Positions 1 to 64,000 of a stretch of 64,000 nt of DNA are shown piece by piece. Numbering within the stretch: position 1 is the first letter of the stretch; each line of letters starts with the position of its first letter. Below the pieces are notes generated by a model. It was not told the origin of the DNA. It did not search any database and worked only from the letters and a program-made list of their open reading frames with translations. A program made the translations under genes and the position numbers. Location of the stretch: the NCBI RefSeq assembly GCF_900110535.1, contig NZ_FOJA01000002.1:1-64000 (forward strand). The letters run 5' to 3'. The stretch comes from Halobacterium jilantaiense. Its GTDB lineage: Archaea; Halobacteriota; Halobacteria; Halobacteriales; Halobacteriaceae.

Positions 1-2368
1 GGTTCTCAATGAATGGCAAGAGCTTCAACCCGACAACTCCGTCCTCACCGGCCGACAATCGTTCGCGCAGTCCCAACACGACCGAATCGTCGGGGGAGAG
101 ATACTCGATTCCCTGATGATCCATCGCGAATTCCCGGGAGAAGGTTACGGGTCCACGCTGGGTTTCGGCACCAGTCTCTGAGAGCGACGCTGGCAGGAAG
201 ACATCATACAGCTGGTTACCACGCTTCTCAAGGCGCCCACCGAAAGCTTCCAACCCCCGCTCGACAAAGGCCCGGATATCGGCTTCCGTCCCAAACACGT
301 CGGCCGATTCATCCATTATATCCTGAATCCGCTCGCGACTCTCAGCGTCGAACGTGCTTGGATCGATCAGGCTACGGTCGTACCACTCAAGCAGAGTCTG
401 CTCACGCTCTTCCATGAGCTCCTCTAACTCCGCCGCGGTCGCTTCGGGGGGCTCCTCGTTCTGGAGCGACCGCATGATCAGGTCGTCGATGTTGATGTCG
501 TCAAGCATCCCCAGCACGTCTGCGGTCGACCCAACCTGGGAGCGAATATTCTCGACCTTGTCCTGCAACAACTCGAAAATCTCACCCTCTCGTGTCCCCT
601 CGAACTGGAAGTTCCAGACCTTGACCTCCTTCTCCTGTCCATAGCGGTGGATTCGGCCGATCCGCTGTTCCAGGCGGTTGGGGTTCCAGGGGAGCTCGTA
701 ATTCACCATGATATGGCAGCTGTGCTGGAGGTCGATCCCCTCGCTGGCTGCATCAGTCGCAAACAAAAGCCGAGGCTCGCCGTGGTTGAACTGATCCTCG
801 ATCTGCTGTCGGTCGTCCTTATCGACGTCGCCGTGGATCACCAGAATCTCCTCCGCCCAGGGCTGGTCTGATACCTCCTCCAACAGGTAATCGAGGGTAT
901 CTCGGTATTCTGTAAACAGTAACAGCTTCTCGTTAGGGTTTTCTTCCAGCAATTGCTGGATGTAGCGCTTGACCTGCTGAGCTTTCGTGTCGACCGGAAT
1001 CGATTCAGCCTGACTCACCAGGTCCTGGAGCATCTTGATTTCTGTCTGCAGGGCGTCATCGCCCTTCACCACTGTCAGGGTCTCCAGTTCCTGCTCGGCG
1101 GCCTCCCGATCGTTCTCCTCTAAGTCCTCGCCGTCGAGATACGCTTCTGCATCCTCGGATAGCTCCTGATTGGCGCCGCCTTCATCCAACAACCCCTGCA
1201 GGCGTCGACGCAGCGTTTCCCGAATCGCACCCACGCTGGAGACGAGGCGCTTCTGCATCAGTGCCATCGCAAAGCCCACAGCGGGCTCGTTGAGTTGCTC
1301 CGAGCGGTTGTACACCTCTTGAACATACGTCGTCACGCCCTCGTACAGTTGCTCCTCAGCGGGCGTCATCGACACCGTCATCGTCCGGACGTCTCGGTTG
1401 GGGAAGATCCGCTCGCCGTTGTCGTCGTAGATGGTCTGCTTACCTCGACGAATCATCATCTGCTCGACGGTCTCCCGACTCAACTCCTGGTCCTCGGCGA
1501 CGAGGAGTGGGTCGAGATAGCTAATCAGCGACCGGAACCCCTGCCCTTTCCCGTCATGGGGCGTCGCACTTAGCAGCAACAGTGATTCGGAATTATGTGC
1601 CACGCGTTCGGCCATCTGTGAGGTGACGGAGGGACTGTCCCCACGCTGGGCGGCCTTGTGGGCCTCGTCGATGACGACGACGTCCCAGAAGGCCTCCTCT
1701 AAGGGGGGTTGAAACTCCTCCTGCCGGAGGAACGCCATGCTCGTGATCAGCTGGACGTCGTCCTGGTCCCAGATGTTGGCCGCGTCGCCCAACTGTCGGC
1801 GTTCGCCCTCGACCCACGCTCGGTCGGCGACGGTCAGGTCGATGTCGAAAAACCGGTCCATGTCCCGGACCCACTTCTTCTGGAGATGGGCCGGAACGAC
1901 GAACAGCACGCTGTCGGCACGATTCCGTGCATGGAGCTCTTTCAGGATGAGTCCTGCCTCAATGGTCTTGCCCAGCCCGACGTCATCAGCGATGAGCGCC
2001 CGCTGTCGAAGCGACTCCATGACTTCGTTGACACAGGCAAGTTGGTACGGCTCCAGTCGGACCAGCGAGTTCGAAATCGAGAGCAGTTGGCCTTGTTCGT
2101 GGGCGATTGTTAGATTGAGTGCTTCCATCCGGAGGTCGAAGCGCTCGGCGTCGACGGCTTCATGAGCTGGGTGGAACTGCTCAAAGTTTTCTGTGAGGTC
2201 GTCCAGTTGGCTCCCGATCGGCGTGATCTCGACGTCGGCGACGGAGACCGTCTTGGCGCCGACACCCTCGATGTAGGCCCGGAGATATTCGATATCGCCG
2301 ACGCTGTCGGTGCGGATTACTTCGGCCGGTTGGTCGTTGATCCGAACGCGGTCTCCTGGCTCGTACAT
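1..2368 (-). CDS. brxHII: BrxHII-like SNF2-family helicase of BREX, C-terminus missing
   Basis: SF2/SNF2-type DNA helicase or translocase, the helicase component expected in a type 5 BREX system; it would use ATP to move on DNA during phage recognition or host modification. The ATG at 2368 lies 3 nt after the pglX stop, so the two are co-transcribed. 789 residues are visible before the window edge. I see the Walker A motif GLGKT (Lys about 134), DEAH at about 234-237, an LLSATPHDG-type motif III, and in the C-terminal lobe TDAASEGIDLQ and RLEQRIGRIHRYGQ (motifs V and VI). The N-terminal ~100 residues are a small extra domain before the helicase core. The C-terminal part lies outside the window. 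A DISARM DrmD-type SNF2 helicase is similar in sequence, but the BREX neighbours decide the call. Confidence 0.9.
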   Translation of the reverse strand, partial: MYEPGDRVRINDQPAEVIRTDSVGDIEYLRAYIEGVGAKTVSVADVEITPIGSQLDDLTENFEQFHPAHEAVDAERFDLRMEALNLTIAHEQGQLLSISNSLVRLEPYQLACVNEVMESLRQRALIADDVGLGKTIEAGLILKELHARNRADSVLFVVPAHLQKKWVRDMDRFFDIDLTVADRAWVEGERRQLGDAANIWDQDDVQLITSMAFLRQEEFQPPLEEAFWDVVVIDEAHKAAQRGDSPSVTSQMAERVAHNSESLLLLSATPHDGKGQGFRSLISYLDPLLVAEDQELSRETVEQMMIRRGKQTIYDDNGERIFPNRDVRTMTVSMTPAEEQLYEGVTTYVQEVYNRSEQLNEPAVGFAMALMQKRLVSSVGAIRETLRRRLQGLLDEGGANQELSEDAEAYLDGEDLEENDREAAEQELETLTVVKGDDALQTEIKMLQDLVSQAESIPVDTKAQQVKRYIQQLLEENPNEKLLLFTEYRDTLDYLLEEVSDQPWAEEILVIHGDVDKDDRQQIEDQFNHGEPRLLFATDAASEGIDLQHSCHIMVNYELPWNPNRLEQRIGRIHRYGQEKEVKVWNFQFEGTREGEIFELLQDKVENIRSQVGSTADVLGMLDDINIDDLIMRSLQNEEPPEATAAELEELMEEREQTLLEWYDRSLIDPSTFDAESRERIQDIMDESADVFGTEADIRAFVERGLEAFGGRLEKRGNQLYDVFLPASLSETGAETQRGPVTFSREFAMDHQGIEYLSPDDSVVLGLRERLSAGEDGVVGLKLLPFIEN

Positions 2369-2371
2369 CTG

Positions 2372-5300
2372 TTAGAGGACGTCGTCCTCGACGGTACGCG
2401 GGACGATATTCTGGTCGGCAAGCGGCGTGATGTTGATCGCGACGCCATGTTTGTGGTTCGGTCGGTAGCCAGCGGTCGTGATCTCTGAGAGAGCACGGTC
2501 GGCCCACTCATCGGAGATCTCGCTGGAGATTGCGCCACAGGAGTGAGCGATGTTCTCCCCGAGACCAATGTATTCGTCGACATCGCTCGCCAGCTGGGAG
2601 ATGAGCCGCTCTCTTTCGGAGACGCCCGCACCGTCGAGGCTGGTCTGGTCGGCATTCTCGAGCTTGTCGAAGTAGTACGTCATGTAGAGGATCCCGTTGC
2701 TCGCGAAGTGCGAGCTGCCGAGCAGATCGTCAGCGAAGTAGTTGAACAGGTCGTACAAATGAGCCTCGACAGGCTCGCTTGTGTCCGCTGCGTAGGCCTC
2801 GAACGCCGTTTCGAGGTCCACGAGCGCGTCGATCCACTCCTCGCGTTGCTCGTTGACCTTCTCGTAGAAGTTCCCCGTGAATAACTCGCCTAAGTCGACA
2901 TCCTCCATTTCCGCGAGCTCATCGACGACGTCGAGCCGCTGTTCGGTTCGCTCTCGGAACTCGGTGACACGCTCGGCGGCCTCGGCGGCCGTCTCCTGGT
3001 TGTCCTCAGAGAACTCACGGGGCGAAGGCTGTGCGAGGTCAGCCATGGCGTCCTCGAACTCCTGGATTTGGGTGAGCTCGTTGTCGTAGCGAGCGTACTC
3101 TTGTGCTGCTTCCGACTGTTCTGTGGTGGAGAGCGAGTCATTATTCCGCCGGCGGTTTGCGGCCCGGCGGCGATCACGGAGCGTATCTTTCCGTGGATCG
3201 AGGTAGTTGTTCTGCAACCGGTCGAATACTCCTGCATCCAGCTGGTGATAGTCAATCAGGCAGCCGAACCCTTGACTCTCGACGTCAGAGACGAGCCGCT
3301 CGGTGGTGAAGCGCCACAGGATCGGAGTTCTATCGAACTTCTTGACATGATAGTCGAAGAGATCCTCTTCGAGCCACGTCCGAAGATTGGGGTAGGCTTC
3401 TTCAGCGGCGCTCTGACTTCCGAGGATATCGTCTACTTCGGCAAGTCGGTCCTCAGCATGTTCGCCCCAAACTCGCGCAAACTCTGCCTCAATGTGGGCA
3501 AGAAGGTCTTCTTTTCCTTCGATCGAGGAGGTGGGAATTATGCCATCGTCGGATTCCTGGACTGCGCGAAGAGTGAAGTGCAGCAGCAGATCCTTGACTT
3601 GTTCAGGGAAGTCATCAGAGGGTTCGGTGATCGAGTCAGGGTCGTACTCCTCCTGCGTACGTGGATTCTCAATGGTTCGTAAGGCAATCTCCTGAAGAAC
3701 CGTTTCACGCTGTTCGTCAGTAATGCCGAAGCAGTCGAAGACTGCCTCATCTATGCTGTTTGCACAGATCTGGAGGTTCTTTTCGACCCGTTCGAGGTGC
3801 TTTGCAGCAGCAGTTCCGGTTTGACGAAGTGACTCAGACGGAGAAGCTTTCTCAGCCGGTTCATCCAGCTCAAGGTCCTCACGTAGTTCACGGTGCGGGT
3901 GATCGTAGCTCCCCAGTGGATCGTCAACGCCGAGTGCGTCTAGTAAGAGGGGGCCGTTGTAGTGCGGTGAGACGAAGTCGTACTGCCGTTTGGAAATCAG
4001 ATGACCTACTGCCTCGCGAGAAAGAGTACTGAGTTCGTCGAGTTCTTCCAGTTCCTCGCGCCAAGGGACCTTTGAGACGAACCCTACCTCCCACATTCGT
4101 TCGGAGGTCTGTGTGAGCATGAGGTAGGTGAAGAGGTGGCTATTCGTATATGAGAGCGCGTTCCAGATTGCTCGGTCGGGGACTAATACTGAACCCTTGT
4201 GACCAAATACAGAGGAGTCTGGTAGATAGCCAAAACGACGACCACTACGCTTAGCAACCGTGTATGTGAGAGATTCGTTAAAGTAATACTGTGTGTTACG
4301 TGGGTAGGATTTGGGATATCTAGAGACTTCAGTTCCGTCTTCTCCCCAGAGAAGGGTATTCTTCGTCCGAGGCAGAAGCCACGCGTCTGCACCACCTTTC
4401 GCAAAGGGGACCCAGTCAGATGAATTGTCTTCCCAGAATTGGTGCACGAAACGGGAGTCATCTGCGGTTGCAATTCCCTGCTTAATATCGCCAAGCGTTT
4501 CGCGTCCATCGATACCAGCATTATCCGCATCCAAGACAGTCTCTGATTGATATAGTTCTCTCAGGTCTTTTGGAACCCAGTAAGAGAGTGGAGTACCTGG
4601 TACCTTGTCGAACTCGGACAGGGATCGGTTATACAGCCTCTGGACATCACTTGCCAGAGTGTTGAAAGAGGTGGTGAGGAACTTCCCCTCTTTCTCAGCC
4701 TTTTCCACGTCCGGAAGACGAATGAATGTTCCAGACTGACCACTTTCTGCTTCAGACCGAACTACAGTCCCGACCGTTCCGACTGTTGCATTATCCAGGA
4801 TATCGTAACCGAATTCGGAAAAGAAGTCGAAGGCTCCCCGCTCACCAACGAAATCCTCTCGGAAGTCTTGGAAGGACTTATTGAACATGAACGACCAGGG
4901 GACCAGCATCCCGGTTCGGCCGTCCGCTTTTGCAAGCCTATCGCAGACCTCGAAGAAGTTTATGTAGTATTCCGTCGTATACTCGTAGTTCTCCTCAACA
5001 TACTCCTGAACGGCGTCGGGCATACGCCCTCCCGACCCATACGGCGGGTTCATCAATGCCGTATCGTACTCCTGGGTCAACACAACAAGCAGATTCAAGA
5101 AACTCCGTAGGTTCTGCTCGCCGAAGGAATCACTGGTCCGCTCCTCTACGGCCCGTCGAAGCGCTTTGAGGAACGAATTGAGTGACTGGTGATCGCCCTG
5201 CTGGAAGTCGCCCAGCTCACTCTGCGTCTTCGTCGAATCGAACACTTCCTCAAGCGTCCCACTCACGTCGAGCAGACTACCCAGTGCTTCCGTTTGGCGG

Positions 5301-6589
5301 AACGTCGCGATAATGTTGTTCAGTGCCTCACGCAGCTCACTTCCCTCGCCGGTTATCTTGTCGAGCACCGCTGCCCCCTCGTCGATCTCTGCAACCCGAG
5401 CATCAGCACAGACAATCCCGACGTTAGGCATTTCGAAGTTGCCGTCCTCTTCCTCAGCTCGCGTTCGGGCCTTTAGATAAAGGTTGAACGCTGAGAGCTG
5501 GCAGGACCGTAGATCGATGTCCACGCCATACAGATTATGCTCTAGCACCTTCGCCGGAATCTCCGCACGATCCAGATCCGTCTCTTCCCACCAAATCCGC
5601 TCGAGAATGTCGAAGGCATAGAGGAGGAAATGCCCGCTGCCACAGGCAGGGTCGATGACACGCAGTTCCCGTGGGTGATCAAACTCCGGAGCCTCTCCGG
5701 CCTCCTCATCGGGAATGAGGTACGTACAGAGCTCCGGAACGCTCGGAGAGTCCTCAGGGGTCACTAACCGCTCTTTGCGCTGCTCGGGCGACAACGATTC
5801 CGGCTCGGGAATCGCGTCCTCTTGCCCAGTCGATTCGAGATAGAGCTTGCCCAGCGAATTGTCGGTCAGCATCCGAACGACCCAGTGGGGCGTGTAGAAC
5901 TGGTTCGCCGGCCCGACGTCCTCTGGATCAAGCGAGTTCTTGGCGTCGAGCGATTCGACAACCGGGCGGTTGTAGTATTCATACACCCAGCCCAGCACGT
6001 CATCAGCGCGCCACACTTCCGCGGGAATCTCGTCTAACTGCTCGACTGCATCCTCGAACAACCCGGCGTCGACATCCAACACCGAATAGGGTGAGTTCGT
6101 ATCGAAGAGAATCTCGATCTCGTCATCAAACCGCTCACATGCTTGCTCATACGCCGTAATAACCGCCTCATCGGGTCCCAAATCAAATCGATTGGCAACC
6201 ACCTGCTCGGCCGCGGGCGTCATTCCTGACTCCCCGATCTGGGTCACAGGCTGGTCGATGAAGCCACGAACCTCCAGACAGCGTAGCGCCGCGAGCCGAT
6301 TGACGAACGTATAGCCAACGCCACTTAGATACTGCTCGTAGGCCCACTCCCAGGATTTGTCGCCGGGATTCTCCTGCTCCACAGCATCAACCAAATCCTC
6401 ACGCACTGCTTGCTCCTCATCGGAAAGCCCCTCACCACCCTCTCGCTCAGACAGATCGTACTGCTGTTCGAGTTCGTATTCTACCTCACGCTCGACCAAC
6501 GCGCGTAATTCCTCGACAACGTCCTCGAGATGTTCACGTTCTGCCTTGTCGAGTTGAGCTTTCCGGGAAGATGAATCGGACCCAGACAC
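2372..6589 (-). CDS. pglX: PglX, BREX adenine-specific DNA methyltransferase
   Basis: PglX transfers a methyl group from SAM to adenine in the BREX recognition site, marking host DNA as self. About 1405 residues, normal for the family. Motif I DPACGSGHF lies at about 313-321 and the catalytic NPPY of motif IV at 514-517, the order expected of an N6-adenine enzyme, followed by a long target-recognition and C-terminal region rich in charged helices. I chose the GTG at 6589. The open frame runs back to 6877, but that extension crosses the start of the divergent brxA gene, is basic and Cys/Ser-rich, and does not resemble the acidic body that follows the GTG. The gene leads a minus-strand operon with the SNF2 helicase; its promoter must lie in the 124-nt divergent region shared with brxA. 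Confidence 0.93.
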   Translation of the reverse strand: MSGSDSSSRKAQLDKAEREHLEDVVEELRALVEREVEYELEQQYDLSEREGGEGLSDEEQAVREDLVDAVEQENPGDKSWEWAYEQYLSGVGYTFVNRLAALRCLEVRGFIDQPVTQIGESGMTPAAEQVVANRFDLGPDEAVITAYEQACERFDDEIEILFDTNSPYSVLDVDAGLFEDAVEQLDEIPAEVWRADDVLGWVYEYYNRPVVESLDAKNSLDPEDVGPANQFYTPHWVVRMLTDNSLGKLYLESTGQEDAIPEPESLSPEQRKERLVTPEDSPSVPELCTYLIPDEEAGEAPEFDHPRELRVIDPACGSGHFLLYAFDILERIWWEETDLDRAEIPAKVLEHNLYGVDIDLRSCQLSAFNLYLKARTRAEEEDGNFEMPNVGIVCADARVAEIDEGAAVLDKITGEGSELREALNNIIATFRQTEALGSLLDVSGTLEEVFDSTKTQSELGDFQQGDHQSLNSFLKALRRAVEERTSDSFGEQNLRSFLNLLVVLTQEYDTALMNPPYGSGGRMPDAVQEYVEENYEYTTEYYINFFEVCDRLAKADGRTGMLVPWSFMFNKSFQDFREDFVGERGAFDFFSEFGYDILDNATVGTVGTVVRSEAESGQSGTFIRLPDVEKAEKEGKFLTTSFNTLASDVQRLYNRSLSEFDKVPGTPLSYWVPKDLRELYQSETVLDADNAGIDGRETLGDIKQGIATADDSRFVHQFWEDNSSDWVPFAKGGADAWLLPRTKNTLLWGEDGTEVSRYPKSYPRNTQYYFNESLTYTVAKRSGRRFGYLPDSSVFGHKGSVLVPDRAIWNALSYTNSHLFTYLMLTQTSERMWEVGFVSKVPWREELEELDELSTLSREAVGHLISKRQYDFVSPHYNGPLLLDALGVDDPLGSYDHPHRELREDLELDEPAEKASPSESLRQTGTAAAKHLERVEKNLQICANSIDEAVFDCFGITDEQRETVLQEIALRTIENPRTQEEYDPDSITEPSDDFPEQVKDLLLHFTLRAVQESDDGIIPTSSIEGKEDLLAHIEAEFARVWGEHAEDRLAEVDDILGSQSAAEEAYPNLRTWLEEDLFDYHVKKFDRTPILWRFTTERLVSDVESQGFGCLIDYHQLDAGVFDRLQNNYLDPRKDTLRDRRRAANRRRNNDSLSTTEQSEAAQEYARYDNELTQIQEFEDAMADLAQPSPREFSEDNQETAAEAAERVTEFRERTEQRLDVVDELAEMEDVDLGELFTGNFYEKVNEQREEWIDALVDLETAFEAYAADTSEPVEAHLYDLFNYFADDLLGSSHFASNGILYMTYYFDKLENADQTSLDGAGVSERERLISQLASDVDEYIGLGENIAHSCGAISSEISDEWADRALSEITTAGYRPNHKHGVAINITPLADQNIVPRTVEDDVL

Positions 6590-6713
6590 AATTGTATGCA
6601 AACTCCCCCCGAGCCTACATGAACCTTCGCATGGCAAGACGGCAGCCGATTGTCCATTGTCAAAGTGATTCAGGACAAGAACATCTAAGTGAACACCTCT
6701 CCCCTTACAGCGT
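6590..6713. promoter_or_regulatory. Divergent BREX promoter region
   Basis: These 124 nt separate the start of pglX (minus) from brxA (plus). They must drive both halves of the BREX locus. I see AT-richer stretches but no single convincing TATA/BRE pair for either side, so only the region is marked. Confidence 0.5.
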
Positions 6714-7547
6714 ATGCCAGACGGCCGGCCATCGGGGAATTTCGAGTTCGGCTCCCTGAACGGCCATTTCAGTCCGGACGAGACACATATCGGGCTCGTC
6801 GCAGCGAGCCTGGATTTGGAACAGACACGGGCCATCGTCGAACTGTATAACGAATGTGGAGATTGGGAGACGACCAACGACGAGTGGCTCGAACAACGAA
6901 AGGCGGGCCGGCTGACCGTCGAAGGCTCCCGACGCGCCTACAACGCGATCAAACCACGACTGCAGGAAGCCGGCGGGGGACTCCCACCGCTCAGTCAGCT
7001 CCCGGCGGTGCTGGATGCATGCCGGAAAGAACGGGACCAACACCAAGTCTTGTTCTGTTACCTCGTCGCCGAGGACGCCGTGGTCCGCTATGTCCTGCAT
7101 GAGTACATCCAGCAACTCCAGCGAAAGAGCGTTAGCAGCCTTGATTTCTCCAACGAGCAGATTATCGCGTTTCTGGACCAGTTCCGCCATACAGACGGCT
7201 CGCCGCTGGATTTCTCCGACTCGACGAAAGACCGGTGGGGGACGAACTTCCGGAGCGCCCTGCGTTCAATCGGTGTGATCCAATCCAAACAGGGAACCGA
7301 CGGCGACGTCCCCAACATCGGCGACGTCCCCCTTGAGACAGCGGCTTACTGGTCGTGGCAACAGTTGGACGATGAGTGGTTACAGAACCCGCTGGGATGG
7401 CGGTATCTCTTCCAACCACAACCGTTCTGGAGCCCCCAAAGCGACCGGCTCACCAAATCAACTCGGTGGAGCACCCATGAGTCCCATGGGCGTCTCTGGT
7501 ACGAGCCGGTCGAGGACTTCTACGCGAAATTCGGGACAACAGCATGA
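6714..7547 (+). CDS. brxA: BrxA-like BREX protein (DUF1819)
   Basis: 277 residues. BrxA proteins are small DNA-binding BREX components of the DUF1819 family that lead the operon in most BREX types. The assignment rests on the position directly before brxC, the size (family members are about 200-280 residues) and a helical fold with the W-x-W-rich C-terminal third common in this family; I see no enzymatic motif. The stop overlaps the brxC start in an ATGA, which implies translational coupling. The start used is the first ATG of the frame after the divergent region. The sequence match to BrxA is by eye and weaker than for the other BREX genes. Confidence 0.75.
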   Translation: MPDGRPSGNFEFGSLNGHFSPDETHIGLVAASLDLEQTRAIVELYNECGDWETTNDEWLEQRKAGRLTVEGSRRAYNAIKPRLQEAGGGLPPLSQLPAVLDACRKERDQHQVLFCYLVAEDAVVRYVLHEYIQQLQRKSVSSLDFSNEQIIAFLDQFRHTDGSPLDFSDSTKDRWGTNFRSALRSIGVIQSKQGTDGDVPNIGDVPLETAAYWSWQQLDDEWLQNPLGWRYLFQPQPFWSPQSDRLTKSTRWSTHESHGRLWYEPVEDFYAKFGTTA

Positions 7548-10500
7548 TCGACGACGAACACCTGTTTGACGACCCTGACCCGCAGTTCGAGGAATCGATC
7601 CGAATCGACCGGGACCTGGAAGTCGAGGACGACGCCGAGGAGCGGGAACTCCTCTACCAACGCTACCTCGACGACTATCACCTCACGGACGCAACCGTTG
7701 ACTTCCTTGAGGACCTGTTCACCCACTTCAGGGAGGACACCCCCGACGCCGACGAGCGAAACCACTGGCTATATGGCTACTACGGCAGCGGGAAGAGCCA
7801 CCTGCTTACTGCCCTGGACCTCCTGCTTGATACGCCACAGGTCGAAGCCCACGACGGTCAATCTGCCTGGGAGCGCTTCGACGACAAGCACGCCGAGCCC
7901 GAGCTCGGCGAGCAATGGCGCGGCCTCCATGACGACACAGTCATCGTCCCCCTGTCGATCAACCTACTCCAGTACCAGGGTGTTCGCGAACAGAGCTTCA
8001 GCGAAATCGTCCTACAGGAGGTATACAAACAACGCGAGCTCGGCGAACGCCTCGATGTCGCCTTCTTCGAAGAGGAGTTCCAGCGCACGGGCGGGCTGTT
8101 TGATACCCGTGATGTCTGGGACCAGCGCGAACAACTGCTGAACGATATCCTCGCTGGAGAAGGGGTGAACAATCCCGACTATGACTGGGACGCTGTTCGG
8201 CAGTACCAGATCCTCTCAGACATCGTCCTCCCGGACCTCACAGAACGAGCCACCGGGATGGTCGACAACCTTGCCGACATCCAGAACAAGAAGATCGGGC
8301 AAGAGCTCGCTGTCAAAAAGATCGAAGACTACCGCCAAGAGCTCGAAGCCCAGTACGACCGCCCGGTGAAAATCGCCCTCCTGATGGACGAGGTCACCCT
8401 GTTCATCGGTGGGAACTACCAGCGCCTCTCCGAACTCAACGCGCTTGCGGAGGGAATCAAGGACGTCGGCAATGGCAACATCATCTCAGTCGTAACAGCC
8501 CAATCGGAAATCGAGGACGTCCAACCTGGGCTCGCCGTCAAACAGCTCAACTTCGGGATTCTCAAAGACCGGTTCCCCCAGCAGTACGAACTCCCAAGCC
8601 GCCATGCCGGAGAGATCGTCCAACAGCGCCTTCTCGCCAAATCCGAGGAGGGCGCCCAATGGATCCAGAACAACGCCCTGACGGCGACAGTTGATCCGAA
8701 AATCATGCTGACCTATCGGGAGGTCACCCAGAACACGACCCCCGGGTTGGACGACATCGACGACGAGCAGTTCAGCCAGTACTACCCGCTGCTTCCCTAC
8801 CAGCCGGCGCTGTTCATGGAAATCCTCTCGAACCTGCGAGAGCTGCTCCCCGACGCCACAAAATCGATCTTCTCAGGAACCGCCCGCGCGGTCCTCGCTT
8901 TGGTCGCTGGGCTACGGGCCGAATGGGCAAAGAAAGACGGCGACATGCCGGTCATCAGCCTGGTGGATTTCTACAACCTCGTCCAGTACGAGCTGAAAGA
9001 CATCATTCAGGAAAAGACCGAGGTCATCGAGGATATCGGAAACGACCCGGAGACCGACGAATTCGACCTGCAAGTCGCCAAGGCAGTCCTCTTGCTGTCG
9101 TACGTCCCCGAGATGATTCCCCAAACAGACTCCAACATCGCGACGGCGATCATGGACGACCTGGAAGGGGAGATCCGCTCGAACGTCCAGCAGAGAGTCC
9201 GAACCTCATTGGAGGGAAGCCTCGAGAAGTACATCCGCCCGGACACCAGCACGGACGGCGCCGACCTCCGACTCACCGATCGTGAAGAGCAGCGCCTCAT
9301 CTCCGATGCACGGGAGTACGAAACCGAGCCGGAGTGGGACGAGATCATCTCGTCGCTCGACAATCACCTCTGGGGAGAGATCGTCGCTGACCTGGGCCTC
9401 CCGACAGGGTATGACTGGGAAGCCGATGAGGACGACACCACCTATCCGGTCGGCTATGCATTCGATATCGACGGGACGGCTCTCGACACTGCCTACAGTG
9501 ATAGTGAGTCCACCGTCTTTGACGTCGACGTCATTATTCGAGGACTGCGACCGGACGCTGAGGACGACAGCGTCGCCAAAGACAAACTCTACTGGGAACT
9601 CGAAGCGGAAGGAATCGACGAGCTCCGCTCGCAACTCACGGAGTGGTGGGCACTCGAAAAAGCAACGAGCAAAACGAACCCACCGGAATCGGTCGTTCGA
9701 GATCGAAGTGACGCAGCAAATCGCGTCAGGGAGAAACTCCAGGCAGCCCTCTCAAAGGGCGACTTCACCGTCCAAGCTGACGAGTTCACAACCATCGACA
9801 ATGCGCTATCGGAGTACGTCTCCGAGACATATCCGGATTACTTCCACCCAGAACTCGCTCGGATTACCGAATCGCACCTGAACGAACTCAGCCAGATCGA
9901 TGATGAAGATCCGCTCCCGGGATGGGCCAACACCATCGGCGTTCCGGAACAGTCGACCGGCGACATCGCAACCTTCGGCGATATCGCCTTCGAGGTGCGA
10001 AAGCTCATCGGAACCCAAATCCAAGACAGCGAGGACGGCGTCGACGTCGCCACGATTCTGGATCGGGCAATCGCCGACGAACCACTCTTCAGCGTGGAGA
10101 CGCCCACCGGCGAAGATCCATCGCCAGCCCTCTTGGCCGTGCTGTGGGGGCTGTGTCGAGCGGGCGTGTTCAGACTCACGACCGTCGAAGGCGAACCAGT
10201 CGAACTCGACGCGCTCCTCAGCCCGCGTCAACACACGAATCTGACGCTATCGACGGTTCCGGTGGGAGAGCGAGCGAAGGACGTCTTCGTCGACCATGAC
10301 ATCATCGAGCCCACTGAAAGCGAGAATCAGGGCTACATCAACTTCGTCGAGCAGCTGGAAAGCATCGAAACCCGGGCCAACGGCCTCAAAAGCGACGCCA
10401 GCGTCAAAGCAGAGACTACCTTCGAAACGGCAGCAGTGAACACGCTGATCCATCGGCTTGCCTCAACCGCCCGAGACATCGAAGCCGCCGCCGCTGAACG

Positions 10501-11287
10501 GCAGGACGAAGCCACGTCCGTCGACACGGGCGACCTCAGAGACTTGGTCGAGGAAATGGAGACAGACCGGGAGACCCTGACCATGGCCGAAACCCACTGG
10601 GAAGAACGCCTCCCGTTCCTGCTCCAGCTCGAAGCCCTCACCCGACCGGAACTCCGGGGCGTGGAGTGGCTTGGCGAGGACGTCCATGCTGACCTCCAGT
10701 CACTCACCGACCAGGTCGGCGCTACAACCGACACGGACTGGTGGACCGACGATGGCTGGAGTTCCTTCGTCAGCGACCTCGATGCACGCACTGACGCAAT
10801 CAACAACCTCACCGACGCTTGGGCTGACCAGCAGACACAAACCGGCATTGCGTCACTCCAGACGGATCTGGAGGACTATGCCTGGCTGATAGAGCCAATG
10901 GACCTTCCACCGACGGTCAGAGACGGTTTCAGAGTCACATACGTGGACCCACTTCGAACCTTCAGGAGAACTGTCGAGCGAATCACGACCACCATGGAGG
11001 GCCTCACTGATCCGGAGCCAGGCACCCGAGACACGAGTACACTAACGAGCATCCTAGGCCGACTTGATGGCTCTCTGCAGTGGGACAGCCTGACCACAGC
11101 AACCGTCGAAGAGCGCCGAGAGACCCTCACCACGCTCGATCGCGTCGTCGACGGCAAGGCACCGAAGGAACTGACCGGCGTTGGGCTCCTCCATGCTGAT
11201 GATGACGCACTCAGAGCCCACATTGAGTCCTTCGACACTGAGGAGTTGGAGCTGATCGATGTCGATGGCGGGGTGATCGTCCGATGA
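7544..11287 (+). CDS. brxC: BrxC/PglY ATPase, copy 1
   Basis: 1247-residue P-loop ATPase of the BrxC/PglY family, a large AAA+-type protein needed for BREX activity. Walker A GYYGSGKS sits at residues 78-85, inside the YGYYGSGKSHLL signature of BrxC. A Walker B-like ALLMDEVTLF is at about 285. The rest is long alpha-helical sequence with many Asp/Glu. It overlaps brxA by ATGA upstream and brxB by ATGA downstream. It differs in sequence from the second BrxC copy at 11918, so the two are diverged paralogues and not a recent duplication. Two BrxC genes are characteristic of the haloarchaeal type 5 system as I know it. Confidence 0.92.
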   Translation: MIDDEHLFDDPDPQFEESIRIDRDLEVEDDAEERELLYQRYLDDYHLTDATVDFLEDLFTHFREDTPDADERNHWLYGYYGSGKSHLLTALDLLLDTPQVEAHDGQSAWERFDDKHAEPELGEQWRGLHDDTVIVPLSINLLQYQGVREQSFSEIVLQEVYKQRELGERLDVAFFEEEFQRTGGLFDTRDVWDQREQLLNDILAGEGVNNPDYDWDAVRQYQILSDIVLPDLTERATGMVDNLADIQNKKIGQELAVKKIEDYRQELEAQYDRPVKIALLMDEVTLFIGGNYQRLSELNALAEGIKDVGNGNIISVVTAQSEIEDVQPGLAVKQLNFGILKDRFPQQYELPSRHAGEIVQQRLLAKSEEGAQWIQNNALTATVDPKIMLTYREVTQNTTPGLDDIDDEQFSQYYPLLPYQPALFMEILSNLRELLPDATKSIFSGTARAVLALVAGLRAEWAKKDGDMPVISLVDFYNLVQYELKDIIQEKTEVIEDIGNDPETDEFDLQVAKAVLLLSYVPEMIPQTDSNIATAIMDDLEGEIRSNVQQRVRTSLEGSLEKYIRPDTSTDGADLRLTDREEQRLISDAREYETEPEWDEIISSLDNHLWGEIVADLGLPTGYDWEADEDDTTYPVGYAFDIDGTALDTAYSDSESTVFDVDVIIRGLRPDAEDDSVAKDKLYWELEAEGIDELRSQLTEWWALEKATSKTNPPESVVRDRSDAANRVREKLQAALSKGDFTVQADEFTTIDNALSEYVSETYPDYFHPELARITESHLNELSQIDDEDPLPGWANTIGVPEQSTGDIATFGDIAFEVRKLIGTQIQDSEDGVDVATILDRAIADEPLFSVETPTGEDPSPALLAVLWGLCRAGVFRLTTVEGEPVELDALLSPRQHTNLTLSTVPVGERAKDVFVDHDIIEPTESENQGYINFVEQLESIETRANGLKSDASVKAETTFETAAVNTLIHRLASTARDIEAAAAERQDEATSVDTGDLRDLVEEMETDRETLTMAETHWEERLPFLLQLEALTRPELRGVEWLGEDVHADLQSLTDQVGATTDTDWWTDDGWSSFVSDLDARTDAINNLTDAWADQQTQTGIASLQTDLEDYAWLIEPMDLPPTVRDGFRVTYVDPLRTFRRTVERITTTMEGLTDPEPGTRDTSTLTSILGRLDGSLQWDSLTTATVEERRETLTTLDRVVDGKAPKELTGVGLLHADDDALRAHIESFDTEELELIDVDGGVIVR

Positions 11288-11925
11288 GCCAGGAGAAAAA
11301 GAAGAACCCACTGAAGGCATTCACCAGAGAGCTCGTCGACTTCGCTCGTGGGGAGCGCCGCGGGATTCGGAATCCGTTCGTCATGGTGCCTGTCGATCCG
11401 CCCGTCGAACACCGTCTTACCAAGCGCCTCGAAACATGGGCAACCAACCCGGACGGAGATCTCGAAGAGTGGGAGGACGTCACCGACACTGCGGGCACCG
11501 ATGTAACGGTCACAACCATCCGGCTCGACGGACTCATGCCTGAGACGGACGCCTTCGAAACCAGCATCGACCTCGGCCCGCTCGATCGCGTCGAGACGGC
11601 CGCCGTCGAGGATACCCTCGAACGGAACCTCGCCGCTGAACTGGTCGATGGCCTCATCGCAGAATACATCCAGACCGGCGCCGTCGAGAATGAGCGCTCG
11701 TCAGTGTTGGTCCTGCTGAACCTGGGGAGTCTCTACCCCTTCACCCGGGCGTCGGAACTGCTGGATGAACTCGATCGGAAAAACATCAACACAACCGTCG
11801 GCATTCCCTTCCCGGGCTCAGTCGTCGGCGGGCGACTCAGCTTCTTCAATGAACAAGCACGCCACTACTACCCGGCCCACCGAATCGGCAACAAAGTGAA
11901 TGCGGGGTACCTGACCGATGTCTGA
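11284..11925 (+). CDS. brxB: BrxB-like BREX protein (DUF1788)
   Basis: 213 residues, the usual size of BrxB (DUF1788). BrxB is a small conserved BREX component without known catalytic motif. Typical is the segment around PFVMVPVDPPVEHR near residues 32-45 and the later LLNLGSLYPFTRASELL, which matches the family's recurrent 'hLhLGslfPhhR' pattern. It lies between the two brxC copies, overlapping the first by 4 nt and the second by 8 nt, so it is translated as part of the same operon. Confidence 0.88.
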   Translation: MSQEKKKNPLKAFTRELVDFARGERRGIRNPFVMVPVDPPVEHRLTKRLETWATNPDGDLEEWEDVTDTAGTDVTVTTIRLDGLMPETDAFETSIDLGPLDRVETAAVEDTLERNLAAELVDGLIAEYIQTGAVENERSSVLVLLNLGSLYPFTRASELLDELDRKNINTTVGIPFPGSVVGGRLSFFNEQARHYYPAHRIGNKVNAGYLTDV

Positions 11926-14900
11926 ATTCGACACGCTCGCTGACCTGTTTCCGCCGGACCGCCAGCCAACCCGCGAACTCGAACCGATTCAAAAGGTCGA
12001 CAAAACCGACCAGATCGAGACGGACATCGACGAGTTCTACGAGACCGACAGCGCAAAGCGCGTTCTCAAAGAGACCGCCGCGATCATCGCAAACGACGAC
12101 GTTGAGCACCGCTTCCGGTATGTCCATGCGACCTTCGGCTCAGGGAAGTCCCACCTGCTGAAACTCATCGGCGTCGCCACCGGCGAATTAGCGGGCTTAG
12201 AGTCCTACGCTCACGAACTCGCAAACACTACATCGGGATTCAAAGAGTTCCGCGAAGCGATCGCGGACTCCCATATCGATCACCTCCAGCCCCTGTTCCT
12301 CAATCTGCTGGACCGCGATCGAGACGATACGAAACTCCCACTCATCCTGTATGAAGAGCTGGGGCGCCGCCGTGGCTATCACACTGACCTCCCATGGCTA
12401 CTGGAGTTCTGCTGGCAACTCGATATCGAACACGGCCTCTGGGAGCAACTCCAGACGTTCGAACACGAATCACTCAGCCTTGCAGACGTCGTCGATCGCC
12501 CGGCTTCCCTCCGCCCGTGGCTCCAACAGGCAATTCCCAAGCTGGAGGGCGCCGCTGACGCCGGGCTTGACTCCCCTGCAGCTGTCGACGACCGAATCGA
12601 GGCCGCAGCCGAGGCGATCGATCCGGACGCATTCGGCCCTGACGATCTCGTCGAACGGCTCCATCGCACGAAGCGCCATCTGGAACGAGACGGCGACACG
12701 TATGAATATCTGATCGGGCTGGACGAAATCGCGATCTACGTCGGCGATCAGCAGCGTCGGTATGAGGAAGTCGTCGACACCGTCACCGCCCTCATCGATG
12801 GGCTCAATCCCCCGATTCTGGGCACCGGCCAATGGCCAATGCGGGACATGCAACAGAACTTCCTCGGCGACGTCGACGACAATGCGTGGTTCGCCCAGGA
12901 AGTGAAACTCGAAGGCGCCGACACCGAAACCATCGTCCGGAAACGCTGGCTGCAAAAATCCGCGGCGGGCGCCGACCACATCGACACAACGCTGCTTGCA
13001 GAGGCGCCCGAGCTCGACCCGACACTCACCGACGACGCCGACCCGCCCTCCCATAACGACCCAGTCGAAGCCTATCCGTTTCGCGATCTGGACCTCTGGC
13101 TCCTTAGAGACGCCATGCAGGGGCTTATCGAAGGCGATCGGGATACTGACCGAGAATACATCCAGGGGCGAGCTCTCCTTGCCCGCGTTCGATCGCTGTT
13201 CGTTAATCATGGCTGGGCAAGCGACCCGCCGGGCGTCATCGTCCCCTGGAACGAGCTCTTCGACATCATCGACGACGACACCGAGCTCATCTCTGCCTGG
13301 GCCACCGACCTCATCAGTCGCGTCGAGAGCACCCTGGATGCAGAGACCGCAGAAACCGCCAAGGCGCTGTTCCTGTTGAGTCAGGTCGACACCGTCCCCC
13401 GCACCGCCGACAACCTCACCCGACTCTTGATTGACGACGTCGAAACCGACGTCGACGCACTCACAGAGACCGTCGAGGGCCATCTCGAGGACTTGGTCAG
13501 AAAGAACCTGATCCGAGAAAGCACGGAGACGGAACCTTCGACCTACACCATCCTGTCAGAAGAGGAGATCCAGTTCTGGCAAGAAGTCCAGCAGGAAGCA
13601 ACCGACCTCCCTGAACACCAAGTCCAGAACAACATTCGGCAGTTCATCCAAGAGGCTGACCCAACACACCTCCCAGCTCACGAAGGGTCACAAACTGGGT
13701 CCTTCGGCGATCTCGAAGGAATCACCTACACCGTCAGGTATGCGATCGACCGGTCGGTTCCTGACTCAGTCACCGAAGAGTACGACAAACTCGTCTTTCG
13801 GGTGCTTGTCCATGATGCAGACACCATTGCCGAGGAACGGACACAGTGGCAAGAAGCCCATAGTGGACCCACCGGTCGTGAAGACATCCTGATCACGGCC
13901 ACCATCACCGATACAACCCGCCGGCAAGTGCGGGAGCTGATCGGAATGAAGCAAGTCCTGCGTGGGATGGCCGACCCGAGCCCGGACCACCGGCTCGACC
14001 AACAGTCGATGCAAGAAGAGGTCGAAGACGACCTCCGCGATCGGCTCAACGACGCCGCAGTCTATCGACCACAGCGAGAAGCATCCTATGGGACATACCT
14101 AGAGGATCTCGATGACGCCGTTGAAGCCGCTGTTACGGATAAATTCCCGAAGCGAAAGCACATCGATCACACCCTCCAGATGGAAGACCTGGAGGCGTTC
14201 ATCGACTTCTTCACGAACGGTGGGCCATGGCCGCTGAGCGATGATGACGCTGAGGAGCTCGGCGTCAACCCCGTCCCCCGGGAAATAAGCGATGGGTGGG
14301 CAACGGAGTTCCTCGAACTGGATCGCTTCGACACCGATGAACGCGTCAGCGGCGATCGGGTGCTTGAGACCATCAATGGCCGGAGTGGGGAGTTCCTCGG
14401 AACTCCCGTCGAAGCCCTGCAGACGCTCCTCTTTGTCCTCTATGCCAAAGACAAAATCGCGATTCGAGCCGATGGCGAGCGAGTCACCGATACCCGAGAA
14501 GTCGCCCGCACCATCACCAGCACGACCCGCTTTGAGGACGCAATCATCGTCTTTGACCCGTCGCCTCCGCCGGAAGACCTGAGTGATGTCTATGCAGCCC
14601 TCGTCGGCGAGGAACCCGACTCAGATGACACACAGGACTTGCTTACGGGAATCGAGACCTGGGCCACCAATCACGCAGAAGAGTTCAACACCGTCGTCTC
14701 ACGGACGGACTTGGAGTTCAACAGCCACCTTACACTGGCAACACTGAGCCAGGCACTCAAACCGGCCTTCGGTGACGACGAGCTGGACCCGAACCTCCTG
14801 ACCAACGATGATGTGGTCGAGCAAGCCGAACGCTACGCTTCGGCCGCCCCGCTGTTCATCGCCGACGATGATGAGGAGCCCCTGTGGGACCGACTCAGCA

Positions 14901-15601
14901 CGGTCAGTACATGGCTCACCGAGCACTACCCAACCGCCTCAGTCACTGGGTCGGTCAGCACTGCCACGAGTGGGTCACAGATCCCCAGCGCCGAGAGGGT
15001 GGAGACACTCTTAGACGACGCCGCGACGTTCAGAGTCGAGACTCTCCAAGAGTTGTCCACAGACCTCGCTGGTACACCCACGACCGCCGAAGACGTCGAC
15101 GCCCTCAGAGAATCACTCACAGAAACCCTACAGAGCACATACCTCACGGAGGATATCGAAGCCGTCACCGAAGCCTACCCGACCGTCGATCTCGAGACAC
15201 TCCAACAGACGATCGACGACGCGAACGACGCCGACGGAGCCCTCACTGAGGAGGCCTTCGGCGAAAAGGCGCTCCGAACCGATGCCGAGACGCTCTCGAA
15301 CGGACGCGCCTTGCTCGAAACGAAAACAGACGGCAAGTCTCTGCACGCACAGCTCCAGGACGTCGCCGAACAGCTATCGGACGACAATATGGGATTCATC
15401 CCAACCCAAATCCGGAATGCAGTGAGTGGAAAAACGATTCCTGATCCTGATCGGGCCGAGCAACTGCTCACCCAAGGCCGATCCATCATGGAGGGTGGAA
15501 AGGAGGACATTGGAGACCCAGATACGAACGGTCTCTGGCAACGGCTCTCGAACTACGATGATGGGACCATCGTCGTCATCGACGCGGAGGACACCAAATG
15601 A
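11918..15601 (+). CDS. brxC2: BrxC/PglY ATPase, copy 2
   Basis: 1227-residue P-loop ATPase, the second BrxC/PglY homologue of the locus. Walker A FGSGKS is at residues 73-78 in the HATFGSGKSHLL signature, preceded by the acidic region common to BrxC proteins; a Walker B-like YLIGLDEIAIY is at about 265-275. The C-terminal third is helical and acidic. It overlaps brxB by 8 nt and pglZ by ATGA. The two BrxC proteins may form a mixed ring or serve separate steps; this is inference. Confidence 0.92.
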   Translation: MSEFDTLADLFPPDRQPTRELEPIQKVDKTDQIETDIDEFYETDSAKRVLKETAAIIANDDVEHRFRYVHATFGSGKSHLLKLIGVATGELAGLESYAHELANTTSGFKEFREAIADSHIDHLQPLFLNLLDRDRDDTKLPLILYEELGRRRGYHTDLPWLLEFCWQLDIEHGLWEQLQTFEHESLSLADVVDRPASLRPWLQQAIPKLEGAADAGLDSPAAVDDRIEAAAEAIDPDAFGPDDLVERLHRTKRHLERDGDTYEYLIGLDEIAIYVGDQQRRYEEVVDTVTALIDGLNPPILGTGQWPMRDMQQNFLGDVDDNAWFAQEVKLEGADTETIVRKRWLQKSAAGADHIDTTLLAEAPELDPTLTDDADPPSHNDPVEAYPFRDLDLWLLRDAMQGLIEGDRDTDREYIQGRALLARVRSLFVNHGWASDPPGVIVPWNELFDIIDDDTELISAWATDLISRVESTLDAETAETAKALFLLSQVDTVPRTADNLTRLLIDDVETDVDALTETVEGHLEDLVRKNLIRESTETEPSTYTILSEEEIQFWQEVQQEATDLPEHQVQNNIRQFIQEADPTHLPAHEGSQTGSFGDLEGITYTVRYAIDRSVPDSVTEEYDKLVFRVLVHDADTIAEERTQWQEAHSGPTGREDILITATITDTTRRQVRELIGMKQVLRGMADPSPDHRLDQQSMQEEVEDDLRDRLNDAAVYRPQREASYGTYLEDLDDAVEAAVTDKFPKRKHIDHTLQMEDLEAFIDFFTNGGPWPLSDDDAEELGVNPVPREISDGWATEFLELDRFDTDERVSGDRVLETINGRSGEFLGTPVEALQTLLFVLYAKDKIAIRADGERVTDTREVARTITSTTRFEDAIIVFDPSPPPEDLSDVYAALVGEEPDSDDTQDLLTGIETWATNHAEEFNTVVSRTDLEFNSHLTLATLSQALKPAFGDDELDPNLLTNDDVVEQAERYASAAPLFIADDDEEPLWDRLSTVSTWLTEHYPTASVTGSVSTATSGSQIPSAERVETLLDDAATFRVETLQELSTDLAGTPTTAEDVDALRESLTETLQSTYLTEDIEAVTEAYPTVDLETLQQTIDDANDADGALTEEAFGEKALRTDAETLSNGRALLETKTDGKSLHAQLQDVAEQLSDDNMGFIPTQIRNAVSGKTIPDPDRAEQLLTQGRSIMEGGKEDIGDPDTNGLWQRLSNYDDGTIVVIDAEDTK

Positions 15602-17706
15602 ACCAGCCCCAACACGATCTGACCGACGAAGCAGAACAGCACCTGCAGCAGGCCTTCCCGGACAGTCACACGACGGAGGTGCGAGTGGTCTGGTGGGACG
15701 ACGGCGGGTTCCTCAAAGAGATCGTCAACGCCGCAGCTCAACAGCTGGGCGTCGAGTTCCGCGCCGCAGAGGGCTTCCCGCTCGCTCTCAGAACAGACGC
15801 ACTCACAGAGGAACGGGAAGCCGACCGGCCCATTGTGTGGTACGTCGGCGAGGGCAAACAGGGTCGGGATTGGTTCCGCGATATCCGTGAGACCGGCGGA
15901 GAGGTCACCAAGAGCATCGAAGAGCTCACCGCCGACCTCTATGGGGTGAATCCGTGGGACATTTTCGACGTCGAAATGAACGACGCCGCCACCAGAACAC
16001 AGATCGCCGGCATCATCAAAGCAGAGTTCCAGACACCCGGGATCCCCACATACGAGAGCCTCAGAGAAGAAATCTACACCCGCGGCGATGGCCGAATCAT
16101 CGATCACCTCCTCCGTGAGGGCTGGCCCGAGATCAGCAGAGATCCCCAGACTGTTGCCGAAATCCGGGAGAAACTCGACGACGATATCCCCATTCAAGAT
16201 GGTGCCAGCCCCGAGGAGATCACCAGCACCGTCCGTCGCTGGGCCGTCGCCCAAGCGCTGCACGTCAATGGCGTCGACGCCTCGCACTTCCCCGCGGGGT
16301 ACGGCGAATCCAACCACAGCCCGCTGACCCAGCTGCTCAACATGGGTGGGAGCAGAGCCAGCGCCGAAGAGTACCTGGGCGAAGAGTTCTGGACGGACGT
16401 GGTTCGGAGCCTCGATGATGTCTGGACGTATGCTTCTTGTCCGGTCGATCGCGCCCTCGATGACGCCCTCTGGGAGTCCTGGTACGACTCCTTCGACGCA
16501 GGAGACCTTACCACCTGTATCGAGCAGGCACAGATCAGACAGGAGGCGCTGGAGGTCTATCCAGACTACACGGGCTGGCGCGATCTCTGGGCCCAGTGTG
16601 AGCACCTTGCCCGGCTCCAACAGCAGTTCAGTGCCTGGGAGGACCGAGACGGACAGGCCGATCCCTTCTCGGCCTATGCCGACGTCGATGAGGGCAGCTG
16701 GCAGATCGACGACCAAGTCCTCCAAGTCCAACTGACTGGCACCCCCGAGAGTGACGTTCCGGTCGATCACCCAGCGACAGGAACGCTCCCCGACCTTCGA
16801 GACGAACTGCTCACGAGTCGCTACCGTGAGTACCTCGAAACACTCGCCGAGGAGGTCGAGGCGGCAATGCAGGTTGGCCAACCATTGCTCAACAAGGATC
16901 CAGCCTATGAGTGGTGGAGCGACCACGAAAACGAGTTCAAGAAAGCTGGAACCGTCGCCGTCCTCCTCATCGACGCGCTTCGCTATGACCTCACACAGCG
17001 GCTTGCAGCGGAACTCAATGACGCCTTTGACGTCTCCCGTGAGACCAGGCTCTCAACGCTTCCCTCTGAGACCAAATTCGGGATGGCCGCACTCACACCC
17101 GGCCGCTCGTTCCGGTTCTCGCTCGAAATGTACAATGGGACGCTCACTCCCTTCCAGGGCGACCGCTCACTCTCGAACAAGCAGCGCCGGAAAGATTTCC
17201 TTAGTGATGAAGGCTGGAGCGTTCCCGATGACCGGGTGGACGGCTGGGGAGAGCATCGAATCACCTACTACGATAAGGAAATCGACGAGGTCGGGGAAGG
17301 CGAAATTGGCGAGATGGTCCATCACTTCGACAACTACGTCACCGAGCTTGCGGCGATGATTCGCGATAAGCTCGACAACAAGAACTGGGACCGAATCTAC
17401 GTCGTTACTGACCACGGGTTCGTGCTCCTACCCGAGGGGACGACCACGGAAGCCGTTCCCTCAAGCGCCCCAGATAGCGAAGTGAAGTATCGCCGAGTCG
17501 CAGGGGATGACCTGAGTGGACTGACCAACGGTGTGTCAGTCTCTGGAAGCACGCCTGGGCTCAACGACTATCTCAAAGCGGATCTCCAGCTCCTCGTTGA
17601 TCCGCGCCAACACTTCAGCAAGCAGGGCTATAGCGGCGATCGCTACTACCACGGTGGATTGCTCCCGCAGGAGTGTATGCTGTCGTTCCTCGTGATTCAG
17701 AAGTGA
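15598..17706 (+). CDS. pglZ: PglZ, BREX alkaline-phosphatase-fold protein
   Basis: 702 residues with the PglZ domain in the C-terminal half. PglZ proteins have an alkaline-phosphatase-like metal-binding fold and are the hallmark of BREX. The metal-site motifs are visible: LLIDALRYDL (Asp about 459) and VVTDHGFVLLP (TDHG about 604-607). The N-terminal half is helical, with a Rossmann-like opening followed by the domain common to PglZ proteins. It is the last gene of the plus-strand BREX operon; 187 nt without a gene follow, then a convergent methyltransferase. Confidence 0.93.
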   Translation: MNQPQHDLTDEAEQHLQQAFPDSHTTEVRVVWWDDGGFLKEIVNAAAQQLGVEFRAAEGFPLALRTDALTEEREADRPIVWYVGEGKQGRDWFRDIRETGGEVTKSIEELTADLYGVNPWDIFDVEMNDAATRTQIAGIIKAEFQTPGIPTYESLREEIYTRGDGRIIDHLLREGWPEISRDPQTVAEIREKLDDDIPIQDGASPEEITSTVRRWAVAQALHVNGVDASHFPAGYGESNHSPLTQLLNMGGSRASAEEYLGEEFWTDVVRSLDDVWTYASCPVDRALDDALWESWYDSFDAGDLTTCIEQAQIRQEALEVYPDYTGWRDLWAQCEHLARLQQQFSAWEDRDGQADPFSAYADVDEGSWQIDDQVLQVQLTGTPESDVPVDHPATGTLPDLRDELLTSRYREYLETLAEEVEAAMQVGQPLLNKDPAYEWWSDHENEFKKAGTVAVLLIDALRYDLTQRLAAELNDAFDVSRETRLSTLPSETKFGMAALTPGRSFRFSLEMYNGTLTPFQGDRSLSNKQRRKDFLSDEGWSVPDDRVDGWGEHRITYYDKEIDEVGEGEIGEMVHHFDNYVTELAAMIRDKLDNKNWDRIYVVTDHGFVLLPEGTTTEAVPSSAPDSEVKYRRVAGDDLSGLTNGVSVSGSTPGLNDYLKADLQLLVDPRQHFSKQGYSGDRYYHGGLLPQECMLSFLVIQK

Positions 17707-17893
17707 CGGTCGAGGTGAGAGCCATATTTTCAGACAAAGGAACGCAGTAGTGGCTTCACATCGTCGATTCGTCGTCAAAGTAGCAGTCTCTGCGTTCAGT
17801 CAAGAACGCTGAGGGAGCACAGCCCTATTTGCTGCCCAGAATAGTATGTCGCACAGCGAGAGCATCAAGGGGGCCGACACACGAATTACGACG

Positions 17894-19144
17894 CTATGGG
17901 CTCTGAGCTTCCGGCACCGACGTCGACCCTGAGCGAATCTCTTCGGGCTCTTGGAAGCGATATCGAGATCCCTCAAGATATGCCTCCTCAAACTCGAAAG
18001 CGAGCCATTTGCGCCCGGTCTGTTGGGCCATCTGTCCGGTCGTGTTACTCCCCGCAAAGATATCCAATACTGTATCGCCCGGTTCAGTCAGAAACTGAAT
18101 GAAGAACTTCGGAAGCTCGCGAGGGAACCGTGCTGGATGAATTTCCGTCTCTGTCTCTTTGCAGGCTTCGAGATATGGCGTCGTTGAGCGGGTATTGGCG
18201 ATCTCGAGTACGTTGTCCTCAGTATGAGCGGCGCCAAGTGTCTGAACCAACTCCTCTGTCAAGCCCTCCTCAAGGACCACCTCCAGCAGGGCCTCCGGGA
18301 CATCGAGGTTTTCGAGTAACTCCGCGGAACTCTGTGTCGTCGATGAATCATCGATTGCGTTTCGGAAGTTTGGCCGAATCGCCCCATCCTCAGCCGGTTC
18401 GTCGAAAGTATCACTAAGCTCGTGTTCACTCGGTCGTGACTGGGCGTCGTGTCCCTTCTCAATTAGCCGCTTCTGTGCGTCGCTGTACTCTTTTAGCACC
18501 CGACGGTTGTCCGGCTTCTCACGAGCGTCGTTCTTCGAGAGCCACCAGACATGGTTCACCGCGTCTTTAACCCGAATTCGTTCGATGGTTACCCATTGAG
18601 CTGGAGTGGGGAGTTTGGCCGGATTGTACCAGTAGAAGTCCTGGGCGAGATTGAACGTCTCACCGAATCGATCGGCGAGTAACCCGCTGTCGTCGGTGAG
18701 CGCCGAGAGGAGCTTGAAGTGGTAATGTGACCGAAGCGGCTTGCCCTTCTGCCACCCGCCGCCGATGTCGATGACGAGCGAGCCGTCTTCAGCAAGGGCC
18801 TCATACACCTTCTCAGCGAACTCAAGGAACCACTCGACGTACTCTTCGGGGGATTTGTTCCCGTAGGCCTTCTTTCGCTGAAGTGCAAAGGGCGGCGACG
18901 TGACGACAAGATCAATTGACGCAGGTATGATTTCATCAAGGAGCTGTCGACTATCCCCAGCATACGCAGCTCCCTGGATGGGCTCCTGACCGATGGCTTC
19001 GATGGATGGTCGGACCTCTACGGTCTCGTTTCCGGCCGTCGTTACGTACTGTGGCTGCCGCTCTACAAGATCCGTTACACGTCTTGGCTCCGTTGCCGTC
19101 ATCAAGTCTTCAGGGTGGGACACAGCATCATTATCTAACTTCAT
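17894..19144 (-). CDS. Beta-class DNA methyltransferase 1 (TSPPF type)
   Basis: 416-residue site-specific DNA methyltransferase. The catalytic motif TSPPF (82-86) precedes the SAM-binding motif DIFAGSNTTG (about 365), the permuted order of beta-class enzymes; S-P-P-F is typical of N4-cytosine methylases, although N6-adenine cannot be excluded. Other landmarks shared with the two methylases downstream are the NPAKLP block and HPARFP. About 60 residues around 250-310 form a variable insert likely to be part of target recognition. A TATA-like box at 19172-19180 (read on the minus strand) lies about 30 nt before the ATG. It is divergent from the 508-residue gene at 19291. Confidence 0.9.
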   Translation of the reverse strand: MKLDNDAVSHPEDLMTATEPRRVTDLVERQPQYVTTAGNETVEVRPSIEAIGQEPIQGAAYAGDSRQLLDEIIPASIDLVVTSPPFALQRKKAYGNKSPEEYVEWFLEFAEKVYEALAEDGSLVIDIGGGWQKGKPLRSHYHFKLLSALTDDSGLLADRFGETFNLAQDFYWYNPAKLPTPAQWVTIERIRVKDAVNHVWWLSKNDAREKPDNRRVLKEYSDAQKRLIEKGHDAQSRPSEHELSDTFDEPAEDGAIRPNFRNAIDDSSTTQSSAELLENLDVPEALLEVVLEEGLTEELVQTLGAAHTEDNVLEIANTRSTTPYLEACKETETEIHPARFPRELPKFFIQFLTEPGDTVLDIFAGSNTTGQMAQQTGRKWLAFEFEEAYLEGSRYRFQEPEEIRSGSTSVPEAQSP

Positions 19145-19171
19145 TGAGCTGTCCTACCTAATCAGCTCACA

Positions 19172-19180
19172 GTATAAAAA
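19172..19180 (-). promoter_or_regulatory. TATA-like box of methyltransferase 1
   Basis: On the minus strand this reads TTTTTATAC, about 30 nt upstream of the methyltransferase ATG at 19144, the spacing of a haloarchaeal leaderless promoter. Confidence 0.5.
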
Positions 19181-19290
19181 ATGTCCGCAGCTTGAGCTGA
19201 GCGAGGGGCGTTGGCTGCTACTTTTTCTCAGCGTGAAGTATATCAACGATACATCTAATACGTTGGTTCCTGAACAGTACGCAATCACCG

Positions 19291-20817
19291 ATGGCTGGGA
19301 ATGAATCCGACCTCCCCTTCGGAGATGCGTTCAGCCCGGCGCAGCTCGATACTGAAACCGGAAAATACACGAAGCTTGCAGCAGCCCTCGAGCTGGTTGG
19401 GGAACATGAAGGAGAGGAAACGGAGTTCAAGTCAGCCGTTGCTGAGCGATTCTTCGAGGGGTCTCGAAATCCTGAGGAACGTGCACGCTTGGTCGTACTG
19501 GGGCTCAAGAATCAAGGATATCAGCTCGTTACGGACGATTTCCGTTTCACCGACCTCGGTGAGCAACTGTACGAGCTGAGGGACGACGAAGGTCAGCTGT
19601 ATCGTGAGTTCGCCCGGCATATTCTCCTCAATCTTCACGGGCGGCAAGTGATCGACATAATTCGAGATCTTCAATCGGCCGGGCAGGATACGACGGCAGA
19701 CGAGATCAAGGACGCTCTCGGTCGCTATTACGATATCAAGGTTGGAGAAACTTCGAACCACTGGAGCCAGATGCGTGGCTGGCTCGCTGAAGCGGAGATT
19801 CTCAACACTGGAAGCCCGTACTACGAGATCAACACGAGCAGGCTCAACGAAATACTGGGACTCACCACGGAGGAGCTCGACGCACTCGAAGGGCTCACCG
19901 ACGAACAGCGGGCGTTTCTCCGTGCCTTCGCGATAATCGATCCCGACGAAGCGATCGAGAATACGGATGTAAGAACGCTAGCAACGAATCACCACGATCG
20001 AAATATCCCGCAAGGGAAGATCACGGAGAACATCCTTAACCCGCTCGCAGCGGCCGGATATCTCGAGATTACGTCCCAACGTGGCTCACCGAACCTCATC
20101 GAGCCGACGGAAGCGTTCGATGCTGAGGTTCTTGAACCGATACTAGAGCAGTACGCCGAACGAACAGGAATTCCTCGAGAGGCGCTTCGGCTCAACTTCA
20201 CCGAGCTCGAAAACGCACTCGATGGGGGAAGCTCATCTGAACGGCAAACCGGACTCATCGCGCTTGCTGTCCGGCTCGGGCGGCAGTTGGGACTAGAGTA
20301 TGTCGGGCGCCGAACCGACGATAGCGGTACGAGCGAAGCCACCACGGACGTCATCATGGACGATGCAAACCTGACGTTGACGCGGTGGTTGATTCACTGC
20401 TCAGCCACACGGTCGAAGGTCACGCCCACACAGATTGCAAGCGTCACGACAACCGCACGACTCACGAACGCCACCACGATCCTCTATGTTGCCCGCTCCG
20501 GGTTCCGCGAGGACGCAACGCAGATGGCCGCCCGGATCATGCAAAACGAGCCCTACACGATATTGACGCTCAGCGAACAGCCAGATCCGGTATACGATGA
20601 GAACCCAGCAGCGCTTAGCGAGGCGTTGGAAAGCCAACTTCATTCAATTCGCCGAACGAAAGAGATCCCCGACGACGGACCGTTCCGTGGTCGTTCGTTC
20701 GGAATCGGGGAGGACAGTGAAGGATCTCAAGCCATGATTCAAGGGTTTGAGGATGACTTCGAACGGTTTCAGGAATCAGAATCCGAAGAGCGGGATTTGA
20801 CCGATTTTACCGGATAA
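19291..20817 (+). CDS. Possible restriction-endonuclease-like protein with degenerate Mrr-type domain
   Basis: 508 residues. The N-terminal ~300 residues are helical and look like repeated winged-helix domains (for example around 130-180 and 230-280). Residues about 325-420 resemble an Mrr-like PD-(D/E)XK domain: GLEYVGRR, then TTDVIM, then a strand ending LIHCSAT, then a helix-strand-helix with ILYVARSGFREDATQMAARI, which fits the '..sGFs..A..lA' end of the Mrr fold. The usual Q-x-K catalytic pair is replaced by H-C-S, so cleavage activity is doubtful. Its place between beta-class methylases suggests the restriction or specificity partner of a restriction-modification unit. The fold call is inference; a pure DNA-binding role is the alternative. 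Confidence 0.6.
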   Translation: MAGNESDLPFGDAFSPAQLDTETGKYTKLAAALELVGEHEGEETEFKSAVAERFFEGSRNPEERARLVVLGLKNQGYQLVTDDFRFTDLGEQLYELRDDEGQLYREFARHILLNLHGRQVIDIIRDLQSAGQDTTADEIKDALGRYYDIKVGETSNHWSQMRGWLAEAEILNTGSPYYEINTSRLNEILGLTTEELDALEGLTDEQRAFLRAFAIIDPDEAIENTDVRTLATNHHDRNIPQGKITENILNPLAAAGYLEITSQRGSPNLIEPTEAFDAEVLEPILEQYAERTGIPREALRLNFTELENALDGGSSSERQTGLIALAVRLGRQLGLEYVGRRTDDSGTSEATTDVIMDDANLTLTRWLIHCSATRSKVTPTQIASVTTTARLTNATTILYVARSGFREDATQMAARIMQNEPYTILTLSEQPDPVYDENPAALSEALESQLHSIRRTKEIPDDGPFRGRSFGIGEDSEGSQAMIQGFEDDFERFQESESEERDLTDFTG

Positions 20818-20908
20818 CAAACTACGGTAGTGGACAGAAACAGTTCGCTCACAAACAAGAAATGCCGAGAGTCGCTCCACTTACTACAGTCGAGAGAAAC
20901 TCCTCAAT

Positions 20909-21985
20909 ATGACATCGTCGTCGCCGATAACGGATCTCCTCTCCCACTCCGCGGCATATTCGACGGACAACGGAGCGGCATATCTCGGGGACAGCCGCGA
21001 CTTTCTCGATGATTTGCCGTCAAACTCGATTGACCTTGTCGTTACGTCCCCGCCTTTCGAGCTCGCACACCAGAAAGAGTACGGCGACGATTGGGACGAT
21101 GAGGACAAGGAATACCAAGCGTGGTTCCTCGAATTTGCCGAGGAAGTCAAGCGCGTCCTTTGCGAGCACGGGAGTTTCGTCATCGAAATCGGCGGCGCCT
21201 TCAACTCGGGGGAGCCATCGCGGTCGACTTACCAATTCGAGCTCCTCACCAAACTCACGAGCGACGACGTCGGCTTCAAACTCGCACAGGATTTCTACTG
21301 GCACAACCCGGCAAAACTCCCCTCCCCCGCAGAATGGGTCAATCGACGGCGAATCCGGGTGAGTGATGCGGTGACGCACATCTGGTGGCTCGCTCCGAAC
21401 ATCGCCGCCGATAGTGCGACGGAGCCGGACGAGCAACCGGTCCCAGAAGCGGACAATCGCCGGGTACTAACGGAATACAGTCAAAGCCAGCAGGACCTCA
21501 TGGAGAAGGGAGAGTACAATGCTGGAGAGCGTCCGTCCGGCCACAACATTAGCGAAGAGGGCTTCTTTACCGATTCGGGGGGCGCGATCCCTGATAACCT
21601 TATTTCCGCGACGAACACGGGTAGCCAGACCCACTACGACAAGATGTGCAGTAGAGCAGGGCTCGATAAGCATCCAGCACGCTTCCCTGATGAGATTCCG
21701 GAGTTCTTCGTGAAGTTCCTCACGCCGAACCCACCCTACGATGACTGGAACCGTGGATATCTCGACCGACCAGTGGTATTGGATATCTTCGGCGGCTCGA
21801 ACATCACGGGCAAGATTGCCGAAGAGCTGGGTCGGTATTGGATGGCATTCGAGAAAGACGAGGAGTATCTCGAGGCCTCCGAGGTACGATTCCTCTCACC
21901 GATGCAAGTCGAGCGGAAATTCAACAACACTCAGCACGGGCTGGATGATTTCACCGAAAGCGGGGAATCCGAACCTGAGCCGTAG
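20909..21985 (+). CDS. Beta-class DNA methyltransferase 2 (TSPPF type)
   Basis: 358 residues. TSPPF at 46-50, an IEIGGAFNSG block, NPAKLPSPAEWV, HPARFP and the SAM motif LDIFGGSNITG near 300 identify a beta-class N4-cytosine (or N6-adenine) methylase. It follows the 508-residue protein on the same strand after 91 nt and converges on methyltransferase 3, with only 6 nt between the two stops. It is very similar to methyltransferase 3, sharing even the PPYDDW and LDRPVVLDIF stretches, so the two are paralogues with different middle (recognition) regions. Confidence 0.9.
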   Translation: MTSSSPITDLLSHSAAYSTDNGAAYLGDSRDFLDDLPSNSIDLVVTSPPFELAHQKEYGDDWDDEDKEYQAWFLEFAEEVKRVLCEHGSFVIEIGGAFNSGEPSRSTYQFELLTKLTSDDVGFKLAQDFYWHNPAKLPSPAEWVNRRRIRVSDAVTHIWWLAPNIAADSATEPDEQPVPEADNRRVLTEYSQSQQDLMEKGEYNAGERPSGHNISEEGFFTDSGGAIPDNLISATNTGSQTHYDKMCSRAGLDKHPARFPDEIPEFFVKFLTPNPPYDDWNRGYLDRPVVLDIFGGSNITGKIAEELGRYWMAFEKDEEYLEASEVRFLSPMQVERKFNNTQHGLDDFTESGESEPEP

Positions 21986-21991
21986 CCTTCC

Positions 21992-23200
21992 CTAATCGTC
22001 CCCAACTTCAGCGAACTCGCCAAAGTCACTCGTTTCGTCGTTCAACGAGTCTCGAATCTCGTCCTCGTCCATAAACCTGAACTGCGAGGTCTGCACGTAC
22101 TGTTCCTCTTGCTCAAAGCCGAGCCAATAGCGCCCCTTCGATTGTGCGACCCTCCCCGTCAAGTTACTCCCGGCGAAGATGTCCAGGACGACCGGCCGGT
22201 CCAACGCACCGCGGTCCCAATCGTCATACGGCGGATCGGGTGTGAGGAAGCTGATGAAGAATTCAGGGATATCACGAGGAAACCGAGCTGGATGATGGTC
22301 AAAGCCGAACTCACGACACATCCGAAGGTAATGTGTGTTGCTCGCAGTGTTTGAGGCCTCCACCAAATTATCGGGTTCTTGACCACCCATCCCCAAAGTC
22401 CGAAGCAGGTCCCCTGCCGACAGATCTTCTGGGTCTTCATCCGAGATCAGCTCGATGAATTCAAGGGCGGAGATCTCGTCCCAGCGCTCAAGAACGCCCC
22501 GGGCTGAATGCCCCTCGATCAAGTTGTCAGGAATCGAGCCTTCATTCTTGTTGGCAAAGGATTCCGGGTCGATATCCCATCCCGAGCCTCGCTTGCCGTC
22601 ATTGTACTCCCCAGTCTCTAACAGGTTCTTGTGGCTTTCACTGTACTCCTGTAACACCCGCTGGTTGCTCGCCTCCGGCTGAGGGTGTTCACCATCCTTG
22701 ACCGCCGAGTCCTTGTTGACGTCCTTCGAGAGCCACCAAATGTGGGTAACAGCGTCGGTGACGCGAATCTTTCGAACATTCACCCACTCAATCGGGTTGG
22801 GAAGTTTAGCAGGGTTGTACCAGTAGAAATCCTGTGCAAGGTCGAAGTCCCCCTCCTCAACGAGACGGGTGAGGAGTTGGAACTGATAGATCGAGCGCTT
22901 GGGCCAACCCTTTTCGAACGCACCGCCGATCTCGATGACGAAGCTGCCATGGGGAGTAAGAACGCGATGCACCTCCTCAGCAAACTCCATGAACCAGTCG
23001 TTGTACCCTTCCTGATCCTCGTTTCCATACTCCTTCTTGTGCTGGAGGGCAAAGGGAGGCGAAGTAACGACCAGGTCGATACAGCCATCGGGGAGCTGTT
23101 TCAGGGACTCTCGACTATCACCCTGAAACAGCCCACCGGACTCGAAGGAATAAGCTGGTTCTGAGTCCATCAAGTCAAGAACCGCCGGGTCATCCGTCAT
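21992..23200 (-). CDS. Beta-class DNA methyltransferase 3 (TSPPF type)
   Basis: 402 residues with TSPPF at 46-50, NPAKLPNPIEWV, HHPARFP and the SAM motif DIFAGSNLTG near 345. Close paralogue of methyltransferase 2 but with about 45 extra residues before the HPARFP block, which may change sequence specificity. It is transcribed toward methyltransferase 2, and the 364-nt gap behind it separates this region from the AddAB-like operon. Confidence 0.9.
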   Translation of the reverse strand: MTDDPAVLDLMDSEPAYSFESGGLFQGDSRESLKQLPDGCIDLVVTSPPFALQHKKEYGNEDQEGYNDWFMEFAEEVHRVLTPHGSFVIEIGGAFEKGWPKRSIYQFQLLTRLVEEGDFDLAQDFYWYNPAKLPNPIEWVNVRKIRVTDAVTHIWWLSKDVNKDSAVKDGEHPQPEASNQRVLQEYSESHKNLLETGEYNDGKRGSGWDIDPESFANKNEGSIPDNLIEGHSARGVLERWDEISALEFIELISDEDPEDLSAGDLLRTLGMGGQEPDNLVEASNTASNTHYLRMCREFGFDHHPARFPRDIPEFFISFLTPDPPYDDWDRGALDRPVVLDIFAGSNLTGRVAQSKGRYWLGFEQEEQYVQTSQFRFMDEDEIRDSLNDETSDFGEFAEVGDD

Positions 23201-23564
23201 TGCTTATCCAGAAGTCAACGAAAGAACTTGAATGTACAATACTTGGCCCTGGGCTAGGACCCTCGCTGAAATGTAGCAATACTACTGGCCCTGTTGAATC
23301 CTTATTGTATTGATACCTTCTCGCTGGAATAGTCGCCAGGTAAGTGAGCAAGTGAAACGCTTGCTCAACAAACCGGATAACCGTGACTTTGGGAGCGCTT
23401 GCATCTGGTCAAACTATCGGGCGTATCTGAAGCTCTATGAGGATTTCAACAGAGCCGGATGTCAATAGTGGTTCAATGTGGCCTGCTAGTGCTGGTACAC
23501 ATAAATCCCCTAATCACCTGTTGCGCCCCCGAACATTAATATTCCAATCAGGCAACAACGGAGT
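23201..23564. other. Gap before the AddB-like gene, with a possible gene remnant and a promoter
   Basis: The stretch lacks a good complete gene. From about 23320 to 23470 one frame stays open and codes for a fragment of roughly 50 residues (it includes KRLLNKPDNRDFGSA and YLKLYEDFNRAG, ending in TAG), but it has no ATG or GTG at its left end, so it looks like a truncated gene of unknown family. The right end contains the AddB promoter. Confidence 0.4.
23535..23544 (+). promoter_or_regulatory. TATA-like box of the AddB-AddA operon
   Basis: The sequence ATTAATATT centred about 25 nt before the ATG at 23565 fits an archaeal TATA box with a leaderless transcript. Confidence 0.5.
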
Positions 23565-26500
23565 ATGTCTCGTCGTCTACTACTTACCGGCCCTGAGTTT
23601 TCCCAATTGGAATCTCACGCGTTCAATATTCTCGAGGAACAAGTAGGAACCCAGCCGGAGAGCATTCTCTATATTGTGCAGCCGAATCATCCCAAAGACG
23701 TTACCAGAGACCGTTGGAAAAACCACGGGCCATCAGCGGGACTCCGTATTGACACCTTCGAGAACCTCGCTTCCCAGTGGTACAAAGAAGACCAGTACAA
23801 AGGCCAAGTAACCCATATTGATCAACCACTCCTGGACCGACTGGTTGAACTCGGGCTCGAAGGAGTCACCTCGCCAACAAATCCGCTTCACACTAACGAA
23901 CGATTCCCGCGAGCAGGGCTTAGGCGGGAAGCTGAGACACTTTACACCGAACTCGAACAAGCAGGATTGCTTTCACCGGAGGCAATGCAAAGCCGCCTCG
24001 AGCAAGAGGGGGTTGGCGACCGCGCGAAGTATGTCGCTGAACTGGCCGAATCGATCGAATCAGCCAGACAAGAAATCTTGGCCGATGAATTACCAGAGGT
24101 CTATCGCACTGAGCGGATGTATTACGCAACGACGGCAGAGACAGCTCTCTCAGATACTTTTCCTTCTGTGGATGCGGTCATTCTCAGCGGCTTCACCCGA
24201 TATGATCGACTAGAAAGGAATTTTCTCGAACGAATCGTTGACACTTGGCCGACAATTGCTCTCCACCCCAAGCAGATAGATGAGAACTCGGCACTGGGTG
24301 TTGATGCAGGCGCCAAGCAAGCGTTAGAGGCGTATTTCGATCTGGACTTCGTTCGAGAGCATCTCAGCGACTCTGACTCAACCCCTATCGAAACGCGACA
24401 ACGTATCACTCGAAGCCTCTATCGCCATCCCCAGCAGTCACCGTCTACGAGTAACGTCACTGCGGCTGGGTTGGGTCTGACACTATCCGAGCCAGAAACG
24501 GTCCCCGATGAGATCCGAACCACCGCTCGAGAGATCCGGAGTCGGATCTCGACAGGAACGCAGGTCGACGATATCGGCATCGTCCTCACGAGCCCAGTTC
24601 AGTATGCCGATCAAGTGCGGGAGGTCTTCGAAACGTACGAATTGCCGTCCAGTTTACAAACTGAGATCCCCCTCTCCGAGACAGCACTGGGCGATGTGGT
24701 CCAAACGATCTGCCAACTCGCACAGGAACCCCGTACTATCGATACACTTCTTGACCTTCTCACGAATCCGTTGGTCACCATTACTCATACGGAAGAGAAG
24801 CTCGATTACCACGAACTCGCTCGGGTTACGGCTAGAGCAGAGACAAATCGGCTTGAGTCCATCCTTGAATACGTTGACGACGGTATCGCAGCAACGGTCA
24901 CTTCTCTGACTCAGGATGTAGCCGCTCTGTCAGAGGAGTCGCTCGATAAACTCCCTAACCAACTTGACGCCCTTCTTGAGCGTCTCGGCGTTTCGACCGC
25001 ACTGGAAAGTGAACAAGAACTCTCGTCTGGGCTTCGAAAACGTGAACTGCGCGCTCGCGACCGTCTCGACCGGATCCTCGAGACACTCTCCCTCACAACA
25101 CCGTTGGCAGATCCCGAAATCGGTGACAGCGTTGACCGTCTTGAACGCGCTCTTCACGGCGTCTCGGTCCAGCAGTCGATCCGACCACCCGAGGAAAGCG
25201 TCGTTGTCTGTAATCTCGCCGAGGCTCCCCTCCGAGACTTCGAACACGTGTACGTTCTCGGCTTAACGTCAACCCATTTCCCTTCAGATACAGAGCAAAC
25301 CGCTTTCACACGACCCATCTACGAGGCACACGGCGACTTCGAGCAGACCGATGTCTCTGCAGAGGCACGGTATCACTTGAGCGTCCTCCTCGGGAGTACA
25401 GCATCAATTCATCTCTCCATCCCCCAGCAGAGTGCTAGTGGTGAACCGCACGTCGAAGCAGACATCCTGACTGAACTTCGACGGCTTGTCGATCTCTCGG
25501 AGGTGACGATTGAGCCAGCTGACAACGAGCCAGGATGCCAAGAAGACGTGCAGCGGGCAGTCGGCGACGTCCTTCCCGAGACATCCGACGCACGTGTCCA
25601 CGGCCTACTCACGGAAGCAGTTGAAGCCGGATCGGTTAGCAGTACCCAACAGACTCGCATTCAGGCGGGTATTGCCTGCGCCGCGGCACGAGCCGGTCCC
25701 GAATTGACACCCTACGATGGCCAGCTCACAGAAGAGACCGTCTCCCAGATTCACGATACGCTCGACCGCGAGCCGTACAGTCCGAGTCGATTAGAGACAT
25801 ATGCTGCGTGTGGGTTCAAGTACTTCATGCGCCGTGTTCTCGGCATCGAAGCACCGGATCGTTTAACGCGGGAACCCGACGCGAGCGACCGCGGCTCGTA
25901 CATCCACGACGTACTCGAACACTATTACCTGTCCTTACAGTCAGGGGGCAGCGATCCAGTTCACCCAGGTGGCGACTTCGAAACACGGCAACAACAGATC
26001 CTCGACACCGCCCTTGAGCGGCTTGACAATGCATTCGATGATGGCGCCCAAACAGCGTTCCAGGAAGAATGGCTGACGTCCGTGCTCGCTGGACTCGGAA
26101 CTCCAGACACCAATCCATACTATGGACCACATGAGACGCAGGACGGTCGTCCTATTTCACGGGGGCTGTTCTATCGATTCCTCAACCACGAGGCGGAGGA
26201 GCCCGCAAAAACGACCGCCCGACCGACATGGTTCGAAGGCCGGATCGGTAATCCCTACGATGCAGGCACCCCACTCAGCGACGATCCTGCAGAAATCGAG
26301 ACGCCACACGGTTTGGTCCCCATTCATGGACTCATCGATCGCGTCGAGACGGTCCCAGGAACAGACCCAACACAGGTGGTCGTCCAAGATTACAAAACTG
26401 GAAGCTCAATTCCCAGCGAAAATGATGCGCTGACCGGGCTGAAGTTCCAACTGCAACTGTACGCGTTGATGGCCGAAGAAGCACTCAACGATGCCGAAGT

Positions 26501-26915
26501 GGTTGGTGGCGCATACTACCAGGTCTCGCCCCCGAGTTCAGTCAATTCTCGTAGCGGGCTCCTCACCTCACAGGAGATGGCGGTCTACCATGGAAGCGAC
26601 GACGTCGACACACCGCTGCTCCGTCACTCCTACCCGTACTTCGAGACACACGAGGCGTTCCGACGATTCATCGATGAGACAACCCCACAACGCCTCGGGG
26701 ATCTCGCCTCGGGCATCGCAGAGGGTCAATTCCACCCGACAGTCCTCGATCCATCGGACGCCGGATGTCGCTACTGTGACTACGCACACGTCTGTGACGT
26801 CCGCTCGCACCAGCGGAAGGAGGTTATCGAAGCAATCGACGACACGGGTGAGTCAGCGTACGTCCCGCTGAAAGCCAGGGACCACGACCTCGAAGATATC
26901 GTGGAGGTGGAGTAA
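23565..26915 (+). CDS. addB: AddB/Cas4-like PD-(D/E)XK nuclease with Fe-S cysteines
   Basis: 1116 residues. The N-terminal two-thirds resemble an inactivated UvrD-like helicase fold as in AddB: GPEFSQLESHAFNILEEQ at the start, no functional Walker A. The C-terminal third is a RecB-family nuclease: HDVLEHYY (about 790-798), the catalytic DYKTG (Asp942, Lys944) and the LQLYALM motif. Four cysteines at 749, 1068, 1071 and 1077 form the C...C-x2-C-x5-C iron-sulphur staple of AddB and Cas4. The downstream AddA-like gene starts 2 nt after the stop, so the two should form a heterodimeric helicase-nuclease. Such complexes resect DNA ends in recombination and destroy foreign linear DNA; here the setting favours defence. 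The bacterial gene name is used for family resemblance only. Confidence 0.85.
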   Translation: MSRRLLLTGPEFSQLESHAFNILEEQVGTQPESILYIVQPNHPKDVTRDRWKNHGPSAGLRIDTFENLASQWYKEDQYKGQVTHIDQPLLDRLVELGLEGVTSPTNPLHTNERFPRAGLRREAETLYTELEQAGLLSPEAMQSRLEQEGVGDRAKYVAELAESIESARQEILADELPEVYRTERMYYATTAETALSDTFPSVDAVILSGFTRYDRLERNFLERIVDTWPTIALHPKQIDENSALGVDAGAKQALEAYFDLDFVREHLSDSDSTPIETRQRITRSLYRHPQQSPSTSNVTAAGLGLTLSEPETVPDEIRTTAREIRSRISTGTQVDDIGIVLTSPVQYADQVREVFETYELPSSLQTEIPLSETALGDVVQTICQLAQEPRTIDTLLDLLTNPLVTITHTEEKLDYHELARVTARAETNRLESILEYVDDGIAATVTSLTQDVAALSEESLDKLPNQLDALLERLGVSTALESEQELSSGLRKRELRARDRLDRILETLSLTTPLADPEIGDSVDRLERALHGVSVQQSIRPPEESVVVCNLAEAPLRDFEHVYVLGLTSTHFPSDTEQTAFTRPIYEAHGDFEQTDVSAEARYHLSVLLGSTASIHLSIPQQSASGEPHVEADILTELRRLVDLSEVTIEPADNEPGCQEDVQRAVGDVLPETSDARVHGLLTEAVEAGSVSSTQQTRIQAGIACAAARAGPELTPYDGQLTEETVSQIHDTLDREPYSPSRLETYAACGFKYFMRRVLGIEAPDRLTREPDASDRGSYIHDVLEHYYLSLQSGGSDPVHPGGDFETRQQQILDTALERLDNAFDDGAQTAFQEEWLTSVLAGLGTPDTNPYYGPHETQDGRPISRGLFYRFLNHEAEEPAKTTARPTWFEGRIGNPYDAGTPLSDDPAEIETPHGLVPIHGLIDRVETVPGTDPTQVVVQDYKTGSSIPSENDALTGLKFQLQLYALMAEEALNDAEVVGGAYYQVSPPSSVNSRSGLLTSQEMAVYHGSDDVDTPLLRHSYPYFETHEAFRRFIDETTPQRLGDLASGIAEGQFHPTVLDPSDAGCRYCDYAHVCDVRSHQRKEVIEAIDDTGESAYVPLKARDHDLEDIVEVE

Positions 26916-26917
26916 CA

Positions 26918-29900
26918 ATGGTCTCCTACGAAGACTTGACCGACGAGCAGCAACGGGCTGTCAATGCCCTCAACCGGAACGTGACCCTCACAGCCGGGGC
27001 AGGAACGGGCAAGACCACGACGCTGACTGCTCGATATCTGAAGATGATCGAACAGTCGCTCGCGGAACAAACCGACGGCGGGACTGGTGAGGTCCAGCTG
27101 CTACCTGAGCACATCCTTACGACGACGTTCACCGAACGGGCAGCAAACGATCTCGAGGAGAGCGTCCGAACGGAAATCACGGACCGCATTGAGTCACTCG
27201 ATGTCGGGGAGTTCGAGGCCTGGCGTACGGTTGCGGATGAACTCGAGCAAGGGTACATCCACACGCTCCACGGGTTCTGTGCTCGGCTCCTGCGCGAACA
27301 CGCGCTGACGATCGACGCCGTGGATCCTGGCTTCGATACGCTAGACGAAAACGAGACGACCGCACTGATTCACGATACGGTTAGTAGCGTCCTCGAAGAA
27401 TACGAGAATCATGAGGCAACGCAAACGCTGGCCCGGCGGTTCTCACGGAGCCAACTCCAAGACGTCCTGACCGATCTGCTGGGCGAGCGACCGGAGAGTC
27501 TTGAGTGGGCTGATCGGTGGGCGGAGGCCACGGAGGAGGAATACATCTCGTTCGTCGAGTCAGCCTTGCATCCAATCGATCCGGATGAAGCCGCCGAGCG
27601 GCTTGCCCACCCCGACTTCGTCGCGGCTGCGGCTACCCTGCGAGAGTTTGTTGAGACCCCCCCAGATATCGAGACCGGGGGGCAGACCTGGCAGCGCGCG
27701 GAAGGAGTCGTAACTCGACTTGACGCAGGATTCGACGATGGGGTCCCATCCCGAGCCAAGCAGTCGACGATTGCGGAACTCAGTATGCACCTCACCAAGG
27801 GTAGTGGGGAACGCTACGCGGGCTATACGGGAGCCAACACCCGGTGGGGAGACCATCCCCGAAAGGCGGAGTTCGACAGCGCGTTCGAAACACTCGTTGA
27901 GACGCTCCAGCCCGAGGAGTACGCCGTCAACGTGGATCTGGAAATCGAATCGAACAGCTTCCCCCTCGTCCGAGCGCTCGCAGAGCTGACCCAGATCGCG
28001 GCTGCCGAGTACGAGGACCGGAAAGACCGGCAGAACGCTGTCGACTTCACTGATCAGATTTCCTATACCGTCGACTTCCTCCAAGCACCTGAGAACGCCG
28101 ACATTCGCGAAGAGTTACGGGAACAGTTCGAGTACGTGATGGTCGACGAGTTCCAGGATACTGACCCACGCCAGTGGGACCTCATCAAGCTCCTGACGGC
28201 CAGCGACGGGGAAACGTTCGATGCTCAGAACGTGTTCGTCGTGGGCGACGTCAAACAGAGCATCTATCGCTTCCGGAACGCCGACGTCACGCAGTTCCGT
28301 GAAACGGCCACGACTCTCGAGCAGGTATCCCAAGACGCTCAGACCACGGATATAGAAAGCGAGGATGACGACCAACTTTCGACGAACTTCCGAACGCTGC
28401 CGACGGTGCTGGAGTCGATCAACGAACTCTTCGAAGCCATCTTCGACGAAGACGGTGAGCCCTACGAGGCGGCTCCCCAATCCCTAACAGCCGATCGCGA
28501 CGATCCAGCAGATCTCGGTACTGTGGAGTACCTCACGGTGCCAACCGATGCCGACCTCCGAGAACACCATTGCGGTCACTACGCGGACTTTGCGACAGCC
28601 GAGCCGGAACACGACACAGAGTTGGAGGCGATGGCGCTCGCCGCTCGCCTCTCCCAGATACTGGCAGAACCGCTCCAAGTCTACCCCGAAGAGGATGAAA
28701 CGGACGACGATAGTAGCGAGAGTGAACCCGCTCCCGAAAGCGGACTGAGTGACCATGAGGAGACAGCGGAGGGTGATAAACCCCCGGAGCCACGGGACAT
28801 CAAACCGAGCGACATTGCTCTCCTCATCCGCAGCCGCACCCACCTCAAAAAGTACGAACGAGCACTAGAAGAGGTGGACGTCCCCTATTCAGTCGCGTCC
28901 GGGATTGGCTTCTACGAATCGACAGAAATCACCGCGCTGTTGAACCTCTTCCGGGCGCTCGCCGATCCAAGTGACGAACGGGCACTCTACGCAGCGCTTC
29001 GCTCGCCGCTGTTCGGGCTCACCGACGACACGCTCGCACAGTTGAAACTCCATGACGACTCTATGTGGGACGCACTCGCGACGAGTGAGCATCAGGAACT
29101 CCAAGATGCCTATGAGCATCTCCAAGAGTGGCGTCATTTGGCAGGGCTTGGCGACGAGGAACCTGCCGGATTCGACGGGTCGTGGGCTGCGTATCTAACA
29201 CAGATCCTCGAGGATACAGGCTACTTGGTGAGTGTCAGCGCCGACGAGCGCCCACAACAGGCGATGGCGAACGTGGAGAAGTTCCGCGAACAGCTTCGCG
29301 GCTGGAGCGACGATGGCGTTCGGAGTCTTACGACACTTGTGAGTCGGATCGAACGCCGCATTGAGCTCGGCGGCCGGGAAAGCGAAGCTGACACAACCGG
29401 CGAGGGCGTCCAGATTCTCACGATCCACGACGCCAAGGGGATGGAGTTCCCGTTCGTCGTCGTCCCGGGGACCGGTCGCGAGTTCAAGGACGACGCGGCC
29501 CTGGGCGGCGGGAAAGTCGAGTTCGAGCAGATTGGTGGCCAGCACGCAGTCGGAATGAAGGCACCAAGCCCGGACGACCCGTTCGAGATGGTGGATACGA
29601 TCGCCCGTGACACGATTCGTGAGCGGCGTCGCGCCGAAGAACGCGCCGAAGAAAAACGCGTGCTCTATGTGGCCTGCACACGAGCACGAGACCATCTGCT
29701 CCTGAGCGGCCTCCACGAGGCAGCTGGAGAGACCGAGGAACCAACGATGACGGGTCTCGAGGAGCCGGACCCTGAGTCAGCATCAAGTTGGCGCGACTGG
29801 GTTCAGCCAGAACTCCTCACCGAGGACGTGTGCACTGCCCTCGATTCCGATACCCATACCCGGCGTACGTACGGTGACGGCGCGTACACCGTGTCGCTCC

Positions 29901-30751
29901 CGACACCGCCAGCCGAACAGGTGCAACCTGATCCCGATATCGACCCTGAGGTTGAACTGTCACCGCGTCCGCCCAAGCCAGATGTCAGCTTTCGGTTTTC
30001 GGCGACTGACCTCGCGTCACTCTTCGGGGAGTATGGCGAACTCCAGTTCGACGAAGACACAGGGACCATCTACGTCGAAGAGACCGACGATAGCGAGACG
30101 AGTCCAGAGAGTCGACACGGTGAAGAGCAACCAACAACCGGAGAGAGTGAAGCAGACGGCCGTTCAGTAGAGGAAGCGAGTGCCGAAACGGACGGCGTCG
30201 ACGCGAGCGTATTCGGCGAGATGGTGCATCGGCTCTGCGAACTGCGGCCGCCTGAAACGCACTGGCCACATCTTATGGAACAGACCCTTGTTGACGAGGG
30301 GGCCACGGTCTCACTCTCACCCGAACTCCAAAACCGCGTGAGTACCCATGCCCAGCGCGGTATAGACTACGTTAACGAGCAAACCACCGACGTCAACGTC
30401 GAGCACCAGTACGACGAGCTGTATGTTACTGCGGAATTCGAGCGCGGGGAGATATCGGGGTTCATCGACCACCTGATCATCACGCCCGACGCGTACCATA
30501 TTATCGACTACAAGACAGGTGATGTCACTCCCGAGGAACTGGAAGCTGACGCGGAGTATTACGAGAATCAGATGAAGGCGTATGCGATTGCGCTGAATCA
30601 ACAGGAGACTGCCCGTCGTGTCCGGGTTTCACTCGTGTTCACGACACTCGATGACGCATGGGACGTTGAGTGGTCACCTGATGAGATAGAATCGATGAGG
30701 AAGCAGATCAGCGAGGAGATCTGGGAGCAATTTGAATCGCTTGAGCGTTAA
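26918..30751 (+). CDS. addA: AddA-like UvrD/RecB helicase-nuclease
   Basis: 1277-residue SF1A helicase fused to a RecB-type nuclease. Walker A AGAGTGKT is at 26-33, Walker B MVDEFQDTD at about 408-416, motif IV-VI elements include TIHDAKGMEFP and LYVACTRARDHL. The C-terminal nuclease has GEMVHRL (about 1105) and the catalytic IIDYKTGD (Asp1197, Lys1199). Low-complexity acidic linkers lie near 605-630 and 1050-1095. It follows addB with a 2-nt gap. Its stop overlaps the stop of the convergent phosphoesterase by 3 nt. An exonuclease V-like role in end resection is known for the family; association with the neighbours is inferred. Confidence 0.9.
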   Translation: MVSYEDLTDEQQRAVNALNRNVTLTAGAGTGKTTTLTARYLKMIEQSLAEQTDGGTGEVQLLPEHILTTTFTERAANDLEESVRTEITDRIESLDVGEFEAWRTVADELEQGYIHTLHGFCARLLREHALTIDAVDPGFDTLDENETTALIHDTVSSVLEEYENHEATQTLARRFSRSQLQDVLTDLLGERPESLEWADRWAEATEEEYISFVESALHPIDPDEAAERLAHPDFVAAAATLREFVETPPDIETGGQTWQRAEGVVTRLDAGFDDGVPSRAKQSTIAELSMHLTKGSGERYAGYTGANTRWGDHPRKAEFDSAFETLVETLQPEEYAVNVDLEIESNSFPLVRALAELTQIAAAEYEDRKDRQNAVDFTDQISYTVDFLQAPENADIREELREQFEYVMVDEFQDTDPRQWDLIKLLTASDGETFDAQNVFVVGDVKQSIYRFRNADVTQFRETATTLEQVSQDAQTTDIESEDDDQLSTNFRTLPTVLESINELFEAIFDEDGEPYEAAPQSLTADRDDPADLGTVEYLTVPTDADLREHHCGHYADFATAEPEHDTELEAMALAARLSQILAEPLQVYPEEDETDDDSSESEPAPESGLSDHEETAEGDKPPEPRDIKPSDIALLIRSRTHLKKYERALEEVDVPYSVASGIGFYESTEITALLNLFRALADPSDERALYAALRSPLFGLTDDTLAQLKLHDDSMWDALATSEHQELQDAYEHLQEWRHLAGLGDEEPAGFDGSWAAYLTQILEDTGYLVSVSADERPQQAMANVEKFREQLRGWSDDGVRSLTTLVSRIERRIELGGRESEADTTGEGVQILTIHDAKGMEFPFVVVPGTGREFKDDAALGGGKVEFEQIGGQHAVGMKAPSPDDPFEMVDTIARDTIRERRRAEERAEEKRVLYVACTRARDHLLLSGLHEAAGETEEPTMTGLEEPDPESASSWRDWVQPELLTEDVCTALDSDTHTRRTYGDGAYTVSLPTPPAEQVQPDPDIDPEVELSPRPPKPDVSFRFSATDLASLFGEYGELQFDEDTGTIYVEETDDSETSPESRHGEEQPTTGESEADGRSVEEASAETDGVDASVFGEMVHRLCELRPPETHWPHLMEQTLVDEGATVSLSPELQNRVSTHAQRGIDYVNEQTTDVNVEHQYDELYVTAEFERGEISGFIDHLIITPDAYHIIDYKTGDVTPEELEADAEYYENQMKAYAIALNQQETARRVRVSLVFTTLDDAWDVEWSPDEIESMRKQISEEIWEQFESLER

Positions 30752-32157
30752 AGCGTGAGTTGGACCCGCTGATGGCGAAGCGAATTCCCATCTTGAGTGA
30801 AAAGTCCGACTACGGGCTTGATCGAAGCTTGGCGGGCTCGCTGGGGCTCCGTGGTCCCACCGAGTACGAATGGGAGTTCCTCGTTCCAATCGATACCCGT
30901 GCGGTGGAGATGCCCAGCAGCAATCGCATGGACGTGAGAACCAACAGTTGCGGCGACATCATCGACCGTACACTCTGGCCAATCACTATTGCTAATCGGC
31001 TTGATCGATTGATGGATTGCAGCGATACCGAACCGATCGGTGGATGGGGGGTTGGTTAACCAGCTTGTAGACTCCCATCCCGTAGCCGGTGTGAAATCAC
31101 GACCATAGAGAGCCAGTCCCTGACCGACTAGCTGTGGCGTTTCGTTAAGCTGCGTAACAAGCCCGTGTCGTTCGAACTCTCTGAGGACTTCTCGACCGCC
31201 ATCGCGCTCGTGGTCCCCGTCTATCGAATAGAAGGGAATATCCCGCTCAGCTAGCCGTGTGAGTTGATCCTGTGCCGCGTCTTTCACCGAGCGAGGGATG
31301 CCATGCCGGTCATTATGGAAGAGATCTCCCGTATTGAGTACGGCGTCAACTTCACGCTCTATCGAGATGTCTATCGCACGACGGAAGCCCGTTAGACACC
31401 GGCTGTCGGACGAATACTCTCCTGTCTTTGTTAGTGACGCTCCTAAATGAGAGTCTGAGAGATGCAGCAGAGATGTCTGCGACTGCAGCTCGTGACCAGT
31501 AGTCGAGATCTTTCGCTTGTACGCATTTGCACCAGCGTATCCAAGCTGACTCCAATCATGTTGTGAGTCCCGCTTGCCACTCACATGTCCGGCCACCGAT
31601 GCTGGGTCACCTGTGTATTCACAGCCGGAAACGGGACAAGCGACCGTTCCTGAGGAGGATGTGGGCAGTTCATCATACAGTTCGACGTCTCCTATGACTG
31701 AGCCCTCGTGCCCATCGCCCGTAGCGATGTCCTGATTAACAGGGATTCCGGTGGCTGTGACCCATTGTGAATTAGATCCAGAAATCTCCTCAACTCTGAT
31801 TTTGACCTCCTCGTTAAGCTCTGCTCCGGGAACTTCGATGCGGATACCCTCCTTCTCAAGTAGAGGAAACCCCTCGGCAGATCGCTTGAGGATCCGCCCA
31901 GAAACGATATCTCCCACTGAGAGGTCTTGGGCCGTGGATTTTGTTCGTTCAGCGTAGACGTCCTTCCGCAAATCAGAGTCCACAGGTTCAGCCTCATTCG
32001 GTCCGATCATCCGAACTTCAACCGTCTTCCCGACCGCCTCTTCACGGACTGGGCCGACAATGAAATTGCTGCCATCATCTTTCTCGACCACGCCATTTCC
32101 TTGATTACTGAGCCGATCAATTGTAGCCCAAAATGTCCGTTCGCCTGAGTTACCCAT
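30748..32157 (-). CDS. TRAM-domain Mre11/SbcD-like metallophosphoesterase
   Basis: 469 residues. Residues 10-60 and about 72-125 look like two TRAM/OB-type nucleic-acid-binding domains. A C2H2-like zinc motif follows (C174, C179, H191, H200). Residues 228-430 are a calcineurin-like phosphoesterase: HLSDSHLG (Asp235, His237), NTGDLFHNDR (Asp278), DGDHERDG (314-319) where Mre11 usually has GNHD, IHQS (His382) and GHLH (His416, His418). It should cut DNA or RNA ends in a Mn-dependent manner like Mre11/SbcD. No Rad50/SbcC ATPase is nearby; the AddAB-like pair converges on it, so it may act with that complex. It lacks the Mre11 capping domain's usual length. Confidence 0.8.
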   Translation of the reverse strand: MGNSGERTFWATIDRLSNQGNGVVEKDDGSNFIVGPVREEAVGKTVEVRMIGPNEAEPVDSDLRKDVYAERTKSTAQDLSVGDIVSGRILKRSAEGFPLLEKEGIRIEVPGAELNEEVKIRVEEISGSNSQWVTATGIPVNQDIATGDGHEGSVIGDVELYDELPTSSSGTVACPVSGCEYTGDPASVAGHVSGKRDSQHDWSQLGYAGANAYKRKISTTGHELQSQTSLLHLSDSHLGASLTKTGEYSSDSRCLTGFRRAIDISIEREVDAVLNTGDLFHNDRHGIPRSVKDAAQDQLTRLAERDIPFYSIDGDHERDGGREVLREFERHGLVTQLNETPQLVGQGLALYGRDFTPATGWESTSWLTNPPSTDRFGIAAIHQSIKPISNSDWPECTVDDVAATVGSHVHAIAAGHLHRTGIDWNEELPFVLGGTTEPQRARQASIKPVVGLFTQDGNSLRHQRVQLTL

Positions 32158-32363
32158 TATCGATCAGACTCTCGTATGCGTCAAAACGTTTTCCGCGAAT
32201 GACTCTTCCGTAGGAGAGTATCGATACAACTCTCTGGAGTGGAGTCGGACCAAAATCGCCCGTCCGCGCAAGAGCGTAGATCCGATTCCCGTACCGTCCG
32301 GCCGAAACGCATCAGCTGGTGATGCTCGGGCTAGCAGGTGTTTTAATTAGATGTCCAGTTGGT
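32158..32363. promoter_or_regulatory. Divergent promoter region, phosphoesterase / TBP-like protein
   Basis: 206 nt between two divergent genes. A TATA-like TTTTAATTAG at 32341-32350 lies about 20-30 nt before the cluster of ATGs that can start the plus-strand gene. For the minus-strand gene I see no distinct box. Confidence 0.45.
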
Positions 32364-35300
32364 ATGATGTGTATGGGAGCGCGGAAGTCGGCGGTCGAGG
32401 TAGCCGGACAGGAGTTCGGCATCACGCCTGAGGAGCCATACTACTGGGTACAGCTACTCCAACCCGTTCACAACGAAACGCTCGCGGAGGACCTCGACAC
32501 GGAGGCAGTACGATACTCGCCGACTGAGTTCCCGGGACTCCTCTATCAGCCATTGTTCGGGGACGAGACGTTCGTCTTTGTCAATCAGGGGGCATTCCTC
32601 ATCAATCTCACGAACGCGACGGCTGAGGAGGCCGAAGATAGCATCAACGAACTCCTCCCGACGCTCGTGGCAGGGGGTGTCCTCGAAGGGGAGGACCACA
32701 CAGAAGTCAAAGCAATCTCACATGAGCAGTTATCGGCGGACGGCGTCGCTACGACTGATGAGGGGGATGAAATCGAACTCACGGTTTCAATTCCCAATGT
32801 CATGCAGTCGTTGGTCGGCCGACCACTGTTCGATCCTCGAGACCGGCTGGTCGTACCGGACTCCGAGTTGACACTTCGGTTTGACAAACTAGCCGATGGC
32901 GAGCAGATTCGATACGAATACGCTGACGATCGTGGGTCCCTTGAGCTGACGACTGCCCCGGATGGAGCCACGTTCTTCGGTATGGACACCGATGAACAGA
33001 TTGGGTTCGTCTTCACCCGCGACCGACTCCGGTACCAGTTCGAAACGCCTGGGAGCTATTACTGTTCGGTATCCAACTCCGGAGCGGTTATCATAGGGAC
33101 TGGTGTGACTGACGCGAGCGTGATTGTCTACGATGAAACGGGCCGTCGGGTCTTCAAGACAGGCATGGCGTCGATTGAGGAGGTAACAATCAGCCCCGAC
33201 GGTCGGCAGTTTGGCTATGCTGGCCACGTGGGGGAACAGTACCAGGAGGTCGTCGTGTTGTGCGAATGTCTTGACGATGGAACGGTCGCACAGACGACGC
33301 TCACCGACTACGGCTCAGTCAAGTACGATCCCAAAGGCGAGGGGTTTCTGGTCGCGGAGCAGCCGAGCGGCGTCTTTTCCGCGCTGCTTGCACCGGACGG
33401 ATCCGTGATCGAGGAGTACGATCGCGAAACCTCTCGTGGCGATGTCGAGGAGTTGCTGACCCGGCTCAAGGAGCAGTCATCTGGAGACGACGACATTGTG
33501 GGCGAAATCAAAGCAGCGGTTCAGGAGGAGCCTACGCCGTTTGCGCCCCACGTCCCTTTATTTGTGGACCGACTCGCCGACAATGAGTTTTCTCGAGGGC
33601 CGACAACGGACATTCCTCGACTGTTCAAGACACTCGCCGAGGAGGCGCCATCGGCGTTCAAGCCGACACTCGATCAGGTTTTTCACCTGTTGGAATATCC
33701 CGACGGCCACCAGTCAGAGAGTGCTGTCGCCGTTCTCCAGCAACTGCTCAAGAATGACGTGGCACAAGAACGAATCGTAAAGCGGCTGCACCGCGTGGTC
33801 GCGGGCGACGATACGGACTCTCAAATCCGGGCGCTACAAGCGTTGCAAGGACTCCCCCCAGTCGACCTCGTTGAGTACCAGGCCACCCTCGATCAGTTGC
33901 TTGAATTACTAGCTCAAGATATGCCGCCGAAGATGATGCTGCCGGTCACGGAAGTTCTCAGCGTCCACGAGCATCAAGAGGGGAGTGCAGCGATCGTGGA
34001 AAGCATCGTCGCGGCCGACAAGAACGACGTGCTGGTGGCTCTTCTCCAGCACGGGCACAACCGACGTGGAGAAATCATTGGATCAGGGTTGATGGCCACC
34101 ATCTCTGCGTCTCTTGACGACTCGGAGAAAGGGTCCGAAGAACCAGTCGATCGAAACGTCGCCCTCGGTGGGCGCGAGTTATACCATCTCAACCAGAGCG
34201 TCGCAACTCTTCTCTCGACAGTCGCTTCCAAGCGGCCCGATACCCTCGTTCCCCACCTCGGTCGCCTGCTGTTGGATGTAAATACGGAGGGGGAGTCGAT
34301 GAAGGTCGTTCGCAAAAATGCAGTCGACATCGTCGAAACGCTCGTCGAGCAGGACCCTGACAGACTCGGAGTGAGGGCAGAGCGAAATGCCGACGTGATC
34401 ATCGACCTTCTCAATCACGACAAGGTCCGGGTGGGTACGCTTGGTGTCCAGTTGGCCGCGCTCGCCGGAACAGAGCGTACCGAACAAGAAATACAAAAGA
34501 TCGCCGAGACGCCGTCACATCACCTTTGGAACGACGCCACCGACGCCCTTGACCAAATCGGGTCTGGCTTCGATTCCGACTGCGACGCCCCCGACAGCTC
34601 TGGGGGTGACAGTGACACCGTCCTAGAGCCGCTGACGCGAGTCGCTCAGTTCCCGGTTGATCCGACAGTGGCGCTGTCGGTTCCCAGTCCGGAGGACATC
34701 AAACGATATCGGGAAGACGCCAACAAGGAGCGAAGTGACATCGAGCGCCGTGGTGAAGACGCCCCACGCATCCACCGCAGTTACATCGCCGCACTAGAGA
34801 ACGGAGCGGTGAGTCCACGACTGTCCGTACTGGCCGATGTAGTCTTCGCGACGATACCTGAGGAGAACGCTACCGCTGCGTTTCCGACCGGGCCGCGGAT
34901 TCTGGCGCGTCGTGAAGAGCTGGACGTCCCCCGATCGAGACTCGCCGAGCAAGCAGGGTGCTCCACCAACCGGCTGCGTGCCTTCGAGACGAATCAGGCT
35001 GATCCGCAGGCCCACGAACTCGAACGGATTGTCGACGCACTCGAAGGCCGAGATGTGCAGGGTGCGTATCCGGTACGAGACACTGTCCGTGAGGATTGGA
35101 TCGAATACGGGACAACGCTCGCTGAAGCACTCGGACGATTCCCGAAATCCAGCGAGATGGTCCAGGATGTCGATGGGAATCCCAGTGTGAGTGAGGCAGA
35201 CATCGGTTTCAACGGTCCGGTGTCCGTTGACCTGGATGTCGAGATACCAGAAGTTCCCCACTGGTCTGTCTTTGACGGCTGGGATGAACTACTGGCCGTA

Positions 35301-35501
35301 CTCGATGTCAGCACCGAGCACCGGGCATCCGGAAGCCCCCTCCGTTCGACACTAATTGAAGAACTTCGAGAGATCGACGATGTCATCGACGGTCGGCCGA
35401 AGACGGGCGACATCGACGAACACAGCGAGTTCTCCTATTACTACTACAAGAAGGAGTTCGGCGGGATTCGAGACGCATTCGATGCTGCCGGAATCACCTG
35501 A
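32364..35501 (+). CDS. Multidomain protein: TBP-like half, HEAT-like, XRE HTH, HNH_repeat
   Basis: 1045 residues from the ATG at 32364; ATGs at 32367 and 32373 are equally possible, and 32319 would put the TATA-like box inside the gene. Residues about 28-106 resemble one repeat of the TATA-binding protein: LAEDLDTEAVRYSP, then EFPGLLY (55-61), then a strand and a helix AEEAEDSINELLPTL in the TBP order. A beta-rich middle (about 130-370) is followed by HEAT-like helical repeats (about 375-745). Two XRE-type helix-turn-helix segments lie at about 780-830 and 843-895. The last ~50 residues are an HNH_repeat-type module (PKTGDIDEH...AFDAAG). No catalytic motif is visible. It may sense DNA or transcription state and control its neighbours; that is inference. 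Confidence 0.65.
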   Translation: MMCMGARKSAVEVAGQEFGITPEEPYYWVQLLQPVHNETLAEDLDTEAVRYSPTEFPGLLYQPLFGDETFVFVNQGAFLINLTNATAEEAEDSINELLPTLVAGGVLEGEDHTEVKAISHEQLSADGVATTDEGDEIELTVSIPNVMQSLVGRPLFDPRDRLVVPDSELTLRFDKLADGEQIRYEYADDRGSLELTTAPDGATFFGMDTDEQIGFVFTRDRLRYQFETPGSYYCSVSNSGAVIIGTGVTDASVIVYDETGRRVFKTGMASIEEVTISPDGRQFGYAGHVGEQYQEVVVLCECLDDGTVAQTTLTDYGSVKYDPKGEGFLVAEQPSGVFSALLAPDGSVIEEYDRETSRGDVEELLTRLKEQSSGDDDIVGEIKAAVQEEPTPFAPHVPLFVDRLADNEFSRGPTTDIPRLFKTLAEEAPSAFKPTLDQVFHLLEYPDGHQSESAVAVLQQLLKNDVAQERIVKRLHRVVAGDDTDSQIRALQALQGLPPVDLVEYQATLDQLLELLAQDMPPKMMLPVTEVLSVHEHQEGSAAIVESIVAADKNDVLVALLQHGHNRRGEIIGSGLMATISASLDDSEKGSEEPVDRNVALGGRELYHLNQSVATLLSTVASKRPDTLVPHLGRLLLDVNTEGESMKVVRKNAVDIVETLVEQDPDRLGVRAERNADVIIDLLNHDKVRVGTLGVQLAALAGTERTEQEIQKIAETPSHHLWNDATDALDQIGSGFDSDCDAPDSSGGDSDTVLEPLTRVAQFPVDPTVALSVPSPEDIKRYREDANKERSDIERRGEDAPRIHRSYIAALENGAVSPRLSVLADVVFATIPEENATAAFPTGPRILARREELDVPRSRLAEQAGCSTNRLRAFETNQADPQAHELERIVDALEGRDVQGAYPVRDTVREDWIEYGTTLAEALGRFPKSSEMVQDVDGNPSVSEADIGFNGPVSVDLDVEIPEVPHWSVFDGWDELLAVLDVSTEHRASGSPLRSTLIEELREIDDVIDGRPKTGDIDEHSEFSYYYYKKEFGGIRDAFDAAGIT

Positions 35502-35581
35502 TCATCCGGTTCACTTAGAGTTAGGTCAACCCCCAAATTTCAGGGGCTGGCTGAGAGCGTCCGACAATTTTGGGCTGACGC

Positions 35582-36625
35582 TCATTTTGTCGCCTCGTAT
35601 TCAGCTGTGACTGCATGATCACGCCGTAATTTCTCACGGACGTTTTCGCTACGGCAATCGACATCTAGACGCCGTCGTTGCCAGTCCTCCCCAGATTTGC
35701 CGTTCCACACCCCGTACAGCGTTACCTTTGGGAGTCGCAGAACGCCGAACCGCACCGAGAGCGTGTAGAGCGCATCCTGTAGTTCGTCCCATGTAACAGT
35801 CACCTTCCGTGGAATGTCAACCGGGAAACTCACATGTTGTGCAAGTACCCCGGCCTCACGAGTTAATTCGACGAACCCGTGGTCATTACTAAGGAGAATA
35901 ACTCGCTTTCGGCTATCTTGGTCGTACTCAGCGTAGGCGTCGACAATCGCCTCGTCACCCGTCTCACTCTCAATCGTATCGGCATATCGATGGTCGCGAA
36001 GGCGACGATATTCGTAGAGGCCGAGGAATCCTTCACGATTCGCCCCAGCCGGCTGATTGTCCAGCCGTGCGAACTCGGACCCGAACGCATCCTCGAGGGC
36101 TCGCGTCTCGTAGTGGTTGTAGTGCCAGTTGAGTTCCTCGTAGATACCCGTCGCGAGGGCAAAGCCATTGACTGGACTCCGCCCTTTGTCGTCACTGTAT
36201 CGCTCCGGATCCAGTCGGAGTACGTCCGGCATCCGCCAGGCGAGGAGGTTCGTATCGATGCCCAGTGCCACGGGCTGATGGCCGGCGTCAAGGTCGGGGT
36301 GGCCCTGTCGGCGAAAGAACGTCTCCACGTCTTCGCGATTTTCGATGTCGACGAGACCACCAGCAACGAGCGCTCGGATGTAGGTATCCTTGTCAGGCAG
36401 ATCGTCGTAGGCCTGTTCACCATACATCGTATGGAGTTCCTCACGGGAATCCTGATACGTGAGCGCCCCCTGTGTGAATCGGACCGTGGTTGCGACGGGA
36501 TCGGAGAGGTCGATTTCGAGGAGTTCTCCGATCTCCTCACACGGGTGCCGGACACTAACTGACGTAATACCCTCTGTGTAGAGCGCGTTGAGGAGATGGG
36601 TGATGTGGTGGCGAGCAAGCTGCAT
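35582..36625 (-). CDS. PIN-like nuclease domain protein, partner of CARF protein
   Basis: 347 residues. The N-terminal ~115 residues are an uncharacterised helical domain. The rest fits a PIN-type metal-dependent ribonuclease: LGIDTNLL (Asp124), YEELN (Glu163/164), GDEAIVDAY (Asp224, Asp229) and VILLSNDHGF (Asp248), the four-acid order of PIN domains, ending in a C-terminal extension. Its ATG overlaps the stop of the CARF gene (TAATG), so expression is coupled. With CARF as sensor the pair would make a split version of the CARF-nuclease effectors known from type III CRISPR systems. Substrate (RNA more likely than DNA) is inferred. Confidence 0.75.
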   Translation of the reverse strand: MQLARHHITHLLNALYTEGITSVSVRHPCEEIGELLEIDLSDPVATTVRFTQGALTYQDSREELHTMYGEQAYDDLPDKDTYIRALVAGGLVDIENREDVETFFRRQGHPDLDAGHQPVALGIDTNLLAWRMPDVLRLDPERYSDDKGRSPVNGFALATGIYEELNWHYNHYETRALEDAFGSEFARLDNQPAGANREGFLGLYEYRRLRDHRYADTIESETGDEAIVDAYAEYDQDSRKRVILLSNDHGFVELTREAGVLAQHVSFPVDIPRKVTVTWDELQDALYTLSVRFGVLRLPKVTLYGVWNGKSGEDWQRRRLDVDCRSENVREKLRRDHAVTAEYEATK

Positions 36626-37098
36626 TAGAAAACCTCCTGGAAATCAACAAGTTCGATTACTGGTCTGGGGACATCGGGATACAATCGGCCGTAAAAGCGG
36701 TTGTTCGAGACGTAGAGATAGAAGACGTGGTCGGCCTCGAACTGAATCCCCGCCTGGAACGCGATCGCCGACATAAACTTTCGACCAGGAGTGACATCGA
36801 CCGCTGCCGTACCCCCGTCGGCCTGTATCTGGGCAATCGGTTCACGAAAGTGTTCGACGATGCCCTGGAAATCTGTCTCCGTCTCGAGCTGCGTCACGGA
36901 GAGGCCAGGATCCTCACCGCCGTATTCGACGACCACACGCTCCATCATAGACGTGATATCATCGAATTGGTCACCGACCCCAGGGTTCTCCAGTACGTAC
37001 AGTTCGTCGGGGAGGAATCCCTCCTCACAGGCCGCGATGAGAGGGTTGATGACCGCTTCCAGGTTCGTGGTCATCGTTGTGAGCCACGCATCAACCAT
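36625..37098 (-). CDS. Stand-alone CARF-domain protein
   Basis: 157 residues, one domain. The motif VDVTPGRKFMSAIAF (100-114) matches the ligand-binding loop of CARF domains (usually D/N-h-TGGTK-x-Ms), followed by ADHVFYLYVSN as in CARF strand 5. The N-terminus (TNLEAVINPLIAACE, then LYVLENP) fits the first Rossmann unit. CARF domains bind cyclic oligoadenylates made by type III CRISPR Cas10 or related nucleotides and switch on an attached effector. Here there is no attached effector; the PIN gene follows in a TAATG overlap, and the ADP-ribosylglycohydrolase gene ends 3 nt upstream. No cas gene or CRISPR array is in the window, so the ligand source is unknown. Confidence 0.8.
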   Translation of the reverse strand: MVDAWLTTMTTNLEAVINPLIAACEEGFLPDELYVLENPGVGDQFDDITSMMERVVVEYGGEDPGLSVTQLETETDFQGIVEHFREPIAQIQADGGTAAVDVTPGRKFMSAIAFQAGIQFEADHVFYLYVSNNRFYGRLYPDVPRPVIELVDFQEVF

Positions 37099-37101
37099 TG
37101 T

Positions 37102-38952
37102 TCAGCGACCCCCTGACTGAGCGGTGGTGGCTTGCCATTGCTCGTGCTCGATCTCCGGATGCCGGACTGCTACGCGTCGAAGCGATTCGTACATGACATG
37201 GAGTTCTCCGACCATCGTGTGAGCCTTATCACGGAGGTCCGCAAGTTGATCCTCTGGACTGGTGTCCGTCAACGTCCGTTGCTGCTGCGGGAGACGAAGC
37301 CGGGTGACGTAATCCAGAATAGCTCCTGTACCGCTTGCTAATTGCGGGAAGATTTCGGCAACTTCGTGGACGGCGCGTGGGTGGTCAGCAATGATCTCTT
37401 CAGCGATCGAGGTATCGAAGGCTCCTTCGATCTCCGCTGGCGAGTCATAGCCACCACTCTCGTTGCTTCGCAACAACACTTTGCCGGCGTCGGCGAACGT
37501 GCCGACTAGCACTCGCGTCGCCCCCGCGATCGGATCCATGCGTTCGATGCCGACCGTGTCGGTCTCGGTTTTAGTTATTGGGTGCCGAATCCCTGCGAAC
37601 GCCGCGTACGCCCGAACGAACGCGTCCGCTGCCGCCTGCCCGTCACGCTTGATTCGTTGCTGATCTTGGTCGGGGAGCTCATCGAAGGCGTCGACGAACG
37701 GATACTGTGGCACAGGAACGAGCGTCGGCTGTGAGAAGCCCGGTTCCTCATCGAGGTCGGTCTGTGGGGCAGCGTAGGTGGAAGATCGGCCACTGTCGAC
37801 CGCGTACGCTCGCCGTTCCCAGTCGAGCATCGCAGCCGTCGCCGGCGTCAGATCGTGGTACGCAGTGCTGATAGTACGATGTGGCGCGGGATGGGTACGG
37901 TGTCCGATGGTCGCCTCCTGAAATTCGCGAGCCGAAATATACGCAGGCCCCTCGATGGTGCGTTCCTTGAACACGAGGGTCCCATCATCCATAGTCGTAT
38001 ATCCCTTACCGGGGATCTGCATCCGGATCGTCAACAATCGCTGTGCTAATCGCTTGAGACGGCCAGATTCTTCGATCTCTTCGGTCCATCGATTCGGTAT
38101 ATTGGTCGATCCGAATCGAGCGCCAGCGACAGCGCCGGCGATCGCACCGACAGTATCCGTGTCGCCACCATTGTTCACAGCCTGAACGATCGCTGTTTCA
38201 GCAGACTCAGCAGTCAAACCGTAGTAGAGCCCAGCCTGAAGCGAGTCGACGACGTATCCAGAGGTCGCAAGCTGGGCTTCAAACGCTGCCGCGTCGCGGT
38301 CGCCAGTGACGACTTCCTGCACCTGCGTGAGCGCCGTTCGAAGTTCGTCTGGAGCTGAATAGGTATTCTTGAGCGCAGTTCCGAGTGGGTCGCGTTCATC
38401 GCGAATCAGGTTTGCGAGTGTTCGGTTGAGAATCACACAGCCCCACCGGCAGCGCGGGTCGGCATGTGTGATCGCCGACGAAAGCTGACTGACCTGAGTG
38501 AGTTCCGCGTCAAAGTGACGAAATGCGATCGCGTGTGGTGCACACCGCATCACGCTTCCGTTGCCGGCATTGGAGCCTTCCGGTCGCGACTCCCAGACGT
38601 CCGGACCAGCGTCGTCCCACGAAGCTCCTTGTCTGATCCGGGATAGGGAATCACGCGTCATCAGTCCGATGTCGAACGGCCCAGAATCGAGCCAGTCGAC
38701 GAACCGATCCGCCACATCGGCCGGATCGAACCCGCGACTGTCAGCGAGACTCTCCGCGATACAGAGCGCCATCTCGGTGTCGTCAGTGATCGTCCCCGGT
38801 GGCTGGCCGTGCGTGCCGTGACCAAGCATCTCCGTCACTTCGCCGTGTTGGGATTGGATCTCCTCGGCGCTGTTGAATTCGACTGGTCGACCTAGTGCGT
38901 CACCACAGGCCAACCCGAGGAGACACCCCTCTGCGTTACGTTCAATTGTCAT
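37102..38952 (-). CDS. ADP-ribosylglycohydrolase with unknown C-terminal domain
   Basis: 616 residues. Residues 1-310 are an ADP-ribosylglycohydrolase (DraG/ARH family): GCLLGLACGDALGRPVE at the start, metal-binding ITDDTEM (56-61) and NNGGDTDTVGA (260-270), both acidic clusters of the di-metal site intact. These enzymes remove ADP-ribose from proteins or nucleic acids. The C-terminal ~300 residues are unlike anything I recognise, mostly helical with a long AAADAFVRAYAAF helix. It precedes the CARF gene by 3 nt and follows the HEAT gene after 85 nt, so it may have its own promoter. In this context it could be an antidote or regulator of an ADP-ribosylating toxin, but no such toxin is visible nearby. 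Confidence 0.8.
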   Translation of the reverse strand: MTIERNAEGCLLGLACGDALGRPVEFNSAEEIQSQHGEVTEMLGHGTHGQPPGTITDDTEMALCIAESLADSRGFDPADVADRFVDWLDSGPFDIGLMTRDSLSRIRQGASWDDAGPDVWESRPEGSNAGNGSVMRCAPHAIAFRHFDAELTQVSQLSSAITHADPRCRWGCVILNRTLANLIRDERDPLGTALKNTYSAPDELRTALTQVQEVVTGDRDAAAFEAQLATSGYVVDSLQAGLYYGLTAESAETAIVQAVNNGGDTDTVGAIAGAVAGARFGSTNIPNRWTEEIEESGRLKRLAQRLLTIRMQIPGKGYTTMDDGTLVFKERTIEGPAYISAREFQEATIGHRTHPAPHRTISTAYHDLTPATAAMLDWERRAYAVDSGRSSTYAAPQTDLDEEPGFSQPTLVPVPQYPFVDAFDELPDQDQQRIKRDGQAAADAFVRAYAAFAGIRHPITKTETDTVGIERMDPIAGATRVLVGTFADAGKVLLRSNESGGYDSPAEIEGAFDTSIAEEIIADHPRAVHEVAEIFPQLASGTGAILDYVTRLRLPQQQRTLTDTSPEDQLADLRDKAHTMVGELHVMYESLRRVAVRHPEIEHEQWQATTAQSGGR

Positions 38953-39037
38953 AGATTCACGATATTATCCCTCTCGGATAGTTCTACACCAGCGAACTCT
39001 CCGGACCGAGTCAGTAAGCGAGAGGTCCAGACCGGTC

Positions 39038-40813
39038 TCATGCGTTGATCTGGGCGAGCGCCCACGATGCCCTCGTGCGGACATCGGCGTTGTCATCATC
39101 ACGTGCTCGGTCTTCCAGGGCCGAGGTCGCGTCTCGAGCACAGAGGTGTCCGAGCGCCCAGCAAGCGTTTTCACGGACGAGCGGATTCTCGTCCGACAGT
39201 AATTCCACGAACGTCGACGTGACGTGTTCGACCGAATCCGGGAAATCCTCGGCGACGCGGCTGAGGGCACCGCTCGCATTGATTCGTGTGTACGTGTCGT
39301 CGACGGTCAGCAATTCAGTGACCTCCTCGGTGTATGGCTCGACCACGTCGGTGTGAACAATCGCCACGTCGCCGATTAGTCCGATCGCGTTGTTCCGGAG
39401 TTTGGGGTTGTCGACGTCGAACAGAGTCGCGACGTCGTCGACGATCTCGACGCCGACGCTCGGGTACTCTCCGACGATCCGGCCGAGCCCAGCGGTCGCG
39501 TTCAACCGAACGCTGTCGGACAACGAGTCACGGAGGGTGACTTCCCCAAGTGTCTCCGCGACCGGTTTCACTTCTTCCGGATACTCGCGCGTGATCCGCG
39601 AGAGTGCGTACACCGCGTACTGGAGTCCGTCGGCGTCATCCTCAATGATAGTTGCAAGCGCCGGAACGGCGTCCACAGCATCCTCGGGGTCTTCGTCAGC
39701 AATCGTGGCGATACATCTGGTCGCTTCACGCCTGACGGAGACAACGTTTGACTGCAGATACGGTACGAGTTCGTCGGTGAGCGGAGCGATCGCTCCCGGG
39801 TCGGCATCACCAATCGCTCGGAGAGTGGCCAGCACGTCGGCCCGATCCAGTAACTCGTCACGTGCCAGCAGTGACCGGAGGATTGGAATCGCCGGCGTAC
39901 ACTCCTCTGGACGCACCGCCGCCACCCGACGGAGTGCCTGGATTGCGTCCTTATCTCGAACCCGATCTTTGTCTTCACGGTCCAGAAGTGCGAGAAGCGA
40001 CGAGATACGGACCGCATCTGGATGTGTATCAGCGAGTCGGCGGAGCCCGGCTGCCTCCTCGGCAGGCGTCCCTGCGCCCGCCGTGTAGCGATCCGGTGGT
40101 GGATCGACCACGGAGAGCAACTCGATTGCATCGACGGGAACGGTAAACTGGTCACTATCGGGTGCCAGCGGCGTGCATTGGAGCGCCGGCGCTGCCGAGG
40201 GGCGTTCGAGTGTCACCGCGTGAAGGGAGACGTCGTGGCACAGCTGCGTTCGTTCGGCCCCATCGTCGATATACGTGAGTTCGAAGCCGGGCGCATCAGC
40301 GTGGTCGTCGAGAAACGACGACAGCATCGACGCGTTCGCAGGCATAATCCCGGCGGACGACGGGATCCCACCGTCGGTCTCTAAGTCACGAATCCACGGG
40401 AAGTCGGGATGGATGTCTCCCCGTTCGACCGCGGGAACGAACTCCCACGCGTGGTAGTGCTCCCACCCGTCGACATCACTCAGATCGAGGTCGTCGACAA
40501 CGACGTAGCCGTCGGCGTCCGGGTGCAGGTCGGCGATGAGTGAGAGACGCTCGCGCCGGAGCGGGAACTGCTCGTACCGACCGTCGGGCTGTTTCTCACC
40601 GAGCCACGCGTCCCAATCGTCGGGGTGGCGGCCGACGATGTCGACGACACCCGGAATCGCCGCTTCGTCGGCCAGCGTCTGATTGCCGATAGCGTAGACC
40701 GCGTGCGGCGTCTTATGCGCGAGATGACGCACCCACTCCAGCGGGACGGCGTCGTGGCGGGGATGTGGATTCACGTCAACGGTCCAGTCGCGGTCGAACG
40801 CGAACACGAACAT
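39038..40813 (-). CDS. HAD-like N-terminus plus HEAT-repeat protein
   Basis: 591 residues from the ATG at 40813, which overlaps the stop of the VWA gene (TGATG); the open frame extends to 40855 but would overlap it by 43 nt. The start FVFAFDRDWTVDVNP has the Asp-x-Asp of a HAD-type hydrolase motif I (7-9), and VYAIGN and VVVDDLDL fit later HAD strands, so an N-terminal HAD-like domain of about 200 residues is likely; activity is uncertain. Residues about 265-591 are HEAT/armadillo repeats (ALRRVAAVRPEE, LRAIGDADPGA, ATRCIATIADEDPE and so on), a protein-binding scaffold. Translational coupling with the VWA gene suggests a complex. Confidence 0.75.
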   Translation of the reverse strand: MFVFAFDRDWTVDVNPHPRHDAVPLEWVRHLAHKTPHAVYAIGNQTLADEAAIPGVVDIVGRHPDDWDAWLGEKQPDGRYEQFPLRRERLSLIADLHPDADGYVVVDDLDLSDVDGWEHYHAWEFVPAVERGDIHPDFPWIRDLETDGGIPSSAGIMPANASMLSSFLDDHADAPGFELTYIDDGAERTQLCHDVSLHAVTLERPSAAPALQCTPLAPDSDQFTVPVDAIELLSVVDPPPDRYTAGAGTPAEEAAGLRRLADTHPDAVRISSLLALLDREDKDRVRDKDAIQALRRVAAVRPEECTPAIPILRSLLARDELLDRADVLATLRAIGDADPGAIAPLTDELVPYLQSNVVSVRREATRCIATIADEDPEDAVDAVPALATIIEDDADGLQYAVYALSRITREYPEEVKPVAETLGEVTLRDSLSDSVRLNATAGLGRIVGEYPSVGVEIVDDVATLFDVDNPKLRNNAIGLIGDVAIVHTDVVEPYTEEVTELLTVDDTYTRINASGALSRVAEDFPDSVEHVTSTFVELLSDENPLVRENACWALGHLCARDATSALEDRARDDDNADVRTRASWALAQINA

Positions 40814-42906
40814 CAGTCGCTCACCTCGTGCGGCGTTGTGGGCGCCTTCTGACACAGTGTCTCCAGGAGTTCCACCTCCTGTTGTATCGTCTCGTCCCCC
40901 ACAGCCGCCATCTCGTCTGCAAGGTAGCTGCGAAGCCGGTCGAACCGCTTGGTATACCGGTCAGGCACGACCAGCGGGACGGACTCGCGCTCGTGCTGGC
41001 CGCGCTGGTCGGGGAGCAGCCAGTCGTCGACGCCAGTCGCGGCGTCAGCACGGTCGTGGAGGTCTGCCGCCCACGTCCGAAGTTCGCGAGCGTACCTAGC
41101 CAATGCGACCGCCTTCCGGACGCCCTTATGGCTATAGGTACCGGTCTCGTCGGGGACGTCGACGGTGACGCGCTCGGTGTACTCGCCACCATCCCGTTCC
41201 GTCCACGAGGCGACCAGATCGAGATCGGCGTCCGAGCTCGTCTGCTCGAGACGAACGAGGACGACGCCGCCCCGAGCCTCGCCATCCTGCTTTGCGGAGG
41301 GGAACAGCGTCCCGACGTGCATCAGGCGGTCGGTCGCGGCGTCCGCGGACGGTGACCCGTGGACTGCCTCGATCTCGTAGCCGTCTGCGTCGAGGTCGAG
41401 GTTTAGGTCGTACACCAGCGGGGTGACCATATAGTCGAACTCGTCGCCCAGCCGGCGCTCGAACTCCGAGGCGGAATGGACGAAGTAGTGATTCGCCCCG
41501 CGGATGCCCGACAGGGTGTCCGCCAGCTCCGCGTTCGCGTCCAGCCCCATCCCGATGAACGTCGTGTGGACTCCCTCGGCGGCCGCGTCCGCGAACAGCT
41601 GCGTGAGTTCGCTGTCCCCCGTCGCCCCCGTGTTTGGCATCATATCGGTCATGAAGACGACACGGCGCTCAACGTCGGGACTGGGCGTCTCGTCGACGAG
41701 CATATCGACGGCCGCCTCGAAACCGTCTGCGAGGTTCGTACTGCCGCCAGCAGCGATCTCACGGATGTGGCGACGGATCGCCGGCATATCCGTCGTTCCG
41801 ATATCACGAAGCGGTTTCGCGACGTGGGCGCGGTGGTTGTAGAGGACGACGCCCAAGCGGTCCTCGTCGTGGAGCTGCTCGGTGAGCGCGCATAGCGACT
41901 GCGTCGCCGCTTCGAGTTTCGTCGCCGCATCGTCCTCGGCCTCGCGCTTGCGCCCGTGTTCGTCGTAGTAGTACGCGTCGAAGGCGCTGTCCATCGACCC
42001 GGAGACGTCGAGGACGGCGACGAGATCCAGCCGCGGCCGCTCGAACTCGTCGACCGAGAGCGTCGAATCCAGCCCCACCGACAGGTAGCGCTCGGTCTCC
42101 CCACTGATCGGGTGGTCGCTCACGGCAGCCGCGTAGCGCGGCGCGAACAGGGCCTCCGATTCGGTCCGCGTGCCCGTCTCGAAGTGATAGTCGTAGAACA
42201 GCCCCTCGTCGCTGATCGCCTCCGGCTGTGGCGTATACCCGTTCGCGACGTTTTCCCGAAAGTTGGCCACGTCTTTCGCCCCGCCAGCGGCGAGACCGAC
42301 CGTCTCCGGGCTCGCCATGTCCACACTTGCTGGGGCCGGTGATGCGCTCTCCATCACCTGATTTTCGAGCATCTGGTCGGTCTCGGCGGTCTCCCGAAGT
42401 TCGTATGCGTCGACGTGGCGCCCACAGGACTCACAGACGTAGTCGGGTGGGGTGACCGACCTGTCGTCGTCCATCGGCGTCCAGTCGTCGACGAGCGAGC
42501 GGTCCTCCCGAACGCGACGGGCGGTCGCTCTGGCATCGATGATTCCGAACGGTTCGTCGAGGGAGAGCTCGGCGGCGGCCTCGGCGAAGACTGGGCCAGC
42601 CGCGTCGACTGTTCGTCCAGCCCGAAGCTCCCCGCCACAGTGGGGACACTCAGCTCCACCCTCCTTTGATGAGGTGGCAGGGAGCGCCCCAAGCATCCCG
42701 GAGATACGGTGCATGGCCCCCGTTTTCAGGGACAAGAGGGCTGCACTGTCGAGCGTCGCGAGTACTGGAAACTGCTTGCCTGATTGATCGGCGACCAGCA
42801 AGCGATGGACGCGCTTCCCGTCGCAGTCGATCCCTCGCTGGGTGATGAACTCGACCGCGATGTCGAGACGCTTCCCCTCGTCTATATCTGCGTAGGTCGT
42901 ATTCAT
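40813..42906 (-). CDS. von Willebrand factor A protein with zinc-ribbon-like N-terminus
   Basis: 697 residues from the ATG at 42906 (an upstream in-frame ATG at 42942 adds 12 basic residues). The first ~75 residues look OB-fold-like (LDIAVEFI, HRLLVADQSGKQFPV). Two CxxC pairs (C87/C90 and C158/C161) make a zinc ribbon interrupted by a helical insert. The VWA domain begins at about 295 with an intact MIDAS DVSGSMDS (300-306) and later GGSTNL and MTDMMPN. A beta-rich domain and a basic C-terminal helical region follow. VWA proteins bind partners through a metal ion and often work with AAA ATPases; one starts divergently at 43244. It is the first gene of the five-gene cluster. Confidence 0.82.
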   Translation of the reverse strand: MNTTYADIDEGKRLDIAVEFITQRGIDCDGKRVHRLLVADQSGKQFPVLATLDSAALLSLKTGAMHRISGMLGALPATSSKEGGAECPHCGGELRAGRTVDAAGPVFAEAAAELSLDEPFGIIDARATARRVREDRSLVDDWTPMDDDRSVTPPDYVCESCGRHVDAYELRETAETDQMLENQVMESASPAPASVDMASPETVGLAAGGAKDVANFRENVANGYTPQPEAISDEGLFYDYHFETGTRTESEALFAPRYAAAVSDHPISGETERYLSVGLDSTLSVDEFERPRLDLVAVLDVSGSMDSAFDAYYYDEHGRKREAEDDAATKLEAATQSLCALTEQLHDEDRLGVVLYNHRAHVAKPLRDIGTTDMPAIRRHIREIAAGGSTNLADGFEAAVDMLVDETPSPDVERRVVFMTDMMPNTGATGDSELTQLFADAAAEGVHTTFIGMGLDANAELADTLSGIRGANHYFVHSASEFERRLGDEFDYMVTPLVYDLNLDLDADGYEIEAVHGSPSADAATDRLMHVGTLFPSAKQDGEARGGVVLVRLEQTSSDADLDLVASWTERDGGEYTERVTVDVPDETGTYSHKGVRKAVALARYARELRTWAADLHDRADAATGVDDWLLPDQRGQHERESVPLVVPDRYTKRFDRLRSYLADEMAAVGDETIQQEVELLETLCQKAPTTPHEVSD

Positions 42907-43243
42907 GGTGTCAGTTTTGACTGCCCTTCCCCGGGCAGTCAACGGGTGATTGGCGATGGTGTATTCGCCTCCGCTGGAGACGGGCTGGCAAAATAACCAT
43001 CACGATGCGGCTTTCCACACTCCTACACCCATCAGTGTGCGCTATAATGAGATAAATGCTTCGGCGAGGAGCGGTATAGTGGTGTAAGATGGGGAAAAAG
43101 CACTCTGCGATGTGCATTACGCGATATTGTGGCGGGTATCGCACGCCGTAGAACGGATAGATCCTGAGTAATCGCCGCTACACTGTGGGGTGTTGAGTCG
43201 AAACAATCATTGGAACGGACATCATGGGTCAGGCAACGAGATC
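42907..43243. promoter_or_regulatory. Divergent intergenic region, VWA / AAA ATPase
   Basis: 337 nt without a gene. It is AT-richer than the flanks; CTATAATGAGATAAATG near 43042-43059 resembles a TATA element but lies far from either start, so a leadered transcript or a control site is possible. Nothing else stands out. Confidence 0.4.
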
Positions 43244-44809
43244 ATGTCTATCGACGCTGGTGACGCTCTCGTCCGAGCGCTCCACGATCACAATCCGTGG
43301 TGGGAACACGGGACGGGGGCCTTCTCGCTTCCTGCACGACAGAAAAGCGACTTCTACCACCTCACCCGCCCCAACGACTCCGGCAGCCAGTTCGAAGACC
43401 AACCACTGCTCGGACTCGTTGGACGACGAGGCGTTGGAAAAACCACGCTCCTCCACCAGTTCGTCCACCAGCGGATCACCGATGGTGACGATCCAGAACG
43501 ATTTCTCTATCTCCCCTTCGATGCCGACCCACTCCACCAACTCCAATCGGACGAACAGCTACGGCGTGCAGTTCGCTACTATGAGAGTCGGATCCTCGGC
43601 CGCATCGAGGCAAACACCCCCCACTTCATTCTGATCGACGACGTCCACCAGATCGAGCATCCGAACAAGCCAACCATCAACGGATGGGGAACGCCAGTTG
43701 TGGAGGTACTGGAGGATGTCCCAGAACGCCACGTTATCGTCACTGCAAGCGCCGGCATTCAGGTCGAACGGGAACTCGAAAGCGTCGCCATACCACCCAC
43801 TGACTACGATATCCAGCCGATTCTCCCCGAGAAATTCCGGGACTACCTCTTCACGCTGTATCCGGACCTCGAGGACGAAGAGAAGCGCGTGAGCCCCACC
43901 TCACTGCGGACCGGGGAGAACAGTCTGCCAGCGGCTCTGCAGAGTGGCGAGATTACGCCACTCGTCGAGGAGCTCCGCCAGAAGTACGAGAAGGTTGCAG
44001 ACGTTGAACGACGCATCCAGTCACAGGTCGTCGACTATCTCGCAATGGGCGGGACCATCAGCTACGATCTCGACGGCGCCGCCGAGTCGGCTGAGGAGCT
44101 GACGCCAGATGACTACGGCCGTCTTCGTGAGGATGTTCGTGATGCGCTGTACCAAGAGGTTCCGGGCTTCGAATCGATTCAGACGATTGCTGATCTCGAG
44201 CGACTGTGTGCGCTCGCGGCCCGGAATCGGGGGACCGATCTCTTCCGGTATCAGGACCTCGTTGATTTGTTCGACGTTGACCGGCGGACGATCGCCGATA
44301 GCTATCTACCCGCGCTAGCAGAGCTGTACCTGTTAACCGGCGTTACCGAGTATGACAACAGTCGACCTCGGTCGGTGCGGCTTTATCTGCGTGACACGGG
44401 GCTGGTGACCGCGCTGGCTGACGACGATGCCTCGGCTGTCCGCAATGACTTCGACCGCGAAGCCGACCTCGCTCGCGTCGCAGCGTTCGACCATACAATG
44501 CGATTTGCCTATGGTGTCAACGCCATACAGGGCAACGACGTCTCGCCGTCCGTTCAATACTGGCGTGGACGTGGTGGAGAAGTCGACTTCGTCTTCGAGG
44601 TCGGTGGCACACCCGTTCCGGTCGGACTGGCGTATCAGTCACGCGAGCGTGAGGAGTCACTTGATGCCGTTCAAGAGTTCATGGAGGCGTACGACGTGCC
44701 GCTCGGCTTCTTGCTCGCTGGTGATACAGTTGCGGGCAGACAACCGATTGAGACTCCTCGCAAGGGGATCGTTCAACTTCCGTACTGGTTGTACTTGCTC
44801 CTCTGTTAG
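43244..44809 (+). CDS. AAA-type ATPase with DUF4143-like C-terminus
   Basis: 521 residues from the ATG at 43244 (an 18-residue upstream extension exists but is unlike the family). Walker A GRRGVGKTT is at 60-68 and Walker B FILIDDVH at 128-135. The ATPase core is followed by a winged-helix region (YQDLVDLFDVDRRTIADSY) and a C-terminal domain in the DUF4143 style with WRGRGGEVDFVFEVGGTPVPVG. In active PD-(D/E)XK members the last strand carries E-x-K; here it reads V-P-V-G, so nuclease activity is unlikely. Members of this group bind DNA or protect against plasmids and phages in poorly known ways. It starts divergently from the VWA gene. Confidence 0.8.
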   Translation: MSIDAGDALVRALHDHNPWWEHGTGAFSLPARQKSDFYHLTRPNDSGSQFEDQPLLGLVGRRGVGKTTLLHQFVHQRITDGDDPERFLYLPFDADPLHQLQSDEQLRRAVRYYESRILGRIEANTPHFILIDDVHQIEHPNKPTINGWGTPVVEVLEDVPERHVIVTASAGIQVERELESVAIPPTDYDIQPILPEKFRDYLFTLYPDLEDEEKRVSPTSLRTGENSLPAALQSGEITPLVEELRQKYEKVADVERRIQSQVVDYLAMGGTISYDLDGAAESAEELTPDDYGRLREDVRDALYQEVPGFESIQTIADLERLCALAARNRGTDLFRYQDLVDLFDVDRRTIADSYLPALAELYLLTGVTEYDNSRPRSVRLYLRDTGLVTALADDDASAVRNDFDREADLARVAAFDHTMRFAYGVNAIQGNDVSPSVQYWRGRGGEVDFVFEVGGTPVPVGLAYQSREREESLDAVQEFMEAYDVPLGFLLAGDTVAGRQPIETPRKGIVQLPYWLYLLLC

Positions 44810-44926
44810 GTCACCGCGTGGCTTGCTTGTGGGTGCGCTGGGGAGCCGGTCGGCTATCGCTTTTGGTGATCGCCATCATGGTTCGATGCGGCGAAAGACC
44901 GCAGGTCGTGTTATCCAAGCAAACAT

Positions 44927-44934
44927 TCATATGT
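44927..44934 (+). promoter_or_regulatory. TATA-like box of the SF2 helicase gene
   Basis: TTCATATG centred about 28 nt before the ATG at 44958, a fitting position for an archaeal TATA box with a leaderless transcript. Confidence 0.4.
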
Positions 44935-44957
44935 CCCATAGGGAATAAGGGAGCCAG

Positions 44958-47900
44958 ATGGGTAGACTGGTTGACTACGAGTACGACTTCTTCAGCGAAT
45001 ACCAGTCTGATGTCCTCGCTGACCTCCCGTCCATCGAGCAACTCATCCGATTGGATGATGAGGTCGCGAATAAGGTCACAATGCCCCGGTATGAGGGGCC
45101 TGTTGACCCAGTTGAATGGACGGATTTAGAGACGTATTACAGCGCCCTCTTTGCGGACTTCATCACCGACCGCATCCAGGGGCTCGTTGATACAGAGCCT
45201 ATCGAGACGAACCGAGACAGATTCCATGGCTTCCGAGAGGATATTGCGTCCGTCAACAAGAAGCTTCCAGCGCAACGAGCAGCGCGCTCAGGAGTCATTT
45301 CGAAGCCCGCAGAAACGGTCCTTCTCAAACGACTGCGACAGCTAGGGTTCGACCCGAGTGCTCTCGACGTCTCTCACATCGGCAGTGGGGGCGGGCTCTA
45401 CCTATTGGAGTTGTTCGTGACTGCCGCCCAGCAAGAGGCCCTGTCAGATACCGCCCTTTTGACAGCCCTCCTTAACGAAGCCGATGCGCTGGGGAGCATG
45501 AGTCGAGAGGCAGCGATGTCCCGTCTACATCGCCCTGTCCTGATGGTGTCCCTCTGGAATAACCAGGCGGAGGGGCTCAACAACTGGTTGGACAACGGCC
45601 GACACGGAATTCTCGAGATGGCGACGGCCACAGGGAAAACTGTCGCTGGGATCGCTGCCATTGCCGAGTGCTGCGGCGTCCTCCCGGAGGATCCCGATCA
45701 TGAGCCCCGAACTGATGACGCGAACATCATGATCGTCGCCCATTCGAACGCGATCCTCAAACAGTGGGAGCAGGAAATACAGGAGAAGCTCGGGCTCCCG
45801 ATGCCAGCCGGCCAAACGGGGGAACAGGCAGACTGCGTGTCCTTCAGTGGTGGAGACGTCGAGTTCCATACTGCGCAGTCGCTGCTGCCCCAATACGATC
45901 GTGATCTCGCCGATCAGTATGATCTCGTCATCTACGACGAGGTTCATCACTACTCCAATTTAGACGGGTACGGGGCTGCCATCGACCGGCCGAATTATCG
46001 GGCTGCGATGGGGCTTTCCGCGACGATTGGCGACGACGGGGGCCTAAAACGAGAGCAGCTAACCGAACTGCTCGGGGACGTCGTCTACACGTACGGGGTT
46101 GAGGACGCTCGTCGTGACGGGATCATCCCCGAATTTGACTGGACAGTACACCCGACGCCGCTCGACCCGTACGAGCGGGAAGAGTGGGATGAGGCGACGG
46201 AGTCGATCTCCGACCAGTTCAAGCATATTCGGCGGTCGTCCACAACCACGCAGATTCTCAACCAGATTCCTGTTCCGTTCACTGAACTCGAAGACCTCGG
46301 GGACTTCATTCGTGCCCATGAGGCCGCATCGATGGTCTTCGACGATGATGCTATCCCCGACGAGTGGTCGAACCTCCAGGCGACGATCCATTCGCGGACG
46401 TGGATCCGCCACCGGTCACAGCCGAAGATCACGGAGGCAATCGAACTGGCGAAGGACTATCTGGAGGACCCGGACCGACCTATCAAACTCGTCATCTTCG
46501 CGATGGACATCGAGACAGCTGACGAAATCGCAGACCAACTCGGCGAGGTTTCAGATCACGTCTACCGGGCACACAGCCAGCTCGAGAGTTCCTCACGGAA
46601 GAACAATGAGACGGTCCAGCGAAACATCGACAAATTCGGGAAGTGCGAGAACGGTGTGCTCGTCTCTCCTAAGATGCTCGACGAAGGAATTGACGTTCCG
46701 GATGCTGAAGTCGGGATCAATGTCGCGGGGACCAAAACGAAACTGCAGCTCGTGCAACGAATGGGGCGTGTTCTCCGCAAGCACGGGAATCAGCGACCCC
46801 ACTTCCACCATTTCATTGCCATGCCCGACGAGAACTACATCGCTGGGCTGGACTCGAAAGAGTACGTGCAGGAGCTCAACTGGGTGCGAGAACTGGGGGA
46901 GACGATTGGGGTGCAGCCAGTTATCGAGGAAGCCGGCGTCGATCCGGAGTTGCTGGAGCGCGCCGAACAGCGTGGCCACGAGCTCTGGGCTCGAGACTTG
47001 CTTGAGGACCTCGAGGTGGAAACGGTCCAGGGGAACGTCAATCTTGAACAGCTGCTTGATGAGCTGACTGTTGAAGCGACGGAGATTCTGCTGGATGAGT
47101 TATGGCTCGAAGGGGAGCAGGTGGCCCAGGATGATTGGGAGGCCGCGATGGAGGCCCTCCGTGACTCGAACGCGCTCTCTGTTGAAGGCCTCCAGCGTGT
47201 CTGGTGGCTCTTCCCGCTCTATCGAGAGCGGCCAACGGAGCTGGATGAACTCTTGACGGCGTCGTTGAGTGCTCTCTCTGAGGAAGCATCTTCGACACGG
47301 CAGTCACCGGGTCGGACGACCGCCGGCCAGGGCGGACCATCGAGCGATGAGAAGCCGACCGATGTGACTGAGTCGGAAGAGAGCGATACCCCGGGGGAGA
47401 ACTCACCAGCGTCGACGACAGAAGATACGGAGTTGGATGGAGAGAATCCTCCGTCGCAAGACCGCGATTCAGTAGCGTCGTCGAGTTCCGAATCGGCAGG
47501 CACCGAATCGCATCCGCAGGTGTCTACGTCCAAGGAAGATGCGGACACTGACGTCACCGTGGAGACGTCCAGTGTGTTTGACGCGCTGGGGGTTGGAGAG
47601 CCGCCTACCGCTCTGTCGAGACGGCTGCAAGTCGAGCCCCATGAAGCATCCCCCGACGAAACTTTCCTGACGAGCACAGGCGAGGGCGGTCTCTTCTCGA
47701 CAGGCTATCTGCACCAGCGATCGCTCCAAACGTACCTGCTGGATGACGAAGAGGCAGTCTTCCTGCTAGCCTCGAAACGCCAGGCGCCAGAATACAGCGG
47801 CCAGCAGCTACCGGACCTAAACGGGTACCGGGCGATTACAGCAATCACTCCGACGCGGCTGCTTTGCGTCGTCGGGAATGACCCAGAGAACCACTCGGTC

Positions 47901-49748
47901 CAGATTCGCCACGAGAATATCACGAGTGTTGCCGTTCAGCAGGCGGGGACTCTCTTCTGGAAGCACCGTGCACTCCGCATCGAAACGGACGACGAGACGC
48001 TCACAATCCCGGATGGCACCGGGACGGATCTGGCGGCTGCTGCAAGATACGTTCGTACCGCTGCGTACGAGGAACGGTGTGGTGCAGGTGAGCGGCTTAT
48101 CGAAAGCTGTGACGTTGTTGCGTCCCATGCCGGGTTCACGGCAGTCGAGGCTGTATTCGATGCAGCCAAATCGCAGTTTGAATCGGCTTTGGAGTGGGGG
48201 CAGAGACACGATCTTGATACGGCCCGGGCGGAAGCAGGTGTGGAGTTCACCACTACCTGTCTCAAAACAGCTGACCGCCAACTCCGATTAGAGGACGAAC
48301 TCGCAGAGGCCCAGCGGCTTGTCAGTGATGCTCGGACCGCTTCGATAAACGGCAACGAAGAGCAGGCAACGCAACAGTACCGTGCGGCGAAGTCACAGCT
48401 CGAGGCGATGCTATCGGCCTCGTATGAGGCGCCGAGTCCCGCTGTGGCGGAAGCTCAACAGCTCCATGCAAAACTTGAGGATGCGCTCTCGTCGGAGACT
48501 GCTAACAGTGGTGAAGAAACGACATCGAGTACGGAGGCCAGTACAGCGACTACGGAGCAGTCTTCACAAAGCGAGAGTCATCAACCAACTCGGGACAATC
48601 TTATTACGGAACTCCAGGCCTTAGCAGAGGAACTTGGTGGCGCCCCAAAGGCACCGGAAATGGACGAGCAGGGAGCGTATTCGACCCACGAGTTCTATCA
48701 AGAGTTTGGATCGTGGGATGATGCACTTGATGCTGCCGGGATTGACCGGCGAGCGGCGCTTCTCGCTGAACTGGAGCGTGTTGCTGCTGAGGTCGGCGAG
48801 GTTCCGTCAACCACTCAGATTGATGAACACGGCCGATACAGCTCCGGGATGTATCGCGATGAGTTTGGGTGGGTTACCGAAGCACGCGATGCCGCCGACT
48901 TCTCTGGTATCAGCAATACCAAACCGGAATCCCAAGTAGAGGAGTCGACCGAAAAACCAACCGACCAGCACGGCGACAGCGATACGGAGTCCACTCACGA
49001 TTCTGCGCCATCCCGAGAGGAACTCATCGACGAGATTCAGCGTCTTGATGACGGTGAAAACCTCGTGCCGTACGCGTCGGAGATGGATTCTGACGGCGCG
49101 TACAAATCGCATGACTGTATTCAGGAATTGGGGTCGTGGGATGAAGCGCTGGACGCGGCGGGCATCGATAAGCGGGCTCGGCTCCTTGGGGAACTCCGCC
49201 GTCTTCGTGACGAGCTCGAACGGATGCCGAAAACGGCGGATATGAACAATCACGGGCGGGTTTCCGCGTCGATGTATGGCACCTTCTTTGGGTCGTGGAC
49301 GGAAGCAACCTCCCTGATTGATGCGAGCGAAGAGTCGACGAACGAGACGACTGAGTCCGATCCATCTCCCGATACCAGAAAAGAATCGAATTCATCGCCC
49401 GTATTGAATGGTGACAGGGATTCCATTCTCACCTGGGAGGACATCCCCGGGAACAGTCGGCTTCCGTCTTCGATTGCAGTTCAGGTGAAAGAGAAGAAAC
49501 GGACGCGGTCAGATCGTGTAGATGGCCGGTATCTGGTCGCCGATCTCAACGGCAAGGAGTTCGAGCTCAAAGTCTGGCAAAAACACGGCCTCGAGATCGA
49601 GTGGAAAGTCGATACCTGGTATATCCTGCGTGAGGCCAGAGGGACAGTCTGGGAGAGCGATGGAGAGGTACACCGACTACTCGATAGCACGAGAGACCTG
49701 GCGGCGATCGAATGTGGATCAGAGCCACCGGTAGAAGCGGAATCGTGA
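44958..49748 (+). CDS. SF2 helicase with PH-like domain and HNH_repeat modules
   Basis: 1596 residues. Helicase core of XPB/RAD25 type at about 200-660: Walker A ATGKT (Lys227), DEVHH (327-331), MGLSATIG, and motif VI LVQRMGRVLRKHG. After an acidic Ser/Thr/Glu-rich linker (about 780-880), residues about 915-1040 form a PH-like domain (YRAITAITPTRLLCVV, then ENITSVAVQ). A helical segment (about 1045-1190) follows, then four modules of the HNH_repeat type (about 1213-1268, 1269-1320, 1355-1410, 1411-1463), with the pattern 'P...MdehG.Y...y...FGSWdeAldAAGid'. The last ~100 residues look like an OB-fold (YLVADLNGKEFELKVW). Such repeats bind DNA in homing-endonuclease-associated proteins. A DNA translocase with sequence-reading arms is my inference. 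Confidence 0.8.
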   Translation: MGRLVDYEYDFFSEYQSDVLADLPSIEQLIRLDDEVANKVTMPRYEGPVDPVEWTDLETYYSALFADFITDRIQGLVDTEPIETNRDRFHGFREDIASVNKKLPAQRAARSGVISKPAETVLLKRLRQLGFDPSALDVSHIGSGGGLYLLELFVTAAQQEALSDTALLTALLNEADALGSMSREAAMSRLHRPVLMVSLWNNQAEGLNNWLDNGRHGILEMATATGKTVAGIAAIAECCGVLPEDPDHEPRTDDANIMIVAHSNAILKQWEQEIQEKLGLPMPAGQTGEQADCVSFSGGDVEFHTAQSLLPQYDRDLADQYDLVIYDEVHHYSNLDGYGAAIDRPNYRAAMGLSATIGDDGGLKREQLTELLGDVVYTYGVEDARRDGIIPEFDWTVHPTPLDPYEREEWDEATESISDQFKHIRRSSTTTQILNQIPVPFTELEDLGDFIRAHEAASMVFDDDAIPDEWSNLQATIHSRTWIRHRSQPKITEAIELAKDYLEDPDRPIKLVIFAMDIETADEIADQLGEVSDHVYRAHSQLESSSRKNNETVQRNIDKFGKCENGVLVSPKMLDEGIDVPDAEVGINVAGTKTKLQLVQRMGRVLRKHGNQRPHFHHFIAMPDENYIAGLDSKEYVQELNWVRELGETIGVQPVIEEAGVDPELLERAEQRGHELWARDLLEDLEVETVQGNVNLEQLLDELTVEATEILLDELWLEGEQVAQDDWEAAMEALRDSNALSVEGLQRVWWLFPLYRERPTELDELLTASLSALSEEASSTRQSPGRTTAGQGGPSSDEKPTDVTESEESDTPGENSPASTTEDTELDGENPPSQDRDSVASSSSESAGTESHPQVSTSKEDADTDVTVETSSVFDALGVGEPPTALSRRLQVEPHEASPDETFLTSTGEGGLFSTGYLHQRSLQTYLLDDEEAVFLLASKRQAPEYSGQQLPDLNGYRAITAITPTRLLCVVGNDPENHSVQIRHENITSVAVQQAGTLFWKHRALRIETDDETLTIPDGTGTDLAAAARYVRTAAYEERCGAGERLIESCDVVASHAGFTAVEAVFDAAKSQFESALEWGQRHDLDTARAEAGVEFTTTCLKTADRQLRLEDELAEAQRLVSDARTASINGNEEQATQQYRAAKSQLEAMLSASYEAPSPAVAEAQQLHAKLEDALSSETANSGEETTSSTEASTATTEQSSQSESHQPTRDNLITELQALAEELGGAPKAPEMDEQGAYSTHEFYQEFGSWDDALDAAGIDRRAALLAELERVAAEVGEVPSTTQIDEHGRYSSGMYRDEFGWVTEARDAADFSGISNTKPESQVEESTEKPTDQHGDSDTESTHDSAPSREELIDEIQRLDDGENLVPYASEMDSDGAYKSHDCIQELGSWDEALDAAGIDKRARLLGELRRLRDELERMPKTADMNNHGRVSASMYGTFFGSWTEATSLIDASEESTNETTESDPSPDTRKESNSSPVLNGDRDSILTWEDIPGNSRLPSSIAVQVKEKKRTRSDRVDGRYLVADLNGKEFELKVWQKHGLEIEWKVDTWYILREARGTVWESDGEVHRLLDSTRDLAAIECGSEPPVEAES

Positions 49749-49784
49749 CTGGAGTGAGTTGGAAACATAAATACCTCAACAAAC

Positions 49785-50903
49785 ATGCCATATCTTGGAC
49801 TGTCTGACGGCGACAAGGTACTCCCTCCACAGGTCCCGGACGGATCGACAGTTGCGTGTCCAGTTTGCGGTGAGGAGATGTCAGTAGTCCGGTCATACAA
49901 CCGCGGGAGCACGTTCGTCTCTCGGCACTTCAGTCACAAGGGCCGCGGGAAAGGAGATGGCAGCGGAGCCGATAGTGGTGATGGTGACTGCCCAGGGGAG
50001 TCCGAAATCCATCACAAGATGAAGGCCATCGCATACGCACGCCCGGAGAACGACTACCCGGAGGCGACTATTGAACTCGAGTCCAACCTCGATGGACGCA
50101 TTCCTGACGTGCTATTAGAATTCCCCGAGCCCTGTGATCCATACGGCAAGGGAATCGCTGTTGAAGCCCAGTACCGAAATAAGGGAAAAGACAAAGAAAC
50201 AGTCGTAGAGCACTATCTTGATCGGGAGTACAGCGTTGCCTGGCTCGAGGAAGACGACTTTACGACTCACGATGTTGATCTTTCCGGCCTTCTCTCGGTG
50301 TGACCGTACGCCCTCCCGGACCGATACGGGACGGAGGGATATCCCGACGTGACGCGGTGGCTCTGGTAGGAGAAGAACGCAATCGTAGAGCTGGAGGTCC
50401 CCATTCCCGCAGACTACTGGAAGTCGTTCGATCAGTCGGGAGAGTGGGTTACTATCGCGGAGAAAGGCATCAAGCGGCGAGGCAGCGCTCGAATTGCCAG
50501 AACGCCAGACGGACATCTAACATTCTCACTTGGGAAGGCAAAGGGATGGAGCAAGAGCGAGTCACTTTCCGTACAGGTTGTTCCGGATGACGTTAGGAAA
50601 CTCAGGTCCTTTGCCGATGATTTGGAGCGAAAAGCGTTCGGGGAGGACCGCCCGTCACCGGAAGAGTGTGATCAAGAGTGGCATGAACTCAGTAAGCGAT
50701 GGTTGGAGGGATCGCCAACCGTGACGGCATGGATAACAGCCGCGCTGCCCGACCCAAATGGAGACTCCGATGTTGTGGTGACTCTGTGGAAGAAGCAGAT
50801 GGAAACGGAACGTGTGGCGATGCGAGTTGAATCGTATGCTGCAGAAAATCTACGCGACCTCGCAGATCTTCTCGACCGAGCCTTCGAGATCGAGAAGAGC
50901 TGA
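49785..50903 (+). pseudogene. CoiA-like nuclease gene interrupted by two in-frame stops
   Basis: The first piece (49785-50303, 172 residues) resembles CoiA-like nucleases: a CPVCGEEM zinc pair (C25, C28), RHFSH (H48, H51), ESEIHHKMK, then DGRIPDVLLEF and VEAQYRNKGK as a PD-(D/E)xQ-like site. It stops at TGA 50301-50303. The same frame then stays open, except for TAG at 50367-50369, to the TGA ending at 50903, coding for plausible acidic sequence (EKNAIVELEVPIPADYW, WLEGSPTVTAWITAALP). The piece after the TAG has no good start codon. I read this as one longer gene broken by two nonsense changes. The first piece may still be a functional CoiA-like nuclease. It follows the helicase by 36 nt, with a TATA-like CATAAAT just before it. 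Confidence 0.65.
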
Positions 50904-50923
50904 GCCCCGCTAAATTAGTACCC

Positions 50924-53887
50924 TTAGGACACTTCCACGACTTGATCGTTAGGATCACCAATAATGCGTAGTTCAGTATCAACCGCCTCTAACCACTCCT
51001 TACAGGTCAGCAGTAGTGTATTGATGTTAGCCCGTGTTCGGGCCTTGTCGTGGTCCAGCCCAGGTTGAACGATATACACTCTGAAGTCCCACTCGTTCGG
51101 CTGAAATCTTGTCTCGATTTCATCGAATCCCTCTTCATTCAGTTTGAACCCCTCTACACCAGTATTCTCTTGACGATACCGAATCCGCTTTGGAAGCCCA
51201 CTGTTCCTAATCCACGCTATACTCCGGAATACCTGATCAACAACATCACGAACGTCTTCGAGACGCGCTCCACTTTTTTTGCTTTTTTTGCATGCCTTGC
51301 AGTGGTAGAGGCTAATGCGCTTTTGAGACGGCTCGAACTGAACATAGTCTGCTATCTCACCGGTCGTATGATCACAGAACAGAATTTGTTCATTCTCACC
51401 GTTTGCCTCGATAAAGTTCTCTACCCAGGCGTGAACATGAATGAGTCCCTCGGCATCTGTGTCATTATCATCAAACGAGTATTCTCCCCACGTAGCACAT
51501 CCCGACCAATCGATCTTCGATTCTTCAACAAAACAAGTCGACGGAACCTCTGAAAGTTCTTGTTTGACCTTGTGTCCGCGCCCATTATACACTAAGGTCC
51601 CGTCACCTGTGCAGAAGTACAACGGATAACGGTTGAAAAACATCTCACCGGTCCATTCGCTGGTCTGGTTCCTGCTGACTATCCTGAACTGACAGTTAGC
51701 GAGTTGACCGGTCAGTTCATTATCTGCGATATTGTACGTGCCAGATAGCGACTGCGCTGTCTCATATGGAGTATAGGAGAATTCGACAGCAGTGGGCTCA
51801 TCGGTCTGGTAGGTGAGGTCTCTTAGAGCAGATTCCTTCACGGGCTGCCATCCACCCTCCTCGTGTACTTCGCTTGTATTAATCTCAACATCGAGTTGTT
51901 GAAGCGCAGGATTGAGAGTCCCGTATACTGGATCTGCAGGGAACTCGTCGATGCGGCGAACCTCCCCTAACCCGAGTTTAGGTGCGACAGATTCGAATTC
52001 ATATTTCTCAAGTTTGCCCGCGAGACCCTGACACCACGAAATGAAATCACCAATTCCCTCCCTACCAGTGGACCAAACACGCCCCTGATCATTGCTAATG
52101 CCAATGATCTCTTCATCAACCTCTGCAACTGCATGGCCTTGAGCGAAGGCCTGTGCATCTGTTTGCCTCACAGCTCCCTCCACCCGGTCACCAAGATACA
52201 TTTTATAGGAAGGGAGACTCCCAGACGGCCCCAGTGCGTTGGCTAGTCCTGCAACTTGGTACTCAATATCGACCTCTGCCTGCAGCATTCGGACGAGTGA
52301 TTCACCGCCGTAGATTTCAATTTCATCGGATACTATCTGGCTACGAATACGGTCAGATAGCTCATCTGATGAGGAAGCTTCAAACAGAGTCTCGGTTTCG
52401 TCGTGATAGTAGTAGAGATGGAGGTCATATTGACGGTAGTCAAGCGGAGTTCTAGTCCCCCAGGTCGGTTTATCGATTTTCTCGGTGATCAGCCCAAGAA
52501 ACACCTCGTCGGATCGGGGCAGTTTGTAGACGATAGTGTCGTCGTCAAGTGAAACGTCAGCTACCAAGTCGACGTCAGACTCCGTACTCTCGTAAAGTCG
52601 AGTGCTGCGGTACGGTTGGAGGTCTCGCTCATTGACGCCTCGAAGCGCATCTTGTCCGGCAGTAGTCGCTGCTACGTTTGTCTCAATATATTTGTCGACG
52701 AGTTCTGGAACGAGCTGACGCCAGCCTGCATCCTCATGATACAATCGCTTGACGACATCATCAACCCCGGCCTCACGCAACTTGTCTGGGTCAGCGATAA
52801 CTGTTGCAGCGACATCCGAATCTTCCGCAGGTCGAGTGACACGGCCAATTAGTTGGAGTGTGAAAGCAAACGACTTCGGGGGCTGATGAAGCACTGCAAC
52901 CTTCAGATCCGCAATATCGACCCCCTCACCCAGCATCCCAACAGCAACGACCCCGTCAAGTTCTCCATCTTGAAGTGCGCTGATCGTCTCTGCATTTTGT
53001 TTGGACGTCCGGTCCGAATGAATCGCCTCAACATCAAGCCCATGGCTGCTGTAGACATCTTCCAAGCCTTGAGCAGTAGAGATTTTATCACACCGTACTA
53101 GAAGCTTAGCACTGGAGTAGTCCGTTCTAATATCTGCCAGCTCGGTAGCCGCTGCTACTGCCAATTTGCTATCCGGATCGTCAGCACGATACGTCGAAAC
53201 TTCGGTCAAAGACAATGGTTGATATAATCGTTCTTCCATCGCATTGCTCAGAGGATAGTGATACACCATCCGGCCCGGTAGCGTCTGTCGGTCACGACGG
53301 AATGGAGTCGCAGTCAACAATACCCGCTTAGCGCTGTCTACGGTCTCGAGTAGTTCCATCCAGCTGGGAGCTCTGATGTGATGTGCCTCATCGAAAAAGA
53401 CGAGATCAAATTTCTCTTCAGGAGGACTGACAATAGAATCTGAGTACTGGTCCGAGTCATAGACCTTGCTGATATTGTGAGGGAGAGTAACTACAACATC
53501 CTCATCCAATTCGTCCCAGGTCTCCTCGTCGGTGACCCTTGAGGTAACTGTTGCAACAGAAGGGGTGTCAAGTTTGTCATCAACAACGCCAGCTTGTCTC
53601 AGGCCATCTAGCTGTTTGAATTTCGCTGCGGTTTGGGTACGAAGCACGTCAGATGCAGTCACGACGAGTACTTGCTTCTCGCTCAGTCCAAACGCCAATA
53701 ACATCATCAGCGCTGTCTTCCCGGAACCAGTCGGCATTGACACCAGTGCTGGCTCATCTTCGTATGCCGTGAAGTGGCTCTTGACGCCCCAGAAACCACC
53801 TGCTTGACAGGATCTTATTCCCTCCATGCCTTCCGAGCCGAACTGCTGAAAATTGATCTGATCAGCGTGATCGGCGAAGTAGCCCAT
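50924..53887 (-). CDS. Lone SF2 DEAD/DEAH-box helicase
   Basis: 987 residues. Walker A PTGSGKT at 52-58, VLVVTASDVLRTQTA (motif Ia), VFFDEAHHI (motif II), LLTATPF (motif III), GMLGEGVDIADLKVAVL (motif V) and LQLIGRVTRP (motif VI) form a complete helicase core in the first ~430 residues. The remaining ~550 residues are beta-rich, unrecognised, and include a Cys/His cluster (FCDHTTGE, then YHCKACKK near 860-895) that could bind zinc. No partner gene touches it: the CoiA-like pseudogene converges on it and a mobile-element relic lies upstream. Codon choice is less GC-biased than in the BREX genes, so it may have a separate origin. A single-gene defence helicase is possible but not shown. Confidence 0.82.
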   Translation of the reverse strand: MGYFADHADQINFQQFGSEGMEGIRSCQAGGFWGVKSHFTAYEDEPALVSMPTGSGKTALMMLLAFGLSEKQVLVVTASDVLRTQTAAKFKQLDGLRQAGVVDDKLDTPSVATVTSRVTDEETWDELDEDVVVTLPHNISKVYDSDQYSDSIVSPPEEKFDLVFFDEAHHIRAPSWMELLETVDSAKRVLLTATPFRRDRQTLPGRMVYHYPLSNAMEERLYQPLSLTEVSTYRADDPDSKLAVAAATELADIRTDYSSAKLLVRCDKISTAQGLEDVYSSHGLDVEAIHSDRTSKQNAETISALQDGELDGVVAVGMLGEGVDIADLKVAVLHQPPKSFAFTLQLIGRVTRPAEDSDVAATVIADPDKLREAGVDDVVKRLYHEDAGWRQLVPELVDKYIETNVAATTAGQDALRGVNERDLQPYRSTRLYESTESDVDLVADVSLDDDTIVYKLPRSDEVFLGLITEKIDKPTWGTRTPLDYRQYDLHLYYYHDETETLFEASSSDELSDRIRSQIVSDEIEIYGGESLVRMLQAEVDIEYQVAGLANALGPSGSLPSYKMYLGDRVEGAVRQTDAQAFAQGHAVAEVDEEIIGISNDQGRVWSTGREGIGDFISWCQGLAGKLEKYEFESVAPKLGLGEVRRIDEFPADPVYGTLNPALQQLDVEINTSEVHEEGGWQPVKESALRDLTYQTDEPTAVEFSYTPYETAQSLSGTYNIADNELTGQLANCQFRIVSRNQTSEWTGEMFFNRYPLYFCTGDGTLVYNGRGHKVKQELSEVPSTCFVEESKIDWSGCATWGEYSFDDNDTDAEGLIHVHAWVENFIEANGENEQILFCDHTTGEIADYVQFEPSQKRISLYHCKACKKSKKSGARLEDVRDVVDQVFRSIAWIRNSGLPKRIRYRQENTGVEGFKLNEEGFDEIETRFQPNEWDFRVYIVQPGLDHDKARTRANINTLLLTCKEWLEAVDTELRIIGDPNDQVVEVS

Positions 53888-54419
53888 TCATTACGGTCAA
53901 TAAAGGGAATATGTAATGAATCTACTGCTGGGAACTGCTAACCGAGACATCCTCAATCCTCAATGGATTACGGTGCCCAGCTGTTCTACTTCGTATTCCA
54001 CAATCTCGGAGGATGAATCTGATGCGGGCCTTCTGTTCATTGTAAGGTATTATGAAAGAGGAACTGTCTTGCGGTTCTACATTCCTATCACTCAGGGGCG
54101 TTTTCTGAGTGACACACTCTGAAGCCGTCTACGAATCGACAGGCGAAAGCATATCCAGCCGCAGGCTTCATGAAAATAAGGCACGTATCAAATCCCAAAA
54201 CTCCGAAACTGTGGGTTATTCCTCATTCTTCGCGCCCTTTTAAGCCTACAAACGAAACTGGGGATTCTGGGAGCTAGTGAGTCCAGAGCCGCCGCGAAAA
54301 CCGGACGAGGTCGATCTACTGACCGGATACTACCCTGGCATCCAATAGATACCGCGAAAAGACGCGAAAATCGACAGCGCAGCCGCTACTGAATCGGTGA
54401 ACCCGGCGTGAAAAAAGCG
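53888..54419. other. Gene-poor stretch beside the transposase relic
   Basis: 532 nt. A 68-codon frame at 53916-54122 (ends RFYIPITQGRFLSDTL) is the only candidate gene; it has no recognisable domain and I do not call it. The right part contains repeated GCGAAAA-type strings and may include the end of the insertion element that left the transposase fragment. Confidence 0.4.
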
Positions 54420-54821
54420 TTACCCGAACTCCCGCAGGAAGTCACCTAACGCCCGCACGAACGTCTTCGCTGTGATCACAGGCGGCGACCGAATCGGCTT
54501 ATCGAGCGCGACCTTAATCAGATAGTCTGTGAGTCGCCACAGGTTATAGATCAGCGTCGACAGCGCAAAATTACACAGCCGAAGCCGGTAGTCCGTCGAC
54601 GACGTCTTTGGCAGAAAGTCCTTGATCGACTTATACTGGTTCTCAATGTCCCAGCGCCGACTGTAGCCATTCACCACGCTCGCAACCTCCTCAGGCTCCA
54701 CACAATCCTTGTTGGTCACGAACACCGCGTACTTCCCACCAGCATCATCGCGTGTACTTGGCGCATACAGGAACTCCGATTCGCAGCCAGCCGTCTTTGT
54801 ATAGCGACATAAGGTATACAC
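54420..54821 (-). mobile_element. ISH3-family transposase, C-terminal remnant
   Basis: 133 residues matching the C-terminal third of ISH3-type haloarchaeal transposases as I know them: KYAVFVTNKD, VVNGYSRRWDIENQYKSIKDFLPKTSS (the Glu of the DDE triad is in RRWDIENQY) and LIYNLWRLTDYL. The sequence stops resembling the family near its N-terminus (around 54800), so the first two-thirds, with both catalytic aspartates, are gone. It cannot move by itself. It marks an old rearrangement at the border between the defence genes and the integrase/ParA segment. Confidence 0.8.
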
Positions 54822-55003
54822 AATATCGGGGAACTACAGCACCTATTTTCGGTGTTCACACAGACTCCACCAGTCTGTTTGTCCCCAAAACCTATATTCT
54901 ATCTGTGAGAAACGCGCTACCAGCCAAAAATGTCGGACTTAGAATTGGTAACTGACTCAGTGAGGATTCCCTACCCGATTCCTGGCCTCGAACAGCGGAC
55001 ATC

Positions 55004-56311
55004 GTGGAGGAAAATACTGTGAGCGACGTAACAGCCCCAGAAACCGACCGGGGCTGGGAGAGCGTCGACGACGTCTCGTGGACCCTCCTCGATCTGGACG
55101 AACTCGTCGACGCGTACTGGGCTGTCGTCGCTCCGGTGATGGAGACAGACGGGCTCGATCCAAATCGAGAGAAACCGACACACAGCTGGCTCCGCGACCA
55201 CGGCTTTCGGCCGCTTCTCTACGCCCTACGGGAGTATCACGACAGGACCTTCGCAGAATTTTGGCGTGAGGACCTCGAGATCGACACCGTAGAATCGGGC
55301 TACGACTGGGCAACCGACCACGAACGGACGATCGAGGCACTCGAGTCCTTTCTCACGTCACGGCGAGAGCGGAAGGGGCTCGCAGACTCGTCGATCGATA
55401 CTCTCCGCTACCGATTGAACCGCTACGTCACCGCCTACTACGAGGAGAATGATACCGGTGACCTCGTGACACCCGTTGCTCGAGATGGTGATATCCCGGC
55501 CTACAAAGCAGTCGATGCGTGTTGGACAGCGTTCGACCGCCTGCACGCGGATATCGACGGTGGGCAAACCAAACGCCGGATTCATCTCGCGGTTTCGAAT
55601 TGGTATGCGCATTTGGTGCGTCGGAAATGGGCTGCAGTGAACCCCGCTGACGGCCTCGACGACGAGTTCGATTGGTCAAACGGCAATGACGACGATACGG
55701 ATACGCCATGTCTCGCCACCGAGCACGTTCGCGCACTCTACAAGGCGGCAGACGGCCAGGAGGACCGCCTTCTGGTACTCGCCCTGTGTGCCTGGGGTCT
55801 TCGTCCGAATGAGGTTGCTAGCCTACGAGCGCGTCAATTCGTTCTTGACGTCTCTACCGACGAAATTCCGTATATTACGTTCGAGGAGCGGAAGAACGGG
55901 CCCGGCGAGGTGTCTCTCCTCTACGGTAAGGAGGTACTCGAAGACCGCCTCGCAATGTTCTCCGATTGCGAGGACTGGGATGGCTATCTATTTCCGTCGC
56001 CACACGCCTCACGCGGCCCGATTTCCCGGTGGACAGTCTGGAACCGCTTCACACAGCTCGCTGAACGAGCTGGCCTTCCTGACGAGATTGGCGGCGTCTC
56101 TCCCTCGCCAAAGATGGGGCGACGCTTCTGGTATGACGCCTATTCCTCGTCACTCGATGTCGTCCTCGAAAGCCTTGACGAGATTGCGGCCGAGCAAGGA
56201 AGCGCGAGTGCCGACGTCGTAATGCAAAATTATCTCTCAGATTCGCGGGCCCGGAAGCTTCGTCGAGAGTATATGCGGGACCAGTTAGCTGCCGCCTTCG
56301 AGGAATCTTGA
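55004..56311 (+). CDS. Tyrosine recombinase/integrase (XerC-like)
   Basis: 435 residues from a GTG; a second GTG at 55019 is equally possible. An N-terminal SAM-like core-binding domain (about 100-215) precedes the catalytic domain. Visible catalytic elements are CAWGLRPNEVASLR (Arg267), a KMGRRFWYD box (Arg373/374) in place of the usual H-x-x-R, and the probable nucleophile in MQNYLSDS (Tyr410). Haloarchaeal plasmids and proviruses carry such recombinases for dimer resolution or integration. It lies just before the repeat block and ParA, which favours a plasmid-maintenance role. I did not see a tRNA gene or an obvious attachment site beside it. Confidence 0.8.
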   Translation: MEENTVSDVTAPETDRGWESVDDVSWTLLDLDELVDAYWAVVAPVMETDGLDPNREKPTHSWLRDHGFRPLLYALREYHDRTFAEFWREDLEIDTVESGYDWATDHERTIEALESFLTSRRERKGLADSSIDTLRYRLNRYVTAYYEENDTGDLVTPVARDGDIPAYKAVDACWTAFDRLHADIDGGQTKRRIHLAVSNWYAHLVRRKWAAVNPADGLDDEFDWSNGNDDDTDTPCLATEHVRALYKAADGQEDRLLVLALCAWGLRPNEVASLRARQFVLDVSTDEIPYITFEERKNGPGEVSLLYGKEVLEDRLAMFSDCEDWDGYLFPSPHASRGPISRWTVWNRFTQLAERAGLPDEIGGVSPSPKMGRRFWYDAYSSSLDVVLESLDEIAAEQGSASADVVMQNYLSDSRARKLRREYMRDQLAAAFEES

Positions 56312-56339
56312 CTGACTCCAGAGTGATCTCATCTGTGTC

Positions 56340-56777
56340 TGTTATCCAGTAAATGCTCGAGGACATAACTCAGTGAATCACAGAGTCAGTGAATCAGTGA
56401 ATCCAAGAGTTGTTGAGTAACTGAATCCAAGATTCAGTAAATCATAGAGAATCGTCAAGTCAACGAATATCTGAAGCACTGAATCAATGAATCAGTGAAT
56501 CCAAGAGATAGAGATTCAATGAATCACTTACCGCAAGCAGTACAGAGTCACTGATTCAGTAACTGCCAGTAGCAAGCTCCATTCCCCAAGGAACCAGGAA
56601 CGCGGGAATTCCAGAATGCGTTGAGTCAATGAATCAGTGATTCTTTGATTTCCATCAAGCACAACACGATAAGCGTCTGTTAGCGGCTTGTACCATTGAA
56701 TACGGCACTTTAGCATTTCCAGCGCGGAATTGGATGTCTGACGTGGATTTATGAGTCATTGAATCAATGATCGTACT
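56340..56777. repeat. 8-bp TGAATCAN repeat block before parA
   Basis: About 400 nt, clearly AT-richer than the flanking genes, dominated by TGAATCA-type units in both orientations. In places they are in tandem at 8-bp spacing (for example at 56389-56405 and 56479-56502). Further copies sit around 56516-56527, 56550-56560 (inverted), 56627-56643 and 56754-56770, and one more at 58140-58150 at the end of the partner gene. Position and form suggest a partition centromere or an autoregulatory operator of ParA and its partner; replication iterons are the alternative. No replication initiator gene is in the window. Confidence 0.75.
56747..56753 (+). promoter_or_regulatory. TATA-like box of parA
   Basis: ATTTATG centred about 28 nt before the parA ATG at 56778, flanked on its right by TGAATCA-type repeats, so repeat-binding proteins could repress transcription here. 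Confidence 0.45.
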
Positions 56778-57689
56778 ATGACCGAGTCACCTCGTGGCTG
56801 GGGCGTTACACCATCGACCGGAATTCCCACGATCGCCTTCGGCAATCAGAAGGGCGGGACTGGTAAGACAACGGCGACGATCAACAGTGCCGCTGCGCTG
56901 GCCACTCGCGACCACGATGTCCTTGCGATCGATATGGACCCACAGGCCGATATGACGAAAGGACTGGGACTGGGCCCGGGCGACGACAACGACCCCTCAA
57001 GCCCGAAGAACGACCTTCCAAATACGCTCGCGACTGATGACGCGAATCTTCTCGATGTCCTCGTCGATAATCCACGCACGCACGACACGACACTCTCAGA
57101 AATCGTAATCCATAGCGACGATTACGACCACCTGAACTTCGATCTCGTGCCGAGCCACAAAGACATGGGGCTTGCCCGGGACTGGATGGACGATGCAAGT
57201 GCTCGTCTCTCGCTGAAAAGTGCCCTCGAGAAGCTGGTGGACGACGGCTATGACTACGATTTTATCTTGATCGACTGCCCACCAGATCTCTCAGTTCTGA
57301 CGGATGCAGCGTTCATCGCCGCGCAGAACGTGTTCCTGGCCGCACAAACCCAAGCGACATCCCGAGATGCCCTAGACGATCTCTGGGACCAGCTGGAATC
57401 CATCGAGGATAACCAACAAATCGAGATTTCGATCGTAGGCCTACTGGCAAATATGTATAGAGACGATGGGCAGTCACAGAAGTTCCTAGAGGCATTTGAC
57501 GAGTCATATGCGTCACTAGCGCCGATCTTCAAGCTTCCAATGCGGGTGGCGATACAGCGCGCGTGGGACAACGGCTGCGATATTTTCGAATGGGAGGACA
57601 CAAACGACCAGCAAGTCGAGCGCGACCTCTTCCTAGAGGTTGCTGAGACAATGGAACGGGCGTTCGACAAAACGCAGGTGGAGGTGTAA
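56778..57689 (+). CDS. parA: ParA-family partition ATPase
   Basis: 303 residues. The deviant Walker A KGGTGKTT (25-32), IDMDPQADMTKGLGLG (about 55-70) and FILIDCPPDLS (about 160-170) are all intact, as in ParA/Soj proteins that segregate plasmids by ATP-dependent binding to nucleoid DNA. It has no N-terminal HTH, so operator binding must come from a partner. It is followed after 2 nt by a small acidic gene, the expected place of a ParB-type adaptor, and preceded by the TGAATCAN repeats. Confidence 0.92.
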   Translation: MTESPRGWGVTPSTGIPTIAFGNQKGGTGKTTATINSAAALATRDHDVLAIDMDPQADMTKGLGLGPGDDNDPSSPKNDLPNTLATDDANLLDVLVDNPRTHDTTLSEIVIHSDDYDHLNFDLVPSHKDMGLARDWMDDASARLSLKSALEKLVDDGYDYDFILIDCPPDLSVLTDAAFIAAQNVFLAAQTQATSRDALDDLWDQLESIEDNQQIEISIVGLLANMYRDDGQSQKFLEAFDESYASLAPIFKLPMRVAIQRAWDNGCDIFEWEDTNDQQVERDLFLEVAETMERAFDKTQVEV

Positions 57690-57691
57690 CT

Positions 57692-58144
57692 ATGCCCCGA
57701 GGAATGGACGAACGATTTGAGGACCCGTCAGAGGAAGCAGAAGACGAGGAAGTCGCGGACGACGACGAAACGACGGAGGCGACGTCGGAAACAGAGAGAC
57801 AAGACCGCGAACCTGCAGCCGCCACAGACGAGCAATCAGGTCAGCATAGGGGTGCTGGCTCTGCGGATACTAAATCCGCCACTGAGGAGGCAACGGAAGC
57901 AGATGATGGACCGTTGAATATTCGGGAGGACTGGGATTCAGCCACGATATACGTTGAACCAGAACAGAGTGAGGATATCGAGGTCACATTCACGCGGCTG
58001 AAAAAGCAGTTGAAGCGGGAGGACATCACGCTCGAGAAGAACAAGCACTTCTACCGGGGGATTTTCGAAGTAGCGTTTGGGGAGCACCGCGAAGAGACGA
58101 AGGAAAAGATCCGCGAACTGGCAAAAGAAGACGGTGATCAATGA
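57692..58144 (+). CDS. Small acidic partner of ParA, function unknown
   Basis: 150 residues. The first ~75 are low-complexity Glu/Asp/Thr-rich and probably disordered. The last ~70 (from about NIREDWDSATIYVEP) form a compact basic-acidic domain with a strand and two helices (VTFTRLKKQLKRED and HREETKEKIRELAK). No HTH or ribbon-helix-helix motif is obvious. The ATG is 2 nt after the parA stop and the end of the gene contains another TGAATCA repeat, so it is the likely centromere-binding partner of ParA; this is inferred from position only. Confidence 0.65.
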   Translation: MPRGMDERFEDPSEEAEDEEVADDDETTEATSETERQDREPAAATDEQSGQHRGAGSADTKSATEEATEADDGPLNIREDWDSATIYVEPEQSEDIEVTFTRLKKQLKREDITLEKNKHFYRGIFEVAFGEHREETKEKIRELAKEDGDQ

Positions 58145-58339
58145 ATCACTGAGTCTTGGATTCAACGAAAGAGATCAACGTTGTGACTCCTGAACTACAG
58201 GAGGAAAGTTACTGTCTGGTTCAGCACCTCCTCAGCTGGAGTTCCTCCGTTGAGAGCTTGGTTCGGTCGTTCCTGGTTGTAGTTTTGACGGCGAGGCGAA
58301 GGAGCCGGACTCGTACAACAAGGCGTATCGACCCTACCT

Positions 58340-58349
58340 TTTATTTAAG
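58340..58349 (+). promoter_or_regulatory. TATA-like box of the sacsin-like gene
   Basis: The string TTTATTTAAG lies about 43 nt before the chosen GTG at 58388. It favours 58388 over the alternative GTG at 58349, which would overlap the box. Confidence 0.4.
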
Positions 58350-58387
58350 TGGGGAAAGACCGCACAGGCTACAGGTTTAGAGTTTCA

Positions 58388-61300
58388 GTGAGTGGCTCAG
58401 GGTCCCCAAAGCAGACGGTCGCAGAATTATGTCGCACTGAACACCAAGACCTCCTCGGTGCATTAACGAATGAAAGCCGGTGGAGCAAGGAGGCGGATCT
58501 TGGTGTCGGCAATCAAGTCGTCGCCTCCACGCACGAGAGTCGGACAGTTTTGGAACTCATCCAGAATTCGCGGGACGCGATTCGCGACGAATCCGACGAT
58601 GACGGACGAGTGGCTGTTATCGTCGGCCCAGAATCCTTACTCATCGCGAACACTGGTCGGCCGTTTGAACTCCACGATGATGATGTGTTCGAGGCGGTCA
58701 CTGGACTCGGCCGATCGGAAAAACTCGACAACAGCGACTCGATCGGTGAGAAAGGAGTTGGCCTCAAGTCGTTACTCCAACTGAGTGAGCGGTTTTCCGT
58801 CCATTCGGTCGTCGGTGACGATCAGCTCTCGGCACAGTTCTCTCGCTATCACGCGGGGCAGATGCTGTTAGCAGGGTACGACCACTACCTCAAGACAGAT
58901 CTCAGAAATGAGCTTGATGTCGAGAGTTCCGTCATCGAGTCGTATCAGTCTATTCTCGACGATATCCTAGATGAAGAAGCATGGTCGAGACTCCCATCAA
59001 CGCCGGATATCGACACCATCGCTGAGCGGGAGTCGACCGAGGAGCAGGCGCCGCCAGCGCCAAGCGAATTCCTCACCGATTTGCCTCGACTCTCTTTATT
59101 CCGGTACCCATTCCTCATCAGTACCGACCACGAGGAGTCGGATGCAACAGGCCGGCTCGTTGACGCCCTCCTCAAGACAGGTCAATCCTCTTCATCAACC
59201 GCAACGCCGGAGAATAAATGGCTCGAGGACCATGCCGACACTTACCAGACGGTCGTCCGGCTTGATTATGATGACCCGGAATGGACCGGGTTGCTCGATT
59301 CTGTTCAAAACGCACTCGCCGAAAGTGGTCGCGATATCGTCGACGCCTTTGAGACTAACCGGCGAAGCGCAAACGTTGGCGGACTGTCCAGCGACAAGAC
59401 ACCCCAAGCGCAATTCTGGGATGAGTGTACCGACCTCTCTGCGTCAACGCTAGTCCTCCTTGGGGAACTCGACGAAATCGACTTTCTCAAACTCGAGGGC
59501 GATGACACCGAGGAAACCGGTTCGCTTGAGATTAGTGACCGCCGGGAGGTGACTATCGAGACCGACAGTACCTACCAGTCGTCCATCGGCGATGATCCCG
59601 AACTCTCCCGAATTCCGCATACAGTCACAGAGGAAACGACCACTACTGCCGGCACAACCACCCATGAGCGAGAGTTCCTTCGATACTCACAGACACTGAC
59701 CCCAGAGGTCCATCAGTGGTTGACGGATGAGGACCGCGACATCGACGCCGAATCGGCAACGATAGATATCCTGCTGGAACAGCCGCGCCCCGAGGCAGCC
59801 GATTGGGAACCAACGCCAGAACCTCTCCACCTTTACTACCCGATTTCGGATGCTTCGACGCCGTTCCCATTCGTAATTCATGCTCCCTTCGAGGTGAGTT
59901 TCGATCGCCAACATCTCGCGACTGCTAAAAAAAACCAGACGCTACTCAAGGAGCTCCCGACGCTCATCGCGACCGTAAGCGAAGACCTCATCCAAAGCGA
60001 CGAGGCAACTCACGCACCACCGTCGGGATATCGATCGTGGATGCCGTGGCTTGTTGCCCCCGTCGACGTCGCCGAGACTGACGCCGAGACATCGCTCGCA
60101 AATGGAATCGCTGACACTCTCAGTCGACTCCAAGACACCGCGATCGTCCCGACTGACTCCCAGGAACCGTTGCAGCCGACGGCGACACTGCTCGACCCGA
60201 CGCGGTTGGAAGCCTTCGAGGCATTGCGTGGGCGGGATGCCGCGCCGCCGATCCCTGCTGCAGAGGTCATCGCGAATGGGAAAGCGTGGAAAGCCGACCT
60301 CCCCGAATCGGGACCGAGTGACCAATCCCAGTTCAACGGGTTCCTTTCCCAAATCGGGTTGACCACGATTATCGAGACGATTGCAGCAGATGCATCGGAG
60401 GATGACCTCGTGACGGTCCTCTGTGACTTCTGGAAGCGAGCCAGTACAACCACACCGGATGGTGGGTTCGATGCGTGGCATGTGACTGTCGAGCAGCCAA
60501 CCCACGCAGAGCTGTACTTCGAGGCCATAGCGGAGGCGCTAGCCGGCCACGGCGCAGATGCAGATGACGACGATGAAAACGATGCAGAAGTCGATGCAGC
60601 GACCCGCCTCGGTAGACATGGTGTCCCCCTATTGCCGGCAGAGAAACACAAGGAAGGCACATCGACGACTGAGTCGGAGGAGGCAACCGTAACCAGATTA
60701 GTTCGCGCGAGGCCCAGCGAGGGGCAATCCGATGATGGATCCCGCCAACGGAGTGAACGCATCGTCTTCCGCCGCCAGGAACCCGGTGAGTCACAACAAT
60801 CCATGGCGGAACTCCCCACTCCACCCCAACAATTACCGGTCTATATCATTCCGTATCAAAACGAGTGGGTCGGCCCGCTCAAGCGGCATAACCGACGCTG
60901 GGGGACCCGAGATCTGGAAGGGCAAGCGGCTTTCTATCGCCGTGTCGGCGCTGAAGCGGGTGGGTTCTCGGGCGACGAAAATGGCGACCCAGACGTCGTC
61001 GGCTACCTAGCCGATCTATACAAGCAATCCACAGCCGGACAAACTGCCGAGTGGGTGACCCCCCAGCCGTTCCACAACAAGCAGTTCGACGACGTCGAGG
61101 AAGTCTTCGCGTATGATACACTCACCGGTACCCCAACGGACTACGATGCGTTTCTCGAGCGACGATACGTGCAGACGATCCCGCTTCCGACCGACGACGG
61201 TAACCAACTCCCAGCCGAGCGACTGGTGTTCGGCCCCGAATGGGCGGAGCGATTCAGCGCCGTTGCGGATTCGCTCGCAAGTGAAAATGGCGTCGAGTAT

Positions 61301-64000
61301 CCATTTGCCGGGACTGATGACGGTGAGGCCGAGCCGGCCGCGAAGTTCCGACGCTGGGCCGCAGCAATCGAGTGCCGCCAGGACTTCGAACCCACGGACA
61401 CCCCAACCCTCGCGCCGCCCAGTGACGAGCAGTGGGAGGCCATCCATGCACAGATGGACCTCTCAGAGGCGGAACGCAAGCGGTGGGAACTCTACTTCTT
61501 GTTGCATCTAGGCGTCCAGGTCGGCCCCCACATCGATTGGGGGTGGCTCTTCCCTGGCCGAGGTACCGACGACCGTCGTACGGGCGCGCTATCACTCTCG
61601 GAAGTGCAGTCCCTCGCGGATGCCGACCCCGAGTTCGAAGCCAATCCACCGATTTCCCCATCTGAAGACCTGCTGGAGCGGTACCAAACGATTAGTTGGC
61701 GCTCAGAACACCATCCAGCGTTCAGTGCCGGCCACTCGGGTAGCTGTCAAAAAGATTGGTTAGACTGTGATATCGAGGAGTGGGAGTACAACAAGGACTT
61801 GGCGATCCCAACGTGGTGGCATCTCACGGAACTCAATCCAGACGCTGACCGGGGTCATCGGGAGGCAGTTCGGGATGCGACGGCGCTCATCTGGCCAGAA
61901 CTCACGGCGACCATCACAGACACTGCGTGGTACTGTGACGGTACGCATTACAGCCACCAACCGAATACACACGACGCCACGATTCCGGCGCTCGGGGTCG
62001 TCCAACTACAGGATGCGGCACTCTGGCCGGTCACGGAACCAGATACAGATGACGATCCTGCGGAACCGCCCGGTGGGTTGATGCCAGAGGACCTCCACAC
62101 AGCAAGGCCACTGATCACCGCCGACGAGCAACGCGGTGCGGCCAGCTATCTACCACGACTCGATCTCGACGAAATTATCGCAAGCATCGAGTCGCGGTTC
62201 GATTCGGATGGAGAACTTCCGAGCGTCGACATCGCATCGCTGCCGAGAATGCTTGGTGCACGGCCGCTTGATGGACTAACCCCGGCCCAAGCGGCCGATC
62301 GACTCAACGAGTTCTTAGCCAACCGTGCGGTTGCCGATACACATCGCACATACGACCATCAAGCGCTTTCGGCGATGGAATCCTCATGGGATTCCCAGTC
62401 GAATACAGTGCCCACCTATGGATTGCTACGGCGGCTCACGGCGACCTCGCAAGTCAGTCGAAAACTCACTGATGAGGAACCCAAGCGCCAGTGGATTCGC
62501 CGAGATATCTGGCATACTGGCGTTCGACTCCCAGTCCGATGGGCCGACGACTCGCTCATCCTCCACGTTGAGGAGGACATCCCACAAGTCGAGGAGCCTG
62601 AGTTACGAATCTACACGCAGCAAATCCCACAGCATGCACGCGAGCAGTTCGCTAATGACGAGTCCATTGCGATCGTCGAACGGCCCAGTCGAGAGGCACG
62701 AGCCATTGCATACCTGCTCGGGGGTGCCCCCGATGGGCCAATACCTCCGTTTGGAATTCAAACAGAGACGGAACAACCGGACCTCGGAGTTCCCGAAGAC
62801 GAGTCCGAGCCAACAGCGCAAGAACAAGATGCGATAGAGGATCTCAAATCGACACTGGAGCCCCGGATAATCTATCTGCTAGCCGCATACGATGCAGATG
62901 TATCTGAGCCCGACCATAGAGCCGTCTACAACCAGCTTAATGCGATCATCAACAATCCAATCGGGATCATTGAGAACCCAGAAGGTACGAGTTCGAGACG
63001 ATCAACGCAGTGGTCACCGCCAACCACTGCTGAGGAAAAGCCTAATCAGATCGCCATCTATCGGAGCGCAATCGACGAGCACAGTGACGATTCGACACAG
63101 ATCCCGCTATACCTCGTAGCAGATGGCCTTGCCCAAGTTATCGACCAATATTCGCTTAGGGATGTCTTCGAGAACATCCTCATCAAGCCGGATTACGCGC
63201 TCGATTACGATTACGCCGAACAGAAAGAGAATGTCCGCAAAGAACTCTCTGAGCTCCGAGAACAGCGATTCAAGCTGGTTCAAGCGGCACTAAGAACACT
63301 GCTTTCGAATATCGACGAGACGGCAAGCCCACCGGAGTTGCATATCGATCCGGACGACGATGTCGAATCGACGCTGGAGAAAATGGCGAACGCACCGAAC
63401 GGGACTGAGGACACGGTCGTCAATGCGTGGGTGGGGGCATTCACGACTGCAGGGCTTGCCGAACCGGTCACCCGGTATTGTATTGCGGCCGCAGCGACGG
63501 AGGAGTTCTACGCACGACTCCAACATGTTGCTACAGCACTCCAGAACGCCTCAGAGCTTCATCGCGATGACTTAAGAGACCACCAAGTTTGGGATGAACT
63601 CGATTCGTGGCCGACCAACAGCGACGTCGAGTCCCTCCGAAAGTACCTCACTGCCGTCGCCAAAATTGACGCCTTCTGGGCGACGTACACCGATAGCGAA
63701 TCAGATGCAGAAACCGCCTTCGCCCTAGCCGTCGAAACAGCTGCCAACCCAACAGCGCCACCGGCGCCACTGACACCAGTCATAGAGGGCATTCCCGCAG
63801 GCGACCGCGTGGCGACAGCGCTCAGGGACCGCTTACTGATCGAACTCCCAAAACAGAGTGACGGGCCCATTCCCGAGTCCATTATAACGACCGTCGCCGA
63901 ATGGCACGCAACCCGCCACGATACGTTCGCCGCCTCACTAAGTGAGGACGATGACACCAGCAAGCTCCTCAAGGCGTTCACAACGGCGCTCGAGAACCCC
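58388..64000 (+). CDS. Very large sacsin-like GHKL ATPase, 3' end missing
   Basis: The frame is open for 1871 codons and leaves the window. The N-terminal ~250 residues carry a Hsp90/histidine-kinase-type (GHKL) ATP site: N-box VLELIQNSRDA (Asn60), LLIANTGRPF (87-93) and the glycine-rich IGEKGVGLKSLL (119-130). The rest is acidic with many Trp and no motif I recognise; a coiled-coil-like stretch lies near 1605-1650. Similar sacsin-type proteins are large single-gene defence candidates in archaea and bacteria, often ending in a DUF3883 nuclease-like domain; whether that is present cannot be seen. The start at GTG 58388 is chosen because an in-frame stop lies at 58346 and a TATA-like box precedes it. 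Confidence 0.8.
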   Translation, partial: MSGSGSPKQTVAELCRTEHQDLLGALTNESRWSKEADLGVGNQVVASTHESRTVLELIQNSRDAIRDESDDDGRVAVIVGPESLLIANTGRPFELHDDDVFEAVTGLGRSEKLDNSDSIGEKGVGLKSLLQLSERFSVHSVVGDDQLSAQFSRYHAGQMLLAGYDHYLKTDLRNELDVESSVIESYQSILDDILDEEAWSRLPSTPDIDTIAERESTEEQAPPAPSEFLTDLPRLSLFRYPFLISTDHEESDATGRLVDALLKTGQSSSSTATPENKWLEDHADTYQTVVRLDYDDPEWTGLLDSVQNALAESGRDIVDAFETNRRSANVGGLSSDKTPQAQFWDECTDLSASTLVLLGELDEIDFLKLEGDDTEETGSLEISDRREVTIETDSTYQSSIGDDPELSRIPHTVTEETTTTAGTTTHEREFLRYSQTLTPEVHQWLTDEDRDIDAESATIDILLEQPRPEAADWEPTPEPLHLYYPISDASTPFPFVIHAPFEVSFDRQHLATAKKNQTLLKELPTLIATVSEDLIQSDEATHAPPSGYRSWMPWLVAPVDVAETDAETSLANGIADTLSRLQDTAIVPTDSQEPLQPTATLLDPTRLEAFEALRGRDAAPPIPAAEVIANGKAWKADLPESGPSDQSQFNGFLSQIGLTTIIETIAADASEDDLVTVLCDFWKRASTTTPDGGFDAWHVTVEQPTHAELYFEAIAEALAGHGADADDDDENDAEVDAATRLGRHGVPLLPAEKHKEGTSTTESEEATVTRLVRARPSEGQSDDGSRQRSERIVFRRQEPGESQQSMAELPTPPQQLPVYIIPYQNEWVGPLKRHNRRWGTRDLEGQAAFYRRVGAEAGGFSGDENGDPDVVGYLADLYKQSTAGQTAEWVTPQPFHNKQFDDVEEVFAYDTLTGTPTDYDAFLERRYVQTIPLPTDDGNQLPAERLVFGPEWAERFSAVADSLASENGVEYPFAGTDDGEAEPAAKFRRWAAAIECRQDFEPTDTPTLAPPSDEQWEAIHAQMDLSEAERKRWELYFLLHLGVQVGPHIDWGWLFPGRGTDDRRTGALSLSEVQSLADADPEFEANPPISPSEDLLERYQTISWRSEHHPAFSAGHSGSCQKDWLDCDIEEWEYNKDLAIPTWWHLTELNPDADRGHREAVRDATALIWPELTATITDTAWYCDGTHYSHQPNTHDATIPALGVVQLQDAALWPVTEPDTDDDPAEPPGGLMPEDLHTARPLITADEQRGAASYLPRLDLDEIIASIESRFDSDGELPSVDIASLPRMLGARPLDGLTPAQAADRLNEFLANRAVADTHRTYDHQALSAMESSWDSQSNTVPTYGLLRRLTATSQVSRKLTDEEPKRQWIRRDIWHTGVRLPVRWADDSLILHVEEDIPQVEEPELRIYTQQIPQHAREQFANDESIAIVERPSREARAIAYLLGGAPDGPIPPFGIQTETEQPDLGVPEDESEPTAQEQDAIEDLKSTLEPRIIYLLAAYDADVSEPDHRAVYNQLNAIINNPIGIIENPEGTSSRRSTQWSPPTTAEEKPNQIAIYRSAIDEHSDDSTQIPLYLVADGLAQVIDQYSLRDVFENILIKPDYALDYDYAEQKENVRKELSELREQRFKLVQAALRTLLSNIDETASPPELHIDPDDDVESTLEKMANAPNGTEDTVVNAWVGAFTTAGLAEPVTRYCIAAAATEEFYARLQHVATALQNASELHRDDLRDHQVWDELDSWPTNSDVESLRKYLTAVAKIDAFWATYTDSESDAETAFALAVETAANPTAPPAPLTPVIEGIPAGDRVATALRDRLLIELPKQSDGPIPESIITTVAEWHATRHDTFAASLSEDDDTSKLLKAFTTALENP

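Follow-up and report, generated by a model that had tools for sequence, protein, structure and literature searches.

Why does a protein of an archaeal antiviral island carry half of a TATA-box-binding protein (TBP)? The question is raised by one open reading frame in the window, the 64,000 nucleotides of Halobacterium jilantaiense DNA that we analysed (contig NZ_FOJA01000002.1, positions 1 to 64,000). An earlier note on this DNA had described the product as a fusion of a TBP-like half-saddle with HEAT-like repeats, a pair of XRE HTHs and an HNH_repeat module, and had suggested that the TBP part could detect promoter DNA, TFB or a phage protein that targets host transcription. The features on which our answer rests are collected in Table 1.

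Table 1. Features of the TBP-lobe gene and its surroundings (window positions)
Feature	Position	Strand	Remarks
AddB-like and AddA-like nuclease/helicase genes	23565..30751	+	upstream context
Mre11-like metallophosphoesterase	30748..32157	-	upstream neighbour
Single-gene cassette	32196..35559	.	missing from the metallophosphoesterase-PIN interval in Halobaculum halobium (L064) and genome G379 (L098)
TATA-like box TTTTAATTA	32341..32349	+	centre 28 nt upstream of the ATG at 32373; conserved in Halosegnis rubeus
Candidate protein ORF	32364..35501	+	1045 aa as given; intact
TBP C-lobe-like domain	32448..32681	+	residues ~29-106; homologue of the haloarchaeal TBP second lobe
Partial beta-propeller (WD40/TolB-like strand pattern)	32901..33413	+	residues ~180-350
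HEAT-like alpha-solenoid	33441..34568	+	residues ~360-735; weak
First XRE-type HTH, degenerate	34689..34853	+	residues ~776-830; HTH_3 and HTH_31 give two stretches
Second XRE-type HTH	34896..35054	+	residues ~845-897; PF01381 6.5e-8, PF13560 7.7e-8
HNH_repeat (PF18780) module	35349..35495	+	residues 996-1044; E=4.1e-13
CARF-PIN, CARF, ADP-ribosylglycohydrolase	35582..38952	-	downstream context

Homology of the N-terminal domain to the second TBP lobe

Sequence comparison confirmed that the homology of residues ~29-106 to TBP is real. When PDB chains were searched with phmmer, the region matched five TBPs and no other protein (best E=7e-5), and the NCBIfam TBP model NF001593 matched residues 33-97 (E=0.0038). 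Pfam family PF00352 gave seven matches in the H. jilantaiense genome, six within true TBP genes and one in the TBP-lobe protein, the latter at 13.8 bits and thus under the curated cut-off of 22.9. A profile of 12 TBP C-lobes scored 28.4 bits against the window copy and 30.4 bits against a second copy in Halosegnis, and the best of 2000 shuffles reached 8.5 bits, so that the similarity persists in profile comparison. In pairwise matches the second TBP lobe (E down to 1e-8) was far better than the first (about 1e-2), which bears out the claim that these residues resemble the second half of an archaeal TBP. Divergent TBPs with FPGLIYRP-type stirrups matched better than the standard TBP. A single stretch of the protein matches TBP; the two pseudo-symmetric lobes are not present.

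Searches started from the domain itself led back to TBPs. Its two-row profile matched 344 of 384 haloarchaeal genomes (E up to 0.01); nearly all matches listed lay in TBP-size frames, and the non-self ones inspected were TBPs. No larger TBP-containing relative was found among the matches listed, two of which lay in long open frames and were ordinary TBPs. A tblastn search of 72,556 plasmids (7.3 Gb, E up to 1) gave seven records, every one of them from haloarchaea; five carry the label TATA-box-binding protein at the matched position, one the label 'transcription factor', and one has no annotation. The chromosome of H. jilantaiense itself carries two divergent TBP genes in tail-to-tail order (G000:C1:834102-835196, L082); one of them has an odd degenerate first lobe and a second lobe without the VQN motif.

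Structure prediction was consistent with this assignment when TBP rows were supplied. AlphaFold gave the region a pLDDT of about 30-50 from the two-row alignment. With 11 TBP rows added, the model showed a strand-helix-four strands-helix order at a pLDDT of about 70, and comparison with the PDB found TBPs (E from 1.5e-4, 1qna; TM about 0.67). This second model is biased by the rows of its own alignment and is no independent test of the fold; we therefore take it as a consistency check and not as fold proof. The TBP-like fold expected in the earlier note thus appears with TBP rows in the alignment and not from the two copies.

Residues that contact DNA and TFB are replaced

In TBP, the C-lobe glutamates C.L3.2 and C.L3.4 contact TFIIB/TFB, and the almost universal phenylalanine at L5.1 contacts nucleic acid (PMC7221094). 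We mapped these sites by alignment, not through the numbering table of that paper. At C.L3.2 and C.L3.4 the two copies carry S52 and T54/A (S-P-T or S-P-A), where all 12 compared TBPs have E-P-E. L5.1 is V73/I in the two copies and phenylalanine in 12/12 TBPs, although F72 adjoins V73 and a register shift of one residue is possible at this site. The first stirrup phenylalanine and FPGL are retained, and stirrup residues 55-72 are identical between the copies except for one L/I change. Thus, the lobe appears to be altered at key DNA- and TFB-contact residues. The first of the roles suggested earlier, detection of promoter DNA or TFB, is therefore not supported in its canonical form. Because these residues are lost, a protein-contact or bait module is more likely than a promoter reader.

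Remaining domains of the protein

The two XRE HTHs and the HNH_repeat at the other end of the protein were correctly recognized before: PF18780 scored 49.9 bits against a Pfam cut-off of 26, and the XRE HTH passes its cut-off as well. By eye, the first HTH shares a pattern with the HTH of an HTH-CBS protein. We considered an origin of the HTHs from archaeal MBF1 and rejected it; TIGR00270 gave eight matches in the genome and none in the TBP-lobe protein, and the one inspected match of 180-186 aa was an HTH-CBS regulator.

The middle of the protein is assigned with weak to moderate confidence. The HEAT-like repeats of the earlier note appear to be right, with weak matches (Adaptin_N 0.018, HEAT_EZ 0.04, one HEAT-like protein 9e-5). 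A relationship of this region to the neighbouring HEAT protein of the island was unconvincing (E 0.05). The propeller-like stretch, which the note did not contain, has an AlphaFold pLDDT of 53-89, Foldseek matches to propellers at low TM-scores and a match to the WD40 protein PkwA (E=0.24). Consistent with the earlier statement that the protein has no enzyme motif, Pfam, NCBIfam and PADLOC gave no enzyme family, no HEPN and no RNase H nuclease domain, and we saw no catalytic motif. No PADLOC match defined a system; the matches were of HTH type, the best at 1.7e-5.

The gene, its homologue and its selection

The only homologue found lies on a plasmid contig of Halosegnis rubeus (NZ_QJOW01000006.1) and shares 79% identity along its full length. 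There was no further homologue in 394 class-sample and 394 order-sample genomes, 148 genomes of the Halosegnis family, 177 of the phylum, or the plasmid and viral collections, and the N-terminal domain was not found in phages; the genome-contig and viral scans used short exact peptide patterns. As the frame is intact and its homologue stands at a dN/dS of 0.29, the ORF is a real protein gene.

The ATG at 32373 (MGARKS/MGTRKS) is the first that is present in both copies. Since this ATG and the TTTTAATTA box are maintained in both, it is probably the true start, which would give a protein of 1042 aa. Spacing between promoter and start codon is a guide to leaderless transcripts in haloarchaea, and the position of the box suggests such a transcript here.

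The gene is under purifying selection. Between the two copies, dN/dS was 0.15 for the HTHs, 0.12 for the HNH_repeat, 0.22 for the TBP lobe (dS 0.36), 0.32 for the HEAT region and 0.38 for the propeller region, so that the XRE and HNH_repeat modules are the most constrained parts of the protein. The dN of the gene was 0.112, compared with 0.013-0.090 for AddA, AddB, PIN, CARF and VWA in the same two genomes. The island's HEAT gene was left out of this comparison, because the start codon taken for it lay too far 5'.

A one-gene cassette in a variable slot

The TBP-lobe gene lies in a plasmid-type haloarchaeal island of antiviral genes. Farther upstream are BREX genes (PglX, two BrxC, BrxA, BrxB, PglZ), DNA methylase genes and one gene of Mrr type, and they are followed by AddB, AddA, the Mre11-like gene, the TBP-lobe gene, CARF-PIN, CARF, ADP-ribosylglycohydrolase, HEAT, VWA, AAA and two DEAD helicases, one of which carries four HNH_repeats. 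The module from AddB to AAA occurs in other haloarchaea, with an AddA-PIN slot of variable content. The slot is empty in Halomontanus and Halococcus, and holds a 153-aa ORF and a phosphoesterase remnant in Halorientalis litorea. Genome G379 has the phosphoesterase alone, and so does Halobaculum, but with AddA reduced to a remnant. The window has the phosphoesterase and the TBP-lobe gene, and Halosegnis has Mre11-like, Rad50-like and TBP-lobe genes. Both copies of the TBP-lobe gene thus occupy the same slot.

Within this slot the gene forms a unit of its own. By blastn, homology to the Halobaculum halobium locus runs up to 32195 and resumes at 35560, and TCCG stands on either flank (32192-32195 and 35560-35563); a target duplication or microhomology by chance could explain these four bases. 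The cassette matches Halosegnis over 32203-32264 and 32269-35554, and the immediate neighbours there differ on both sides. From these boundaries the gene seems to move alone, with its own promoter. Lone mobility makes it less likely that the protein depends on its neighbours as partners, although both copies share a slot. We rejected the gene as an obligatory part of an AddAB/CARF operon: the island of G379 has AddB, AddA, metallophosphoesterase, PIN, CARF, ADP-ribosylglycohydrolase, HEAT, VWA and AAA and lacks the TBP-lobe gene, as do other close islands.

A hairpin-like CTCTTCCGTARGAGA lies close to the left end of the cassette (window 32203-32217) in both genomes. The left end has weak matches in three other haloarchaeal plasmids, and the two inspected were intergenic. 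IS-like ends were considered and rejected; the hairpin motif is not in excess over the control in its own genome.

Proposed role of the protein

Our best reading, which we hold tentatively, is that the gene encodes an accessory protein of plasmid-type haloarchaeal islands that works in defence or regulation as a self-contained unit. We count in its support the location among BREX, AddAB, CARF-PIN and methylase/restriction genes, and it is this gene neighbourhood that suggests a role in defence. The C-terminus is predicted to bind DNA because of the XRE HTH and HNH_repeat families found there, and we propose that these modules would hold the protein on DNA. The propeller and the HEAT-like scaffold would display a TBP second lobe that lacks the canonical docking residues for DNA and TFB. 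A factor that recognizes TBP, either a virus protein or TBP itself, could dock on this lobe or be decoyed by it. The DNA-bound protein might then block or alter transcription of the invading element, with no enzymatic step. Protein contact at the transcription machinery would be its most likely mode of action. Taken jointly, a contact or decoy surface and interference with the invader's transcription make up a proposal that is possible rather than probable. The lobe may also be a sensor of virus proteins aimed at host transcription. Plant immune receptors carry integrated decoys, and a comparable logic would apply if a disarmed transcription-factor lobe were to bait virus proteins that attack TBP; we regard this particular form as quite unlikely.

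Other readings give the lobe a different task. The protein might be a regulator of its island that represses or activates the CARF-PIN or AddAB promoters, with the TBP lobe touching the basal machinery. XRE HTHs are typical of repressors, no enzyme is recognizable, and the slot is the same in both copies; however, near-identical islands such as that of G379 do without the gene, the gene seems to move alone, and a repressor could be far smaller than a 1045-aa protein with a propeller-like and a HEAT-like part. We find this reading rather doubtful. Alternatively, the lobe could pair with TBP or TFB, or the lobes of a dimer could form a saddle, and promoters would be marked or blocked. Its true TBP lineage, as opposed to the distant bacterial TBP-lobe families, would fit such a competitor or partner, as would the retained first stirrup phenylalanine and FPGL and the presence of two divergent TBPs beside the standard one in the genome. 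The single lobe, and the replacement of the TFB glutamates and the L5.1 phenylalanine in both copies, make it unlikely.

It is also conceivable that the protein is a defence enzyme whose catalytic domain has diverged too far to be recognized, and that the TBP lobe and HTHs merely aim it at DNA. Residues ~107-180 and ~898-990 are without a domain assignment and would leave room for it, and RnlA and RNase HIII do combine TBP-like lobes with nucleases (PMC3710099). The searches of Pfam, NCBIfam and PADLOC and the lack of a visible catalytic motif count against it, and we consider it very unlikely. Finally, the lobe could be a functionless TBP fragment on a larger gene, a chance or decaying fusion. 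That there are two copies only, with DNA- and TFB-contact residues lost, would agree with decay, but the dN/dS of the lobe at its dS lies below that of the propeller and HEAT regions and the stirrup is almost unchanged between copies; this explanation is highly improbable.

Relation to known systems

Like the second lobe of haloarchaeal TBPs (PF00352), the domain has the FPGL stirrup and, in the model built with TBP rows, the same order of strands and helices; the two align along ~65-95 residues with an identity of about 30-35%. It differs in that one lobe is fused to about 940 further residues, and in its replaced TFB glutamates and L5.1 phenylalanine and its score under the Pfam cut-off. Fusions of a single TBP-like lobe to other domains are already known from the bacterial proteins RnlA and RNase HIII (PMC3710099, PMC7221094), and RnlA (RNase LS) also shares an anti-phage setting. 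However, their partners are nuclease domains, L5.1 is aromatic and their lobes belong to a distant bacterial lineage, whereas the present lobe goes back to an archaeal TBP proper, in a protein in which no nuclease was seen. Within the island, the 1596-aa DEAD helicase at 44958-49748 carries the same PF18780 module; it has a helicase and four repeats, whereas the TBP-lobe protein lacks a helicase and shows a single clear repeat.

Mot1/BTAF1 is a eukaryotic HEAT protein that clasps TBP, with TBP as a separate protein and an ATPase present. It brings TBP and HEAT repeats together in one machine, and we draw it in as an analogy and claim no homology.

What is new is the combination of domains and the origin of the lobe from a true archaeal TBP. 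The open-access papers searched describe it nowhere, in agreement with the impression of the earlier note that the architecture was undescribed. A lobe that served basal transcription in an archaeal TBP is now part of a mobile protein of a defence island, with altered DNA and TFB contacts. If the protein acts at transcription initiation, archaeal TBP would appear as a target of viruses or as a route of host defence, which is directly testable in laboratory haloarchaea.

Other features of the island module

The haloarchaeal plasmid-type module AddB-AddA-[slot]-CARF-PIN-CARF-ADP-ribosylglycohydrolase-HEAT-VWA-AAA is recurrent (window 23565-42942; loci L062, L063, L064, L065, L066 and L095-L102) and might constitute a separate system. 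Some records give its CARF protein the label 'CRISPR-associated ring nuclease'. The annotated stretches inspected showed no CRISPR type III genes. In Halosegnis (L038:11407-11775) and Haloplanus (L065:13541-13909) the ADP-ribosylglycohydrolase is reduced to residues ~6-36 and 517-616, with the same boundaries in the two different genomes. In Halomontanus rarus (L063:16759-21681), a DUF4011 protein lies between CARF and ADP-ribosylglycohydrolase and marks a second variable slot.

The 153-aa ORF in the Halorientalis litorea slot (L062:19192-19825) has no Pfam match, and the phosphoesterase remnant beside it spans 45 residues. The string AGGGGCTGGC occurs 3' of this ORF and also at the right end of the cassette (window 35542-35551), which may be chance. 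The neighbouring HEAT protein (window 39038-40855) has, by eye, a HAD-like N-terminal stretch, FAFDRDWTVDVN. Its start is probably the Met at codon 15, because in relatives the open frame does not extend farther upstream.

Follow-up and report, generated by a model that had tools for sequence, protein, structure and literature searches.

A small ParA, and downstream of it a small DNA-binding partner with a flexible N-terminus, are encoded by ParFGH of TP228, a type Ib partition system. In the MetJ system, tandem 8-bp palindromic met boxes are read by a ribbon-helix-helix (RHH) dimer. For omega, a passage in PMC9499535 describes sites of 7–10 consecutive repeats that overlap the promoters of partition genes, with at least 4 contiguous repeats needed to activate ParA. 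SegAB of the Sulfolobales consists of a ParA-type ATPase followed by a small site-specific DNA-binding protein, with sites upstream of segA (passages in PMC5120986 and PMC12284271), and AspA-ParBA of pNOB8 is an archaeal plasmid partition system (passage in PMC5120986). A passage of the same source (PMC5120986) counts the appearance of archaeal plasmid centromeres among the outstanding questions.

The locus described here is located in a stretch of 64,000 bp, referred to as the window, which corresponds to bases 1–64000 of a 132,812-bp contig from a 2.95-Mb genome in two contigs and is very probably from a plasmid of a Halobacterium species. Like delta-omega of pSM19035, it combines a ParA and a small partner with contiguous short repeats. 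However, the omega heptads are 7-bp and non-palindromic (WATCACW) whereas the unit here is 8-bp and palindromic (TGANTCAN), and the partner, which is archaeal and may have an RHH fold, includes an acidic linker of 50–70 residues and has no sequence relation to omega that was found. ParFGH shares the small ParA and downstream partner, but its repeats and partner differ and no ParG match was found here. SegAB is similar in that an archaeal ParA-type ATPase is followed by a small partner, but the SegB motif is the 13-bp TCTAGASTCTAGA, scattered over a chromosome. AspA-ParBA includes three genes, a 23-bp palindrome and a ParB-like protein, whereas the module here has two genes and 8-bp units, and the likeness of the array to the boxes of MetJ, which is a metabolic repressor, is one of box layout. 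Omega heptad sites were rejected, as WATCACW occurs at 3 scattered positions in 3,022 bp (1.1 expected, with as many in 20 of 200 shuffles). SegB sites were likewise rejected, with TCTAGASTCTAGA at 3 mismatches found 9 times in the window against 12.9 expected, and not at all in 56312–58165. A type Ia or chromosomal HTH ParB was rejected because the partner has no ParB or HTH family match at E values up to 1.

The repeats are held in a 466-bp gap (56312–56777) bordered upstream by a tyrosine-recombinase-like gene (55004–56311, a weak match) and downstream by parA. The GC content of the gap is 42%, compared with 51–66% across the 2-kb blocks of the window. Downstream of the module, a very large open frame (58349–64000 and beyond, >1884 aa) encodes at the N-terminus a match to an ATP-binding domain of sacsin type (NF047352, E 2.4e-17). 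A ResIII-type helicase gene in the 50924–53887 region adjoins this frame, and the pair is possibly defence-related.

The repeat unit is an 8-bp palindromic TGA-N-TCA-N in tandem, arranged in five in-register clusters within the gap and a sixth at the partner stop codon, none of which is assigned a strand. Cluster I (56366–56445) consists of 10 contiguous units, some degenerate, with the consensus given above; by a matrix derived from relatives, 9 of the 10 score at least 3.9 and one scores 1.4. Cluster II (56448–56527) also has 10 contiguous units, includes TGAATCAATGAATCAGTGAATCC, and is offset by 2 bp in register relative to cluster I. Two units make up cluster III (56544–56559) and four contiguous units cluster IV (56622–56653); clusters I and II, with ten units each, and cluster IV, with four, compare with the omega minimum of four contiguous repeats (passage in PMC9499535). 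Cluster V (56752–56767), two units, TGAGTCAT and TGAATCAA, stands between a TATA-like element and the start of parA and is a putative autorepression operator. Cluster VI (58142–58165) has three units, and the leading three bases of the first are the partner stop codon TGA (58142–58144).

Exact copies of TGAWTCA number 8 in the gap, and 18 are found at no more than one mismatch; neither count was reached in any of 2000 shuffles of this gap that preserved dinucleotides (means 0.32 and 3.6, respectively). Lag-8 identity is 0.395 in the gap, whereas the window averages 0.246 (sd 0.023), and the 63,534 bp of the window outside the gap contain 9 exact copies. A single TGAATCA is not rare genome-wide (126 in 2.95 Mb), but two adjacent exact units, TGANTCANTGANTCA, occur at only three places in the 2.95-Mb genome, all inside the gap. 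The scoring matrix was built from neighbouring units of relatives, with the window left out and close relatives (93–97% ParA identity) kept in. In a scan of the + strand of the 64 kb, the 33 best four-unit stretches all fell in the gap or at 58126–58142, with a top score of 33.6 compared with 9.5 for the best elsewhere in the window. The original prediction of tandem repeats at 8-bp spacing before parA, with a copy at the end of the partner gene, is borne out by these data, and the motif was not found to be equally common elsewhere. Copies in both orientations, as it had also proposed, are present, but as the unit is palindromic except for the centre base, these are mostly units with A or T at the centre.

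Conservation was assessed in 35 non-duplicate loci, the window included, with parA of at least 80% identity; L005, L016, L054 and L055 (duplicates), L035 and L038 (without parA) and L040 (degraded parA) were left out. Upstream of parA, these loci contain 319 TGANTCA in 18,340 bp, compared with 1 in 31,761 bp inside parA, and the upstream count is above all 200 of the locus's own shuffles in 35 of 35. The centre base is A in 156, G in 75, T in 74 and C in 14, and of the 284 gaps between successive sites, 190 are divisible by 8 (one eighth of the total would be 35.5). Units 8 bp apart share the degenerate consensus T-G-A-N-T-C-A-N, which amounts to inverted half-sites TGA/TCA every 4 bp. When eight near relatives were compared with the window, TGA/TCA positions were the best kept (identity 0.840), followed by the bases between units (0.770) and the N positions (0.701). 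The unit is retained over a ParA range down to 83% identity in relatives from many genera, and the unit pair before the parA start, ATTTATGAGTCATTGAWTCAATGA, is near-identical and in nearly the same place among the tier-1 loci listed.

An unbiased pattern search of 292 Halobacteria genomes detected three tandem units, TGAWTCANTGAWTCANTGAWTC, in 21, while the reversed pattern was found in none of the 292. A full-length parA of the same family is at the locus in 18 of the 21, and in one (G277) a degraded parA copy is accompanied by an array still in place. The remaining two, G014 and G237, carry arrays without parA. The G014 array (L120, G014:C3:2452121) has ∼11 TGANTCA in ∼0.8 kb of a 3.1-Mb contig, with no parA or partner within 3 kb, and looks like a relic. 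In G237 (L108, G237:C3:185926–185947), an intergenic four-unit stretch of TGANTCAN, 43 kb from the genome's own parA module on the same contig, is possibly a second, satellite site. Counted by contig, there is one further array place without parA, at the end of G098:C32, and G098:C6 opens with an array, suggesting that the assembly broke within the repeats. No ParA or partner relative was found near any of 8 viral stretches with three tandem units, indicating that outside haloarchaea the pattern is not by itself a diagnostic feature.

The parA gene (56778–57689, + strand) predicts a 303-aa ParA-type ATPase with a deviant Walker A motif, QKGGTGKTT, and the P-loop KGGTGKTT near residue 25. The product matches AAA_31 (E 3.8e-36), for which it is the sole match on the contig, phrog_164 (E 4.6e-41) and, among PDB sequences, ParF of TP228, and has no HTH family match, i.e. 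no N-terminal HTH domain was seen. A promoter-like element, TCTGACG...ATTTAT (56737–56752, + strand), is conserved before the gene. The TTTAT portion, ∼30–26 bp ahead of the start codon, fits the TATA box of a leaderless transcript, given the layout of haloarchaeal leaderless promoters. TCTGAC(G/A) precedes a TATA-like box across distant ParA clades (56737–56743 in the window, the tier-1 loci, L046, L048, L051, L060, L062, L041, L042, L050 and L070), and to our knowledge this element differs from the usual BRE.

The partner gene (57692–58144, + strand) lies directly downstream of parA, after a gap of 2 bp, an order that is kept in relatives, and encodes a putative centromere-binding protein of 150 aa. 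The protein has a conserved N-terminal MPRGMDERF motif, after which come an acidic linker of variable sequence and a conserved C-terminal domain (approximately residues 74–150). MPRGMxERF is invariant at the N-terminus, and in distant partners an aromatic/arginine pattern was seen by eye near the N-terminus, e.g. GIADRFG and NPWEDRYD. Within the C-terminal domain, W, Y, K and FY positions are invariant or nearly so, and NI(K/R)xxWxxxTIYxPxx is followed first by a long amphipathic segment and then by KKN(R/K)HFYPLLV.

Partner homologs were found in 81 of 292 Halobacteria genomes, ∼36 of them close and the rest near 25% identity, and none in viral contigs. The tier-1 named partner loci number 36 and are nearly all haloarchaeal; two, labelled as MAGs of other groups and derived from one sediment sample, may be mis-binned. 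The partner occurs in 27 PLSDB records, all of them haloarchaeal plasmids; the annotated matches are without exception labelled 'hypothetical protein', three matches fall under no annotated feature and one record is unannotated. When a profile of the domain was applied to 294 genomes of the phylum, 29 matched, all in the window's order, and the domain defines a family that was found here in Halobacteria only. Extra partner copies, consisting mostly of the C-terminal domain and with no adjoining parA of the same family, are present at L038 (G046:C4:7194–7463), L106 and L324 (3001–3252), the last being an unannotated copy in Halobacterium salinarum pKBTZ02_38 beside a different ParA pair.

Profile and sequence searches of Pfam, NCBIfam, PHROGs and PDB assigned the partner to no family and returned only weak matches to unrelated ones. 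AlphaFold2 models were of low confidence (pLDDT 50.8 for the full partner and 54.4 for the C-terminal domain), with helices at 21–40, 49–60 and 66–79 of the domain at pLDDT 54, and Foldseek gave no match to the domain model at E ≤0.001 (4 matches, best E 8.5). In 31 relatives, the domain reads as one strand followed by two helices, the first of them long, a pattern that suggests a ribbon-helix-helix. In hhalign comparisons, a 21-member domain set against RHH_1 was equalled by 1 of 60 shuffles; with ten more divergent members, the strand-helix part scored 15.8 against haloarchaeal RHH_1 proteins, with 0 of 100 column shuffles as high but a probability of only 2.7%. As the probability stayed at 1.4–2.7%, an RHH is not claimed. 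The original prediction that the partner has no evident RHH fold holds with respect to library matches, but the strand-helix-helix pattern and the RHH_1 comparison hint at a divergent one. It could even be that the DNA-binding domain adopts a new fold, though a divergent RHH is more likely.

No TGANTCA arrays were found at distant partner-family loci, where further repeat classes were spotted by eye before being counted. In the AACGAA class (15 loci), 165 AACGAA lie between 500 bp upstream and 45 bp inside parA, whereas the other 11,796 bp of parA contain 8. Upstream spacing is a multiple of 9 in 84 of 150 gaps, and nearly all copies are on the coding strand (13 loci with at least 500 bp upstream, counted on both strands). 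TGAAACG in three loci and CACAGAA in four occur both at the start of parA and within the linker of the partner, and additional 9-bp series were seen by eye in single loci (L048, L317 and L318). Tandem AACGAA is common in viral contigs, and the stretches examined encode no ParA or partner relatives. A tree of ParA with 37 rows has, for every one of the four classes, a strongly supported branch with that class alone on one side, and the class labels require 4 changes, which is the minimum and was equalled by 0 of 200 shuffles. Several host families are represented within the AACGAA class and likewise within the TGANTCA class, indicating that the repeat follows the module and not the host.

The 9-bp repeats seen at the parA promoter recur in the partner linker codons of L041, L042, L050, L046, L051, L060, L062, L044, L047, L049 and others. 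Counts were compared with a null in which the same linker peptides were back-translated using codon frequencies from elsewhere in the module (2000 draws). The linkers contain 43 AACGAA in 13 loci (5.6 expected), 10 TGAAACG (0.81 expected) and 7 CACAGAA (0.82 expected), with 0 of 2000 draws giving as many in each case, although these counts are non-independent as the sequences are related. In the AACGAA class, glutamate is encoded by GAA in 99 of 142 linker codons and in 116 of 441 elsewhere. The excess over the synonymous null argues that the linker DNA is either selected as DNA or built by repeat expansion. Spacing between linker repeats is a multiple of 9 in only 6 of 36 gaps for AACGAA, compared with 4 of 7 for TGAAACG and 7 of 7 for CACAGAA, and the coding register appears cleaner in the latter two, both of which are small samples. 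The 8-bp class has no repeats in the linker, which would be expected given that 8 is not a multiple of 3. A plausible, though tentative, wider reading is that these loci belong to a superfamily of haloarchaeal plasmid ParA modules with a binding-protein family unrelated in sequence to described ones and cognate repeats that co-diverge, in which the 9-bp classes write part of the centromere into the linker codons (9 bp being three codons), such that peptide and DNA site are co-selected, whereas the 8-bp array lies outside the gene. Should the repeats within codons prove to be genuine binding sites, a single DNA stretch would be both centromere and protein linker.

The features of a partition module are present in the window, namely a ParA with deviant Walker A and no HTH, a small partner encoded directly downstream in the same operon and short tandem repeats beside parA. 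The array is, with high confidence, predicted to serve a plasmid partition module as both centromere (parS) and operator, acting via putative binding by the 150-residue partner. In support of the original prediction of an omega-like centromere or operator array tied to parA and the partner, the array stays with parA across genera, is absent from parA coding sequence and changes class with the ParA/partner clade. The module would be type Ib-like ParABS, for which repeat binding, ATPase stimulation and plasmid stabilisation are predicted. Position, tandem register, palindromic unit, partner layout and the autoregulatory site point to a mechanism like that of omega or ParG (passage in PMC9499535). 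Partner dimers would use the C-terminal domain to occupy the 8-bp palindromic boxes one after another, forming a side-by-side polymer along clusters I and II and leaving a free N-terminal tail (MPRGMDERF, with its conserved Arg) that may touch nucleoid-bound ParA-ATP and stimulate its ATPase. The plasmid would then follow a ParA gradient, leading to segregation, and partner bound at cluster V would repress the parA-partner operon.

The position of cluster V, with the TATA-like element on one side and the start codon on the other, would also be expected if the repeats were an operator only, bound by the partner or another regulator with no role in segregation, and omega-type proteins do also regulate (passage in PMC9499535). 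However, two 10-unit clusters 250–410 bp upstream and a further cluster after the stop codon exceed the need of one promoter, and the binding candidate is the partner of a ParA, making this explanation unlikely. Iterons are typical of plasmid origins, and an Orc1/Cdc6 gene shares the contig, so that the repeats might instead serve a Rep or Orc1/Cdc6 protein. That match (67539–67826) is ∼11 kb from the array, orc1/cdc6 is ∼9 kb from parA in a Halobaculum plasmid, and a DL1 plasmid has no annotated orc1/cdc6 within 9 kb. A replication-origin function was rejected on account of these distances and is very improbable, as the array also tracks the ParA clade. Neutral slippage or AT-rich low complexity could produce short units in variable numbers, but would predict equal decay, which is contradicted by core positions being kept above both the N and between-unit bases; with the tandem pattern absent elsewhere in the genome and the unit kept to 83% ParA identity, this origin is hardly credible.

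Among the titles and abstract openings searched, in a coverage mostly outside subscription journals, no published repeats of this kind, or of such a partner, were found in haloarchaea, and absence from print is not claimed. What is known is a ParA centromere system based on short repeats; what appears from the sequences to be new is the protein family, the repeat, and the codon placement in sister classes. The locus provides a defined candidate centromere for large haloarchaeal plasmids and a candidate role for a partner family that databases call hypothetical. The four natural repeat classes, pairing with different partners, would form a set for specificity-swap and incompatibility tests.
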